Below are positions 1 through 64,000 of a stretch of DNA of 64,000 nt, piece by piece. The notes below the pieces were generated by a model. The model was not told where the DNA came from, did not search any database, and saw nothing but the letters and a program-made list of their open reading frames with translations. This DNA comes from Homalodisca vitripennis (taxonomy: Eukaryota; Arthropoda; Insecta; Hemiptera; Cicadellidae). The position numbers and the translations under genes are program-made. The DNA lies in contig NC_060214.1 of NCBI RefSeq assembly GCF_021130785.1, positions 2,197,001-2,261,000 of the forward strand. Reading direction: 5' to 3'. How positions within the stretch are numbered: position 1 is the stretch's first letter; every line of letters starts with the position of its first letter.

Positions 1-96
1 TTCGCCAGCGCCATGAGATCCACGCTGAAGCGTTCCATGGGGAACTACACTCACTCGCAGACCGAACAGTCGGCTTGGGACTCCATGCAGAGGAAG
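1..96 (+). CDS. Tetraspanin exon, start of large extracellular loop
   Basis: The reading frame begins TTC GCC AGC and runs 32 codons to AGG AAG, then a GTAGGG donor. It encodes the helix-rich start of the large loop (SMGNYTHSQTEQSAWDSMQ), which in tetraspanins immediately precedes the CCG motif. The left exon boundary is outside the window or coincides with its edge. Confidence 0.85.
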
Positions 97-2753
97 GTAG
101 GGGTATCCAGTGACATATCAAGGATTTGAGTTGGGGGAGGGAAGCTCTCGAGGGAGGGGAACTCTGGAGGGAGGGGTGATCGATCTACTTTGTTAATGTT
201 ATGTACTAAAGGAAGAGAGTGTTTTGATGTTGACAAAAACTTCGAGAAAGTAGATGACACGTCTTTCACATACCTTTAATAGGATAAGATTACATAGAAC
301 ATTTTTAGATCTACTATTTTTAGATAGATTAACAACATATTTTTTAACTTTCCCTAGTCTTACATAATTGTAAAAGTCTACAGTAAACTGAATTGTAAAA
401 CTCAATCTGGCCAAGCGTTTCACCCCATATGAACAACGATAGACCTGAAACATTTTTACACCCTTATTTTTGAACATATATTATGGGAGGTGTCTTGTTT
501 TAAATTTATAATTACTATAGCCTACATCCAAACGTTTTCTACAGTTTCTTGTAAAGCTGAGTTATTAAGTATTAGTTTAGTATTTAACAAAAACATTTTG
601 AATTATTTTTCTAAGTTATTGTTTGGATCTAAAGTCAAAATGGCCACCAGCACAGCCAGCTCTTAAAAAGGAAGTGAACTGTTCATAAATTCATCCCAAA
701 GTCTAAAGTACTCCTAACTCTAAGAAACATATCAGTTATACCTTTGTTTTCTAGAAGTTTACTATTTCTTATGTCAACAGGAATGCTATTAAACAGATTA
801 GTTCTAGTTGTTGAAGGTAACATTTTCATACATATAAAGTGATTGCATAGTTACAAAACATTCTGACTCAAAATGTAGCAAGATTTCCATTGCAGTCCAT
901 AAGACCTGGCAGTTTGAAACTTATGGACGGTAACTCCTGAAAGTATACTATACGGAGTGTACAATACACCACTTCTTGATGAACTTAACTTCTCAAAGCC
1001 CTATACTTCCTATTAGGATCACCTAAGTATTCGGCCACCTGAAGAAGAAGCTTAAATAACATTTCAAAGATTCCTGCTTTTAGAAGTTCCCAGGCAAAAT
1101 TATTCCAACTTATGTGATTTCCTGATGTCTAGATCGAGGCTCTTGGAATCCAAAAGGATTCAGGTTCCCAGTTCCTGATATCTCACTGTATCAGGAAAAT
1201 CTTGTCCTCTTTAAGTTTCTGATGATTCGAAACTCCTAGTAAGCAAAATAAATCAGTCACTAGAAGCTGCCGCCCTCTAGGGTCTACCGGTTTCTGAGAG
1301 CTCTCATCCTTATGGAACACCAACACTGTGAAATTTTCCAGTTTTTCGGAGTTCTTGGCCTATGGGGTCTCCTGAAACTTTTAACATCTCAAAGGTTATA
1401 GCCTTTAAATGGTATTCCACGTCTCTGGGAAGTTTTGGCCACTGGTACATCTCACACCAGGAAGCCTTTAGCCTTGTCTATCCACTTGGAGCTCCCAACT
1501 TCTACGAGTTCTTGCCATCAAAATGAATCAGCCACCAGGATTTAATGGGTTTTGGGAGGTTAGTTTCACAATCTCTAGAAGTTCATGGTCTTTGAGGACT
1601 CCAGTATCTAAAAGCTTCTATCCCTAGGACTCATGGGATCTGGACGCTCCTAGATGCTCAATGTTGATCTCAGGAAGCATATTGTAAGAAATAAATTTAG
1701 ATAAACAGTAACTAAATTCGCAGCCTCTTTCATTGATTGGTTACTTTGAAAACAGCTGAAAGGAATGGAATCAGTGTAGAGGTCTCAAAAGCATTATAAA
1801 AACATCCACAATTTAGGTCACAAAGTCCAAGATTTCTTCCTTTATGTGCCATAAATGAGAGCCTTACTCCTTACTACTCGGGCCTAATCAGTGAAACTAT
1901 AAAAAAATGGTTAAATCTTCTGTTTTCAACCGACAACACTGATCATGATAATGCACATTAATTTTAAAACAATACTTGTGAAAACATTTTGTCTCGGTTA
2001 ACAACTGGGCTGCTATTAACTTACATCTACACAAACTGCCTGGATTTGAATATTTCCATGATGTTTTCGATTAACTCTACATCAATATATTAACTCTCTC
2101 CTCACACGGCCCACAGCTGCGTTGCTGCGGAGTAGAAGGACCGCAGGGATGGAATGAGGTATTCGCAGACGGTAGTGTGCCAGGATCTTGTTGTGTCGCC
2201 AACGTCCAGAATGACCCCAACGCTCTCTGTCGCAACTCTGATGACCCGACACAAGTCTTCCAAGACGGCTGCTACGAGCGACTCAAGACCAAAACCAAAG
2301 ATAACATCGTCATCATCATGGCTGTCGGAATTGGGATAGCGTTCATTGAGGTAAGTCTGCCTATTTGATCCCTCAAAATGCTATACTGGATAGGCACTAA
2401 TTATTATCGTGGATTGTCATGCAATGTGAGTGAAGAAGACAGTGAAGTGTGGGTTTATTCTCTTCTTAAGGCGTTTTGCTTGATAACTGTTAGTATGATT
2501 TGACTTAATGTATATAAATATCCTTCTAAGAGGATTTTATAATTTTTCTCCAATGGTTTGGGAAGGTTTCTTAAAGTACTCCTTTGATTAATAGTATTTT
2601 GTAAATCCATAGCAAATATACTTAACTGACATTCTTCATTACAAAATAAAGTATATTCATCCCAATGTTGTTGTTTGTTGACCGCAGCTGTTAGGGATAG
2701 TCCTAGCCTGCTGCCTGGCACAAGCAGTCAGGAAGGAAGAGGAGATGAAGTAA
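1..2753 (+). CDS. Tetraspanin, C-terminal three exons (5' end outside window)
   Basis: Three phase-0 exons (1-96, 2117-2350, 2688-2753) encode the second half of a tetraspanin, a four-pass membrane scaffold protein that organises membrane microdomains. The large extracellular loop shows the family CCG motif (LRCCGVEGPQGW), a second CC pair (VPGSCC), a fifth cysteine (NALC) and a sixth (DGCYERL), giving the six-cysteine class. It is followed by a hydrophobic fourth transmembrane segment (IVIIMAVGIGIAFIE, then LLGIVLACCLAQAV) and a short charged cytoplasmic tail, RKEEEMK. All introns have GT-AG ends. The tail lacks an obvious tyrosine-based sorting signal, so an exact orthologue (CD63-, CD151- or Tsp-type) is not assigned. 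The first three membrane segments must lie upstream of the window. The gene converges on VPS8. Confidence 0.93.
97..2687 (+). other. Tetraspanin introns (97-2116 and 2351-2687)
   Basis: The first intron is about 2 kb. Its 250-500 part resembles 25830-26010 (shared TTTTACACCCTTATTTTT and TTATGGGAGRTGTCT blocks), so it contains a dispersed repeat. Positions 1040-1680 look like a very degenerate tandem repeat with recurring AGTTCTTGGCC/GTCTCC-like words. The second intron shows nothing recognisable. Confidence 0.5.
2117..2350 (+). CDS. Tetraspanin exon, CCG loop and start of TM4
   Basis: A pyrimidine-rich acceptor (cacggcccacag) is followed by 78 codons and a perfect GTAAGT donor. The exon carries all six loop cysteines and the beginning of the fourth membrane segment. 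Confidence 0.95.
2688..2753 (+). CDS. Tetraspanin terminal coding exon
   Basis: Acceptor gttgaccgcag, then 21 codons and a TAA stop. It completes the fourth membrane segment (LLGIVLACCLAQ), with the usual membrane-proximal cysteines, and the cytoplasmic tail. No canonical AATAAA is obvious before the mariner insertion at 3103. Confidence 0.92.
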   Translation: MLGIVLACCLAQAVRKEEEMK

Positions 2754-3102
2754 GCAGTGCATGACATCTGAGCGTTGCTCCAGCATGTTGGATCTTGCCA
2801 TTCACATGTCACCAGCAATATCAGCTGATTGTGTCGTAAATAACTGTTGCTTTCTAATACATTGTTTACACAACCTCACGCAACCCAGAACATACTGACT
2901 GGGCAATTGGTAATAAGCTGCTTCAGGGGGAAATTCTGATGAAATTGTACAAATGTTGTCCAGAAAACAAAAATAACTTGCTCACTGCCCCAAGTGCCAT
3001 TAGTGGCAGATAAGTCCATTCTCAAAATCACACCAATATAGAATCTGTAACTCAATAATGCCATGGTTTGTAGCGGTATTTGAGCTGTTGCTAAAAATAC
3101 TA

Positions 3103-4047
3103 CAGGGTGGCGCATATGTTAGTTTCCCCAAAAGAGAAATTTAAAGGCGTTATAGGTTAATTGAATAAAAACACTTTTAGGCAAGAAAACAAATTCATTA
3201 TATGAAATTACTTACATATTACCAAACAATGTTATAGCTATTGTTCGTAATGCCCAACTTGATTTTGTATACACTTCATTCAACGACTAAGAACAGAATC
3301 ACAAATTTTTAGCAATAAAGGTTTATCGTTATTAACAAGTTGAAATGCATTTCTAATTAGGTTTCTGAGTTAATCAAGATTTTATGAAGCATACACAGTT
3401 TCCTTTATAATACCCCACAGTGAAAAATCACAATTTGGATCAACCTCTGAGCGGATAATTATTGTCTCACAGAATTCCAATCGCCTATTGGAATCATCCT
3501 CGTGAAGCGCTTGGAGTAAAGATGGACGGTATGGCTTAAATTTTAATTGCTTTAACATTCTTTGCATGCTTCTTCTTGATATTTCTAGTTCAGCAGATGC
3601 CTTACAAGTCGATTTAATAACCGGGACTGGTTAACAAAAGCTTGAGCAACTGTCTGCAGCTTTTCTTCATTGCAAATTGATCGTGGACGACCACACTTCA
3701 GGGCATTAAACACTTCCTGTGTTTTCAAATTTCTTATTTAACTTCCGCATATACTGTCGAGTGGGTATCGAGACACATGGAAATTTACCACTAAATTCTT
3801 CAATTATTATAGCAATATTTTTATTATGCTTCCACCACAACTGAAGGATGTAAACTTGTTGTTGGGTTGTAAACATTTTTAAAACACACACACAAATAGG
3901 AGATGCAAAGAGCGTCACTTTACACTAGCCACTGGAACAGACAGCAATGAACTTACTCCGTGTTGCTGCCAAGTTAACATTGTTACCAAACTATCGAAAC
4001 AAAATAGTATCCCAATTTATGGGGAAACTGACATATGCGCCACCCTG
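3103..4047 (-). mobile_element. Tc1/mariner-type element with internal deletion
   Basis: A 945-bp element bounded by 27-bp terminal inverted repeats (start CAGGGTGGCGCATATG; right end CATATGCGCCACCCTG; one mismatch over 27 bp) and flanked by TA on both sides, the target duplication of the IS630-Tc1-mariner superfamily. The - strand carries the transposase start and end, but most of the catalytic domain is absent, so it cannot be autonomous. Confidence 0.93.
3240..3918 (-). pseudogene. Broken mariner transposase with DUF4817-like HTH
   Basis: The N-terminal block at 3706-3918 contains MFTTQQQVYILQLWWKHNKN and ends KFENTGSV, the pattern of the DUF4817 helix-turn-helix found in insect mariner-like transposases. 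A second block (3382-3567) reads SRRSMQRMLKQLKFKPYRP then LHEDDSNRRLEFCE, the segment just before the DDE core. The residues after 3382 jump to a C-terminal block (NAFQLVNNDKPLLLK and GHYEQ). The catalytic DDE region is therefore missing, and frameshifts separate the blocks. Confidence 0.85.
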
Positions 4048-4639
4048 TATTCATGAGCACAACCCCATGCCAGAAACCAATAATAGGTCTTCTATTACTG
4101 ACTTCTGCAAACAAGGAAGGAGTATGCCACAACATGTAGCACAGGCTTCACTGAGGTTCGCTGCAAAATTTCACGTCAATAGGTCACTTTGTTCTCGAGA
4201 TGTCATGCAGACAAACAAAAATAAAATTTGTCCAGCCCCTCCAGTGACAGGCTTTGCTAAGGCCCAGCCAGTTATGGCCTTTTTAGTTGTTTGTGAAGGA
4301 ACATAAACAGGATATATCTAAAAGAAAAGGTGATTTTTTACTGGAAAGGCTTTCAATTTTCCTCTGAAAAAAAACACCAGCACCATGCATATCTGAAATA
4401 CACAAATTAAGAATTTCAAAATTTCACAAATTTTAGTAAATATTCTTTATTTAGTAGGGAAAGCAGTTTTTGCCTTTATAATCAAACTTACTTGTTTACC
4501 TCTTTACTCCCAAGGCCACTAATAAGGTGGTATTTGGTCTCGCCAAAGTTTTCCTCCACTTCTTCCACATCTTTTTAACTCAGTGGTGGGTCCAGTGGCA
4601 GAGCCATGGCTCTCTCCAAGATTGTGGAAAAAAAAGTTT

Positions 4640-5360
4640 TTATGAAAAATACTAGCAGTTACCCACGGCTTCACACTCAATTTTCAAACTCGAAGGCAAT
4701 AGCTTTCTTAGTGAAAGCATTCATGACGTAATATGATGGAGCCCTACAATTTTTCTACACATAGGTAGACATACCGGGTGAATATTATTTCAATATCCAT
4801 GGTTGAGAAATTCAAAACGTAAATAAAGTTTTGACTGGTTCTATCTTAGGTTTTGTTATATACACATAAGTCTCAGAAACTTAATTTGATCAAAAAGTGT
4901 CAACTTCCATGTGTTTAAATTAATTTTCTATCTAAGGCATTTCAAGTGCCATACTTGAATTTGACTTGTGCCCCGATCAAGAAACTATATACCAACAAAA
5001 ATCAACTTAAATTAAAAGCATCTACTTTCAGCACTTTTAATTTACTTTCTGTCTAAGATTTTTAAAGTGCCATAGTGATAATTTGCTTTTTTTGTCCCGA
5101 TAAAGAAAATATGTAACTTACGTACAACTGAAAAGTTACTGCGGTCCAAAAGAGTCAGATATGACTGATTAAATTCACTTCCGCTTTAATTTATTAATGG
5201 TTCCACAGTTAATTTTGTGTTGTTGCACTTACCAAAAAATTAAATACATATGTGGATTTTGGAATTCAACTTAGATTTAAAAGTGCTTATTTACGGTCTG
5301 CAATGTTTCTGGTGCTAGAAGTAATATTAATTTGTAACCCAATCAAGAAAATATGTGTAT
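4640..5360. repeat. Dispersed repeat with three diverged ~125-bp internal units
   Basis: Begins near AGCAGTTACCCACGGCTTC, which resembles the start at 28487 (AGCTGTTCCCTGCAGCTTC), a signature seen at the end of many insect interspersed repeats. It continues with three related blocks around 4930-5000, 5045-5115 and 5285-5355, each with AAGTGC..., a TTTG/TTAATTTG stretch and CCCRATMAAGAAA. The family is not identified. Confidence 0.5.
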
Positions 5361-7227
5361 ACGTAAGCTTAAAAAGACTACTTTTGAATTTTTTGCACCT
5401 ATCTTTGAGTCCTTTAATCATCACACATAGTTTAAATTATAGTATTCAAGTTGTATAAAGATGTACAGGCTGCCCATAAATAGAGTTTAAACATTTTTGT
5501 TGTATAAAATTAAAATGAGCTGGAAAATGTATAACAATTAATGCTCTTTAAACAAAATCTCTTATAACTTCATTATTATATATGTATCTAATTTTTTAAT
5601 AAGCTATAAACTTGAATTTATATTTATTCATGCATAAAAATTGTGTATATACCTAATGTTACAAAAATTCAATGTCTGCAAAAATTTAAAAATTGTTTAA
5701 ATGTTACAATTAATTTATATACTTTATTATGGCTACATACTTAAAGCATTTATTTCTTACAAAAAAAAATTAAATATGTGTTTACCTCTTAAACAACTAC
5801 ACAGTGAGTTTCTAAACAAAAGCCTACAAAACTGGGAAATTCATATAGTGTTAAAATAAGTACCTCCAAATAACTGGTTGAATGTGCATTATTTGGTGTC
5901 GAAAGACACATAAATGTGGCAGCTATGTTGGTTTTAGTTGAGTTACAGCCTAAAATTATTTGATTTCTGGACAACCCTTATATTTTAAAACAAAAATAAA
6001 TTACTTATAAAACATCACAACAGTAATGACATGAGCAATAAGTTATAAATCGTGTTTCCAAGACGTAGCCAGGAAAAAATTTTAGTGAGGGCCAAGACTA
6101 CTGATATTTTCTTGCAGCGGACAGAAAGTACGGGAAGTGCAGTCAACTGCTCATTCCCCATTTTGTTCCTTAAAAGGTTCTTGACCCGTTTCATTGTTGA
6201 CATAGATCTTTTAGCAGTGCTTGTCAGTAATACCAAATTATTTAAATAATAATAATAATAATCGGTTGCTAAAAAAGTAATTGAAAAAAATGTTGAGGGG
6301 GTTGTACTTGAACACCCTTGCTGGCTACGTCCTCGTTTGTTTCTACAAACAGTGTATTTCAATATAAATATTTACATAACAGATTCTATTGTTCATTATT
6401 TTTATTTGTGATGTTTTATGACAAGATTTTTAACACAAAGAATTATGCGTAAGTACATTAATGCTACCAAAAAAATTAGCATTTTACAACGGTATTTCTA
6501 TGTATGAAAATCAGTTTTAATAAAATTCAGCGCAATATCTTGGAAGCACTTGAGTAAGAGTGTACCATTCACATTACTTCACACATTTGTTTATAAACAT
6601 TGTACTGAGCATGTATTTTTCAAATAAAACTGAAGAACAAAGTACCGTACTTGTTTAAATCGACCTTCATCTATTCAAGCTTCAACTTGTTTCTTGTAAT
6701 GTCTCTGTTTTTCTCTCTGCACAAATCAAAGTACCATTCACTTCCTCATGTAGAGATGTGTAGATTTTATAATTGTAAAGTAGATGAATCAATAGGGCTA
6801 TGTTGTACATATTTTTCTTAGTAGCAAAACCGCACATATAAATAATGATGTAAAACTGTATTTTTTCATGTTTTATTTGTGTAAAGTGAGTATCATAACT
6901 ATCTAGATTTGTATGTAATGTAGAACAATTTCTGAAATTTTCAAAGCAATAATTGTTATTATTAACCTTTTTGATCCGAGTCATTTTTTAAAACAGCTAC
7001 CAAAAATCGCAACAATTACCATAAAGTTTTACTGAGAATCCCATCACAGTTTTGCCCGTTTCCAAACCTTTAAAAAAGAATTTATTGTTGTACTTATTTG
7101 TCAAGTGATTTTAAAGATTTGTTTTTCTTCAGAATGAAATATAATTTATGTTAATGAACATGAAAAGTATGTGTATTCACATAATAAGTTATGCAATTCT
7201 TTGTTTAAAGTTTGTGATTGACGATCG

Positions 7228-7428
7228 AATAACAGGATTTCGGATATTTGCCATCGTTATATGTTACAAAAGGTATAACAGATTGTTTCGAGGATTGGAA
7301 TCTATCCTATTTTTTATGTATTAATACCTCTCCCCACCTAAAGAAGAGAATAGATTGCAATCCTCAAATTTTGTGTTATACCTTTTGTAGCATATAACGA
7401 TGGCAAATGTCCGAAATTCTGTTATCCT
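7228..7428. mobile_element. Foldback MITE, ~200 bp
   Basis: Left arm AATAACAGGATTTCGGATAT...CCATCGTTATATGTTACAAAAGG is mirrored by right arm CCTTTTGTAGCATATAACGATGG...TCCGAAATTCTGTTATCC. The two arms could pair over most of the element. Related copies are at 7690-7850, 15935-16045, 16920-17170 and 21095-21150. Confidence 0.8.
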
Positions 7429-7689
7429 ACGTTATGCAAAAGACAAAATTTTCTTGCCTTACAAATCCTTCTTTCAAAACATGTTTGACTTTGTATTAAT
7501 GAAAGGTATACAAGCAATAGATTATATTATGTAAAATTAAAGTTACATATGAAAAACACCAAATGTCATCAATTTCTTTTAACAAAGACAAACTATGGGT
7601 TTTTTTTTTATTCAGAAATTGACATGTTTTTCAGAAATTGCAATTTTGTTCAGCATTGCTGAAGAAATTAAAACAAAATAAATGTACCT

Positions 7690-7850
7690 TTGGTATTAGA
7701 CGATGGAAGGTTTGAAAGGATAATAGGATTCCAGACATTTTCTGTCATTAAATGTAACAATATTTATAACGTTTTGTAACATACATGATGTTGTATATTT
7801 TGTAACATATAAAGATGGCAAATATCCGAAACCCTATTACTTTGGGTTGT
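7690..7850. mobile_element. Related foldback MITE, diverged copy
   Basis: Contains ATAATAGGATTCCAGACATT near the left and AAGATGGCAAATATCCGAAA with CCCTATTAC on the right. Same family as 7228-7428 but with a different centre. Confidence 0.6.
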
Positions 7851-8181
7851 TTATTACAAAATATAATTTCTACGAATTAATTTTCACTTAAAGCAAATAA
7901 TAATTTAATTTTCATAGTTGAAATCATAGTAATTAAATCATACCCTACAAGGATCTGTGTGTTTGAAGATAGTTTTGGGAGATTAAATTACAATTTAGAC
8001 TTTTCTGGCAACTATCGTAGAGAGTAATTTTGTAACACAATCCCTATACAGTATTATACATTTCCCTATGGTTTCTTCCATTGGTACTTCTTTGTCCCAT
8101 TTTGTATATAGTACACCGCAATTTTGGTCATCCCAAAAAATGGTATAAAAAATATTAAGCTGTTAACCTAATCAATATTGT

Positions 8182-8248
8182 AGTCTGAATTGACTTTATT
8201 TGCTAAAGTCAATTCAATTTGGACAAAAATATTGATGATTAAAAAACA
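8182..8248. repeat. Perfect short hairpin
   Basis: GAATTGACTTTA and TAAAGTCAATTC form a 12-bp perfect stem around TTTGC, within a slightly longer arm starting CAATATT and ending AATATTG. It could be a small foldback repeat. Confidence 0.5.
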
Positions 8249-9891
8249 TTAAGTAAAAAGCGCTGACGTGAAAGACGCTAAATAAAACAAAATACACAGT
8301 TAAACAAATTTAGACAAATATATTTAAATCAAATTTTCATATTTATTTATTTAATTATATATGCAAAACTTATTTATAAACTGTGGAAGACAGCTTATAA
8401 AGAGCTGTTAGTCACCTTATTTATATAAAAACCTTAATTATTTATTCCAAAACTATTGTATTTTTTTTTTTTATTGAATGACATTTATTGATAATGTAAA
8501 GTAACAATTAAGAGTAAAGTTGTTTTAAACTATTACCAAAATATGTTTAAAACAAACTCTTGTAAGTGTACACACTTTTGTAAAATATGTAGAATAGTAA
8601 TTAATAGTGTTTTCCAAAACGATTTTTTTAATGGGTAGCTTAGATTAAACTGTAGCTTAGATTTAGCAAATTACTACTGAACTAGATTTGTAAATATGAA
8701 CAATACAGTGATATGAATTTAATATAACATTATAGTATGTTGTATATAATATTAATATATTATATTTGGCTGATAAATATATCTGAAAAAACTCGAGCAA
8801 TAATTAAAATACATTTTATACACTCCCGTCTGTCTCCAGCTGGTATTTGTAAAACAAGATCAATTATGCATCTAATTTATTTTTCCTTCATATAGCACGA
8901 TGGTCTATTGATCTGGGAGTCACTCCAACAACAACAACACAACATAATATGGTATCATTAACTCAATGTGCCTAGTCGCTGACTGAAGATAAATATACCA
9001 GTCAATTTCTATGATTAAATAGTAATATTTATTGTAAAAGTACATTACGTAGTGTTTAACTGGATATGCATGTTTATAAATAAAACTGGCAGACTGTACA
9101 AAAGCTCTTTTACTGTACTTTTAATCGTAGGCATGTTTATTGGCTATGTAAAAAAATCGCTTGAGCTTGTAAAAAAATAAAATGCTTGGAAACTAATTAT
9201 TTGCTGTCATTTTATCGCTTTGTCATGTATGGTTCTTAAAGAGTGTTCTATGTGTCTAAATATGTTAAGAATTAAAAATTGATAATCATTACTTTGAAAC
9301 ATATTGTGTTTTAAAGTGTTGATCATCACACAAAGTGTTGCATAACATGCTTCACTGAGACTTCCGAGGCTGGACATGCACTAACATGTCCATTCTTGTC
9401 TATGGAGAAATGAAGTTTCTTGCAAAACTTAAAGCTTGTAGTTTATTCCTCGTGATACATTCAGAGTTTTTTTCATTAAGACAGGTTTCATAGCAGTGTT
9501 AAAATAATAAAAGTTCCAGTGAGCTAGGGAAGGTATTACAACACAAGAGTAGTTTGAGCTAAAATAAAATTTTTTTACTGACTTTAAACATTGATTTTAA
9601 ACTGTATTATTTTTTATTTTTATTCAATGACTTTTTTTTATATCCATAAAGGGAGCAGGAGTATGTCTGATGGCCGCTCATTAATAAATTACAAGAGCTA
9701 AAACTACTTCTGATATTAGAAGCTATACTAAAGTCATCTATAGAGCTTGTGTTGCAATTCATTTTACAGTGTCTGAATTCTGCACGATTCAAACTCCGAA
9801 TGATAAGCCATCAAAAACCATTCATTGATTAGCAAACAGATTAAGGAGACAGATCTCACAGACAAACAAAATATATATATAATTTTGTTTA

Positions 9892-10330
9892 CGTATACGA
9901 GTAACTGGCCATCGATTTGACATTGTCCATAGCGACGTAGAAAAACCTTTAGCCAGTCACACTATCAATGTCCATAAACAAAATCATTTAGAACATTTTT
10001 ACACCTACAAAGGTAAGATCCCTGAAAATTCAAACAAAAACCTTAATAGATTGAAATTGAAATAATTGAAACTCCACACCTATGATACTTCAGACAAGAC
10101 ATCCAAGGAGTCTTAATTTAAGATAATTTTTTTTACTTATTTATTCACACACGTCATGTCATGGACCATTAGCTGCTGATTTTTTGTATTTATTTGTAAT
10201 GTTGTTTTTTCTTGTTTAATTTCTTATCTTCTTTTTCTGTCATATTTTTTGTAAATATTTATACAATTGATATTTATCTGAAGAAGTGTACTACATACCA
10301 AAATGTTTTGAACCAATATACCGTGGTTTA
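9892..10330 (+). mobile_element. Penelope-like element 3' fragment
   Basis: Positions 9897-10030 translate as VTGHRFDIVHSDVEKPLASH followed by TINVHKQNH, the C-terminal part of the GIY-YIG endonuclease of Penelope-like retroelements (GHR...DI...H...KPLA.H). A frameshifted tail follows (LNRLKLK, then LLHTYDTS-like residues). At about 10277, CTGAAGAAG...AAAATG resembles the conserved 3' end of these elements. Confidence 0.7.
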
Positions 10331-10721
10331 TTTGTTGAAGAGAATAACCTGTTTCTGTGAATATATATATATATATGAACATGTCCGCTCCCACACTACA
10401 ATATATTGCTTTTTAAATTAGTCCAGCTGGCACACCACACGTTTTTTTCACTGCAGACCAGTGGAAAAACTATGTGCAGGTTGTATTATTATAGAAAATA
10501 AAAATAGAAAATACATTTATTTCCAGTCCAGAGTCGTAACCTGTACACAAGAATCGAGTCTGATCGGCCGTGATCAGTTTATTAATTCGTTAATTGATAT
10601 ATTTGTATTAATTAGTAAAAATTTATTGATTCTCAGTTTATAAAATATGATTAAAAGAAACGATATCCCAGGCTGTGCAGACCATGACTCTATCTAGAGA
10701 AAGCTACAAATATGTAGTAAA

Positions 10722-10756
<35 letters not shown>
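10722..10756. repeat. (TA)n microsatellite
   Basis: About 16 consecutive TA units. A shorter TA run lies near 10364-10376. Confidence 0.95.
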
Positions 10757-11917
10757 CCATTGAAAATATAAAAAGCTTTGTTCTATGTAAAACATTCCTA
10801 AATATAAAAAAATACCATATATGTCAAGTTCAAAACAGACACACAAAAAATGTTACCTAAGACCACCTGATTTAAGGTTCCCACATACTCGATATACCAC
10901 ATAAACTTTTATTAAAATAGACCAGTGACACAAATGTGTGCCACCGAGCTCTTCAGCTCTTAATAAATTTATTTTAGTCTGGTATATGATGAATGTCCGA
11001 AACTTGTATATTTGTCCCTACAGAAATGTGTGCTACTTGGTTTTTGGTTGTCATATGGCGAAACTTGTAATATGGCCTTGTAAATTGGTACCACTGTCGT
11101 TTAAATTCTCATTACAACTTACCTAATGCTGGTTATTATTCTAGAAATAATTCTAACCTAAATATATGCTAAGTGATTTGCTTAATAATTACCACCTAGA
11201 TGGGGTACACATTGCTATGCGTTTGATTATTGCGTACCCCACCAGGCACGCGATTGCTTAATTTTTAAGGTAAATTATGTTTTTAGGTACCACTTGGAAG
11301 TATACGGAAAATATTTGAAAAAACTTTTTGAAATAAATTTTTTTTGCAAAATTGCGAAGCCTACATACATTTTTTATTATACTTCAGACGTTTAACGTTT
11401 GAAAAACAATTATGGTTTTTATAATTATTATTGAAAAATTTGATGGCAAATAAAAAAGTCAAGAAATAAGCCATTGTTGTGTACGTGTCACTGATTACTT
11501 TTTAATTCCTTGCAGAAATAAATTTCTAATCTTCATAAGTATGTACAGGGCTCATTTACAACAATGAGTCCCCCTTTTCCCAAAGTTCAATGTACAAGAG
11601 AATAAATGATTCAGAAACTGGATAAAAACTTGGTTTAATTCAATACACAACTTGTGCACTATATTGTTCAGTTTTTCACCTATTTTTTGCTGTAATTTTC
11701 AATTTTCTTAGAAGTATCACTAAGACTTTCTTCCATTGTACCTACACTCCTCCACTCAAATTCAGTTGAATAAAATCTTTACCAAATTAATAAAACTGTA
11801 ATTAAAGACTATCTTCTACATGTTGTAACACGGCACAACCTGGACATATTGTTAAACGTTATTAACAAACAAAACCAGGAGAAGATAAATTTTCTATCAC
11901 CAGTGAACCAGTGACAA

Positions 11918-12112
11918 GTGTTGCTTTATCCCTTTATCCTGAGTAACGATTGGCTTTATCCCTTTATCCCGAGTAATATTTGGCTTTATACCCCTGTATC
12001 TCGAGTAATATTTGGCTTTATACCCCTTTATCCCGAGTAATATTTGGCTTTATACCCCTGTATCTCGAGTAATATTTGGCTTTATCCCTTTATCCCGTGT
12101 AATTTTTGAAAT
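11918..12112 (+). repeat. Minisatellite, ~32-bp period, about six units
   Basis: Units of the type GAGTAATATTTGGCTTTATA + CCCCTKTATCYC recur. The first units are 30 bp (lacking AC) and the later ones 32 bp. Confidence 0.9.
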
Positions 12113-12665
12113 GAGCACCTTTTTTCCCAAGGTAATTGTTTTTATAAGTGTATTTTCTCTATACCTATTTTTCTATTTCCATTGGTAATATATACTGCTG
12201 CTCTAGCAAGTGACAATATCATGAAATACCAAAATTGCAAAAAATTCAATGAGCCCCTTTTACCTGGGGATCCTTAAAATATTATTTTGAAATCACCAAT
12301 GACATTTCAAAAACGTACAAAAAGTTGTATAACATTTGAATGTAAAGCAATTCTAAATATAAATTGATTCTCAAATTTGCACACTAACTTTGATGGATTT
12401 TTAGAGTTACGATTTATTTAAGAATGACCAATAATATTATTTATGTTCAAATTAGTGTTTAAGATAATGTAAATACAAATTATAAAAGTTTTTATACAGT
12501 TAAATTAGAAACTACATCTTCTTTTTCTTATTGCTTTTAGTGTCTCATGAGAAGGCTTGAATATCACGCTACAATTTTATTTCCATTGACATTTATACAT
12601 TATTATATTACCTGCTTCCTTACTTTGCAATCTGCCTGTTCCTCCTGGATAATTTCTAACCTTAC

Positions 12666-12922
12666 CTTCATCTCTACTGATAATTTCCAAAGATGTAAAT
12701 AGTAGTACCCTGGTACCCTACTGAGTTGATCGTACATAGCATGTAGAGTAAGCACTTGTATTTTTTTTGCACCAGAAAGTTGGCAGTGTTGAGAATATGG
12801 ACGACGGCTGAAGATGAGAAAGCCAGTAGAAGACAAGAGACAGCCTCCCCGGCAACTGAAGTTGCTTAGTTCCTGCCCGTCAAGGGCCACTTTTTGTACC
12901 TTTCTCCAATAAAATTTGGAAA
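12666..12922 (-). CDS. Candidate VPS8 C-terminal exon (tentative)
   Basis: An 85-codon open block on the gene strand with an acceptor (AAGTGTTGCAG) and a strong donor (GATGAAG/GTAAGG). It starts in a phase needing one extra base, exactly what is supplied if any RING-exon copy is spliced at CCAG/GTTAAC instead of running to its TAA. Its end contains MYDQLSRVPG...WKLSVE, which recalls the conserved FDQL-R...LTEL segment at the VPS8 C-terminus of other animals. The rest has no match I recognise, and internal pyrimidine tracts leave the true start open. It may be chance, or may start at another acceptor. Confidence 0.35.
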
Positions 12923-13016
12923 CTGCAACACTTTTGTTTCTTCTAACACACATCACATAGATTCTAAAAGTTACATACAACAGTTTTACATACATGTGTT
13001 TTAATACTAAACAAAA

Positions 13017-13316
13017 CACATGAAAAGTTAGATCCACGTAGAATGTGTGATGAACAGGAGACTGGTGAACACCTGCTCTTTGATTGTCCTGCAATAGCAA
13101 GGGAGCGGTATGCCATCTTTGGTAGTTTGGACAAGGGTGGCGAATTTCCCCAAGAGAACCTGATTGGTTGTTTTCGGCGGTTTATGTAACTGCTGAAATC
13201 ATAGACTGGTAGGCCTCATGGCGTGCTTCTGGGGTGCGCAAAAGGCCCTTGAGGCTTAAGTGCATGGCAATAGGCCGGCCCATAGAAGAAGAAAAACAAA
13301 ATCACATGAAAAGTTA
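13017..13316 (+). mobile_element. 5'-truncated RNase H-type non-LTR insertion with target duplication
   Basis: The sequence 13031-13302 matches the last part of the element at 41605-42227 (same CTGCTCTTTGATTGYCC, ATGCCATCTTTGGTAG and TTTTCGGCGGTTT words). It is flanked by a perfect 14-bp direct repeat, CACATGAAAAGTTA, at 13017-13030 and 13303-13316. The encoded end reads [24 protein letters not shown], the CCHC-type tail of such elements. Confidence 0.88.
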
Positions 13317-13832
13317 AAAGTATTATGGAAAAGACAGGAAAATCAAATATTATGGGAAATCATGATGAAAGCGTCGTCTTATCGTTGGTTTTAAGTATTT
13401 TAAAAACACGTTAAATGGCAGTAAATTTTACTAAGGGCTAATTAAATGGCATGAAATTGGTTTTATATTAAAACAAAATTTAAGGACTGGTTTGAGATTG
13501 GGTACTTGGGGTTTAGTTTTATTTAATAAGGAACTGAATAAAAAACTTCCTGAAGGTTAGAAGGATATTCTTATTCTTTATAAATTGGGTTTCCAATCTG
13601 GTAAAGATAAGCCTGCTCTTCCTATCTCACGTTAAAACCTTTCTTTTTGTCCTTTTTAATCATAAAAACAATTGATGTAACACTTGTTTAAAATGATTTT
13701 ACATTTGTAAATAGTTAAAAATGCCACTAACAAAAAACTACATGAAATAGGTTAGTATACTTAGCGAACTTACATTAATTATGGGGAAATAAGCCTGTTA
13801 ATGCAGCTAGGGAGTATCCACAATTTACTTAC

Positions 13833-14050
13833 CTTACAGGCAGAAAGATTCCATGTGGTCCTTGGCCAACAATGAGTAGTAGCCTACTGCTCATCTGGAG
13901 TGCAGGGGGAAGTCACAATCTCAATCTGACCGGCCGCTGTGGTTAGTAGGCTTATACTTACTCCCCTCTGCCGCTCTTCCCCCCTCATTACCAGCCGTGG
14001 TTCCCCTCTCACGCCTAGGAGACCACATGGAATCGCTCGGCCTGTACAAG
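13833..14050. mobile_element. MITE-like element with ~28-bp inverted ends and GC-rich core
   Basis: Left end CTTACAGGCAGAAAGATTCC...ATGTGGTC matches the reverse complement of the right end (GACCACATGG...CCTGTACAAG) with few differences. The interior (CGGCCGCTGTGG, CCCCTCTGCCGCTC) is strikingly GC-rich against the AT-rich flanks. No coding potential was seen. Confidence 0.65.
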
Positions 14051-14170
14051 GCTGTCGCTTACTTCTTTAGTGCGATAATTAATCATTAGTTTAGTAGAAT
14101 GTAGCTTATCAGTCCAGAAGGTGAAAGTTAATTTGCACTGTATAAGCACACAACCTTGTTTTTCTTGAAA

Positions 14171-14610
14171 CCAATAGAGAAATTTCCCCTAAAAAAGAAA
14201 TTGATCGTCATATACGGTACTTTTTATGGAGGTCAAAACAAGAGAGTATCAAAAGGGTTAAAATTATGAAACAATGATTTTTTTTTCCAGATTAGTTTTT
14301 TTTAGCCCCAACCACCACAACATGTGTGTGTATTGTTTATGCGTTTTTTCTAGACACATAAACATAATTTATCATCTTCAGATAACTAGATAAAAAGATT
14401 TAAAAGTCACCATTTTAACTGTATATAATTAACATTTATTTACATGTCTGACGATTGCTTTTAAATATTTCAAGCTAAAATAAATGTAATCTGAGAAAAA
14501 AAAATTATCGTTTCACATTTTCAACACTTTTGATACTCTCTTGTTTCAGCCTCAATCAGAACTAGAGCGGAGGGAATCAATTTCTTTCTCAAGAGGAATT
14601 CCTCTATTGA
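14171..14610. mobile_element. Foldback element with ~95-bp inverted repeats
   Basis: Left arm (CCAATAGAGAAATT..., AAGAAATTGAT, CAAGAGAGTATCAAAAG) is repeated inverted at 14515-14610 (CTTTTGATACTCTCTTG, ATCAATTTCTTTC, AATTCCTCTATTGA). A diverged half copy lies at 25727-25805 (AAGAAAGAAATCAAA, GGTATCAATGG). Confidence 0.75.
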
Positions 14611-16919
14611 GTTTACGACAAACCAGGTTGCGAGCTAATACAGCGGATATTGGCTCTCAACTCCTTGACTATAGTCATGACGTAGTCTCAAATGAGAAAA
14701 GTGTAAAGATAATACACTCCTAGTTAATGGTTAACCAGGTGGTTAAAGCAAAACAATGTAAAATGTTTTACACAATTGCAGCACATTACATGTTTATTGA
14801 CAACTAAAACTGTGTTTTTTCACAAGAAAATATAGACACACATATCCCAGTCGTTCTGCAAACTGACTTCTCATATGAAAGCTATTGGTGAAGTTTGAAG
14901 ATTAACATTCATGTTAAACATTTTTGTAATATACTACTACTACTATACACTTTAAATAAATGGTTAAACTTAATTTGTATTCTGATGATTATAGCTAGAA
15001 ATAATAAATAACTCAGTATAATAAAAATGTGAACTTTAATGATGATAAATTAATTGACATACAGGTTTGAAGATGGAGGATACAATAATGGTAAATTTTT
15101 AAATACAGTTCTTAAATTTTAGGGCAGGGTGGTCGTGCTGGCTTAATGAAATAGAAATATTAGGTATTGTTTTTAATAAAAGATATTGTAGTTTTGAAAA
15201 ATTTTGTTAAATTTTAATTATATTAATTTTGAATTGTTAACCAAATTGAATGTTCCGGGGTTTTATGTTCTTCCAATGGATCACTGTTAAATTTAAAAAG
15301 GAATTTTCTCACCCAATGTCTGTCTTCTGCTTCTCTGTACTTCAGTGATAATATGAATTTAATAAATTAACCTTTCTTTTGAACCAAATACTGCTGAATA
15401 AAATGTAACCAGTTTCTTTATTTAAAATAATAATCTTGCTTCACTTCTTCTATATCCCTCTCTCCTCTAAACTTTTAAACCTCTGCTCTCTTCACTCAAT
15501 AATCATCCCTGCACACTGTATCACTGACTTTAGTTTATAACTTTTGAGTTTTATATGTAATAAGGTGAATTTTGATTAATTTTGATATATTTAATTTTTT
15601 TATTTATTATTGTTTGTATTAAAATTTGAGACAATTTATAATTAATTATTCCTTAATTATTTAATTATTATTACTAATAAATTTCAAAATTAAATTAAAT
15701 ATTGAAATGAATATGAGACGGGTGTATGAAATGAGTCATTACAACATCAACGTTTTGCTTATAAAATGAAAGGATTAATCCAAACAACAAAAATATGATA
15801 TTCAAAATAACACCTAGGATGAAAATCTAAAAGCTTTGATTAAATGACAAACAAATAAAATTTTCTGTGAAATTATTAATTCTTTGTTTGAAGTTTGTTT
15901 ATTCCTAACTTATGCGGGTCAAATGCCCTGTTAGGTTAGTTATCCACTTGAGGAAGAGATCAGACTACAGATCTCAAAAGTGTTTCTGATTTTTTTGTAT
16001 CACTGAACGATGGCAATGTTCGGAAAAATTCTGTTTCCTTGAACGTAATTTATGTTAACAACAAAAATTCACAGAACTCATTAAAGGTTTAATGTTATAA
16101 GGAGTAAAATGCAATAATGACACGGTTCACTTATAAAAGTAATTTGTGAAAACAGAAAAATCAGGAGGAGCCACGCAGCAAGGGCTTATGAAACACGTGC
16201 CAAAGCCTGTCTCGGAGAAATCACTTAAGCTGGTTTATTCATTGTATTTTGAAATAAAGTAATTTTCCTTCTCTTATATTAGTGTCTGTGTTATCCTAGT
16301 ATGGTTTTATGGGAGTACAGTTCTATCAAAAGCAGAAATCATACAGCTCTCAAACTTTATAATATTTTACATATCTGTTGATTTTTGAAAAACCAATGTT
16401 CCCTCAAAGTTAAAACTCTGGCATCGAAAAAAAAGTCAGATAAGTCTCTGAATTATTTTTTTTTTCCATTCTTGTAGTTAAGTAGGATGGAAAAGCATAC
16501 AAAACATTAACTTTGACACCATTTACATGTTGTTAGAAACAAAAAATTCATTTTTATTTAAAATCAATAAAGAAGAACAGTTTTTTCTCTTTTTTCTTGT
16601 TAAGAGAGATATTTTCTTTGAAGAAGTGATAAGGTGATCACCTTTTAGCTTAATTTGCTCGTCCTCATGAGTCATTGGTATAATATAACGTAATGTAAAC
16701 AAAATAATTTTCTTTTTTGTCTGGTTCTAGGTGTAACATTTTTTTAATAAAACTGTATATTTTAAGAAACACTTAGTTGTCAGAATTACAAAAATTGTTG
16801 TAAAATAAATGATTTTTAATTTTCTAACTTTTTTTCTTGCAGATAAACAAGAAATAAGATTATTTTAAGCTGATGTGCTCTCCTTTATAAAATTATTTTT
16901 GTTTGAAGTTTGTTTTTTG
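14611..16919. other. Region downstream of the VPS8 stop, no gene seen
   Basis: Very AT-rich. Apart from the half MITE at 15935 nothing is recognised. If the exon at 12666-12922 is real, this is intron. Confidence 0.5.
15935..16045. mobile_element. Half copy of the CTGAAGAAGAGATC foldback family
   Basis: Contains AGGAAGAGATCAGACTACAG, GATCTCAAAAGTG and a terminal CGATGGCAATGTTCGG, matching the right half of 16920-17170. Confidence 0.65.
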
Positions 16920-17170
16920 ACGATGGAAGGATTGTGAATAAAACCGGATTTTTCAAAGACATTTACCATTGTTCAGTGATACAAAAAGTCAGTAACACTA
17001 TGTTTCCAGATCTGCAATCTGATCTCTTCTTCTAGATTGTAACTATGTATTAGATTAGTTATTTATCTAAAGAAGAGATCAGATTGCATATCTCAAAACG
17101 TAGTGTTACTGATTTCTTGTATCATTGAACGATGGCAAATGTCGAGAAAAATCCTGTTTCCTTCATCAAA
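16920..17170. mobile_element. Foldback MITE with hammerhead-like centre
   Basis: Arms: ACATTTACCATTGTTCAGTG...CAGTAACACTATG on the left, and CGTAGTGTTACTG...CATTGAACGATGGCAAATGT on the right. The centre holds AAAGAAGAGATCAGATTGCA followed by TATCTCAAAACG, which folds into a short GAGAT/ATCTC stem. Confidence 0.75.
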
Positions 17171-17393
17171 ATATTACCATTTCAAGCTTTAAAACATTAT
17201 TGCTGTATTGCATCATTGTATTGAGAAGTTCCCAAAAGACTGCTTTAAATCATCCAAAGGCATTTTCTAGGGTAAGTGTGTAAAAATACAAATAATTTTT
17301 CGTATAAAACGTATAATAGATAACTAATAAATTAAACAGGTAACAATAAATAACAAATATATTGTGAAGAGTAGTGACAGATAATATCTTTGG

Positions 17394-17475
17394 TTAACCT
17401 GGAACTTCAGGTTTATAGCACTCATTACAATGACTTGGAGAGGCCAAACAGTCTACGTGGAATATGTGCCCACAT
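17394..17475 (-). CDS. VPS8: VPS8 RING exon, copy 1 (last in transcription)
   Basis: Same protein as copy 2. Downstream of it the sequence loses similarity, so if the TAA is the true stop this copy lies closest to the polyadenylation region. Its acceptor is TATTGTTACAG. Confidence 0.75.
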
Positions 17476-20400
17476 CTGTAACAATAACAAATAGATTGTG
17501 TCAAGTAGTGACGAGATAATATCATTGGTTAACCTGGAACTTCAGGTTTATAGCACTCATTACAATGACTCGGAGAGGCCAAACAGTCTACGTGGAATAT
17601 GTGCCCACATCTGTAACAATAACAAATAGATTGTGTCAAGTAGTGACGAGATAATATCATTGGTTAACCTGGAACTTCAGGTTTATAGCACTCATTATAA
17701 TGACTCGGAGAGGCCAAACAGTCTACGTGGAATATGTGCCCACATCTGTAACAATAACAAATAGATTGTGTCAAGTAGTGACGAGATAATATCATTGGTT
17801 AACCTGGAAATTCAGTTTTATAGCACTCATTACAATGACTCGGAGAGACCAAACAGTCTACGTGGAATATGTGACCACATCTGTAACAATAACAAATAGA
17901 TTGTGTCAAGTAGTGACGAGATAATATCATTGGTTAACCTGGAACTTCAGGTTTATAGCACAAACTACAATGACTCGGAGAGGCCAAACAGTCTACGTGG
18001 AATGTGTTCCCACATCTGTAACAATAAACAACAACTAGATGAGTAGAGTAGTGACGAGATAATATCTTTGGTTAACCTGGAACTTCATGTTTATAGCACA
18101 AACTACAATGACTCGGAGAGGCCAAACAGTCTACGTGTAATATGTGCCCACATCTGTAACAATAAACAACAACTAGATGTGTGGAGTAGTGACGTGATAT
18201 TATCTTTGTTTAATTCTGTTTAATCATATCAAATAAAAATTTGATTAAATAATGCAATACAGAGAGCAAATAATGTTTGTACAATTGAAATACATTTTAT
18301 AAATATTAAAAATATTTCTTATAAAATTTAATTATGATAATTTTATATCTACTATGTCAATGCTATACAACTTTGATGTCTTGTACCATTAATTTTGCCT
18401 CTCATCACTAAATTTAAAAAAATATTAATATATAATTTTAACTATAGAGAGTAGCATTAAAAGTACTACCATTCACCATGATAAAGCTGAATTGGTGAAA
18501 AATCTGTTCTAAATAATTTATTGAATCTACTATAGTGGAGGTACTGTAAAATCCACGAGAAATCTAACCTGTTTCATTAATACATGATAGATATTTTAAT
18601 AATAATAATACAGTGATTATAAAGTAACAAGTGGACAAGTTGTATAAAATTATACTTAATTTAAAATTACTGCAAATCTAATAAATTTCTTGTGTAAATT
18701 AATATAAGGTCTTTATTTAGCAAGCGTCCATCAGTACAAAAACTGTTTTTCATGAAAACTCTTGTCAGTCATATAGAATACATGGAGAACAATAACGTAA
18801 ACCATAAAATAAACGTAAAACACTAAACTATAAAAACTAAACTAACCTGATGCATATGCATGGGTCAGGCAAACACCACCTTCACACTCCCCTTAAATTT
18901 CTTACAGCTATAACTTTTTAAAGTGGGTGGCAAAGCATTGTATTTCTTTGGTCCAAAGTAACTAAAACCCTTTTTCCCCGTTTCCAGCTTTGTCTTTGGT
19001 AGGTGCAATAGGCTGTTCTGACGGGTACTACGCACATTAATTTCTTGCCTGAATACCAGCTTGTGTAGTGACATGTATGGTACTTGTTATTAAGGATCCG
19101 GCAAGTTCTTTTTAAAATTGTGCCACTATTTGTCTGTCTGTCTATACGATAACTCTTGATAAAATGTCCTAGACTATTGGAACCTTGTACGTAGGTTACT
19201 CATGATCAAAGAAAGAACCATATTGATTTTGGAGGAAAATGTCAAAGAGTGGCAAAGTTAGTCTAGAAAATGTCACTAATGCGGAAGAAAGTTAGTCAAT
19301 TCAGTAAAGAATTTCTTTATATTCTGTCGGGTCGTTTGGTACTATAATGCATCGGTTTATTACAAAATTCTGATATTGGGCGGTTTTTCAAATCAGAAAA
19401 ATACAAAAGTCACTCATGGCCTTCAAACTGCACACAAAATGTCCGACTGTGGTGTAGAGGTTACCTGAAGAGATGCAGGGTGGAATGCAGCGTGTACTGG
19501 CATGTCGAACAGCTAGATGGTACCAGCTGACCCCTCCGCGAGTCTTGCAGGACTTTCTGCAGCTGACTGTGCAAGTCCTGGTACTGCAGCTGGACCGTCG
19601 TCCGCAACATCGCCTTCTCGTGTACGCACTTTTCGAACAGTCCTGCACAACAATAGCACTCTTCAGCGGATGCTAATTTTAAGAGTACATAGACACACCC
19701 CTTTGAAGTAATTGATGGCATTCAGTGAAGTTACACATATACAACTTTTTATTGATGGAAGAGCTCTTTTTATTGGAAAAAACTACTGCAGTAAAAAAAT
19801 CCACAATTGCGCTATCATTTTTAAATGACTTCTAAAGCCGATAAGAGCCCATTGATCAAATTAAGTTAGAAAGTGATATAATAGACTTGTTTAGAAATAA
19901 GAATAACACACAAATATTAAAATCAATTTATGATCATATTTTCTAACCAATGATGAAAAGCCATAGTATAACACTAGCTATACATAAAATGCTGACCAGT
20001 TTTACTGAAAAGTGTAAGTATATAGGAAAAGAGATTTGAATTTCAAATCACTCAATTACCCGATTGAGTCAAACTTTCGAGTCGAACAGCAGCTTTCAAA
20101 CAGAAACATTTTGTTATATCAAAGGCATTTTATTCGACTGATGAGTTCTTGATGGGCCGCTGGTATGAAAATATTTGAAATTAACAACAACCACGAAACC
20201 CCTGGTTCTGATACATACAAGAATTGTATTGTATTGTATGTATTTACCTTGACAAACATCATTTATCTGATGTAGTTATGTATTTTATATAGTTATGTTG
20301 GCGCATGCCATGCAATATTGTAATTGTTTAACGCAATAAAGAATATTATTATTATTAAAAATATTGTTAGCCTGTAGAAAGGGTATGAAGTCAAATTGTT

Positions 20401-23400
20401 AAATTAGTTATCTTGAAGATATCAGTCTGATACTGCTTGAACAGCACAAATTTAGTTCTTTTATCACTGATTCTGTAAATAGTTTAAATCGTTGAGTATC
20501 ATACATTTAAACAGCGAAACACGTCTTCTTTTATAATGTCTGTGATCATCTTACATAGTAATAATCACTAACAGTATGAAAAAATGCACAATCTTTAACT
20601 GAGTACACTGAAACACAGAGGGACAGCTGAATCTGCTGTCTATCTAGACGAACCAGCTTCATTATGCAGAGTATCTACTCCTTTGCTCAAACTTGGTTTC
20701 CCAAAAAAGCCATGGTCATAGCACAGGGATGGTATCTTTATACCTTAGCTGCTAATACAAATGGTTTTAACTTCACCTGATGAAATAAAATAATTATCTA
20801 TTCACTGAAAACCTACCATTAAAAAAGTGATACATCCATTTTTAGGGATTTTTTTAGGAATTTTATCAATGCCAATGACATTTTTAAATGTTTATTCTAA
20901 CAATTTTCAAGGGAAACAGTTCACAGCATTTATAAATTTTGGGTCACCTCCTTGGGAATTGAGCCCGAGGTTGGAGACCAGCAACGTTACTTCTAGGTTT
21001 TGTTGGTCTACTTTAAGTTCCCACCGGTTTTTTTTTTTTTTACTAGTCTGTAGCCAGTATCAAGAGACCTTGTGAGTACTTGTTTAAAATGAAAGAAAGA
21101 ATAACTGGATTTCGGACATTAGCAATAGTTATATTTTTCTAACATACGATGGTAGCAGGTAACTGGTGAGTATTTACCCATGATGAGAGGCCGCAACTGG
21201 CCCAGAGTGCCGTTGGTGTGCTCCAGCAGCAGGTGTAACTCTGAGGCCAGGTTCAGATCCGTGTTACTCAGCACCTGCCTCAGCATCTCTATCAGCAACA
21301 TCAAAATACAAGGAATGCATAGATAAGTAACGCACTGACAAAACACTTTTTCAATTCACTTAACTCTTACAAACAAATGAGATGAGACTAACTAAAACAA
21401 GCCACTAAGTCAAGTTAACAAACTAAATAAAGTTAAACTGGTCAAAAATACATGGAATGACATCATTCTACTATTGAGAATATAAAAAAAGCTAACAACT
21501 CATGAGTAGGGGTGTATGACCAATTTTGTAACTCTTTTGTACCGTACCCTATTTATTAATGTATAGGCAATTCAAAATTGAGATTAATACATTGAAAACT
21601 GTACTGTGTTAACTCATGGTGAGAGTTAAGTTTGAGTAAGCACTGAAGATGGGAGAGCCATGATTTACGAGGGTGTAGTTTTCTTGGCTTGCTTAATTGT
21701 TGCTCACGTGTGAAACGGACTTTACGACATTGTCACGACAACGATGCTTATTGATTCATTTAACCGCAATTTGTAGAAATTTTCACGGTTTTCACATTAA
21801 ATTCACGGTGAACGAGATTCACGGCTAAATTTTGCGGAGCCAGAATTTATGAGGGTCCATGACATTGTTCCAACCCGACCAACTTTTGCATCTGAGATTC
21901 TAGCGGTTCTCCCTAGACCCTATGATATAATTTCACTGTACTGCATAACTCACCGTGAGAGTTGAGCTTGAGCAAACACTGCAGAAGAGGGAGCCAGGAT
22001 TTACGAGGGTCCATGACGTTGTTCCCTCGGTGTGCCAACCCAACCAACTCTTGCATCTGAGATTCTAGCGGTTCTCCCTGAAAAGTGAAGGCAAGTTTCT
22101 CACTATTACAACTAATTACGCAACTATCCATTATCATCGTATATCCTTAAAGTTTATATTTAACTGTAGTTACAATTACAATTTTAATAATTAATTATCC
22201 ATTTCAAACAATTGACACTATTCAATTTACAAAATGTGCAAACATAAATAAAAATTACTGTCTAGTATAAAAGTGGATGCATTTAACATTTTCACTGTCA
22301 AAAACCTCATTTGACGTTGCGCATGGAATTCTATAGACTGCCGCCGACTTTTACAGTAATAAAAATGCATTTAAACGTATTAGGACTTCATCATTGATAG
22401 TCATTCGCTATTTTCCTGTTTATATTCTTACTCTATGGATTTATGATCTATGAAATGTTGTTGGCAGTCATCTGGAATATTGGGAAAAAGTGGTTTGTTT
22501 ACAAACTCATCGTTGTGTCGGTTGTTTGTTGTCATTCTGCTATTGTTCTGCTAATTCCTTGTCTGCATTGCTATTGTTTTGCTTGCTATTTACTTTAGTT
22601 TAGATTGTTTTGTAACTAAATAGTCATGATAGTATTAAAGACAATAAAGTGCTAGAAGAATACTCAAAATTTCACGTAACAGTGAAAGTGATGTTTTTTT
22701 CCAAGATAACACAGATAATGATCCTAATTTTACTACTGATGGACTTTTTGACATTGTTTTTTTTTTTTTTTTTACTCAAATAACAAATATAAGCAAAAGA
22801 GTAATAAAAATGTTATTCTTGTGTTTTATAAGTAATTGATTTATTACAGAATTTTACAGTTTATTGTTTATTTTCAGCTTCAGATGAAGATTTTGATGAT
22901 GGCCCTGAAAAAAGTGGGTTAGGCCTCCACACAATAAAAATTTTTAATATAAGTGGATTTCAATTATAAGTATGTGTCGCTGTAGGGACAGTAATGACAA
23001 TGCTGACTACAGCAAATAATAATGAGAAACATGTTATAGACTAGTGACATGGTGATGTTTTATTTTGTACAAAAAAACATTATGTTTCAAAATTTTAAAA
23101 AAAGACATTAAGTTTGAAAATATTTATGCATGCGCATTTGTGTAGAAAGAGAAAGAACTCAGCTTTAAAAAAATGTAAGTCCCATGAGTTTCTTATAATT
23201 GGTTAAAAAATTATATATATTTTAAAATCATTAAAAAATGGGTGGCAGTGTAGAAAGTTGTCAAAATTAGGAGGTGGCAGTGAAAGTGTTAAAATTTATT
23301 TAGTCTAATGATATCTTGTGAAAAATTAATAAATTTACAGCTTTAACTTTCTTCTATTTCTTCCGCATAAGACATGATACCCTTAAGAGTAATTCCATAC

Positions 23401-26400
23401 TTCAACAAAGCATTCAAGGCCTCTTCAGTAAGAGTATTTCTGTTGAAAGCTAAATCCTTTTAGTTTTTATTTTTAACATGAAAAAATATGTAAAAAATTT
23501 GTATTTTCATATATGAAAACAAATTAAATTTAAAGTATATGAAATTGGAAAATTCATGTTTGAAAAAATGTATGTGTATTAACCCTTTGAGTGCCACAGC
23601 TCTAAACATTTTTCACATTGTAAGAGTGCCAGGTGAAATTATGGGGTATATGCAAGAAGTGCCGGGAATTTTTCAGCAAAAACGTGAGACTTTGGTAAAA
23701 ACACTGTAAAAAATTGGTTTATCAACATATTTTCATGATTTTTTATTCAATTTGTTGGTAAAAGACTGTTTCTAATTTACCTATTATAAAAGAGTACACA
23801 AAGAACAGTACAAATTTTAAATTTTATAAAAAATCGATAGGCTTTAAAAAATTTTTAAACACTTTTTTAAGTTTGAGATAAAAAAAACATAAACTAATTT
23901 TTGTTTTATCTAGCTAGAAATATTTTTATGTTATACAGCATTAAAAAACAATCAAAATTCATATGTATAACATAATTCTGAATTAAAACCTTCTTGAAAT
24001 AAAATACAATGACAAATTGTTGGTTTTGCCATATTTGGTTACAATGCTGTAAAAAAATGGTTTACCAACATATTTTGATGATTTTTTTGTGAAAGAACAG
24101 AACTTATATAATATATAACATTATATTTGAACTAAAACTACCTGGAAATAATATCTAACAATTACAAATTTTTTGTAAGGATTAATTAGATTTTCTTCTC
24201 TAAGCAATAATGTTTCTAACAATATATTACATTTTTTACATCAAATGATAATATATCCTGTAAGAAGTGTAAAACAAGTAGCTTCCAAAAATGTTCTAAT
24301 ATCACTATCTTTCCATTTTTCGGGTTGAAACTACAAATGCAGCACTAAAAACTCGAAAACTCTCAAGCAAGATAAATAACAACGAAACACAACACACAAC
24401 GGCCACTGCGATCGTCGTTGCATCAAAACAACTGAACATAAACAAAAACGGTACTTTGGGATTATACCGACCACACCAGTACGAAGAACACAAAAATATA
24501 AATTTTATAGAAACAAACATGATACGAAAAAAACAACTTTAATTACAAAATTACAAACTTACAAGCATTTCCAGGTATTGTGATCGGTATTGTTGTTGCT
24601 GTCATCTTATCTTTCTCGAGAATCCCGATTACGGCAGGCCGCGCGGCATCACATGACTATTTAAGTTTTTTGCACGGTACATAATTGCCTTTCAATTACA
24701 ATTCAATTTATATTTCTGATCAGCCCCTCTAGAATTTGATATTTTACTGATAGGTACTATCTCGAGGGATGTTTTTCTTTCGTTGACATCAGCGCGAGCT
24801 TCGGCAGCACCTTCGGAGGCACTCGCATTTTGAATGGCGGAGTGTGATCAAGAATGAAAACAACTTTTGAGTGTTTTTTCAATAAAGAGTTTAGTTTTTG
24901 TTTGGTAATGTTTGTTTTTGTTGAATTTTTGTGTTTGGAGAAATGTAGGGGTAAAACAAGGAAGTACAACAAAGCGACGCACCAGCTGAACGGGCGACGA
25001 GACTCTGCAATCACCTTATCTACTAGACCGCTCGACTTTGACCTCTGTCTGAGGATGGGGAGGGGTTTGCGATAAGAGAATTCCTGTTTTATATTGACGA
25101 AATATTGTTCTACGCTAATCTAGTAATCAGTAGAAGCAAAATGTCAAATAACGATTCATGTCTGGGTGTGGTCGGTATAATATAATCCCAAAGTACCACA
25201 AAAAACAAGCACGTCGTCTGCCCGCAGTACAAAGGAAAATATTTCTTTTGTATGCTTTGGATATACATGAAGCTTTTGGGTGTAGTGTAAACCAGTAAAT
25301 ATATGACACTATTGTATAATAAATAAAATACGAAGTCTCCCGTTACGGGAGACCCTGGCACTATAAGGGTTAATTAAAATACCAAAATACTTAAAATTAT
25401 CTACAAAAACGTACAACTGTGAACTGCACACTACATATTTTTAACCAACTTACATCCCAAGTTTACATAGGGGGTTTAGCTTTATAATGTAGGTCAATTA
25501 AAAATATTTTTTCTGCTTACAATGATAAAACAAATAAAGAACAAAACCCTCCAGTCTATTGTACTTTTAACGATCTTCTACTAGAAGTGTCCCTCAGATA
25601 TGTTTGTTTGCCATTTGAACTACAAAGGGTTAAAAATATTTATTAAGAGAAAATTTGAAAAACCTTATTAAAACTAAAATATTTTTGAATGGAACATTGG
25701 ATTTTTAAAATTGATCGGAAAATTTTTCTTAAGAAAGAAATCAAATGCCAACCGCGCTAGTTTTGATGGAAGTCAAAATGAGGGGGTATCAATGGGGATA
25801 CAAAATTAAATAACGATGTTTTTCTCAGATTATATTTTTGCTAGATTGAAACACTTAAATCCGACCACCAGACACATTACTGTTATAATAAAAGGAGCTG
25901 TTTGTAATAAAATGACCTTGAGTTTTTTCTCTATAAGAACAATGTTAAACTCATGCAGTTTTACACCCTTATTTTTTATGAAAGCGTTATGGGAGATGTC
26001 TCATTCTGAAGATATTATTACACATATAAAAGCTTTTTAGTTATTTTGTAAATTTTACGCTTTTTTAATAATTGAATGACTAAATACAAAAAAAGTTTGA
26101 GATATTTTTTTCTGAAAACCAATAAAAATATTGAAAAGAACTAAAAGAGTATTTGGATGCATATTAAAGAGTATTTGGAAGATATCTTTAAAACGAGACA
26201 CCACCCAAAATCTCTAACTAAAAATGTGTGTGTGATTAACTGATGCTGATTTAACATTTATTTGCATTCCGTTATAATTTTTTTTTAAAATATAATCCGA
26301 AAAAGTCATAATTTTATATTTGTAGGTCTTTAGATAACAGCCTTCACCAAAACAACAATGTCTGACAGTCAATTTCTAGTTTAGGGGGTCAATTTATCAA

Positions 26401-29400
26401 TCAATTTCAAGAAACGTCAGTTTGTGTGCTTATACAACACACATTGGCTCTTGGGCACTAGACTCCATCGCTAATTTCCTACCTTGTCCATGGAAGAGTG
26501 AAGCCTGTTGAGCAGGAGGTCGAAGGCCCCCTGGAGGTCTCCGGAACGCTCCAATAATACTGCTGTTACTTCGTCCAGCCCTTGCTCGGTTGAGGCCTGT
26601 AATCATAGTCATCGTTTGGATCTTTCTACCTGCTTTATTTTCAGTTATCTAAGAACGTAACCTGTTTTTCATTGTTGAAAGTAACTTAACCAGAGAAACA
26701 GTAAAACTACTTGCTGTTAAGAGGCCAGCAGATATGAATTAGTAAAACTCAAATATTACTCTAGTTTTTAATTATATTTTCCTTGGTTTTTACTGTGGTG
26801 GTTAATACTATATATAAAACAATAAATATATCATATATTGTTAAAAATGTTTTTGATTGAATCGAAAGTTGTACTGTAGTTCGCTGTAGCCTAGTATTTG
26901 GTAGTATACTGATAGCAGGGTACTAGTGAAATATTCTTTTCATTTTTATTTTATTTAAATAATTCAAACACGTTTTCAAAAGTCCAATATATAGAATTAT
27001 ATGGATGCCCAATACGAATTATTGATATTAACCCCTTCAAGGTTTTTGACGTAATACTAGGTTCATAGCGATTGCATAAAATAGTGCAATTTACATAATA
27101 TTACGCATCATTATATTGTTTCTGTTTTATTTTTTAGTGGTAAAGCTGTACCAAATGCCGCTTGACCTCCCTCTCAAAAAAGGACTTGTTTTTGTTTTCA
27201 AAGAGTCTGAGAGAGCATTATATAGTTTAATTCCGCTGACTAATAAATGTCTTTCAAAAAACTTGTTCTATGGTCGGGAATGGTAATTACATTGAAGTGA
27301 CGTAGACTGTGGCGATGTTGGGTATTACGTGACTTGAAAAGGTGGAGATTTTTGTGATCAAATGTCACGCAGTTCAAGATATAAATCGATGGGAATGTTG
27401 AAACTTTCACCTCCCTAAAAAGTGACCTACATGAAGTTCTACACGTTCCCAAAAACCGCTCTCAACAACCTTTTCTGGAGTTTGAAAACAAATTTTGTGC
27501 GTACACTTTCACATCCCCAAACAACTACCGCAAGTGACAAAGGGGTAGGTCAGCCAAGGTCACTCTGGTATCAGCAAACTTTGATAGGTTTCTTATAACG
27601 GAAATCACAGAGCTTAGTTTCTTACAGACGAGCTCAATATGATCGTGGAATCTTAATATATTGTTAATCTGACCGCCAAGAAACTTTTAACGAGTTACTA
27701 GTCGAAATCTCTCTTCATGTCCCAAACGAAATGTAATATGCTCCAAATCCTGAGAACTCCTGATAGTAAAGTTAATTATTTGAGTTTACTTATTATTTAC
27801 TACAACCTAGTTATGCTGAAACAACTGAGATATTTGGTGTGTTTCTTCAGAAGCCAAACAAATACGGCCTAAACTCTATATAGGTACCCGAAAATATTTG
27901 TAGAGCATTTTTTAGTCCACATTGAATTACCTGGATAGCCTGGTCAAGTTGGATGTTCTTGTTAGCCTGCACCAGAGGTAAGGCCAGCTCTGGATCTAGA
28001 TGGCAAGTCAGCACAAAGTACCTGGTCATCAGAGGTGGTTCCAGCTCCCCCTCCAACCTTGGACAGAGAACTGACTATGAGCGTTACAGCCGACACACTG
28101 CCACATTGTAACTACTGAGAACTCAATAGTTCAAGTAATCAGTTTTTAACCCTCCGACTGATAACAAGAAACTCACAGAATGATACACTGGTTTTTGTCT
28201 TTGCGCAGCATATTTTTCAGATATTTTTTTAAATATGTGCTAAATGCTAAGTAATAAGTGTTTTCTATCAATTTTTTAGAAACCAGAGACAATTTTAAAA
28301 TTATAAAAATATGCACTTACTAGAGTATAGTTTTTTTTATTTCTACATAAATTCAAAAACGTGTATTGTAAACTTTTTGTTTTCCAAGTTTCACTCCATG
28401 TCACTTTCACATGACTTGAGATAGTAAAATACAATAAATGTAAAAAATATACACAGTTTTCTAGTGAACAAAAGGATTATAACATACTAGCTGTTCCCTG
28501 CAGCTTCGCACGCTTTTTTTAGCTTTGCCCGTGTATGAGCACTTTTGGTTCAAGTGAATTATATTGTCAACGTCGATGTAGAGTTTACCTTGTTGACACT
28601 ATCAAGAAAATCTGCCAAAAGTGTATGTTTATAGCCATTGTACACGTACATGTACTTAATAATAAAGTGGTCTAACATTCAAGCTATAAGGCCCAACAGA
28701 AATTCATTTCAAAGACAAATAATATCCATAAAAACTTAGCGCCTTCACATAGTGTGTGGTTATTATACACAACTATCTCGTAATAATTGTAGTTTACAAT
28801 GTGCAGGCGCTTTGATAACTTATATATTTTGCAGTGCCTCCTGGTGGTGAGTTACATCAATGAGCATAGCATAGACAATAGACAATAGACAATAGACAAA
28901 TCTCTTTATTTCATGAACTTTGAGTACAGAAATGTCGTCAAAAGTTTGCAAGAGTTGGAAATTGATGAATCCATGTACGAAAATTAGTTTTGATTTTGAA
29001 AAGTCGGGTCTTCCCTCCACCGAATGTACTCGTCGATTGAGTAAAGGGGTCGAACTAGGAGCCAGTTGATAAGCCGCTGTCTCATATTCTTGATTGGCCC
29101 TGGAGTTTTCAGCTCATCAGGCAGGTAGTTGGCAAGTTTGGCACCGATGTATGAGGGCTTCTTCTCATAGAGTGCCAGTCTGTGATTGGGAAGAACATAG
29201 TCGCTACCGTTTCTTGTGAAGTGGTTATGTAAGTTGTTTCTTCTGGGGAGATCTTGACGTGCAGCATGGAGGATTACCTCAAGAATGTAGAGAGCTACCA
29301 CTGTGAGGATTTTTAAATTTATAAAAGCTCCTCGGCAGGACTCCTGAGGACCTAGACCCAGCATGGCTCTGATGATTTTCTTCTGGTGTATCAGTACTCT

Positions 29401-32400
29401 TTGGAGGTTTGTTTTGGAAGAGTTTCCCCATAGTACAAGGCCATATCGAAGATGTGACTCAGCAAGAGCAAAGTATGCTGTTCGGAGTATGCTCTGATCT
29501 TCTGTGATCGATTTGAGTCTTTTTATAACGAATACACCAGAACTGAGTTTAGAGCATACCGTATCCACATGGAGACTCCATGACAGGTCTGAGTCAATGG
29601 TGAGGCCTAGGTGTTTAGCATATTCGGTTTGGTTTAGTCCAGGTATTTCAGTTACTTGGTGTTTTTTTGATCCAAAGAAGAGCTGTGTGCTTTTACTCTC
29701 ATTAACAGCCAAATCATTGCTATGGCAGTACTCAAGTGCCATGTTAAATGCTATGTATGCTTTAATTTCAAGTTCTTCAGGGGTTTTTGTACTATTTATA
29801 AGAACTGTGTCGTCTGCATACATAAGCAATGAGCAGTGCCGCTCAAGGAAATTTGGCATGTCGCTGGTGAAAATGATGTACAGGACAGGGCCCAGGACTG
29901 ATCCTTGCGGGACACCTCTATCTAGCTTTTGGCTTTCCGACCGAATTGTTTGCATTGTCCCTTTGTGATCTGTATGACTTATTTCAACCACTTGGGTTCT
30001 GCCTTCCAAGTAACTCTTAAACCAACTTGCAGCAACACCGGTCACTCCGATTCCCTCTAATTTCTTTAAAAGCATTTCATGGTTAAGGCAATCAAATGCC
30101 TTGCTGTAATCTAGGAGTATGGTTGTCACAGTGTTTCCTGCCTCTATATTGTCTATAAGTCCTTCTATTAGGCTGATTAATGCTGTTACTGTTGACCTAC
30201 CCGCAGTGAAGCCATGTTGATGAACTGTAAGCATATTAAAGGTTTTGATATGTTGTAGGAGTCTGTTCAGTACTATTTTTTCTATAATTTTAGAGAAAGC
30301 TGACAGAAGTGAAATCGGCCGATAGTTTGATGGTTGCTTTTTATCACCTTTCTTATGTTTTGGTAGCACTTTAGCGATTTTTAGCTGAGAAGGAAATGTG
30401 CCCTGTAAGAGAGACTTGTTGACAATATTTACTAGTGGTTGTGCAAGTTCGTCTTTACATCGCTTCAATGTTTTTGGTGACAGTTCATCTATTCCTGAGG
30501 AGGTTTTTGATTTCATTGACTGGATGACTTGTTTTACCTCTATTGAAGTGGTTGGGTGAAGTACCAAGCAGGGACAGTTAGTAATCCTGCTCGTCATTGT
30601 GTTCTGTCTGGGCTTAGGTTGTTGTGCTAAGGTTGTTTTAGCAACACTAGTTAGGTAGATATTCAGTTGGTTTGCTATATCCATAGGGTTTATAGATTAT
30701 TTTTCCGTTCACTTCCAGCTCGGACAGTGTGTTATGGTCTTGCTTACTTTTCCTTTCACTATTAATAATTTTCCAGATAGCCTGACTTTTGTTTTCAGCT
30801 TCATCGATGATCTTTGCAGTTGCTTCTTTCCTTCTCCTTTTAAGTAGTTGATCATATTCTTTCTTTTTTCTCGCGCCGCTTGTTGTTTGTCCTCTAGCTT
30901 TCCATACAGAATGTATTGCTCTTGTGCTAGGAGGAATTCATTTCTTAATTTTTTAGTGTCAGAGTCCTGAGGTGTGGGTTTCTTCATTTTCTTAGTTCGA
31001 GTAATTTTGACAGGACAAGTTTTGTTGATTGTGCTTATAATTATCTTGTGCAGGGTCATGTATGCTTCTTCAGCATTTTCCTTTGAGTATACTTCTTCCC
31101 AGGATTGTTGGCTCAAGAGTTCTTTTAGTTCCTGTATGTTTCTCCTGGTAAAGCTCCTTTTTTGTATTGTCATGTTGTCCTTTCCAGGTTTTTGGACATT
31201 TATTGTGCACATTTGTCCGGTATGATCAGAGATGAAGGTATTTATTACTTCGGATTCAATTTCAGATGAGGCTAAATTAGTACATATAAAATCTATGGAG
31301 GTCTGGCTATGTGGTGTGATCCTGGTTGGAGGGAGATACAGTCTTATGATGTTGTAGGTGTTCAGGAAAGCTTCAAGTATTTTGTTACTCGTTGAACTCT
31401 CGTCCAAGCAGTTTACATTTATGTCCCCCATTAGGATTACTGTACTCTTCCATGTTGGAATTGTGTCCAGGAAGGTTCCTAGGATTTCTAAGGCATTTTC
31501 AAGATTATGACTTGGCCTGTACACTCCAATAATATAAGTGTCTCTGGGTTTGGTTTGTAGCTTTACTGCCGCTATCTCACAGAGCAGTTCTTCGCTGTAT
31601 TGGGACGCATTCAAGCTTGTTGAATGATTTCTGAAGTTCTCTCTAACATATACTGCAACCCCCCCTTTAATATGTTGTGTTCTGCTAAAAGAATCTATTA
31701 GATTGTATCCATTGAGTCTAACATGACTGATAGAATTTTCTTGGTAGCCATGTTCCGTGATGATAATGATGTCAGGGGTCTCTTGGGCTAGCTGGTCGTT
31801 TAGGATATCTATTTTATTGGAGAGGCGGTCTACATTTTGATGGAAAAGCTTTATTTTTTCTTTTGTTTGTGTACTTTGCTGGGGATACTGTTTTAAGGTG
31901 TACCCTCTCTTTTGCTGGAGTGATTTTTGGCCACAGTTGTATGGAGTTGAGCCAATTTCAAGTATTTTGTGTTGAGTATATGTTTGTTCGCAGGGTGGAG
32001 AGAATTCACAAATGTTCTGGTATTGTAATTTTGTTTGAATTTGATTTTTATGAATGGACTTTCGGCTAAAAAATGTCTTTGATTAGGTATTTTGATATTG
32101 GTTGTAGGTTTTGGCTGTGGGCAATTATCCTGTCTATGTACTTGTGCTTCCACAACCATTGTGTGTCCGGCCTGGATTGGCGAATCCAGGACCTTGTTTG
32201 TCGTCAGCCCTGTTAGCCTTGATCCTGGTGTATCCATAGGGTATTGTGTCAGAAATTCCCTGCATTTTGCCATTTGTAATGAGACACTGAAACAGTTCTT
32301 CTTTTTTCCCTTAGATGGTGTATTACTCAGTTTAGCTGGTGTATGTTTTCTTACTGTTTTTTGTTTTGGTACTTTGGTTATGCTTTGAATTTCTGAGTTA

Positions 32401-34252
32401 GGAGGTTCCTTAGATTGGTTATTTTGGATCTGTACCGCCAAGTCTCTAACTGTACATTCCAAACTATCTTGCCTTACTTTCAGCTGTACAAGTTCCATCT
32501 GCATGTTTGAGGAGCAATTTATAGGTTGAGAGATGCAGTGAGAGCCTGTTTCAGTTTGAGTTTCATTATTTGTAAACGTAGGCAACTCTAATATTTTAAT
32601 ATCTTGAGAACTTACTTTCTTTTCAAGCTTATTAATTGTATTCTGTAGATGATTTATCATTTTAGCATAATCGTCTACCAGTTGTCCTTGTTTGTAGTCA
32701 TGCTCTTCAAAAATAATTTGAGTATCTAAACGAAGTTTCTTTTCTTTTCCCAGTTGGACTTGTGTTTCAGATAAATTCTGTAGAAGGTCTTCAATTTTGC
32801 TGAGATACTTGTTTTCTTCAATTTTCATTCTATCCAACTGTTCTTCCAAAATTTCTAATTTAGCTTCTAATTCAATATTTTTTCCTTTCAAGAGGTTATT
32901 TTCCTCGAGGAGTGCTGCCCCTACTTTTCCAGCTATTTTTAATTTTTCGTCATTATTTTCTAAGTTATCTAGAAAATTATTTTCACTCAGACTATTTTCC
33001 AACTCTTTTATTGAGGTGTACAGACAATCTGGACTCTTGGAGAAGCTAACTTCAATGTTTTCTGGGTTAGGTTCTATTATACTTAGTTCAGGTTCTTGAA
33101 AAGACGAGTTGGGGGTATTTATTTCTAACTGTGCCAGAGTTCTAGGTCCACATAGCTGTGTATTAGTGCATCTTCTACATATCCAGTTTGTAGAGTCCTT
33201 TTTAGATAGATCTTTTAGTTCCTTACTCGCTATGTTTACACAGTCTGCATGGTACCATTTTTTGCAAGTCCCATTGCAAAATATTCCCTTATATCTAACA
33301 CCCACTGTACAAACTCCGCATGGATAACTAGGCATGTTTAATTCTTAATTTTATTTCTTAATTTCGGCAAGTTTAATTTTTGTTTTTGTTTGTTTTTTTT
33401 TTTTGTCAGGCTCTTCTGAGTTAACAGGCTCCTCTTGTATATTGAAAATTTTAATTACAGCTTTGTATGTGTACTTTAAAATATAATTAATTCATTAGAG
33501 TTGTCCTCTATTAGTGTTCAAAATGCCAGTGCAAATGGACAGACAGTTTGAAAAATGTATGTCCAAGTTCAATAATTTATGTGACAATGGAGATAAAAAT
33601 ATTTACAGATATCCAGGTAGTCCCATTTATAAAAATATGTACAGAAATCCAGTTTGTCCTACAAATAAAAATGTTAAAATTGTATTGTCAAATAGATAGT
33701 ATTTATTTTGTCAGTTCAATAAAATAAAATAAAAATCACTAAGTAATATTAGCTCAATTAGATTTATCAAGCAAAAAGATTAGCTTGAGGTCAGATTTGA
33801 ACCCAGTACCTCTAGGTTGCCAAGCGGAGACTCTTTCCACTAAGCTATTATACTTGATGGTTAAGATAGCTTATCAGTGCTAGATAAGGTATTCAATTAA
33901 CAGGCAAACTTGGTTATACCATGTCACAGCAAACCGGCCATATGACTCAGCTTCACTTTCCAACCATAAATAATAAACCATTCAAAATTAAAAACTATTG
34001 GTCTGGAAGGTTGTTTCTTATTATCTGATTTAGAGCATATAAACCTTCTACGTGGAAAAATACAAATACATACAAATTTTCATAATGATCGGTCAAATAG
34101 TTTCTGAGTCTATAAAGGACAAACACACAAACATTCATTTTTATATATATATATTGTATATATATATATACAATATAGTATAAGTAAATTAAAGTAAATT
34201 TAAGTAAATTACGCTTAGTTTTGAAAGCGCCTGCAAGTTATAATATATATAT

Positions 34253-34298
<46 letters not shown>

Positions 34299-37200
34299 GC
34301 TTATTTACAACACAAAAAGGTTTTTTGATAAAAATTTAAAGTATGTACTACTTTATTGGCAGTACGCATCTATTGGTGTTTGATGAATTCTTTGGGCAAG
34401 AGGAATATCAGATAATGATGAATTGTTGTCACTGCCATTATATCAATTTAATTTGTTCACAACCCAACTCACATTCCACCGGTTTATAATCATCCAGACT
34501 ACCTGACAACAAATCTGATAAAGAAATACCATCATGCACTTCATTTGCCGATATGTCACTTCCATCATCAGAACTAATATTTTCACTATCCAATAGTTCA
34601 CGTATATTATTTGAACGAGGATCGCCTATTTCACAACACAACAATAAATTATAAACAAGTAGCCTACATAATAACCTAACAACAGTAGCAACAAAGAGAA
34701 TAATGAACTGTACAATCATAAAGAAATAAAAATCATGTCGTTTTCTACAGCTATAGGTGTTATACATAATGAAAAACTTTCATATTTTTATCTCATACTG
34801 TTTATAAAAGGACCTGATCACAAAATTGACTAAATTTCTTTAAACGCCTGCAATTTCTCAATTGCAAAATTTAACAATAGTGGAGTTTACAAATTAAATT
34901 GCAATGATTGTCAAAACCACTATATTGGACAAACCAGCCGATCCTTCAAAATTAGATTTAATGAAACATATAAAATCGTTGAAGACATCATCAAATTCAA
35001 AATATGCTGACCATTTAAATGAAACCGTCCATACATACACAAAGATTAAAAACAATCTTGAAATTTTATATACATGCAAAAATATCACCTATTGTCAACT
35101 TTAGAACATTTTGAAATTTACAAAAGTGCCAAAATCAATCCTAATGTACTATTAAATGACAAAGATTTTCTAACAAAAAATGTATTATTGAGTAGACTTT
35201 GAACAATATAAATTAATCACACATAAAATTAAGTACAAATATTTAGCCACCAAGGTAATTAAACACATATTAAAGTTTGGTTTCAATTATTTATTTACTC
35301 CATTTACCTTAACCTACATGTACCTGATGACAAATTTGTTGAATTTGAAATGTACATTGTACAAATAAAATATATAAAAAGTGTTAAAATGTTTATTATT
35401 ATATATTCATTCTTATTACACTATTTTCCTTCTGTGTGACAATCAAGTTGAACAATAAACCAAGAACGAAATAAAATAGTTTTTTGAAGTAACTGTTGCT
35501 CTGCTTCATCCTATTTTGCTCATTTTGACAAGTCTTATAGAGAGGGTTTGATGGGAAACAAATGTACTGAAATTCAAAAGGAAACCAGAAGAAGGAGCTA
35601 TACACTGTCAGATCAAGCCTTATAAAAACAATCTACACTATTCCTGATGATTAATTGTTTAGACCCTTGCTACATGTAACGAGATATTACTGCTCATACT
35701 TACAGAACACCCTTGAGGAACAGGTAGAGCTGCTTGTCCGACAGAAGAGGGACAATGTCAGGAATGATCTGGGAGAAATGTCTCTGCACCATGTGGCCTG
35801 TCTCTGTCGCGTCTATGTCCAACAGACCCTGCGGGAGAGTATACAACACGGATAGTTGGACAATTTGGAAACACAATGCTACATTATACAAAACCTCTGA
35901 AACAATGGCTTTTGTTCACTATTTACTAACTGCTATAGTTACACACAAAGAGATTTATCCAATTGTGAAATTGTTTATACGATATTTTTTTTTTTATTTA
36001 TTTATTCTTTGAAATGACAGCAATTACAAATCATTTTATTCTTAAATGCAAAAACCCTATTGGGTTTGTCTCCATTTCACTAGATATACTAATTACTTAT
36101 TTTATGCTTTAAATTAATTTGTGGTCAAGTCCATGCAGTTTTATTACAAGAGTAAACACCTCACCAATAATGCAGTTACAATATAAAAAATAATAAATAC
36201 AAATTTCAAATTAACATACCAAAATTTCTCAAGAAAAACAATAGCAATAATTAATTAACATTTATAAAAAATAACTTAATCCTAACAACAATAAATAAAT
36301 ATTCAAGGATAACAATAACAACAACAAAAACAACTATTCAAACAGAAGAAACAAATATAAAATATTACTGAGTAAGGATATGGATACATTCATCCACTGC
36401 ATACGATGTCTCTATATCCATAAACTTTGTTTGGTTGCAAATACTTAGAAATTATGTTTTAAACATATTCACTTGTAATGATTAGATGTTAATGTGCAAT
36501 CTTGTATTTCAGCCATATTACTGAATTTTTCTCAACATTTTTATACCCACTATCTTAATGAAACCGTATTTTTATCCCGAGGGAAAGAGACGATTGTCTC
36601 CGCAGTTAGTCCTAAAACGACCTTTGCGCCTCCCTAACTTGTATTTATATCCTCAGAATCTGAGACTTTTCAAGAAGCTGATCTGATTTGAGGGCTCCTG
36701 TTCTCTGATGTCCATAGGGCTGAGGAGATATGCCCCTAGGAATTTTTTCTGAATTTTTGATAAGGCACGATAGTTTAGCCAAATATGCTCTGCTGATTCC
36801 TCCTCTTCTCAGCAGAGTCTGCATTCATCAGTCTGGCTAAGGCTCACCTTCGTAAGATGTTTTCTTAGGGGGTCATGCCCTGTCAACATCCCTAATATCA
36901 TTCTTATATCCTCCTTACTCTGAACTAGAAAAGATTCCCACCCTTTAGCATTAGGAGAGATAAACTTTTTAGATTGTCTTAATCCTGAGGCCCTACTCCA
37001 ATTATAGTTTCTTACCCTCTTTTCCCAATAATTTAAAAGAGCTATGCTGTTGGAGAAAGCTATCCCTGGCTCAGGCCCCACCATAATGGGCTCCGCTCCC
37101 TTTTTGGAGAGGATATTTGCTTTTTCATTTCCATGAATGCCTTATGAAACCTTACAAGATGTATAAAAACGTTTAAAAACAAACATTGCTGTAAACCGCT

Positions 37201-40200
37201 TTTCCGTTTTACTCCATGATATCTATTCATTTTCTTTTCTAAACTTTAAACAGCTACCATCGCAAGACCTTAAAACATATCAACAAATGTGTAAGTGTAA
37301 AAGTTGGTTAAATTTGCTTAATATTTTCAAAAACCTTGCTTTTTTTGATACGTAGGGAAAAATAGTCTGGATAAAACTGTTGCATAAATGCAAACAGCCA
37401 CAATCATTAAACTTCTTATTGGTTGATAATAGTCAATGAAATCTACTTAAATTATTTAACTGTAATAGCACATTTAACTAATATTTGGAAATTAAGCATA
37501 CCATTTTTTTGATACTTTGTAGTAAGTAAATAAAGTAAGTAAACACATATATTTGTTAATAATTATTTTTGTCAAAAATTATTATTTTTATCAAAAATTA
37601 TTTTATTACTTTGTTTTGATTCCAAAGTTTGTATCAAAAATTTGATTTATAATCTGAATTCAAATATATTTTCTGCGAACCCTCCCATTCAAAAAATTAA
37701 TTTATAAATATTAATATGCTGTTCAAGAGTCTAAGTTATACAGTATCGACTCCTAGTTGGGTTATAATTAATAAGGCTGAAAGCTATGGATGTTACTAGT
37801 TGATTTGCAGACATGTTGAAAACTATCTTCTAGGGTCCACTGATTAAAAGTACACATAATTAGAAATTTTCAATTGCACTGCAGTCTTTTACAACTAGTA
37901 TAATAGCATTCTTGTTCACCAAAATTAACTAGAATGCTCTCTACTGGTTGAGAAAGATTTCAGTACGATCAAAACTATCTAATTATGTGTACTTTAACGT
38001 GTTCTTCCAATCAGTGGACCCTAAAAGTTAGTTTTCAAGGTTTTCGTTTTCTCTCGTAGTTATTTGTAACAAACTAACGTAAGATAGCGTATTTATGTAT
38101 ATTAAAACATACTGTCTATTTTAAAAGTACAGGAGGTGTTCAAAAGTACACAGGTCCCTTGACAGTTTGTTTTTTTTAGGTTCGTTTTGATTAACCCTTG
38201 CTCGGCCACACGCCTCGAGACACCGCGACGAGAAGCCTGGTCTTAAAGTACAACGGCTGTGTCTCTACGCTCTATGTTGAAATGCTTTGTGCTGCTATAA
38301 TCTATCGGCAGTAGTATTGTCTTTTTAACAATTATATACATGTTTTTATCAATATTCCTTCCAACCTTTGCCCTTTTTATCCCATAACTATTGTAATCAG
38401 CTAGAGAAGTATTATAAACAAAAATAGATTTCAACTATAAGTTTCGTAGTTACCAATAGGTTTTTATCAAACACATTTTCTTATAAATTTTATAAGGCCT
38501 ATTATTTAAATAAATGCAAATTAGTAAATCACCTGCATAAACCTCGTAAGCCTAACGAGTTTTATAATACCACAGTATTGTAGAACAATAAATAAACTTT
38601 ACAAAAATGGAAAATATCACAGTTTTATTCAAATTTTAGAACCAAACAAATGTTAATAGGTGTGTTCTTGTGGCAGAGTAACAGAATTGATTCACCAGGA
38701 CCACTGGGTTTGATTATGGAACTTATGTACATTTCAAAGTCATGACCACCTTAATTTTTGTCCATAGTCAACGTGTTAATCTCAAACCAATTTATTCCAT
38801 TATATCGTGTCACAGAATTTTAGTCATCCACTTATTTTTTTATGGTTTAATTATATGCATCCAAATTTATTTTTGGAATAAAAATTTTTGTTTAAAATAA
38901 TTAATCATAATCCATAAGTGGATGAGAATGAATACTGACGTCAATGTTGTCGAGAAACCGCGGACTGCAGGTCGGACTTGTGCGAAGACTGCTCTATGTA
39001 GTTGAACACCCTGTGTTTCCTGCCGTTGTCCAGCAGATAGCACTTGAGTACCTGCCGGTGTTCGCCCCTACGCTCGTGTAGAGTGGCGCACACCTGATAG
39101 CTGTAACACCACACTAGAAGGTAGTACCGAGTACAGGATGTTGACTACATGGAGTACATGGAGATTGACTCTCATGAAGGGATCGAAAACTGGAGGGATG
39201 GGGGAATAAATAAACAGACAGAAGAAAAAGATAATCATTAAAATGTATCATATGTTTACTTGGATTAACCTCTTCAATTCAATTTAAGGTCGGGACACAC
39301 ATACCCGCACCGCGCCCAACACGTGAAACGGCCGAGTGTCGGTGTGGGCTCGGCTCAGTTACTGTGAGGCTACACATGTCCGTATGATGTACAAGTGCAA
39401 AAATCTTGCTGCTTGTACTAGAGCATATTTCTTTTGGATTTTAAAGTGACAGATACTTAAAAAATGTTCAGCAGGTAAAAAAGTAGTTACTTAGTCATTT
39501 TGTAAGTTTTTTTTTTATTATAACTAGTAAAACATACTAAATATTTGTAAAATATATACTAGAGTATAATGTTTTTATTCTATTTTTCTATTTCGGCCTT
39601 TATTCTATTCCAGCAAGCACTGCCAGATCGTACCAGAACATATTTTGCATGTGAGTAAAATTGTCAATCATGAGGCAATCTTAATTTAACCCTTTCGATC
39701 CCAACGTCCGCATGCGCGGACGTCACAAATTAATCGTGTTAAAATAAAACTGACACTTGCACTACGGCAACATGTTCACAAAGATTTTATCTTTGTAACA
39801 AAGTTGTAAAGTAAAATTTATACAGTATTTTACAAATGCTATAGAACATTATAACCAGTGATGTTGCAACTTGCTATATTTTTATTTGTAAATCAGCTGT
39901 AAATGACAACTAACTACGCAGTTTTATTGTTGAGTGAGCATTGCATTGTCATTTGGCTTTATTACTTAGTTATTTCAGTATTTTACTTTATATGTTTATA
40001 TTTCTTTAATTTCAGTGTTTTATTCAATGTCAAACCAATGTAGTTTGACTTTTACTAATAATCTTAAATAATTTTTCAATTCTTCAAATACGTATAAATT
40101 TTAAAACGTTCTATATTTTATTTATTCACTGAGACAAATTAATCATATACAGAGGGGTTGCTCATTTTTAACTGTACAATTGTATAAAATAAACATGTAC

Positions 40201-43200
40201 TTACTATTTTTTAATATGTAAAAAAAACTAATAAAATGTAAAAATGTTAGAAAAAAATGTATAAAAAGTTATTTTAGCACAAAAAATTGCATGAGTGAGT
40301 ATATTTAACACAGTAATTATTGCCTAATTTAATATATTTCGTACTGAATAAATTAAATGTTTAATTATAATTTTTTACGAAAAACTAATCTTTTACAGAA
40401 ATGAGCAAAATAATAGTAGTAATTTAAGCAAATACATTTCAGTAATTTAAATTAAAAGGAGTTTTTGAGGATATTTTGCAAAAAATGGCCGGGATTGATA
40501 GAGTTAAATATATTGGTACCATAAACAGTTGCACCAACTATGAATGGCGATAGGTTAATGAAACGCAATCACCGTCTGAAACCGCCGATAGCTACTTACA
40601 ACTCTGCCGAGCGTGCGAGCGCGAGCAGGTCCTGGTGAGTGTAATGTGCCAGCCCTCCGGCCGCCATCAGCTGACTGAACGCAGCTTGGCGCTCGCTGTG
40701 AGTGCTGTCCTGGCCTGGCGCAGTGAGATGTGCCACCACGCGCTCAAACAGCTTGGTGTCCACGCGGAGCACACAGTGCGAGCGCGACAGCTGACTGGCA
40801 AGAAACGTGAAGAGCCACCCCACCTGCGTTGACTGACGACAGAGGAAATAAACCATGTTATTAAATATATAATAGTTGGCAACACTGATGTGTATCAATT
40901 ACTCTCAAACATTATCACTGGTGCAGAATTAGATGTGTCAGAATGTAAGTTCTAGATACTTCAGGACTCTCATTCTGCCTGCTTAGGAAAATAAAAACTT
41001 GAGTTCTTCGAGGCATACATGTGAACTTTAACCCTTTTGCTCCCAGTAAATATGTGACAACACGGTATTTCCCAGAATCCTAAGACCAAATTAATAAATT
41101 TGTAGTGTTTCAGTTAAAAATTTATATAGATTATATAGATATTTTAGTTATGCTTTTAATAAAATGTTCTATTCATTAATTTGCTTAATATTATATTTAC
41201 TTATTCTTAAAATACTTTTAAAAAAACAACTTATTTTATTTTGAAATTATAATGAAATAACAATAGCAAAAATAATTGTAGAGCATTTATACTGATTTGT
41301 CTTAAAACGTTTAATAATGAACACATAGACAGAAGTTAATACACAAAAATACTTGTGATATAAAATTTGTTTAAACATTGCGTTTTTATACTTTAAATAC
41401 TGTTAAAAGGTTTTGTATGCTACTAAAAATTATATACTCTACTATTGACTGCATAAAATTTATTTAACTAGCCCATTAGATAAAATGAACATCGCAATAT
41501 AAATAAAATTACAATTTAAGTACACAGAGATGAGGTTTTTTTTAGTGTTTTAAAGAAGGAAAAAAGGAAAAATTTCACCGAAAATGTTTTGAATCAACAA
41601 TGTAACCGTTTGTTGGGTTCCTGGTCATGAGGGGATTTCTGGGAACGAAAGAGCTGATGCCCTGGCCAACCAGGGCTCAGCAACAATTATGACGGGCCCT
41701 CAACCATTCTGCGGTGTTCCAAGGTGTGAATCCTCTAGGGTTGTCTCGAAATGGATTCGTGCGGAGCATGGGAGAAGGTGGAGGTTGCATCCGGGTTTGA
41801 GAGTGAGTAGAATGGTATTACAGTCACCTTCCTCCAAGGTGGCCTCGGACCTTCTCTCATTAAACAGATCAATGTCTTCCAAGGTCATTGGTCTCATTAC
41901 GGGGCATGGTCACCTGAAGAAGCATCTACACAGAGTTGGTATCCTTCAGGAGGATCCGCTCTGTGGAAGGTGTAATGAGCAGGAGGAGACTGCTGAGCAC
42001 CTGCTCTTTGATTGCCCAGCAATAGCAAGAGAGCGGTATGCCATCTTTGGTAGCTTGAACAGGGGTGGCGAGTTTGCCCAGGAGGACTTGATAGGTTGTT
42101 TTCGGCGGTTTGTTGAACTGCTGAAGTTGTAGACTGGTAGTCCTCATGGTGTTTTCGGGGTGCGCAAAAGGCCCTTGAGGCTTAAGTGCATGGCAGTAGG
42201 CCGCCCCAAGGAAAAAAAAAAAAAAAAAACAATTTTGTTAGAAAATCATTCTTGACAATAACAAACGAAAAACAGACCCTGTATTTCAGCAAAATGTATT
42301 TAGCAAATTGGTACTAGATCGGAAATACCAAATTAATAAAAAGTCAAATGTTCACCAATCCTTGTATATGCCTTGGCCATTCAACACTCTTAACTCAGTT
42401 TCTTATCACATCTGTTGATTTTTACAGATTTGTAATAAGAACATATTTTCAATTGTAATCACTTGGGTATTTACTCACAGCAAAACCCTCCCCCTCCACC
42501 ATAACTTGAATCAGGATGTTGACCAATCTCTGACGCAGTTGTGATGAAAATTGAGGATCTTCGAACGCAATCGCCAAAGCATTCAGGAACTCGCGAGTAT
42601 CAAACTGCAGCAGAATTCTAGAATCAGACAGACAAGTGTTACACTATATAAAATCGATTTCCGCAATCTTAACCCTTCCCACGCGGAATTTATCTTTCAA
42701 TTTTGACTCATAACGCGTAATTAACTTTTTAAAAAATATATTTCTACATTTTACCAACTCTGATTTTTTTTTAGTTAGTGGTGGCTATTAGGAATAAAAA
42801 ATAATACAGTATCACAAAATAATCAGACCCCTATATTTTTTAACAAATTTTACAAAAAATTGAAAAAACAACTTCTTTACTTGAATTTCTAACAATATTT
42901 TCAATAAGGTAAAATTAATATTTTTTACAAAAAACTAATGCTAAATAAATAATGCTAAATACAACAGTAACACGGACAGTAAATAAGGAAATATGGCAAA
43001 ACAGCGTTAAACACTAAAATATGCCGTGCCGGGATATATCCGTTTACCGCGTAATGGTTCGCCACAGACTGAGGCTAAATCATGCCACGAGGGACAAAGC
43101 CACGCCCTCCACACCACTGCGACGCGCCAATGAGGTCCAAACTGTAACATCTGCTTTTCGGAACAAGTATTCAAACTCCCTTGAACTCTAGCAGATTCCA

Positions 43201-46200
43201 CGGCAACTACAATTTATTAAATAACACAAAATAGACTTTGAAGGATATATCCGTTTACTGCGTTTCAGTCAAAATCACGCATAACGGACATATCCGTTTG
43301 CCGCGAGGGAAGGGTAAAATATGTCATAAAAGTCACATGGAAGATATAATTTTTAATCGAATATTTTCAATTTAGCCAATGATTTACTTACCTCACTTTC
43401 TGTATTAAAATTGATAAATAAAACATTATAACCTTATTTTGAATATGTTCAAAACCCGCAATAAAGTTTGGACAGTAACTTATAACTGAGGGAAACTGAC
43501 TTGATTATTCCAAATGAGTTTGAACCCTCAAATTGTTAAACAATTAAGTCCATTTCAAACCACTCATATTGATATAATTTACATTTATACACCCTCTTTC
43601 TGTAGATTCACTTCTATTAATTAAGATTATATTTTTGTCTTCATATTTCTTTTTAAAGTAACTAATATTTAAAAATGTATATAGATTATATAGATATTTT
43701 AATTATGCTTTTAATAAAACGTTCTATTCATTCATTTGCTAAAAATTATATGATTATAATATAATTATAATTCTAATAATTATAATTATTAGTTATAATT
43801 AGTTAGTTATATTAGTTATATATTATATTATATTAGTAGTTAGTTATATTAGTTATAAATATTATAATTATAATTATAATATATATTATAATCAGTATCA
43901 GAATATATTATTATTCAGTTGTTACACATGGTGTACATGAAGGTGTCACATGACTGGGAAAGTAAACGGTTAAGTTTACTAAATAGGCTTTACATTAGTA
44001 TCTAAATAAATCTAATACAACATAATTTTAACTGTAGTAAAAGCTATTATGGACTGTATAAAATGCAGAAAAGGAGTACAACGGCAGGTCAGTCAGGTAG
44101 CTTTTAAGTGAATTTTTAAATAATTTATTATTTTCTATTAATTTTATTTGCTTGGCAGTAAATTAAAAAATTTAACTCCAAGGTATATTGGTTTTTTTGC
44201 ACAAAAAAATGTAAGTTATATTGAACTACTGCCTTATTATTTCTAGTATTATAACTATGGTTCTCAACACTTTTGCCTAAGCTATGAGCACGATTCATCA
44301 CTGACATTATAGTTTCATATATATATATATGCACTGCCTTAAGTAAAATTGGGATTGCCATGTACAAAATGTTTGTAAAAAGTTAGCTAGAGTTGTATTT
44401 TTACTTCGTAAGCTTAAGTTCTGTGTTAGTAACGAAATGCTCATTATACCTTACTACGCTTTTTTTCACACACATTTGATATACGGTGTCAATTTATGGG
44501 GTAACAGCAGAGTATCTAATAAAGCTTTTATATGGCAGAAGAAAACTCTTAGAATAATTAAAGGGGTACCAGACAGAGAGACGTGTTTGCCTATTTTTAA
44601 AGAATTTCACATTATGACATTGCCTTGTATATATATTTTTTATTGTCTCATGAAAGTTAAAGAAAATTTAAATGAATATCAAATTAGAGGAAATATTCAC
44701 AATTATAATACAAGAAACTTATATAAGCTTGACTTACCACCAATTAGACTAGAAAAAAACTAAGAAAAGTCACATTTATATGGAAATAAAACTTTTTAAT
44801 AAATTGCCAGAAGGAGCTTGGTTAGTAAGTATTGATAGGTTTAAGTCTGTAATTAATGGCTAGTTAAAAGAAAAAGCATTTTATTGTGTCAATGAATACT
44901 TTTCCTGTGATACTAGTGATATGTATTATATACTATATTTTTATTAACTGTGCTAGACATCAGTTAGAGTTTTGTAACTTTTTTGATTTTCCATACTCGG
45001 ATCATGTTGGTTTGTTACTTTGTATTAATTGTATAGATTTAAGTTTTAATAATTTAACTTGTATGCAAACAGATTATCTTAAGTTTGTATTACCTAACTC
45101 TGCTGTGTTAGATTTAATAGACAGCCTTGTCTCATTTGACTGGAATAGTCTTTATCTCAAGTTTACATATAAAGATGCAAACCAGATTTTTGAAATGATA
45201 TTAGAAGTAATTTTGAGGTTCTTACAATTTTTTATAGTCCTAAAATGAGCTGGAACCAGTTCTTCCAGACAAGTAAATAACAAGTGGTATACCACTGACC
45301 TTGAAAAAATGAAGGAAAAGTTATTGTTTTTAGGTAAACTGAGAACACATAACTCTGTAGCACAGTTGACAGTGTTGAAAAAAGCAATATAAATATGCAA
45401 TTAGTGAAGCCAAGCTTAAGTACAATGCAAATACAATTGAAAAAAGTAATAATAAATGCAAGGCCGCATAGAAAATAATAAATAATAATAGTAATAGCTC
45501 CAGACATCACAAAATTAAATTACCACCAGATACTTTTAATGATTATTTTATCAATTGTGTTAAGGAAGTTAAACAAAGCATAAGTAAACCAAGCATAAGT
45601 ATTAATGAATTAGTAAATAAGGTTAATATTGATCATAGACATTTTGAATGGAAATTAATTTCAGCGGATGATGTTATACATGCAACAAAAAGGCTTAACA
45701 ATACAGATAGTAAAGATATATACAACATCTCTAATAATTTGTTAAAAAATATAATACACACTATTGCTGAACCTCTGTCGTTTAGTTTCAACCAGTGTTT
45801 AATGGAAGGTGTCTTTCCAAACAAATTAAAAAAATCAAAAATATGTCCGATTTTTAAAAAAGGGGAGCGGGATGAACCCGAGAGTTATCGTCCAGTATCA
45901 TTAATCCCTATATTAGCCAAGCTGTTTGAACTGATAGTATATGATCAGGTTAGCTTCTTCTTTGAAAATAATAACTACCTACAATTTTCTCAGTTTGGAT
46001 TTAGAAAGGGAAGATCGATACTCAATGATACTCATTTATTACCGGTAAAGATTACATACATTGTCACATTGAAAAACACAATATTGTACATTTCAGTTTT
46101 AAAAGCAATGTAATCCTCCAGTTCGTCCAGATCTTTAAAAGAAGTGATATATTAAATAACTATATCAATTAAAACAAATCAATTAATTAAAACTAATTAC

Positions 46201-49200
46201 AATACAGATAAAAGAATTTTCCCAAAATCAACAACAATTATCTAATTTATAACTAATCCCAAAAAACTCATCCACTTCATAAAGTGGGTGTTCCAAAAGG
46301 AAAAATCCAATTTGTCTTTTGAAAATACCAAATGGCAGTGATCTTAACCCATTTGGCAGTGTGTTCCATAATTTTGGTCCAAGAGATAATGTTGCTAATG
46401 AATATTATTTGGAAATTAGTTTTTTGGTTACAATATTGTTTGCACCCCTTGTGTTATATTGGTGGATGTTTTTATATGTTAGGTTGTTTGACGTAGCCAT
46501 ATAAAGCAAAAGTTTATACACAACTAAACAAGGGACTGTCATAATATGAAGTTCTTGAAATTTTTGTTTACATGAATCCTTATAGCCAATACCAGAAATA
46601 TAACGTACTGCTTTTTTTTGTATTAATAAAATTTTATTAATGTTCTTCTTAAATGTATTTCCCCATATTTGAATACCATAAACCAACTGAGAGTAAAAAA
46701 ATGCATAATATACCATTTTAAGAGCTTTTTCGTTGCAAAATCCAGACAGTTTTCTCATCATAAATATTGCTTTAGATAACTTTAAACAAAGAGTAGTTAT
46801 ATGGTCATTCCAATTTAAATTTTTGTCGATAATCAATCCGAGAAATTTTGTAGAATCATACTCTGGTATTACTAAATTGTCAACTGCTATTTGAATTTCA
46901 AAGGAAGATTTTTTATTTGAAGTAAAATTGAGAGCTGTTGATTTATTTGCATTTACTGTTAAAAAGTTTTCATTAAAGTATTGCACTATATTATTAATTT
47001 GTATATTTGCTATGATTTCTAAATCCTCCAAATTTTTGTGTTTATATAGTATAGATGTGTCATCTGCATATAAAATTGTCTGGTTAGGATTACTTACATT
47101 TCCAATGTCATTAATATATATTAAAAATAGTAATGGACCAAGAACGGAACCCTGAGGCACACCCCACTTAATGTCTGATCTTTTAGATGTGACTTCACCC
47201 TGATCATTTTTTATGGTGACAAACTGTTTCCGACAGACCAAGTAAGATTTCAGTAAATCATGAGGTGTCCCTCTTATTCCGTAGTTTTCTAATTTTATCA
47301 AGCAAAATATTTATATTTACACAGTCAAAAGCTTTTTGCAAATCCAGAAACACACCACAAATAAAATCACCATTTATCATTCCTTCCATTATTTCATTAA
47401 GAAAATTTGATTATGGCTGACAAAGTGGATTTCCCCCTCATGAATCCATGCTGATTTACAAAAAGTATGCTCTTAGCTTCTAAAAAATTAATTAACCTAT
47501 TACAAATAGCTTTCTCAAAAACTTTAGAAATAACAGGCAGAAGTGCAACTGGTCTATAGTTAATAATTTCTGAGCAGTTTCCCTTGTTTTTAAAAATAGG
47601 CACAGTTTTAGAAATTTTTAAACTGTCTGGGAAAATTCCTGTTTCAAAACTTGTATTAATTATAGATGATAAAGGTCCTGCTATAACATCTGAAATATTC
47701 TTTAATAAATTAGTACTTATGCAGTCCCAACCAACTGCAAAACTATTCTTCAAGTTCTTTATTATTTTAAGAATCTCTTTTTCAGAGGTTGAGTGAAGAA
47801 ACATGCTGCTTTCAATTCTTTTACCCTTAAAAGAGTAATTCAGATTATTAAAATTAATGGCCAATTGTTCAGGGATGCCCTTAAAATATTCATTAAACTG
47901 ACTGGCAATAACATTGGGATCAGTTATCAAATTAGCATTGCTTCTTAGTGAAATGTTAGCTCTATTTTTTGTATTTCTTCCTAAATCTATGTTTATGATT
48001 TTCCATGTATCAGCATTTATGTTTTTTGAATTCAAAATTTTATTTGTCATATATTCTTGTTTTGTTTTTCTTAGCAGACTTTCATATTTTTGCTTTTGCA
48101 TTTTTAAAAGATTCTTAATTCCAAATTTATTACGATTTTGAACCCAGAATGATTCAAGGAAAATTAAAACATTTTTTGTCTCCGTAATTTCTTTAGTTAT
48201 CCATTGAGTTTTATCTTTAATCTGTTTCTTAATATTTTTATTTTTTATTGGGCAACAAATATCAAGATTATAATTTAATATTTCAACAAAATTAGAATAT
48301 TGCTTATTGACATCACAACTTGATGTCAATATATCCCAGTTTTCTTTTTGAAGAAAATAATTTAGTATGCGTACATTTTCTGCATTGAAAGACCTTGCTT
48401 TTGTTGGTATTCGCTTTAAGAAATATTCTGTTACATCGTTAATAGGAATATTAAGTGTGATACCAAAGTGATCTGATAATCCTGTAATTATGACTTTTGA
48501 AGTTACTTTTTTTAAGCCCAACTTTTTATTGATTACTATATTATCCAAAGCTGACTGTGTATTCTGAGTTACTCTGGTTGGTTGGTTTATCAGATATCTA
48601 AAATTGAATTCATTAAGAAAAGTCATTAGTTTAAATTTATTGTTAGAGTGCACTAAAATATCAATATTAAAATCTCCCATCAGAATACAGTTAGAACTAG
48701 AATCAAGTGAGTCAACTATTTTGGATAATTTACATATAAAACTATCAATATCAGAATTGGGCGGCCTTTAGATACAAATAATTATGTAATTCTCATTGTT
48801 TATTTTAGTTTTAATTCCTGTAGCTTCCAGTAATCCTTCACATGAAGTTATATCAAGTTTTTTCAAATGAAACAGAACGTTTTGTGAAAATTGCAGCTCC
48901 ACCACCTTTAATTGAGGTTCTAGAAAAAGAATTAGCCAATGTATACATCCCATTATTAAATTTGATGCATTCAAGAATGTTATCGCTCGTCCAATGTTCA
49001 GTTATCAGTAAAATATCAGGATTTAGCTGGTCAATTAAAATTTCAAAATGGTTCAATTTTGGTTGTAAGCTCCTTGCATTCTGATGGAAAATCTTAAAGT
49101 CTGTTATACATTTGTCTCTGCCTGTAATACTTGCAAGTTTTTTGTCTGATCTAATTCAAAATTTATTCTATTATTATAGGTTACATAACTATTTAAATTG

Positions 49201-52200
49201 TCACTTGAACAAGATACTGAATGCTCCCTAGTAGAAAGAAAATCACTGAAAAGATTTTTCTTCTTAATTGCACTGTGAGGAGTAGACCATCCTGAAAAGT
49301 TAGTGGCCACCGATTCATTGTTGAGGCACTTGGTGTCCGTAGACTTTGTTGTGTTCAACACTTCACAGGAGTCACCATTGACAAATGATGTAGATGTCTC
49401 TAATACTATATTTGGGTTTGACACATCAGGATTTTCTTGATTCTGCAGCAGCGCAGAGATGGTATGTCGCAGATGTTGAACAAACTCGGCATGTGTTAAA
49501 ACCATTCCTTAACACTCTTCTGGCCTTTTCGTCATACGTTACAATAGTTACAGAGGTTCCGGTGACACGCTGAAAATCAACTATTTGAGCACAAAAATGT
49601 TCTGGATTGATACCATCTCGCACACATCCCATGGGCGAACAAATCAGCTGACTGAAATTTCTTTTCTTGACGTCCTCTTTGAGTTGTTGAAATGCATAAT
49701 CATATATTTCACAAGAGGAAATTCTGGAACAAGAGGAAGAATCTCAAATAAGGAAGTCTACATTCCCAATGGAAATGAAAATACCAGACTCCCGGTAGAA
49801 CTCAATCAACCTGCAGGCTCACTCCATGCAATAAGGAACTCTTTTTTAGGAATGATTCAGAGGAAGAGGGTCAAAGAGAGGCCAGCACAAGGAAGCAGAA
49901 TCTTCATAAACTCAGCTCTGAAAAAAATTATAATTTTCCACCAAAATGTCGACCGCCTCGGAAATAAGATCGATCGGCTTAGTCACTGTCTGAATCAGTT
50001 ACTTCCTAACATAGTAGTCATAAACCGAGCATGGCCTCGATCAGTCTAAGATTATCACCACACATCTGGTAAACTACAACCTCGTCGCATTCTATTGTAG
50101 GGAACATCACCAAAAAGGGGGGGTCGCTATTTACATACACAAATCCTTTGGCAATAAAGTTGAGGAGATTGAAAATGAAGAGGCATTGCTTGGAACTCGT
50201 TTGTGAGATGGCCAGTATAAAAATAGCTCTTAATGGAGGGAAACATCTTTACCTGCTTGGCATCTATAGACCTCCTGGAAGTGTTCTGGAAGAAGCCTTG
50301 ACTCGAATCTCAACTGCCTTGGATATGTTCCCGAGCAACAACACCCCTACATGCATGGTTGGCGATCTGAATGTTGACAGTCTCAACACGTCTAAAGAAA
50401 AGGAAAATCGAGCCCTTAATAACATTCTTGCCTCCTTCGACATGCATAGAGCCAACCTGCCACCCACAAGAGTCACCAGTACCTCTGAATCATCCATTGA
50501 TGTCGTCTGCAGCAATTTAAATCCAAGAAACTTCAGTATCAAGGTTATTCATGAGCACATATCCGACCACAGTGACCAGCTATGCACTCTCGACATACCT
50601 GCTAAAACTAAAACTGAACCAATCCTCACTCGCAGACAAGTAAGTGACCAAAACCTGTCACAATTAAAGGCACTTCTAGCTGAGGAATCCTGGGTTAATG
50701 TCTACCAGACAGCTGATGTCAGTGAATCTCTTTCAAACCTTGTCCGAACTCTCACATTGGCACTAGACGCATCATGTCCCTACAAAAAATCACGATCCAA
50801 ACGCCCAAGACTAAGGTCATTTCAGTATGATCCAGATGTGGATGTACTAAAGGCCAGTTTCCTCCAAGCCCAGAACAGATTTCTGCTTACTGGAAGAGAG
50901 TGTGACAAGCTGGAAGCTAATCGGAGGAAGAAATCCTACGATTTAAAACTTAAATCCTCTAGGAGAGCTGCAAGTGAAAAGGTGATCTCAGAATCTTCCA
51001 ATAAAACCAAGGCTATCTGGAGCATTGTAAATTCTGAAAGAAGAGCATGTGCTGAACCGAGAGAAATCACCTGGAAGCTGAATGTTTCGAATAGAGTCGT
51101 TGAAGACCCCAAAATGGTTGCGGACTGTTTCAATGAATATTTCACGTCAATAGCTGGAGAAACGCTTAAAGCAAACACTTCACAGAGAACTACCCTACCT
51201 ATTCAGCTCCTCCAACCAGCTATGGATTATGGATTGGTCTCGTTTCATCCAACAACTACTGATGAGGTTCGATGCATTATAAGAAGTTTAAAGCCAACTC
51301 CATCAACTGGCGTGGATGACATATCCTCCAGGCTCCTGAAGTTTTGTGAAGGGGAACTCTGTCCCACCATTAGCTGATATTATTAACAAATCCTTGGCTC
51401 AGGCAATCTTCCCTGGCAGCATGAAGATCGCTAAGGTTTATCCTCTTCATAAAAAAGGAAAAACTGATGTGATGGGGAATTATAGACCAATATCATTGGT
51501 CCCCACTTTTTCCAAGGTACTAGAAAAAGTGATTTTGGCTCGCCTCCTGAAGTATCTACACCAGAACAACCTTCTGCCAAGGGGACAACACGGCTTTATA
51601 CCTGGTAGATCCACCATCACCGCAGTTGCAGATATAGTAGAGCACATCCTTGACAGCTTAGAAGCAGGAAACACGGTCTGCGCAGCCTTCCTGGATCTCA
51701 GCAAGGCATTTGATTGCCTTGACCATCAGCTTATCTTAGAAAAACTTCGAACTTTTGGTATAGTTGAATCAGCACTCGCCTGGTTTGGATCCTACCTCTC
51801 TGACAGGCAGCAGCTAGTTGAGATCAAACATACTGTTAAGGGAACCACTAGTGTAGTGAGATCGGAGTTGTTGGGTGTATCTAGAGGAGTGCCCCAGGGG
51901 TCTGTGTTGGGCCCTGTCCTATTTGCACTTTTTTCAGCAGACCTCCCCAAATACATGGACACCTACAGCCACACCGTCATGTTTGCAGATGACTCGGTGC
52001 TCTTGACCAGCAACAGAGAACTGGAGCCTCTGGAGATCAGCAACTTTATCTCTATTAGTAAAGCCATGGAATACTGCGCCAACAATGACCTGGTTTTCAA
52101 TGAAAACAAAACTCAACAGGTATTCTTTGGCAAATTTAAAAATGACATCACCTGTCCTCCAGACATTCAGGTTACTGAGTCAACCAAACACCTCGGAATA

Positions 52201-52902
52201 ATCCTGGATCAAGAACTATGTTGGGACGCCCACATCGACTACCTCTGCCAAAGGCTCAGCTCTTCCATCTTTGCCCTGAGAAGAATCAACAGTGTTGGAA
52301 CAGTTGATGCAACACGGGCAGCATATCATGCACTTGTTGAATCCCAACTGAGGTACGGGATAATTTTCTGGGGAAATTGTTCAAAGGAAAACACCCAGCG
52401 AGTTTTTGTTCTTCAAAAGCGTGCTGTTAGAGTTCTTGGGGGCCTTCAGAGGGAAGATAGTTGCAGGGATGTCTTCAGAACTCTCCAAATCCTTCCATTA
52501 GCTGCCATTTACATCTGCGAGGTTGTTGCCTTTTCGACTACCCTCAACTTACCAAGAAATTCAAATGTGCATCAACACAACACCCGAAAACCGTGAGAAT
52601 TTCAATCTCCCTGTACACCGAACCTCCAGATTTTCTTAGAAGCCGTCATATGCTGGATCCAGACTTTTTAACCTCCTTCCAGTGGACTTAAAATGCGGGA
52701 ACCCGAAGACACTCAAGAGAAGACTTCAGAAGTGGATGCTTGAGGACCCTGTGTATAGCATTGAGGAGTTTGTAGCCCGCTGTGATAGAAGGCTAACAAG
52801 CTGAAGACATCAAACTCAAAAACTGTTTAAAGATGTGACTTGAGAATTTTAAAATAATGTATCTTGTGACACCATTTCTAAGCTCAAAGCTTATGTAATA
52901 AA

Positions 52903-52944
<42 letters not shown>

Positions 52945-55900
52945 ACCATTAGGTTTTTGAAAATAATTATCTTTAGTGATTAGACTATATACAGCCACTC
53001 CGGTTTCAGTTACCTGGCAAGCCAAATGATCACTGAAATAATCCTTACTAATATCTGGTTTACCAAAGTGCCTCTTGAAAACTTTAGCTACACCAGCGCT
53101 CATATTTCTGTCATTTTTGAAGTCTCCCGAAACACAATGCGCAAAGGCAACACTTTTGTCTGTACAGTTTATCCTTTATTAGTCTGTTCATGTCTGCCTC
53201 AATGATGTTGATCTGTTTTAGTTCTTCATGTGGTTTTTCTGGTAAGCCAAACTCTCGAACCAACCTCTCTGGTGATCTATCCTCTGATTGCCACATTCTA
53301 ATAGCCTTTATTATTAAAGCAGCCAGTTTATATTTCCCACTTTTATTCATACTTCTTATTTTCATACTTTTATTCATCGACAATTGATGCTGTGGACAGG
53401 CTGGTAAGAGAAATTCTTTTGACATTTGAAAATAAAGCCTTTGCTCAGGTTACTTTTTGTGACTTGAGTAAGGCTTTTGATTGTGTAAATCATGATGACC
53501 TTTTATTGAAGTTGAAATATTATGGTATTTCTGGTACACCTCTAAAATTTTTTTAATCTTATCTTAAGAAACCGTTTGCAGTCAGTTTCAGTTAATGGTG
53601 AAACATCCAAGGATGTTTTTGTTGAATGGGGAGTACCTCAAGGATCTGTGTTGGGACCACTCTTATTTTTAATTAGCATTAATGATTTGCCAAACTCATT
53701 AAACACAAAATCATTTTTATATGCTGATGATACTACATTCCTAAATACTGCCAATAATGTGAATGAACTTAATTTACTATCTCAAGCCACTATAACAGAT
53801 GCTGCTTCTTGGTTCAGAACAAATGGATTTTTGCTCAATGAAAATAAAACTCAAAAGATGTTATTTACGTTAAGAACTATGGACAGCAATAATATTGACA
53901 AGGATAGGGTTTCCAGGACTAAATTTTTAGGAATCTACATTGATAATAAGGTAAGTTGGCAGGCTCATATAGATTATATATCCTCAAAATTATCAAGAGT
54001 TATATATCTTTTAAAACAATTAACAAGTTGTGTACCAAGTCACTATCTGAAAACAGCTTATTATGCTTATTTTCAATCAGTTTTTTCGATATGGTTTAAT
54101 TTTATTTGGCAACTGTTCTAGGATCGATGAAATTTTAATTCTTCAAAAAAAAGCAATTAGAGTAATAACAAAATCAGAAACAAAAGCTCACTGTAGACCT
54201 TTGTTCACTAAATTAGAAGTGCAAACAATCATAAATTAATATATATTTGATTTGATTACTTTCATTTTGAAGAATCATGATTTGTTAAAATTTACAAATG
54301 AAATTCATGACCACAATACTCGTAACAAGAATAAGGCAGTAATTGAGTATCACAGACTAAGCAAATCTTTATCTAGTCATATTGTATTGTCTATTAAAGT
54401 GTACAATAAGGTTATTCACCTTATAAATGAAAATTCAGTGAAGATATTTAAACACAAATTTTATAAGTGGTTACAATCCCTTTTATTCTTTAAAATGAAT
54501 TTTTTTTACTGTCTGTGATCAATTTTTAAACTAAGAATTTATTTTATACTGTGCAACTGTACTTAATTATTTATTAACGTTTTATAATAAGTGTATGTCT
54601 AATTTTATTAATAAATAAATTTATGTTTTGTTTATGTATGTATAACTTATATTGTTTCTATTGTTATTTTGATCTCTAGTTTTCATAGAGACTAAGTTGT
54701 TAAGATTTTATTAAGTAATACATTTTTAACTGTTTTTTATTTATTGACTTATTTGTTGTAACTTTAAATATCCTTATATTATTTATTTAAGTAGGTTAGT
54801 GACGTGGCAATACTGCTCAATATAAATAACTTTGTCAATGCTTTTGTAAGCCTGAACGACAATAAAACATATTCTTATTCTTCTTATTATGGGTTTTTAG
54901 ACACGTTTCATTCTTTCGTTGTTTTTATTCTCTTGTTATGGTTATTTGTAATGTTCTTGTTGTTAATTATTTATTAATTTATTATCCTTGTTAAATACTC
55001 TATTTTATTAATATTTTAAACTTTAGAGTGGTTGTAAAAAATAACCGTAATTATTACTGATAAGTATTTTGACGAAGTCAATTGCAGATGTGTACTGTGT
55101 TTAAAGACTAATAAAGATCTTGATTCTTGATTCCATATCAGCGAACTGTCTAATGTTAAACCCAAAAACTTTATTTCTTCTTCCTTAACTATAGCCACTT
55201 CATCTTTTTTATAGAGGATTAATTTTATTTCTGCATTGGTTAATAACATCAAACCCAAGTGTAAACACTGTAAATACTTGGAATTTACCACAACTTACCT
55301 AAGGAAGGGGTAGCAAACTTCGGAGTCCGTGGCATTGACAGTATGCTGGCTGCAGAGGGCCTTGAATACTTGTTGCCTCACTGTCTCCACGGAGCTGGGA
55401 GGGAGATCCCCATGGGGATATCCCCGTCCTGACAGGCAGCAGCTGAGGTATACCAGCAGTCGGTTTCCAAGGCAACGTCCCCGTTCCACCTCACCTGGTG
55501 CACACACAGACAACATCAATCACATGACATGCTTAGTTTTAAATAAGCTCTCTCGTTAACCATTAAAGATCTCTAAACACAGCCTACAAACACTACTTTG
55601 CTCAATCAACACATTTTTTTGTCTATGTTTTATGATATTCTCTGTTTGAAATCATGAGTACAATCAGCTACATAAGTTTGTGACAACTTTTTCTGAACAT
55701 GAATCAGATATTTTGTCAACTCATTCACAAATAGACAAGCTGAATTATAAGGAAAAACACTGGTGCCAGCACCGTTCCTCCACAGATTCCTCACCTGTTT
55801 CCATAAATGTACTAATTACTTTGTCTGTCAACCCTCCTAGTGATAACCGCCTAAGCGGAAACCTACGAATGTCTATTATGAATGATAAGCATCGACATGC

Positions 55901-58900
55901 CAGCATTCAAATCACCCATTCGTATAATATGTTTGATCGGGATATTGCATGTCTATTCGGGTATTCATCGATAGAGTATACTCTAAGCATTCTTCCGAGT
56001 TCTGTTTTGTCTACCGTGTATATAGTTTATTGACCTAACTTTTCTTCCTTCTGAAAAATATTTCTAATACAAATATATATTTTCTTGTCCGGTGCAACAT
56101 TTTCTACATATTGGCTATTTTTAAAAGTGTATATAGTGTTCTCTAATAAATTTTAGTGTGCAAAAGTGTTATAACATTTTCTCAAAAATTTAATTTTCTG
56201 TTTATCAAAAGATCTTTACTTTTAATACATAGCAAACTTTAATTTTCATAATAATTTTCTAATTTTATGAACTATTTTGAAATAAAATAAGCATGACTTA
56301 TTGCTAGTCACAAATACTTTTCTTATATGCTTAAATATTAGAAACAACGGCCTTATCATTTACCGGTAATACAGTCAACAGGAAGATTGACGTTTACCAG
56401 TTTCCTTTTCCACTGCAAAGAGTAAGAACCGAATATTGAGGTTGCTACTTTACCTTGATCGAGCAACGTCTGCAGAAGCGGCACCAACTCGTGTATGGGA
56501 CTGGTGTAATCCAGCATCGCTCTGTTCCATACGGATATGAGAGCATCGTGGAGATCGTGTTGTCGACACAACACTAGCACCTGTTCTATGTCTATACAGA
56601 CAATGTCCACAGCCAACACGCACCTCTCCAGCACCTGCATCGTACACAGTACAGGTATTTGTGGCCAAGTACAACACTAGCACCTGTTCTATGTCTATAC
56701 AGACAATGTCCACAGCCAACACGCACCTCTCCAGCACCTGCATCGTACACAGTACAGGTATTTGTGGCCAAGTACAACACTAGCACCTGTTCTATGTCTA
56801 TACAGACAATGTCCACAGCCAACACGCACCTCTCCAGCACCTGCATCGTACACAGTACAGGTATTTGTGGCCAAGTACAACACTAGCACCTGTTCTATGT
56901 CTATACCAACAATGTACACAGCCAACACGCACCTCTCCAGCACCTGCATCGTACACAGTACAGGTATTTGTGGCCAAGTACAACACTAGCACCTGTTCTA
57001 TGTCTATACCAACAATGTTCACAGCCAACATGCACCTCTCCAGCACCTGCATCGTACACAGTACAGGTATTTGTGGCCAAGTACAACACTAGCACCTGTT
57101 CTATGTCTATACCAACAATGTACACAGCCAACAACCGGGGCCAGGCCCTCACGCCGCGGCAACCTCTCCAGCACCTGCATCGTACACAGTACAGGTATTT
57201 GTGGCCAAGTACAACACTAGCACCTGTTCTATGTCTATACCAACAATGTTCACAGCCAACATGCACCTCTCCAGCACCTGCATCGTACACAGTACAGGTA
57301 TTTGTGGCCAAGTACAACACTAGCACCTGTTCTATGTCTATACCAACAATGTTCACAGCCAACATGCACCTCTCCAGCACCTGCATCGTACACAGTACAG
57401 GTATTTGTGGCCAAGTACAACACTAGCACCTGTTCTATGTCTATACCAACAATGTACACAGCCAACACGCACCTCTCCAGCACCTGCATCGTACACAGTA
57501 CAGGTATTTGTGGCCAAGTACAACACTAGCACCTGTTCTATGTCTATACCAACGATGTTCACAGCCAACATGCACCTCTCCAGCACCTGCATCGTACACA
57601 GTACAGGTATTTGTGGCCAAGTACAACACTAGCACATGTTCTATGTCTATACAGACAATGTCCACAGCCAACACGCACCTCTCCAGCACCTGCATCGTAC
57701 ACAGTACAGGTATTTGTGGCCAAGTACAACACTAGCACCTGTTCTATGTCTATACAGACAATATCCACAGCCAACACGCACCTCTCCAGCACCTGCATCG
57801 TACACAGTACACGTATTTGTGGCCAAGTACAACACTAGCACCTGTTCTATGTCTATACAGACAATGTCCACAGCCAACACGCACCTCTCCAGCACCTGCA
57901 TCGTACACAGTACAGGTATTTGTGGCCAAGTACAACACTAGCACCTGTTCTATGTCTATACCAACAATGTACACAGCCAACACGCACCTCTCCAGCACCT
58001 GCATCGTACACAGTACAGGTATTTGTGGCCAAGTACAACACTAGCACCTGTTCTATGTCTATACCAACAATGTACACAGCCAACATGCACCTCTCCAGCA
58101 CCTGCATCGTACACAGTACAGGTATTTGTGGCCAAGTACAACACTAGCACCTGTTCTATGTCTATACCAACAATGTACACAGCCAACACGCACCTCTCCA
58201 GCACCTGCATCGTACACAGTACAGGTATTTGTGGCCAAGTACAACACTAGCACCTGTTCTATGTCTATACCAACAATGTACACAGCCAACATGCACCTCT
58301 CCAGCACCTGCATCGTACACAGTACAGGTATTTGTGGCCAAGTACAACACTAGCACCTGTTCTATGTCTATACCAACAATGTACACAGCCAACATGCACC
58401 TCTCCAGCACCTGCATCGTACACAGTACAGGTATTTGTGGCCAAGTACAACACTAGCACCTGTTCTATGTCTATACCAACAATGTCCACAGCCAACACGC
58501 ACCTCTCCAGCACCTGCATCGTACACAGTACAGGTATTTGTGGCCAAGTACAACACTAGCACCTGTTCTATGTCTATACCAACAATGTTCACAGCCAACA
58601 TGCACCTCTCCAGCACCTGCATCGTACACAGTACAGGTATTTGTGGCCAAGTACAACACTAGCACCTGTTCTATGTCTATACCAACAATGTACACAGCCA
58701 ACATGCACCTCTCCAGCACCTGCATCGTACACAGTACAGGTATTTGTGGCCAAGTACAACACTAGCACCTGTTCTATGTCTATACCAACAATGTACACAG
58801 CCAACATGCACCTCTCCAGCACCTGCATCGTACACAGTACAGGTATTTGTGGCCAAGTACAAACACTAGCACCTGTTCTATGTCTATACCAACAATGTCC

Positions 58901-61900
58901 ACAACCAACACGCACCTCTCCAGCACCTGCATCATACACAGTACAGGTATTTGTGGCCAAGTACAACACTAGCACCTGTTCTATGTCTATACCAACAATG
59001 TTCACAGCCAACACGCACCTCTCCAGCACCTGCATCGTACACAGTACAGGTATCTGTGGCCAAGTACAACACACTATGTGACTAGGATGCAAGTCAAATT
59101 CAACTGAATCAACAGAGCAAGTTCTCTCTTACACTAAGTCCATGACTACAAATTAGTGGCTAGACTTCTGATTGTCACTTATTTGACCTTTTAGTTCAGG
59201 TGAACTTTTGTCAGGTTTTACTGAGGCCCGCAAAGGAATAAAGCTTATCAACTGTTTAGTTAAGTAATATTAAGTTTAATGCTATTCTTACTCTTGCTAA
59301 ACTTTAAATGCATACCATAATACATTATTCAATAATTTTTGTTTGTATTTATAACTACAAAAAACTAAACTTCAACAAATTGTACCGTGTCATTGGAAAT
59401 AACAATAATACAAAATGTTCAGTTGGCACTGGCAGCAAAGCTTGATAGTATTTTTTTAAACAAAAAAGCAACACCACTACCCATAATATACTGCTAGTGT
59501 TTAAAAACTTTAGATTGTACAATATTCTTTAAAAATACAAATTTCTTGGTGCATTTTGACATTAATAGCACTAATACCGGTATTTCTCACTAATATGAAA
59601 TACTCAGTTTAGCGAGCTCAAAAAACTAGATAGCATTTTTTAGAGATAAGTGTTTCAACATTGAAACTAATAAAAAGTTATTATTTTAATGTCTTATGTT
59701 ATCTAAGGAAAATGGACCAAAGTTATGTAAGAAATAAGTCATTGTTTAAGAAATACTGGAAAAACCTTACGAGTACCGATAAATGTAAACAGCGGTTATC
59801 AAACTAAAATAGACATAATATATAAAATATTTTGTCTGTAGACTAAACCTTTTCTGGTAGAGACTCTGGACATATTTACTCCCAAAAATATTTGGGCCAA
59901 AACCAGGAAAAAAGGTTCTAAAGTAATTCTGTCAGTATGTAAATATTTAATATCGTAGTCAACTTAAACGATCTTATTCAAGATTCCAACATATTCATAT
60001 TTGATAACTTCTGCATTTGAATATCCAGATACTTAATTAATTGTACATCTGATTCAAATCTAGACTTATTTTTTTCAGGATCAGCTCAATCCTACCCCCA
60101 TTTCTCTTTTACTCCTATTCTTTTCTCCTCATATCTGTTTCCATTATGTCACAGGCAATTTCAAACAAAAACTCCCAAAAGGGCTTTGTCTGTGACTGGT
60201 GAATTTGGAGGTCTCCGGTGATCTGAATCTCCAGATCTTACCTGCCACTTCTCCATCTGCTCCAACTGCTTGACCAGCTGCTGCATGATCTCCGGAGGTA
60301 CAGAGCTCAGCTTACCCTCCAACACCACAGCCTCCAGACTCTGCAGGTAGATGGCTCTGGCGCCAGGGTCACAGTACAGGCCGTCCCAGACCTTGGTGAA
60401 CAGCAGCTCTCTGTAAAGTGCGGAACACTCGGGTAGACATTACTTATTTGTATGAAAACACCCTTAGTAACCAACAGTATGCGGGCACAGTTCAGGTATT
60501 GTCTGATTGAAGAATGTCTGATATTGCACTTCTGGTATAGCATCAGCTTGGTTTAAGGACATCCAACAGCTGATGGAGTTTATATACATTTTAAATATGC
60601 AATAAGAGTAAAATACATTTCCTGGTTTACCAAAGTGGAAAAAAATCATACATAATACAATTTTTTATTGTCCAACCTACTAATTGCTTTATTTGAATTT
60701 CTTTACAAACTACATGATGTAAATATTACAAAAACATATTTTTAAAAAGGTACGATGCAGATTTAATTTCAATTGCAAAAACATTCAACCCAATATAATT
60801 ATTAATTAAATAAACCTTACAGTAACTAATTTCAAAACAAATTTTATGGAGAATTTAAAGTTTCTATAGTTAATTGTTACAGTAAAATGTATGAATTAAA
60901 ACTGTTTGTAAACTATTTATAGTTAACAATTCTTGTATAACACCCAACAGAAATGAAAAGATAAATTTCTAGTAGAAATATATTTAAATTCATAATTTAT
61001 AGTGATAGATTTATAATTTATAGTGATACATTTATAATTTATAGTGATACATTTATAATTTATAGCGATACATTTATAATTTATAGTGATACATTTATAA
61101 TTTATAGCGATACATTTATAATTTATAGCGATAAATTTATTATTTATAGTGATACATTTATAATTTATAGTGATAAATTTATAATATTAAATTTATAATT
61201 GAGAGTATCGTAAATTTATAATATACGAATGTTCCAAGACATCAGACTTTAGCTCTGAGTTAGAGATAGTGAGGATTCAAATCCTGTCTGTGACTGTACC
61301 AATATTAGGATTGTTGGCCTTGTACTGTATCGACTCTCCCCATTCTCCCGATTAACAAAACCCTCGCACAGACCAGTGGGCCATGTGGCCAGGCGGAATA
61401 TAACGTACAAGGAATCACCCTCTTTTTTTATAAAAAAATTCCATAAACAATATTATTTAGTGGAAAAACACAGTGGCATGCCAAACCTATAAATATATCG
61501 TTATATCGCTTGAGCTTACAAAAACTGTTTCACTTTCCACAACCATGGTACCAAAACACTGTTCAATACACTTAAAGTCTAAAATAAATAATGATATTGA
61601 AACCATTATCCATTAATTGAAACCAGTGACCATTCATTTTTTGAGTATCTGTACACCCATCTCTTTAACCCTCCATCAGGCGCTTAAAATTAGAAACACC
61701 ATCACGCGCTCACGGAGGTTTCCTCCAGGTTAGCGAATAATGGATATCATAGTCGTTTAAACTGTTTTTATTTGTTTAAATATTCATACTGATTTAATAA
61801 CAATGTAATATATTCATTTTTAGAAATTAAATCAAAATTACTCTCTTACGTAATGAATTTTCCAAATAAGAAATTCAAAATCTTAAAAAATGTTATTGTA

Positions 61901-62787
61901 TAATAACAAGATGATTTATTTTAAGGAATTAATGCAATTAATTGTAAAAATGTTTAACCTACTGTAATAATATATGGAAATTAACTTAGTTTTTAACTTC
62001 TTACAAAAACAACTTACTTCAATTCTTGAGATATTATACAATTGTAATGTCAATTATTACTCTAAAATAAAAATTTATTCTTTACTAAACATTTTTTAAA
62101 CACTACACAAAGTTTCAAAACATTTTCCTTCTGGTTCTTATAACGACAATGTTCACTCCATAAACGGTAGGCCTACTGAAATGTTCCCTATCACACTGGT
62201 ACTGTACTGACAAGTCTCTCGTCTTCATTCTCCATTTCACAAAATTCAAATAAAATATATTGTAAAATTTAAAAAGAAACCATCACAGGTCACACATTTA
62301 GGCACAAGCGGATTATTACTCCATAAAAACTAAACACAATAAGGCGCTCACGGAGATTTCGTCCAAGCACTACAGACACAACATCGGGCGCTCACGGAGG
62401 AATCGTCCAGTCTCGCACGGAAGTAGACCTTATACTGACAGATTTTGACAAAGATAAGCGGGAGGCTATTGTTTCGCTTCCCCGAAAGATGCTTGTGAAG
62501 TACACTGCGGGAAACGACTGCCAACATCAGAAAAGTAGTACTATTTTTAATAATAAAAAATACACGGAGGAAAACTTCGTTTAGCGCCCGATGTAGGGTT
62601 AAGCAATATTACCATAAATCATAAAAATGACCTTTTCTAAACGTATAGTAGTAGGTATGATTGCTACAGCTTACTTCTGGTCCAGCTGCACACAATGGTT
62701 GATTATGGACGGAAGGGCCTCATGGTAACTAATACTGTCTCCAGACTCCAGAGTCTTGTCCACGTAAGTGTTCAGGGTGTCCAGTAC
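17394..62787 (-). CDS. VPS8: VPS8, CORVET complex subunit, C-terminal half (14 exons seen)
   Basis: VPS8 is a large subunit of CORVET, the tether that binds Rab5 on early endosomes and promotes their fusion, together with the VPS11/16/18/33 core. The exons seen encode the C-terminal alpha-solenoid and the RING-H2 finger. Diagnostic stretches are [69 protein letters not shown], and the RING ligands CSTC...CGHIFHVDC...CNEC. The joined exons total 2034 nt in one open frame (677 residues plus stop), against about 1430 for the human protein, so roughly half the gene is off the right edge. Introns reach 12.7 kb and are full of transposons. Odd features: a six-copy RING exon array, a 24-copy minisatellite made from one exon's start, and a decayed duplicate of another exon. 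Confidence 0.96.
17529..17610 (-). CDS. VPS8: VPS8 RING exon, copy 2
   Basis: Encodes [19 protein letters not shown] then YKPEVPG and TAA. It has the consensus sequence with all ligands and intact splice signals. Confidence 0.75.
17664..17745 (-). CDS. VPS8: VPS8 RING exon, copy 3 (ligand lost)
   Basis: CGHIFHVDC is intact, but the CxxC pair reads YNEC (TGT to TAT), removing one zinc ligand. Splice sites are intact. Confidence 0.7.
17799..17880 (-). CDS. VPS8: VPS8 RING exon, copy 4
   Basis: All ligands kept: [19 protein letters not shown], followed by YKTEFPG. Substitutions are A to V, P to T and V to F outside the zinc ligands. Confidence 0.75.
17934..18015 (-). CDS. VPS8: VPS8 RING exon, copy 5 (ligand lost)
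   Basis: Acceptor and CCAG/GTTAAC intact, frame open to TAA. It reads CGNTFHVDC ... HCSLC, so the histidine of the CGH ligand pair is replaced by asparagine. Confidence 0.7.
18072..18153 (-). CDS. VPS8: VPS8 RING exon, copy 6 (first met in transcription)
   Basis: Acceptor TTTATTGTTACAG. It encodes CGHILHVDC, ...HCSLC, then YKHEVPG and TAA. All five RING ligands of this exon (C, H, H, C..., CxxC) are intact. It differs from the consensus by F to L, NE to SL and P to H. It also carries CCAG/GTTAAC just before the stop. Confidence 0.85.
18865..19080 (-). mobile_element. Non-LTR retrotransposon 3' coding fragment
   Basis: Translates as [39 protein letters not shown], the conserved C-terminal block of many jockey/CR1-type reverse transcriptase ORFs (HNTRQ...L-GKKG..Y-G-K-WN-LP). 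Only the end is present. Confidence 0.8.
19465..19642 (-). CDS. VPS8: VPS8 exon m, first RING cysteine pair
   Basis: Acceptor TTGTTGTGCAG, donor TTCAG/GTAACC. It encodes [40 protein letters not shown] and [22 protein letters not shown] is the first zinc-binding pair of the RING-H2. The exon ends AG, completed to an Arg codon by the A that starts each RING exon copy. Confidence 0.95.
19643..21177 (-). other. VPS8 intron between exons l and m
   Basis: Contains the non-LTR tail at 20220-20370 and, near 21095-21150, an end of the foldback family (TAACTGGATTTCGGACATTA). The rest is unremarkable. Confidence 0.5.
20220..20370 (+). mobile_element. Non-LTR 3' tail
   Basis: Non-coding segment ending AACGCAATAAAGAATATTATTATTATT: a polyadenylation-like signal followed by an (ATT)n microsatellite, typical of CR1/L2-like 3' ends. 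Confidence 0.55.
21178..21288 (-). CDS. VPS8: VPS8 exon l
   Basis: 36 codons with split ends: [36 protein letters not shown]. Acceptor TTGCTGATAG, donor ATGG/GTAAAT. It joins exon k as SH-E-MLRQ. Confidence 0.9.
21604..21917 (-). pseudogene. Decayed duplicate of VPS8 exon k
   Basis: 21604-21676 matches the 3' half of exon k with its donor region (GTGAGAGTTAAGTTTGAGTA against GTGAGAGTTGAGCTTGAGCA). 21835-21917 matches its 5' half up to GGTTCTCCCT. About 155 bp of unrelated sequence lies between, and the two pieces overlap in about 20 bp of exon sequence. The copy lacks the acceptor and is frameshifted, so it should not be coding. Confidence 0.85.
21954..22077 (-). CDS. VPS8: VPS8 exon k
   Basis: Acceptor CACTTTTCAG, donor CACG/GTGAGT. 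It encodes [20 protein letters not shown] and [25 protein letters not shown] is the conserved anchor. A damaged partial copy lies immediately downstream at 21604-21917. Confidence 0.93.
22078..26482 (-). other. VPS8 intron between exons j and k
   Basis: Holds piggyBac-like element A and, at 25727-26040, diverged copies of the 14171 foldback family and of the repeat at 250-500. 22140-23578 is AT-rich with a T20 run at 22759 and no recognised element. Confidence 0.55.
23583..25369. mobile_element. piggyBac-like non-autonomous element A (1787 bp)
   Basis: Left end TTAA/CCCTTTGAGTGCCA and right end TGGCACTATAAGGG/TTAA: TTAA target duplication and imperfect 14-bp inverted ends. A subterminal palindrome GTCTCCCGTTACGGGAGAC lies at 25335-25353. 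No transposase frame was recognised. Confidence 0.82.
26483..26596 (-). CDS. VPS8: VPS8 exon j
   Basis: 38 codons: [38 protein letters not shown]. Acceptor TGATTACAG, donor AAG/GTAGGA. It matches vertebrate HEVTAYLLEKKGDIHGAF. Confidence 0.95.
26597..27930 (-). other. VPS8 intron between exons i and j
   Basis: The 27120-27780 stretch on the - strand has scattered words of a decayed non-LTR ORF (the opposite strand reads [18 protein letters not shown] residues), but no defined motif. TTAACCCCTTCAAGG at 27030 is an isolated piggyBac-type end without a partner. Confidence 0.35.
27931..28057 (-). CDS. VPS8: VPS8 exon i
   Basis: Acceptor TTCTCTGTCCAAG, donor CAG/GTAATT. It encodes [20 protein letters not shown] and [22 protein letters not shown]. 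The next exon continues in phase 0. Confidence 0.94.
28487..28560 (+). repeat. Start of a dispersed repeat
   Basis: ACTAGCTGTTCCCTGCAGCT then TCGCACGC, the same type of start as 4640. The matching end may be the TGATCGGTCAAATAGTTTCT ... ACACACAAACATTCAT block at 34090-34140, commonly found at the other end of such repeats. The family is uncertain. Confidence 0.4.
28984..31880 (-). pseudogene. Non-LTR ORF2 (endonuclease-reverse transcriptase), frameshifted
   Basis: The APE-type endonuclease begins near [15 protein letters not shown] (31860), with ITEHG, GDINVN, SSIDFIC-like and SDH motifs. The reverse transcriptase (30684-28984) shows [47 protein letters not shown] and the catalytic YADD ([10 protein letters not shown]). 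The C-terminal block is [14 protein letters not shown]...LYEKKPSY. Frame changes at about 30810 and about 30690 separate endonuclease and RT parts, so this copy is not autonomous unless these are assembly errors. Confidence 0.93.
31893..33335 (-). CDS. Non-LTR ORF1 with PHD finger and coiled coil (480 aa)
   Basis: The protein starts [20 protein letters not shown] and has Cys/His spacing C-x2-C, C-x3-C-x4-H-x2-C (KKWYHADC) and W-x-C-x2-C (WICRRC), a PHD-type C4HC3 finger in residues 6-57. Residues 110-260 are rich in E, K, L and N heptads ([20 protein letters not shown]), predicting a long coiled coil. The C-terminal third is basic and Q/N/S/P-rich. PHD-bearing ORF1 proteins are known in CR1/L2-related elements, where ORF1p binds the RNA and forms multimers. 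The frame is open over its full length, so the insertion is probably young. ORF2 starts in the -1 frame, overlapping the ORF1 end. Confidence 0.9.
   Translation of the reverse strand: MPSYPCGVCTVGVRYKGIFCNGTCKKWYHADCVNIASKELKDLSKKDSTNWICRRCTNTQLCGPRTLAQLEINTPNSSFQEPELSIIEPNPENIEVSFSKSPDCLYTSIKELENSLSENNFLDNLENNDEKLKIAGKVGAALLEENNLLKGKNIELEAKLEILEEQLDRMKIEENKYLSKIEDLLQNLSETQVQLGKEKKLRLDTQIIFEEHDYKQGQLVDDYAKMINHLQNTINKLEKKVSSQDIKILELPTFTNNETQTETGSHCISQPINCSSNMQMELVQLKVRQDSLECTVRDLAVQIQNNQSKEPPNSEIQSITKVPKQKTVRKHTPAKLSNTPSKGKKKNCFSVSLQMAKCREFLTQYPMDTPGSRLTGLTTNKVLDSPIQAGHTMVVEAQVHRQDNCPQPKPTTNIKIPNQRHFLAESPFIKIKFKQNYNTRTFVNSLHPANKHILNTKYLKLAQLHTTVAKNHSSKREGTP
33785..33850 (-). repeat. tRNA-like SINE head
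   Basis: On the - strand TAGCTTAGTGG fits a pol III A box and GGTTCAAATCT a B box about 40 nt later. The cloverleaf is incomplete and there is no matching 3' acceptor arm, so a SINE head is more likely than a tRNA gene. Confidence 0.6.
34140..34300. repeat. TA-rich microsatellite and palindromes
   Basis: Several (TA)n runs, including TATATTGTATATATATATAT mirrored by ATACAATATA, and a long run at 34240-34295. Coding potential is nil. Confidence 0.95.
34438..34767 (-). other. Unrecognised 109-codon open frame
   Basis: Hydrophobic first half ([20 protein letters not shown]) and acidic/serine-rich second half ([20 protein letters not shown]). The acidic half recalls the N-terminal regions of DDE transposases, but nothing specific was recognised. 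It may be chance. Confidence 0.2.
34865..35395 (+). mobile_element. Penelope-like element, GIY-YIG endonuclease fragment and 3' end
   Basis: [20 protein letters not shown] with RSFKIRFNE is the GVY...YIGQTSR signature of the GIY-YIG nuclease that follows the reverse transcriptase in Penelope-like elements. After a frameshift it continues [28 protein letters not shown], and [20 protein letters not shown]. The end at 35334-35354 contains CTGATGA, a short AAATT/AATTT stem and GAAA. It is decayed. Confidence 0.85.
35704..35828 (-). CDS. VPS8: VPS8 exon h
   Basis: Acceptor TATACTCTCCCGCAG, donor CT/GTAAGT. It encodes [20 protein letters not shown] and [20 protein letters not shown], corresponding to the LVSL...A-L-THFSGHIE region of vertebrate VPS8. 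Confidence 0.93.
36600..37145 (-). mobile_element. RNase H-type non-LTR 3' fragment
   Basis: Translates as [30 protein letters not shown]..., [20 protein letters not shown] and TDECRLC, the RNase H end and zinc-knuckle tail. It is related to 41605-42227 ([26 protein letters not shown]). It is 5'-truncated and carries a stop after RLC. Confidence 0.85.
37816..38038. mobile_element. Foldback MITE (~223 bp)
   Basis: TTGAAAACTATCTTCTAGGG with TCCACTGATT...AGTACACATAATTAG at the left is mirrored at the right by CTAATTATGTGTACTTTAACG...AATCAGTGGACCCTAAAAG and GTTTTCAA. The right arm has a short insertion. Confidence 0.75.
38959..39100 (-). CDS. VPS8: VPS8 exon g (3' boundary uncertain)
   Basis: Acceptor GTGTTACAG, then [20 protein letters not shown] and [19 protein letters not shown], matching vertebrate FYQICEFMYERE...VFNYI. 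The frame stays open to SRQH then TGA at 38943. The phase-compatible donor is GCG/GTTTCT, which is weak. About 10 residues expected before LLDID are missing, so a small exon or another boundary may exist. Confidence 0.85.
39101..39685 (-). other. VPS8 intron sequence between exon g and piggyBac-like element B
   Basis: Contains a short GC-rich island (39291-39390: GGTCGGGACACACATACCCG, CACCGCGCCC) that resembles the end of a DNA transposon, but no matching inverted end was found. Confidence 0.35.
39690..40503. mobile_element. piggyBac-like non-autonomous element B (814 bp)
   Basis: TTAA/CCCTTTCGATCCC at the left and GGGATTGATAGAG/TTAA at the right: TTAA duplication and 10 of 13 inverted matches. 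A subterminal palindrome CGTCCGCATGCGCGGACG follows the left end. No coding potential. Confidence 0.72.
40600..40832 (-). CDS. VPS8: VPS8 exon f
   Basis: 77 codons plus 2 nt, starting [20 protein letters not shown] and ending [17 protein letters not shown], with [19 protein letters not shown] between. The acceptor is chosen at GTCGTCAG rather than the CGCAG 9 nt downstream, because the extra STQ aligns with the PSQ of vertebrate VPS8. Donor GTAAGT. Confidence 0.95.
40833..41600 (-). other. VPS8 intron sequence between exons e and f
   Basis: AT-rich with an orphan TTAACCCTTTTGCTCCCAGT end at 41030. No coding potential. Confidence 0.4.
41605..42227 (+). mobile_element. RNase H-type non-LTR retrotransposon 3' end with poly(A)
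   Basis: Encodes [20 protein letters not shown], the last motifs of an RNase H domain, then [20 protein letters not shown], and the terminal zinc-knuckle [18 protein letters not shown], up to a TAG at 42130-42132. An A18 run follows at 42209-42227. This layout is typical of elements with RNase H after the RT (I/R1/LOA-like), a different group from the PHD element. It is strongly 5'-truncated. Confidence 0.88.
42479..42617 (-). CDS. VPS8: VPS8 exon e
   Basis: 46 codons: [46 protein letters not shown]. Acceptor TGATTCTAG, donor GCT/GTGAGT. The FDTREFLN core is near identical across animals. Confidence 0.96.
42673..43314. mobile_element. piggyBac-like non-autonomous element C (642 bp)
   Basis: Left TTAA/CCCTTCCCACGCGG and right CCGCGAGGGAAGGG/TAAA: a 14-bp inverted repeat with one mismatch, and one mutated target site. 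The motif ATATCCGTTTRCYGCG occurs three times in the right half (43033, 43245, 43290 regions), a subterminal repeat. Confidence 0.8.
43742..43912. repeat. AT low-complexity region
   Basis: Interleaved TAATTATAAT and TAGTTATATTAG units with no fixed period. Confidence 0.85.
44128..44340 (-). mobile_element. Non-LTR C-terminal fragment
   Basis: Reads [20 protein letters not shown] then [20 protein letters not shown], the HxYNTRN block of jockey/CR1-like ORF2 C-termini. Confidence 0.65.
44370..44890 (+). mobile_element. Non-LTR ORF2 C-terminal fragment
   Basis: Reads [63 protein letters not shown] and IHNYNTRN. The frame breaks at 44761 and continues with [10 protein letters not shown]. Confidence 0.85.
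44940..46050 (+). mobile_element. Non-LTR ORF2 middle fragment (endonuclease end to RT start)
   Basis: The endonuclease end ([11 protein letters not shown]) leads through a stop-ridden linker (KWYTTD-type residues) to the RT start: [50 protein letters not shown] and FGFRKGRS. It is cut at about 46040, before the catalytic YADD. It may belong with 44370-44890 as parts of one rearranged family. Confidence 0.85.
46050..49625 (-). mobile_element. Long non-LTR retrotransposon copy, broken
   Basis: The 5' part near 49625-49104 holds ORF1-like residues ([20 protein letters not shown]). The endonuclease (49060-48400) has [27 protein letters not shown] and GLSDHFGI. The RT (47700-46405) has [49 protein letters not shown] and IHQYNTRG. 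The RT is split near 47300-47400 by a frameshift within the segment that should hold the A motif ([13 protein letters not shown]). Other breaks lie at about 48770 and about 48850. The 3' UTR ends near 46115-46050. Confidence 0.92.
49650..52942 (+). mobile_element. Non-LTR retrotransposon, 5'-truncated, head to head with its neighbour
   Basis: Same clade as the element at 28870-33400 ([15 protein letters not shown] against [15 protein letters not shown]). ORF1 is lost. The 3' end is AATAAAGTTTC followed by (TC)n at 52905-52942. It abuts the element at 46050-49625 head to head at about 49650. Confidence 0.92.
49900..52804 (+). pseudogene. Non-LTR ORF2, broken endonuclease-RT
   Basis: Endonuclease: [20 protein letters not shown], a break at about 50049-50148, then [23 protein letters not shown] and [11 protein letters not shown] (51346-52596): [65 protein letters not shown] (FADD in place of YADD) and VHQHNTRK. 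A frameshift at about 51350 separates the endonuclease/linker from the RT. Another at about 52597 precedes the last residues ([20 protein letters not shown]), ending TGA at 52804. Confidence 0.92.
52942..53175 (-). pseudogene. Macrodomain (ADP-ribose-binding) fragment
   Basis: The - strand frame reads [29 protein letters not shown], and [19 protein letters not shown]. This is the pattern of OARD1/ALC1-type macrodomains (LAHCVS.D..MGAGIA..FK..FG ... YYLITK...KPT), which bind or hydrolyse ADP-ribose linkages. The fragment covers about the first half of such a domain. It is preceded by an in-frame TAA and no Met, and runs straight into the (TC)n tail of the neighbouring non-LTR element, which appears to have cut it. 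No splice sites are evident. It may be a gene relic or transposon cargo. Confidence 0.75.
53176..53425 (-). other. Unrecognised open frame upstream of the macrodomain fragment
   Basis: Reads [40 protein letters not shown] and [20 protein letters not shown]. It looks protein-like (mixed helix, regular hydrophobic spacing) and lies on the same strand just upstream of the macrodomain piece, in another frame. It could be part of the same broken gene or element. Its 5' end overlaps the start of the next non-LTR fragment. Confidence 0.35.
53378..54895 (+). mobile_element. Non-LTR retrotransposon, 5'-truncated
   Basis: Begins within the RT ([38 protein letters not shown]). After a stop at about 53555 it continues [27 protein letters not shown] and [20 protein letters not shown]. 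Further frame breaks lie at about 54110 and about 54240, then [18 protein letters not shown]. The 3' UTR ends in AATAAAACATATTCTTATTC, an ATTCTT microsatellite tail. Confidence 0.9.
55299..55494 (-). CDS. VPS8: VPS8 exon d
   Basis: Acceptor GTGCACCAG, donor TTAG/GTAAGT. It encodes [40 protein letters not shown] and [20 protein letters not shown], the most recognisable VPS8 block (human equivalent G-KLLVYISCCLAGRAYPLGD). Phase 2 in and 2 out. Confidence 0.96.
55495..56453 (-). other. VPS8 intron between exons c and d
   Basis: One ~950-bp intron with no repeat recognised. A 117-codon + strand open frame (55680-56033) has no protein-like features. Confidence 0.5.
56454..56634 (-). CDS. VPS8: VPS8 exon c (source of the 103-bp minisatellite)
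   Basis: 60 codons plus 1 nt: [20 protein letters not shown], then [19 protein letters not shown] and [19 protein letters not shown], closely parallel to vertebrate VPS8 (MDITSLDI..., L-DALIYV-NRGM). The donor is AAG/GTAAAG. The acceptor is TGTACGATGCAG. This acceptor and the first 65 or so exon bases are repeated 23 more times upstream in transcription order. Confidence 0.93.
56568..59074 (-). repeat. 24-copy, 103-bp minisatellite carrying exon c's splice acceptor
   Basis: Units begin at a constant 103-bp spacing (anchor CTCTCCAGCACCTGCATC at 56624, 56727, 56830 ... 59019). Unit 6 is 25 nt longer because of a GC-rich insertion at about 57136-57163, and unit 23 has one extra A. Each unit consists of about 38 intron bases ending in GATGCAG plus about 65 bases of exon c. 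Units are nearly identical, so the array is young or homogenised. 103 is not a multiple of 3, so no frame stays open through the array. Confidence 0.97.
59075..60241 (-). other. VPS8 intron sequence upstream of the minisatellite
   Basis: No recognisable element. This is ordinary AT-rich intron, which makes the boundary with the minisatellite sharp. Confidence 0.5.
60242..60410 (-). CDS. VPS8: VPS8 exon b
   Basis: Acceptor CTTTACAG, donor CAG/GTAAGA, 56 codons: [19 protein letters not shown], then [20 protein letters not shown] and [15 protein letters not shown]. This is the helical segment preceding the conserved VLERCVL block. Confidence 0.95.
60985..61195 (+). repeat. 21-bp minisatellite, about nine units
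   Basis: TTTATAATTTATAGYGATAMA repeated with almost no variation. Confidence 0.93.
61240..61440 (+). repeat. tRNA-derived SINE-like sequence
   Basis: TTTAGCTCTGAG (A-box-like) and GGATTCAAATCC (B box) are followed by a GC-richer body (CCATGTGGCCAGGCGG) and a T7 run after GGAATCACCCTC. This is consistent with a SINE with pol III promoter elements. Confidence 0.55.
61669..62598. mobile_element. piggyBac-like non-autonomous element D (930 bp)
   Basis: TTAA/CCCTCCATCAGGCGCT at the left and AGCGCCCGATGTAGGG/TTAA at the right: 16-bp ends with three mismatches and a perfect TTAA duplication. GGCGCTCACGGAGR...TCGTCCA-type words occur near both ends (61703, 62343, 62388). It ends 77 bp from the VPS8 exon a donor. 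Confidence 0.85.
62675..62787 (-). CDS. VPS8: VPS8 exon a (first seen)
   Basis: 37 codons plus 2 nt: [20 protein letters not shown] then [17 protein letters not shown]. The donor is AGAA/GTAAGC. The acceptor CCCAG sits directly against the TTCTTATTCTTAAT tail of a non-LTR element. It joins the next exon in frame as [12 protein letters not shown]. Confidence 0.9.
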
Positions 62788-62788
62788 C

Positions 62789-63195
62789 TGGGATTAAGAA
62801 TAAGAATACGTTTATTGTCATAAAGCTTACATTAGCATCGACACAAGCATATATAAAATATAAAAACTAGCATAAGTCCAGACAAGGAAAATTTGGATAC
62901 CCAAAACATGAAGTTGCCAAAACAGTCATGCCACAATTTAAATGATTTTAAAATACAAATAAATAACAAATTAAAACAGGTATATAACAAATAAATAAAT
63001 AACAAATAACAAGTAAAAACACAGCCTCAGAAATTACAATAACAGAATTATATAACATTGATACATTCTCTAATATAGTTTGTATAAATAAAAAAACAAT
63101 GTCTAGAAACTAACAGTTTCCAGTCAAAAAATTCTTTTAATGAATAAAATGGATTGACTAAAAAGCCAGGAATAAAATTTTAGTTTAAATTCATT
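62789..63195 (-). mobile_element. Non-LTR 3' end joined to a VPS8 splice acceptor
   Basis: On the - strand NFIPGFLVNPFYSLKEFFDW (63195-63110) is the C-terminus of a jockey/CR1-like ORF2. It is followed by a 3' UTR and ACAATAAACGTATTCTTATT-CTTAATCC. The tail matches the one at 54870-54890 and ends directly at the CAG of VPS8 exon a. Confidence 0.85.
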
Positions 63196-63346
63196 AAAAC
63201 ATGATTTATGCGGATTTTCGTTAATCACTTCCAGTCCCAATTAATCCAGATAAACGAGGTATTGTAATTTACAACTAAAAATGAAAGTGATTTATGAGCA
63301 ACTATGAATGTTAACAGCTGTTACTGACAGGTGTATAACATATTAA

Positions 63347-63642
63347 CCCTTACCACACGTATTACGGGAAATCTCGTGCAATGAAAATGACTCTTCACAC
63401 GTATTACGGTAAATCTCGGTAAATTTACGGCAATCAAAGTTTTTTATTTTTTGTTGTGAACTATAGTTTGTAAAACTGCCAATAGAATGGGTTAGAATGT
63501 TGACCGAACCTCAGACAACGACTGCGCTCCATTCATTGTTCTCGGCCACCCGTTACCGATCCGAAACTGGTTGTCATAGCAACTAAATGCCATTCTAACC
63601 TGCAGACTGGCGCGTCTTACGGGATTTCCCGCGTGGTGAGGG
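63347..63642. mobile_element. piggyBac-like short element E (one target site missing)
   Basis: TTAA/CCCTTACCACACG at the left, and CGCGTGGTGAGGG at the right followed by CGAC instead of TTAA. TTACGGG...TCCCG words flank both ends. It may be a one-sided deletion. Confidence 0.5.
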
Positions 63643-63757
63643 CGACGGTGCTATTCACGAGACCTGTGCGTAAGCTTGTTCCTGTGTTGAGTTGCGTGTT
63701 TTACGTTATTTCTGAACATGTTTTACAGTTATATTAATTCAACAATCGTGACTTCAA

Positions 63758-63790
63758 TTTGAAACACTTCATGCTTCGAAGTGTTTCATT
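63758..63790. repeat. Perfect 11-bp hairpin
   Basis: TGAAACACTTC and GAAGTGTTTCA around ATGCTTC. Confidence 0.6.
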
Positions 63791-64000
63791 TACAAAAATA
63801 TTGGTGAAATTGGCCACTTCCATGTTTTGTTTTGTCATACATTTTAATCTGCAAACAATACAAAAGTCTTAAAAGAATTCCGTTTTTATGTTTTTTCTTC
63901 CTATAATAACTTCAGAAGTATTAAATCAAATAAAACTTTATTTTTAATGCTAATAGCACGCTAGGGGAAAATATAGGAATTTGTATTCAGCGCTCTAAGG

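Follow-up and report, generated by a model that had tools for sequence, protein, structure and literature searches.

In the window, i.e. the whole stretch of 64,000 nucleotides of Homalodisca vitripennis DNA that was analysed, the last coding exon of the VPS8 gene occurs six times in tandem on the minus strand at positions 17394-18153. Each copy combines an acceptor, half a RING finger and a stop codon, and the copies are thus predicted to represent six potential terminal exons and not internal, mutually exclusive ones. We consider it probable that the array arose by a young and local tandem amplification of the terminal exon, which is mostly neutral, and that the canonical type represented by the two 3′-most copies is the one in use. 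Both the usage of the acceptors and the neutrality of the copies are inferred.

The exons preceding the array are exon A (26596-26483), exon B (22077-21954), exon C (21288-21178) and exon D (19642-19465), which together with one copy of the terminal exon E encode a chain of 201 residues. Exon D (19465-19642, minus strand; GLFEKC...SSCSTCQ...LHLF(R)) provides the first two zinc ligands of the RING (CSTC), ends with the donor GTAACC in phase 2 and corresponds to residues 1107-1166 of protein P0001 with 100% identity. When 827 candidates were searched with the joined chain, 17 proteins reached an E value of 0.001 or below, namely P0001 (H. vitripennis VPS8 "isoform X2"; 100% identity over 99% of the query), P0002 (H. 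vitripennis VPS8, flagged "LOW QUALITY PROTEIN"; 99% identity over 99% of the query) and fifteen further records with identities of 45-58%. Moreover, residues 509-1192 of P0001 map in order over positions 62790-17397. The Pfam Vps8 RING models matched below their cut-offs, and scans of positions 17300-46800 gave no match to the TPR or propeller models of VPS8. As the Pfam matches are weak, the identity of the gene rests on the matches to P0001 and P0002 together with the in-order mapping. On these grounds we assign the gene, as the first-pass annotation had done, to the CORVET subunit VPS8, the C-terminal part of which is encoded here in order. Among solved structures, the best match was VPS11/PEP5 with an E value of 0.02, which was too weak to be used. 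A query of 202 residues additionally retrieved P0018, an annotated H. vitripennis VPS8 that lies on a contig of 102,881 bp and thus probably belongs to another assembly, and four short records (P0019-P0022), none of the four with the RING exon, while a query of 57 residues for the RING exon in records of relatives gave no match. Each of P0019-P0022 holds one of the VPS8 exons A-D at 78-93% identity and reads on into the intron; they probably derive from a related leafhopper. At positions 38950-38960 or thereabouts (minus strand), the window is one base longer than the annotated VPS8 frame needs (near 38955; ..SAVLDNID.. in P0001, ..SAVSDNID.. in P0002), which represents an assembly or an allelic difference.

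The copies are numbered here in the direction of the gene, so that E1 and E6 correspond to copies 6 and 1, respectively, of the first-pass annotation. Tandem Repeats Finder reports the repeat at positions 17349-18213 with a period of 135 bp, 6.4 copies and a score of 1420. Four of the steps from unit to unit measure 135 bp, as had been described for the array as a whole, and the step between E1 and E2 (the former copies 6 and 5) measures 138 bp. The sequence TATTGTTACAG precedes all six copies, the acceptors are located at positions 17475, 17610, 17745, 17880, 18015 and 18153, and the reading frame is open throughout; acceptor, exon length and stop codon are retained in each copy. In these respects the first-pass annotation, which had listed six copies with these acceptors and an open frame, was confirmed, as was its assignment of the zinc ligands (former copies 1, 2, 4 and 6 intact, CGN in copy 5 and YNEC in copy 3), to which we add that the former copies 5 and 6 read CSLC.

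The RING-H2 motif has the form C-x2-C ... C-x-H-x2-H-x2-C ... C-x2-C. Exon D joined to E1, E3, E5 or E6 conforms to it, whereas with E2 one histidine and with E4 one cysteine is missing. The copies were scored against a profile built from ten relatives, and the best scores were obtained for E5 (17529-17610) and E6 (17394-17475), both with 69.1 bits. E5 is canonical and identical to the ends of P0001 and P0018, and E6 encodes the same protein sequence with a single synonymous difference. E3 (17799-17880; 68.8 bits) retains all ligands and carries the changes A to V, P to T and V to F. In E4 (17664-17745; 64.5 bits) a ligand cysteine is replaced by tyrosine (YNEC), and its ending is the same as that of P0002, whereas in E2 (17934-18015; 64.5 bits) a ligand histidine is replaced by asparagine (CGN). 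E1 (18072-18153) retains the ligands and differs from E5 by F to L, NE to SL and P to H; its score of 63.5 bits is the lowest of all. The leucine of E1 occupies an aromatic position at which 13 of 13 records of relatives carry tyrosine or phenylalanine, as judged by eye. E1 and E2, the two 5′-most copies, read CSLC in place of CNEC.

The first-pass annotation had interpreted the sequence CCAG/GTTAAC at the end of each copy as a splice donor. In frame, this sequence reads CCA GGT TAA, i.e. proline, glycine and stop, and P0001, P0018 and P0002 all end with ...YKPEVPG at the TAA stop of the array. Correspondingly, every one of the 13 other records that reach the last cysteine of the RING terminates 3-12 residues beyond it (P0013 and P0017, which fall short of the end of the RING, were left out of the fifteen other matches; P0008 and P0010 belong to one species, and for P0008 and P0012 the tail was inspected by eye). 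In addition, GTT does not occur at the start of any of the remaining 13 donors of VPS8 within the window, which begin with GTA (10), GTG (2) or GTC (1) as read by eye. Because GTTAAC contains the stop codon, because the annotated VPS8 proteins and their relatives end there and because it is unlike the other donors, we regard the copies as putative terminal exons. The notion of intact splice signals in every copy hence holds for the acceptor side, whereas each copy has its own stop at the 3′ side. In human VPS8, the RING is followed by a long tail (PMC5651818), and the insects compared here are therefore characterised by their short ending.

The former interpretation, in which internal, mutually exclusive exons equipped with donors would be spliced to a coding exon located further downstream, could draw on the CAG|GT that closes each stretch of 77 nucleotides and on the length of this stretch, which is not divisible by three, meaning that the reading frame would be lost if two copies were joined. 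Of the features of such a cluster, namely an acceptor and a donor in each copy and a shared downstream coding exon, the acceptors are present. In the search for a downstream coding exon, none of the three minus-strand frames of positions 7500-17400 matched a Pfam model at an E value of 0.1 or below, and motif patterns over positions 3000-17400 gave one match, which was chance-like. As the annotated protein and its relatives end at the RING, we rejected this model, which we consider extremely improbable. What is found at the array are homologous terminal coding exons, each with its own acceptor and stop, i.e. the hallmarks of a C-terminal tandem arrangement. No poly(A) signal is present on the coding strand between E1 and E6; two ATTAAA sequences are located just upstream of E1 (18224 and 18214), and the nearest downstream signals are ATTAAA at 16820 and 16748 and AATAAA at 16558. 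This distribution suggests a common downstream poly(A) site for all forms, the choice of the acceptor being their only difference.

The sequence differences between the copies and between their spacers bear on the age of the array and on the constraint acting upon it. Over 58 nucleotides, no difference is seen among the four spacers that follow E2-E5, indicating that this block is either very young or was recently homogenised, and E1 and E2 represent an older type with three substitutions in common (NE to SL). By hand, 13 parsimony changes were counted from the alignment of the copies, of which 11 are nonsynonymous, including the two at zinc ligands, and 2 synonymous, while none creates a stop. 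The probability of at least 11 nonsynonymous changes is 0.37 under neutrality, 0.07 at an omega of 0.5, 0.009 at 0.3 and 8e-6 at 0.1. Thus, the pooled copies show no detectable constraint of the kind expected for a functional RING, and a pooled omega of 0.3 or below is rejected, a result that applies to the pool and not to single copies. Since the neutral probability of obtaining no stop in 13 changes is 0.66, the retained acceptors, frames and stops say little in this regard. Within the young block (exons E3-E6 and the spacers after E2-E5), six changes fall into exons and none into spacers (Fisher p = 0.09, or 0.06 when the two changes of E2 are added). This excess is a faint hint of diversification, too weak to be claimed as such.

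Copies resembling the spacer flank the six exon copies on both sides, seven in total. The stretch upstream of E1 (18154-18213, minus strand), which forms the end of the preceding intron, was recognised by alignment and lies within the repeat 17349-18213, and a diverged spacer copy after E6 (17337-17398, minus strand) begins inside the last codons, extends into the 3′ flank and reads TTACctg in place of the TTACAG found elsewhere. The array may once have contained one further exon copy, or it may have arisen via exchange between spacers that pre-existed on both sides. Decayed extra copies beside the array did not rise above shuffled sequences in positions 18214-19464 or 16500-17336. Just downstream, at positions 16935-17165, we observed a MITE-like inverted repeat with arms of 74 nucleotides that are 88% complementary and additional outer arms of 20 nucleotides, which is possibly located inside the 3′-UTR of VPS8.

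The terminal exon is not the only exon of the gene with extra copies. When the exons were compared with the window by blastn, 3 of the 14 VPS8 exons were found to have tandem extra copies, namely the RING exon (five), exon B (two decayed fragments) and the exon of a 103-bp array (23). The fragments of exon B are located at 21912-21836 (82% identity) and 21674-21619 (84%) on the minus strand, downstream of the intact exon. The 103-bp array (56568-59072, minus strand) extends from the start of a VPS8 exon and consists of approximately 24 units, with 23 extra copies of the first 70 nucleotides (one match covers 68 and one 51 nucleotides). Its unit is composed of the 3′ splice site, the first 70 nucleotides of a longer exon and a spacer of 33 nucleotides (measured for one spacer), and P0002 reads these units in series as protein repeats. 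This recurrence within one gene is more readily attributed to a propensity for tandem duplication, be it local or genome-wide, than to selection in favour of RING variants.

Taken together, the pattern of substitutions, the tandem duplication of two further exons of the gene and the canonical ending of two annotated proteins favour neutral tandem duplication, which the first-pass annotation had mentioned as the simple alternative to its own model. The amplified unit would comprise approximately 58 nucleotides of intron, including the acceptor, and 77 nucleotides up to the stop region. A single upstream donor (19465) could reach any of the copies, and as every copy completes the RING and ends at its own TAA, the spliceosome would select an acceptor rather than a cassette. 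The working protein would most likely derive from the canonical 3′ type (E5/E6), whereas the remaining copies would be tolerated and drifting, their similarity being maintained by recent copying or conversion.

Alternatively, the six copies could serve as functional alternative terminal exons that provide an intact (E1, E3, E5, E6) or a disabled RING (E2, E4), and the disabled forms might compete in CORVET or be left out of it. Such use is possible because each acceptor would yield a complete C-terminus, and acceptors, frames and stops are indeed intact in all six copies. Moreover, the annotated endings are of two types, CNEC (P0001, P0018) and YNEC (P0002), a weak hint that reflects either alternative use or an arbitrary choice of the gene models; P0002 is of low quality and strings the 103-bp units together, so that its choice of a copy may be arbitrary. 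C-terminal swaps are frequent in tandem exon substitution, with 77 of 236 human events (PMC9741552), and human VPS8 is reported to require both the RING and the following tail to join CORVET (PMC5651818). Binding was, however, not observed in the same work for the human RING by itself; the insect protein is devoid of this tail. In addition, constraint over the copies is not detectable, a zinc ligand is altered in two of the six, and E3-E6 are preceded by identical spacers, leaving little by which their acceptors could be distinguished. We therefore regard functional alternative use as unlikely. The more specific proposal that the choice among the six acceptors, including those of the RING-dead copies E2 and E4, tunes the make-up or the activity of CORVET in H. 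vitripennis appears quite unlikely; if it were true, early diversification would account for the faint surplus of exonic over spacer changes. An assembly artefact, in which the true copy number would be lower or higher than six, might be suspected, as near-identical units of 135 bp are prone to mis-assembly and as the window contains the surplus base near 38955 relative to the annotated frame. All pairs of copies differ, however, at 1-9 of 82 nucleotides, the spacers vary in length, and two distinct copy types occur in the annotated models, which renders this explanation very unlikely.

Insects are known for clusters of internal mutually exclusive exons, as in Dscam and Mhc. The VPS8 array has the tandem homologous exons and the repeated acceptors in common with these clusters, but its copies are devoid of a working donor and hold a stop. 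It likewise resembles the 103-bp array of the same gene, both consisting of head-to-tail units of high identity that span an intron-exon boundary; in contrast to the partial exon and spacer repeated there, the RING array multiplies the entire terminal coding portion together with its acceptor and stop. The closest parallel is C-terminal tandem duplicated exon substitution as presented in the human catalogue (PMC9741552), where the coding region closes with tandem exons that are homologous and each of which can provide a full C-terminus. Unlike these cases, the VPS8 array comprises six very similar copies that are known from the DNA sequence, with constraint not detectable and with two changed zinc ligands, whereas the human events (PMC9741552) retain most of the predicted ligand-binding residues (80.6%). 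Within the limited collection of literature searched, we found no work linking Homalodisca and VPS8 and, by titles and abstract openings, no description of an array of VPS8 RING exons. If the copies are used, they would provide an endosome-tethering subunit with a RING chosen by splicing, and natural RING-dead forms with which the role of the domain could be probed. If they are not used, the array would be a clear example of tandem exon copies arising and drifting in an insect genome, as well as a warning for gene prediction, since the RING at the end of P0002 has an altered zinc ligand and the model reads minisatellite-like units as protein.

Finally, the introns of VPS8 contain open reading frames of non-LTR retrotransposons at positions 28984-33344 and 46405-48767 on the minus strand and 50073-52596 and 53546-54121 on the plus strand. 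These frames show matches to endonuclease and reverse transcriptase, with a match to a PHD finger in 28984-33344, and a weaker frame of this kind at 45472-46113 (plus strand) scores below the Pfam cut-off.
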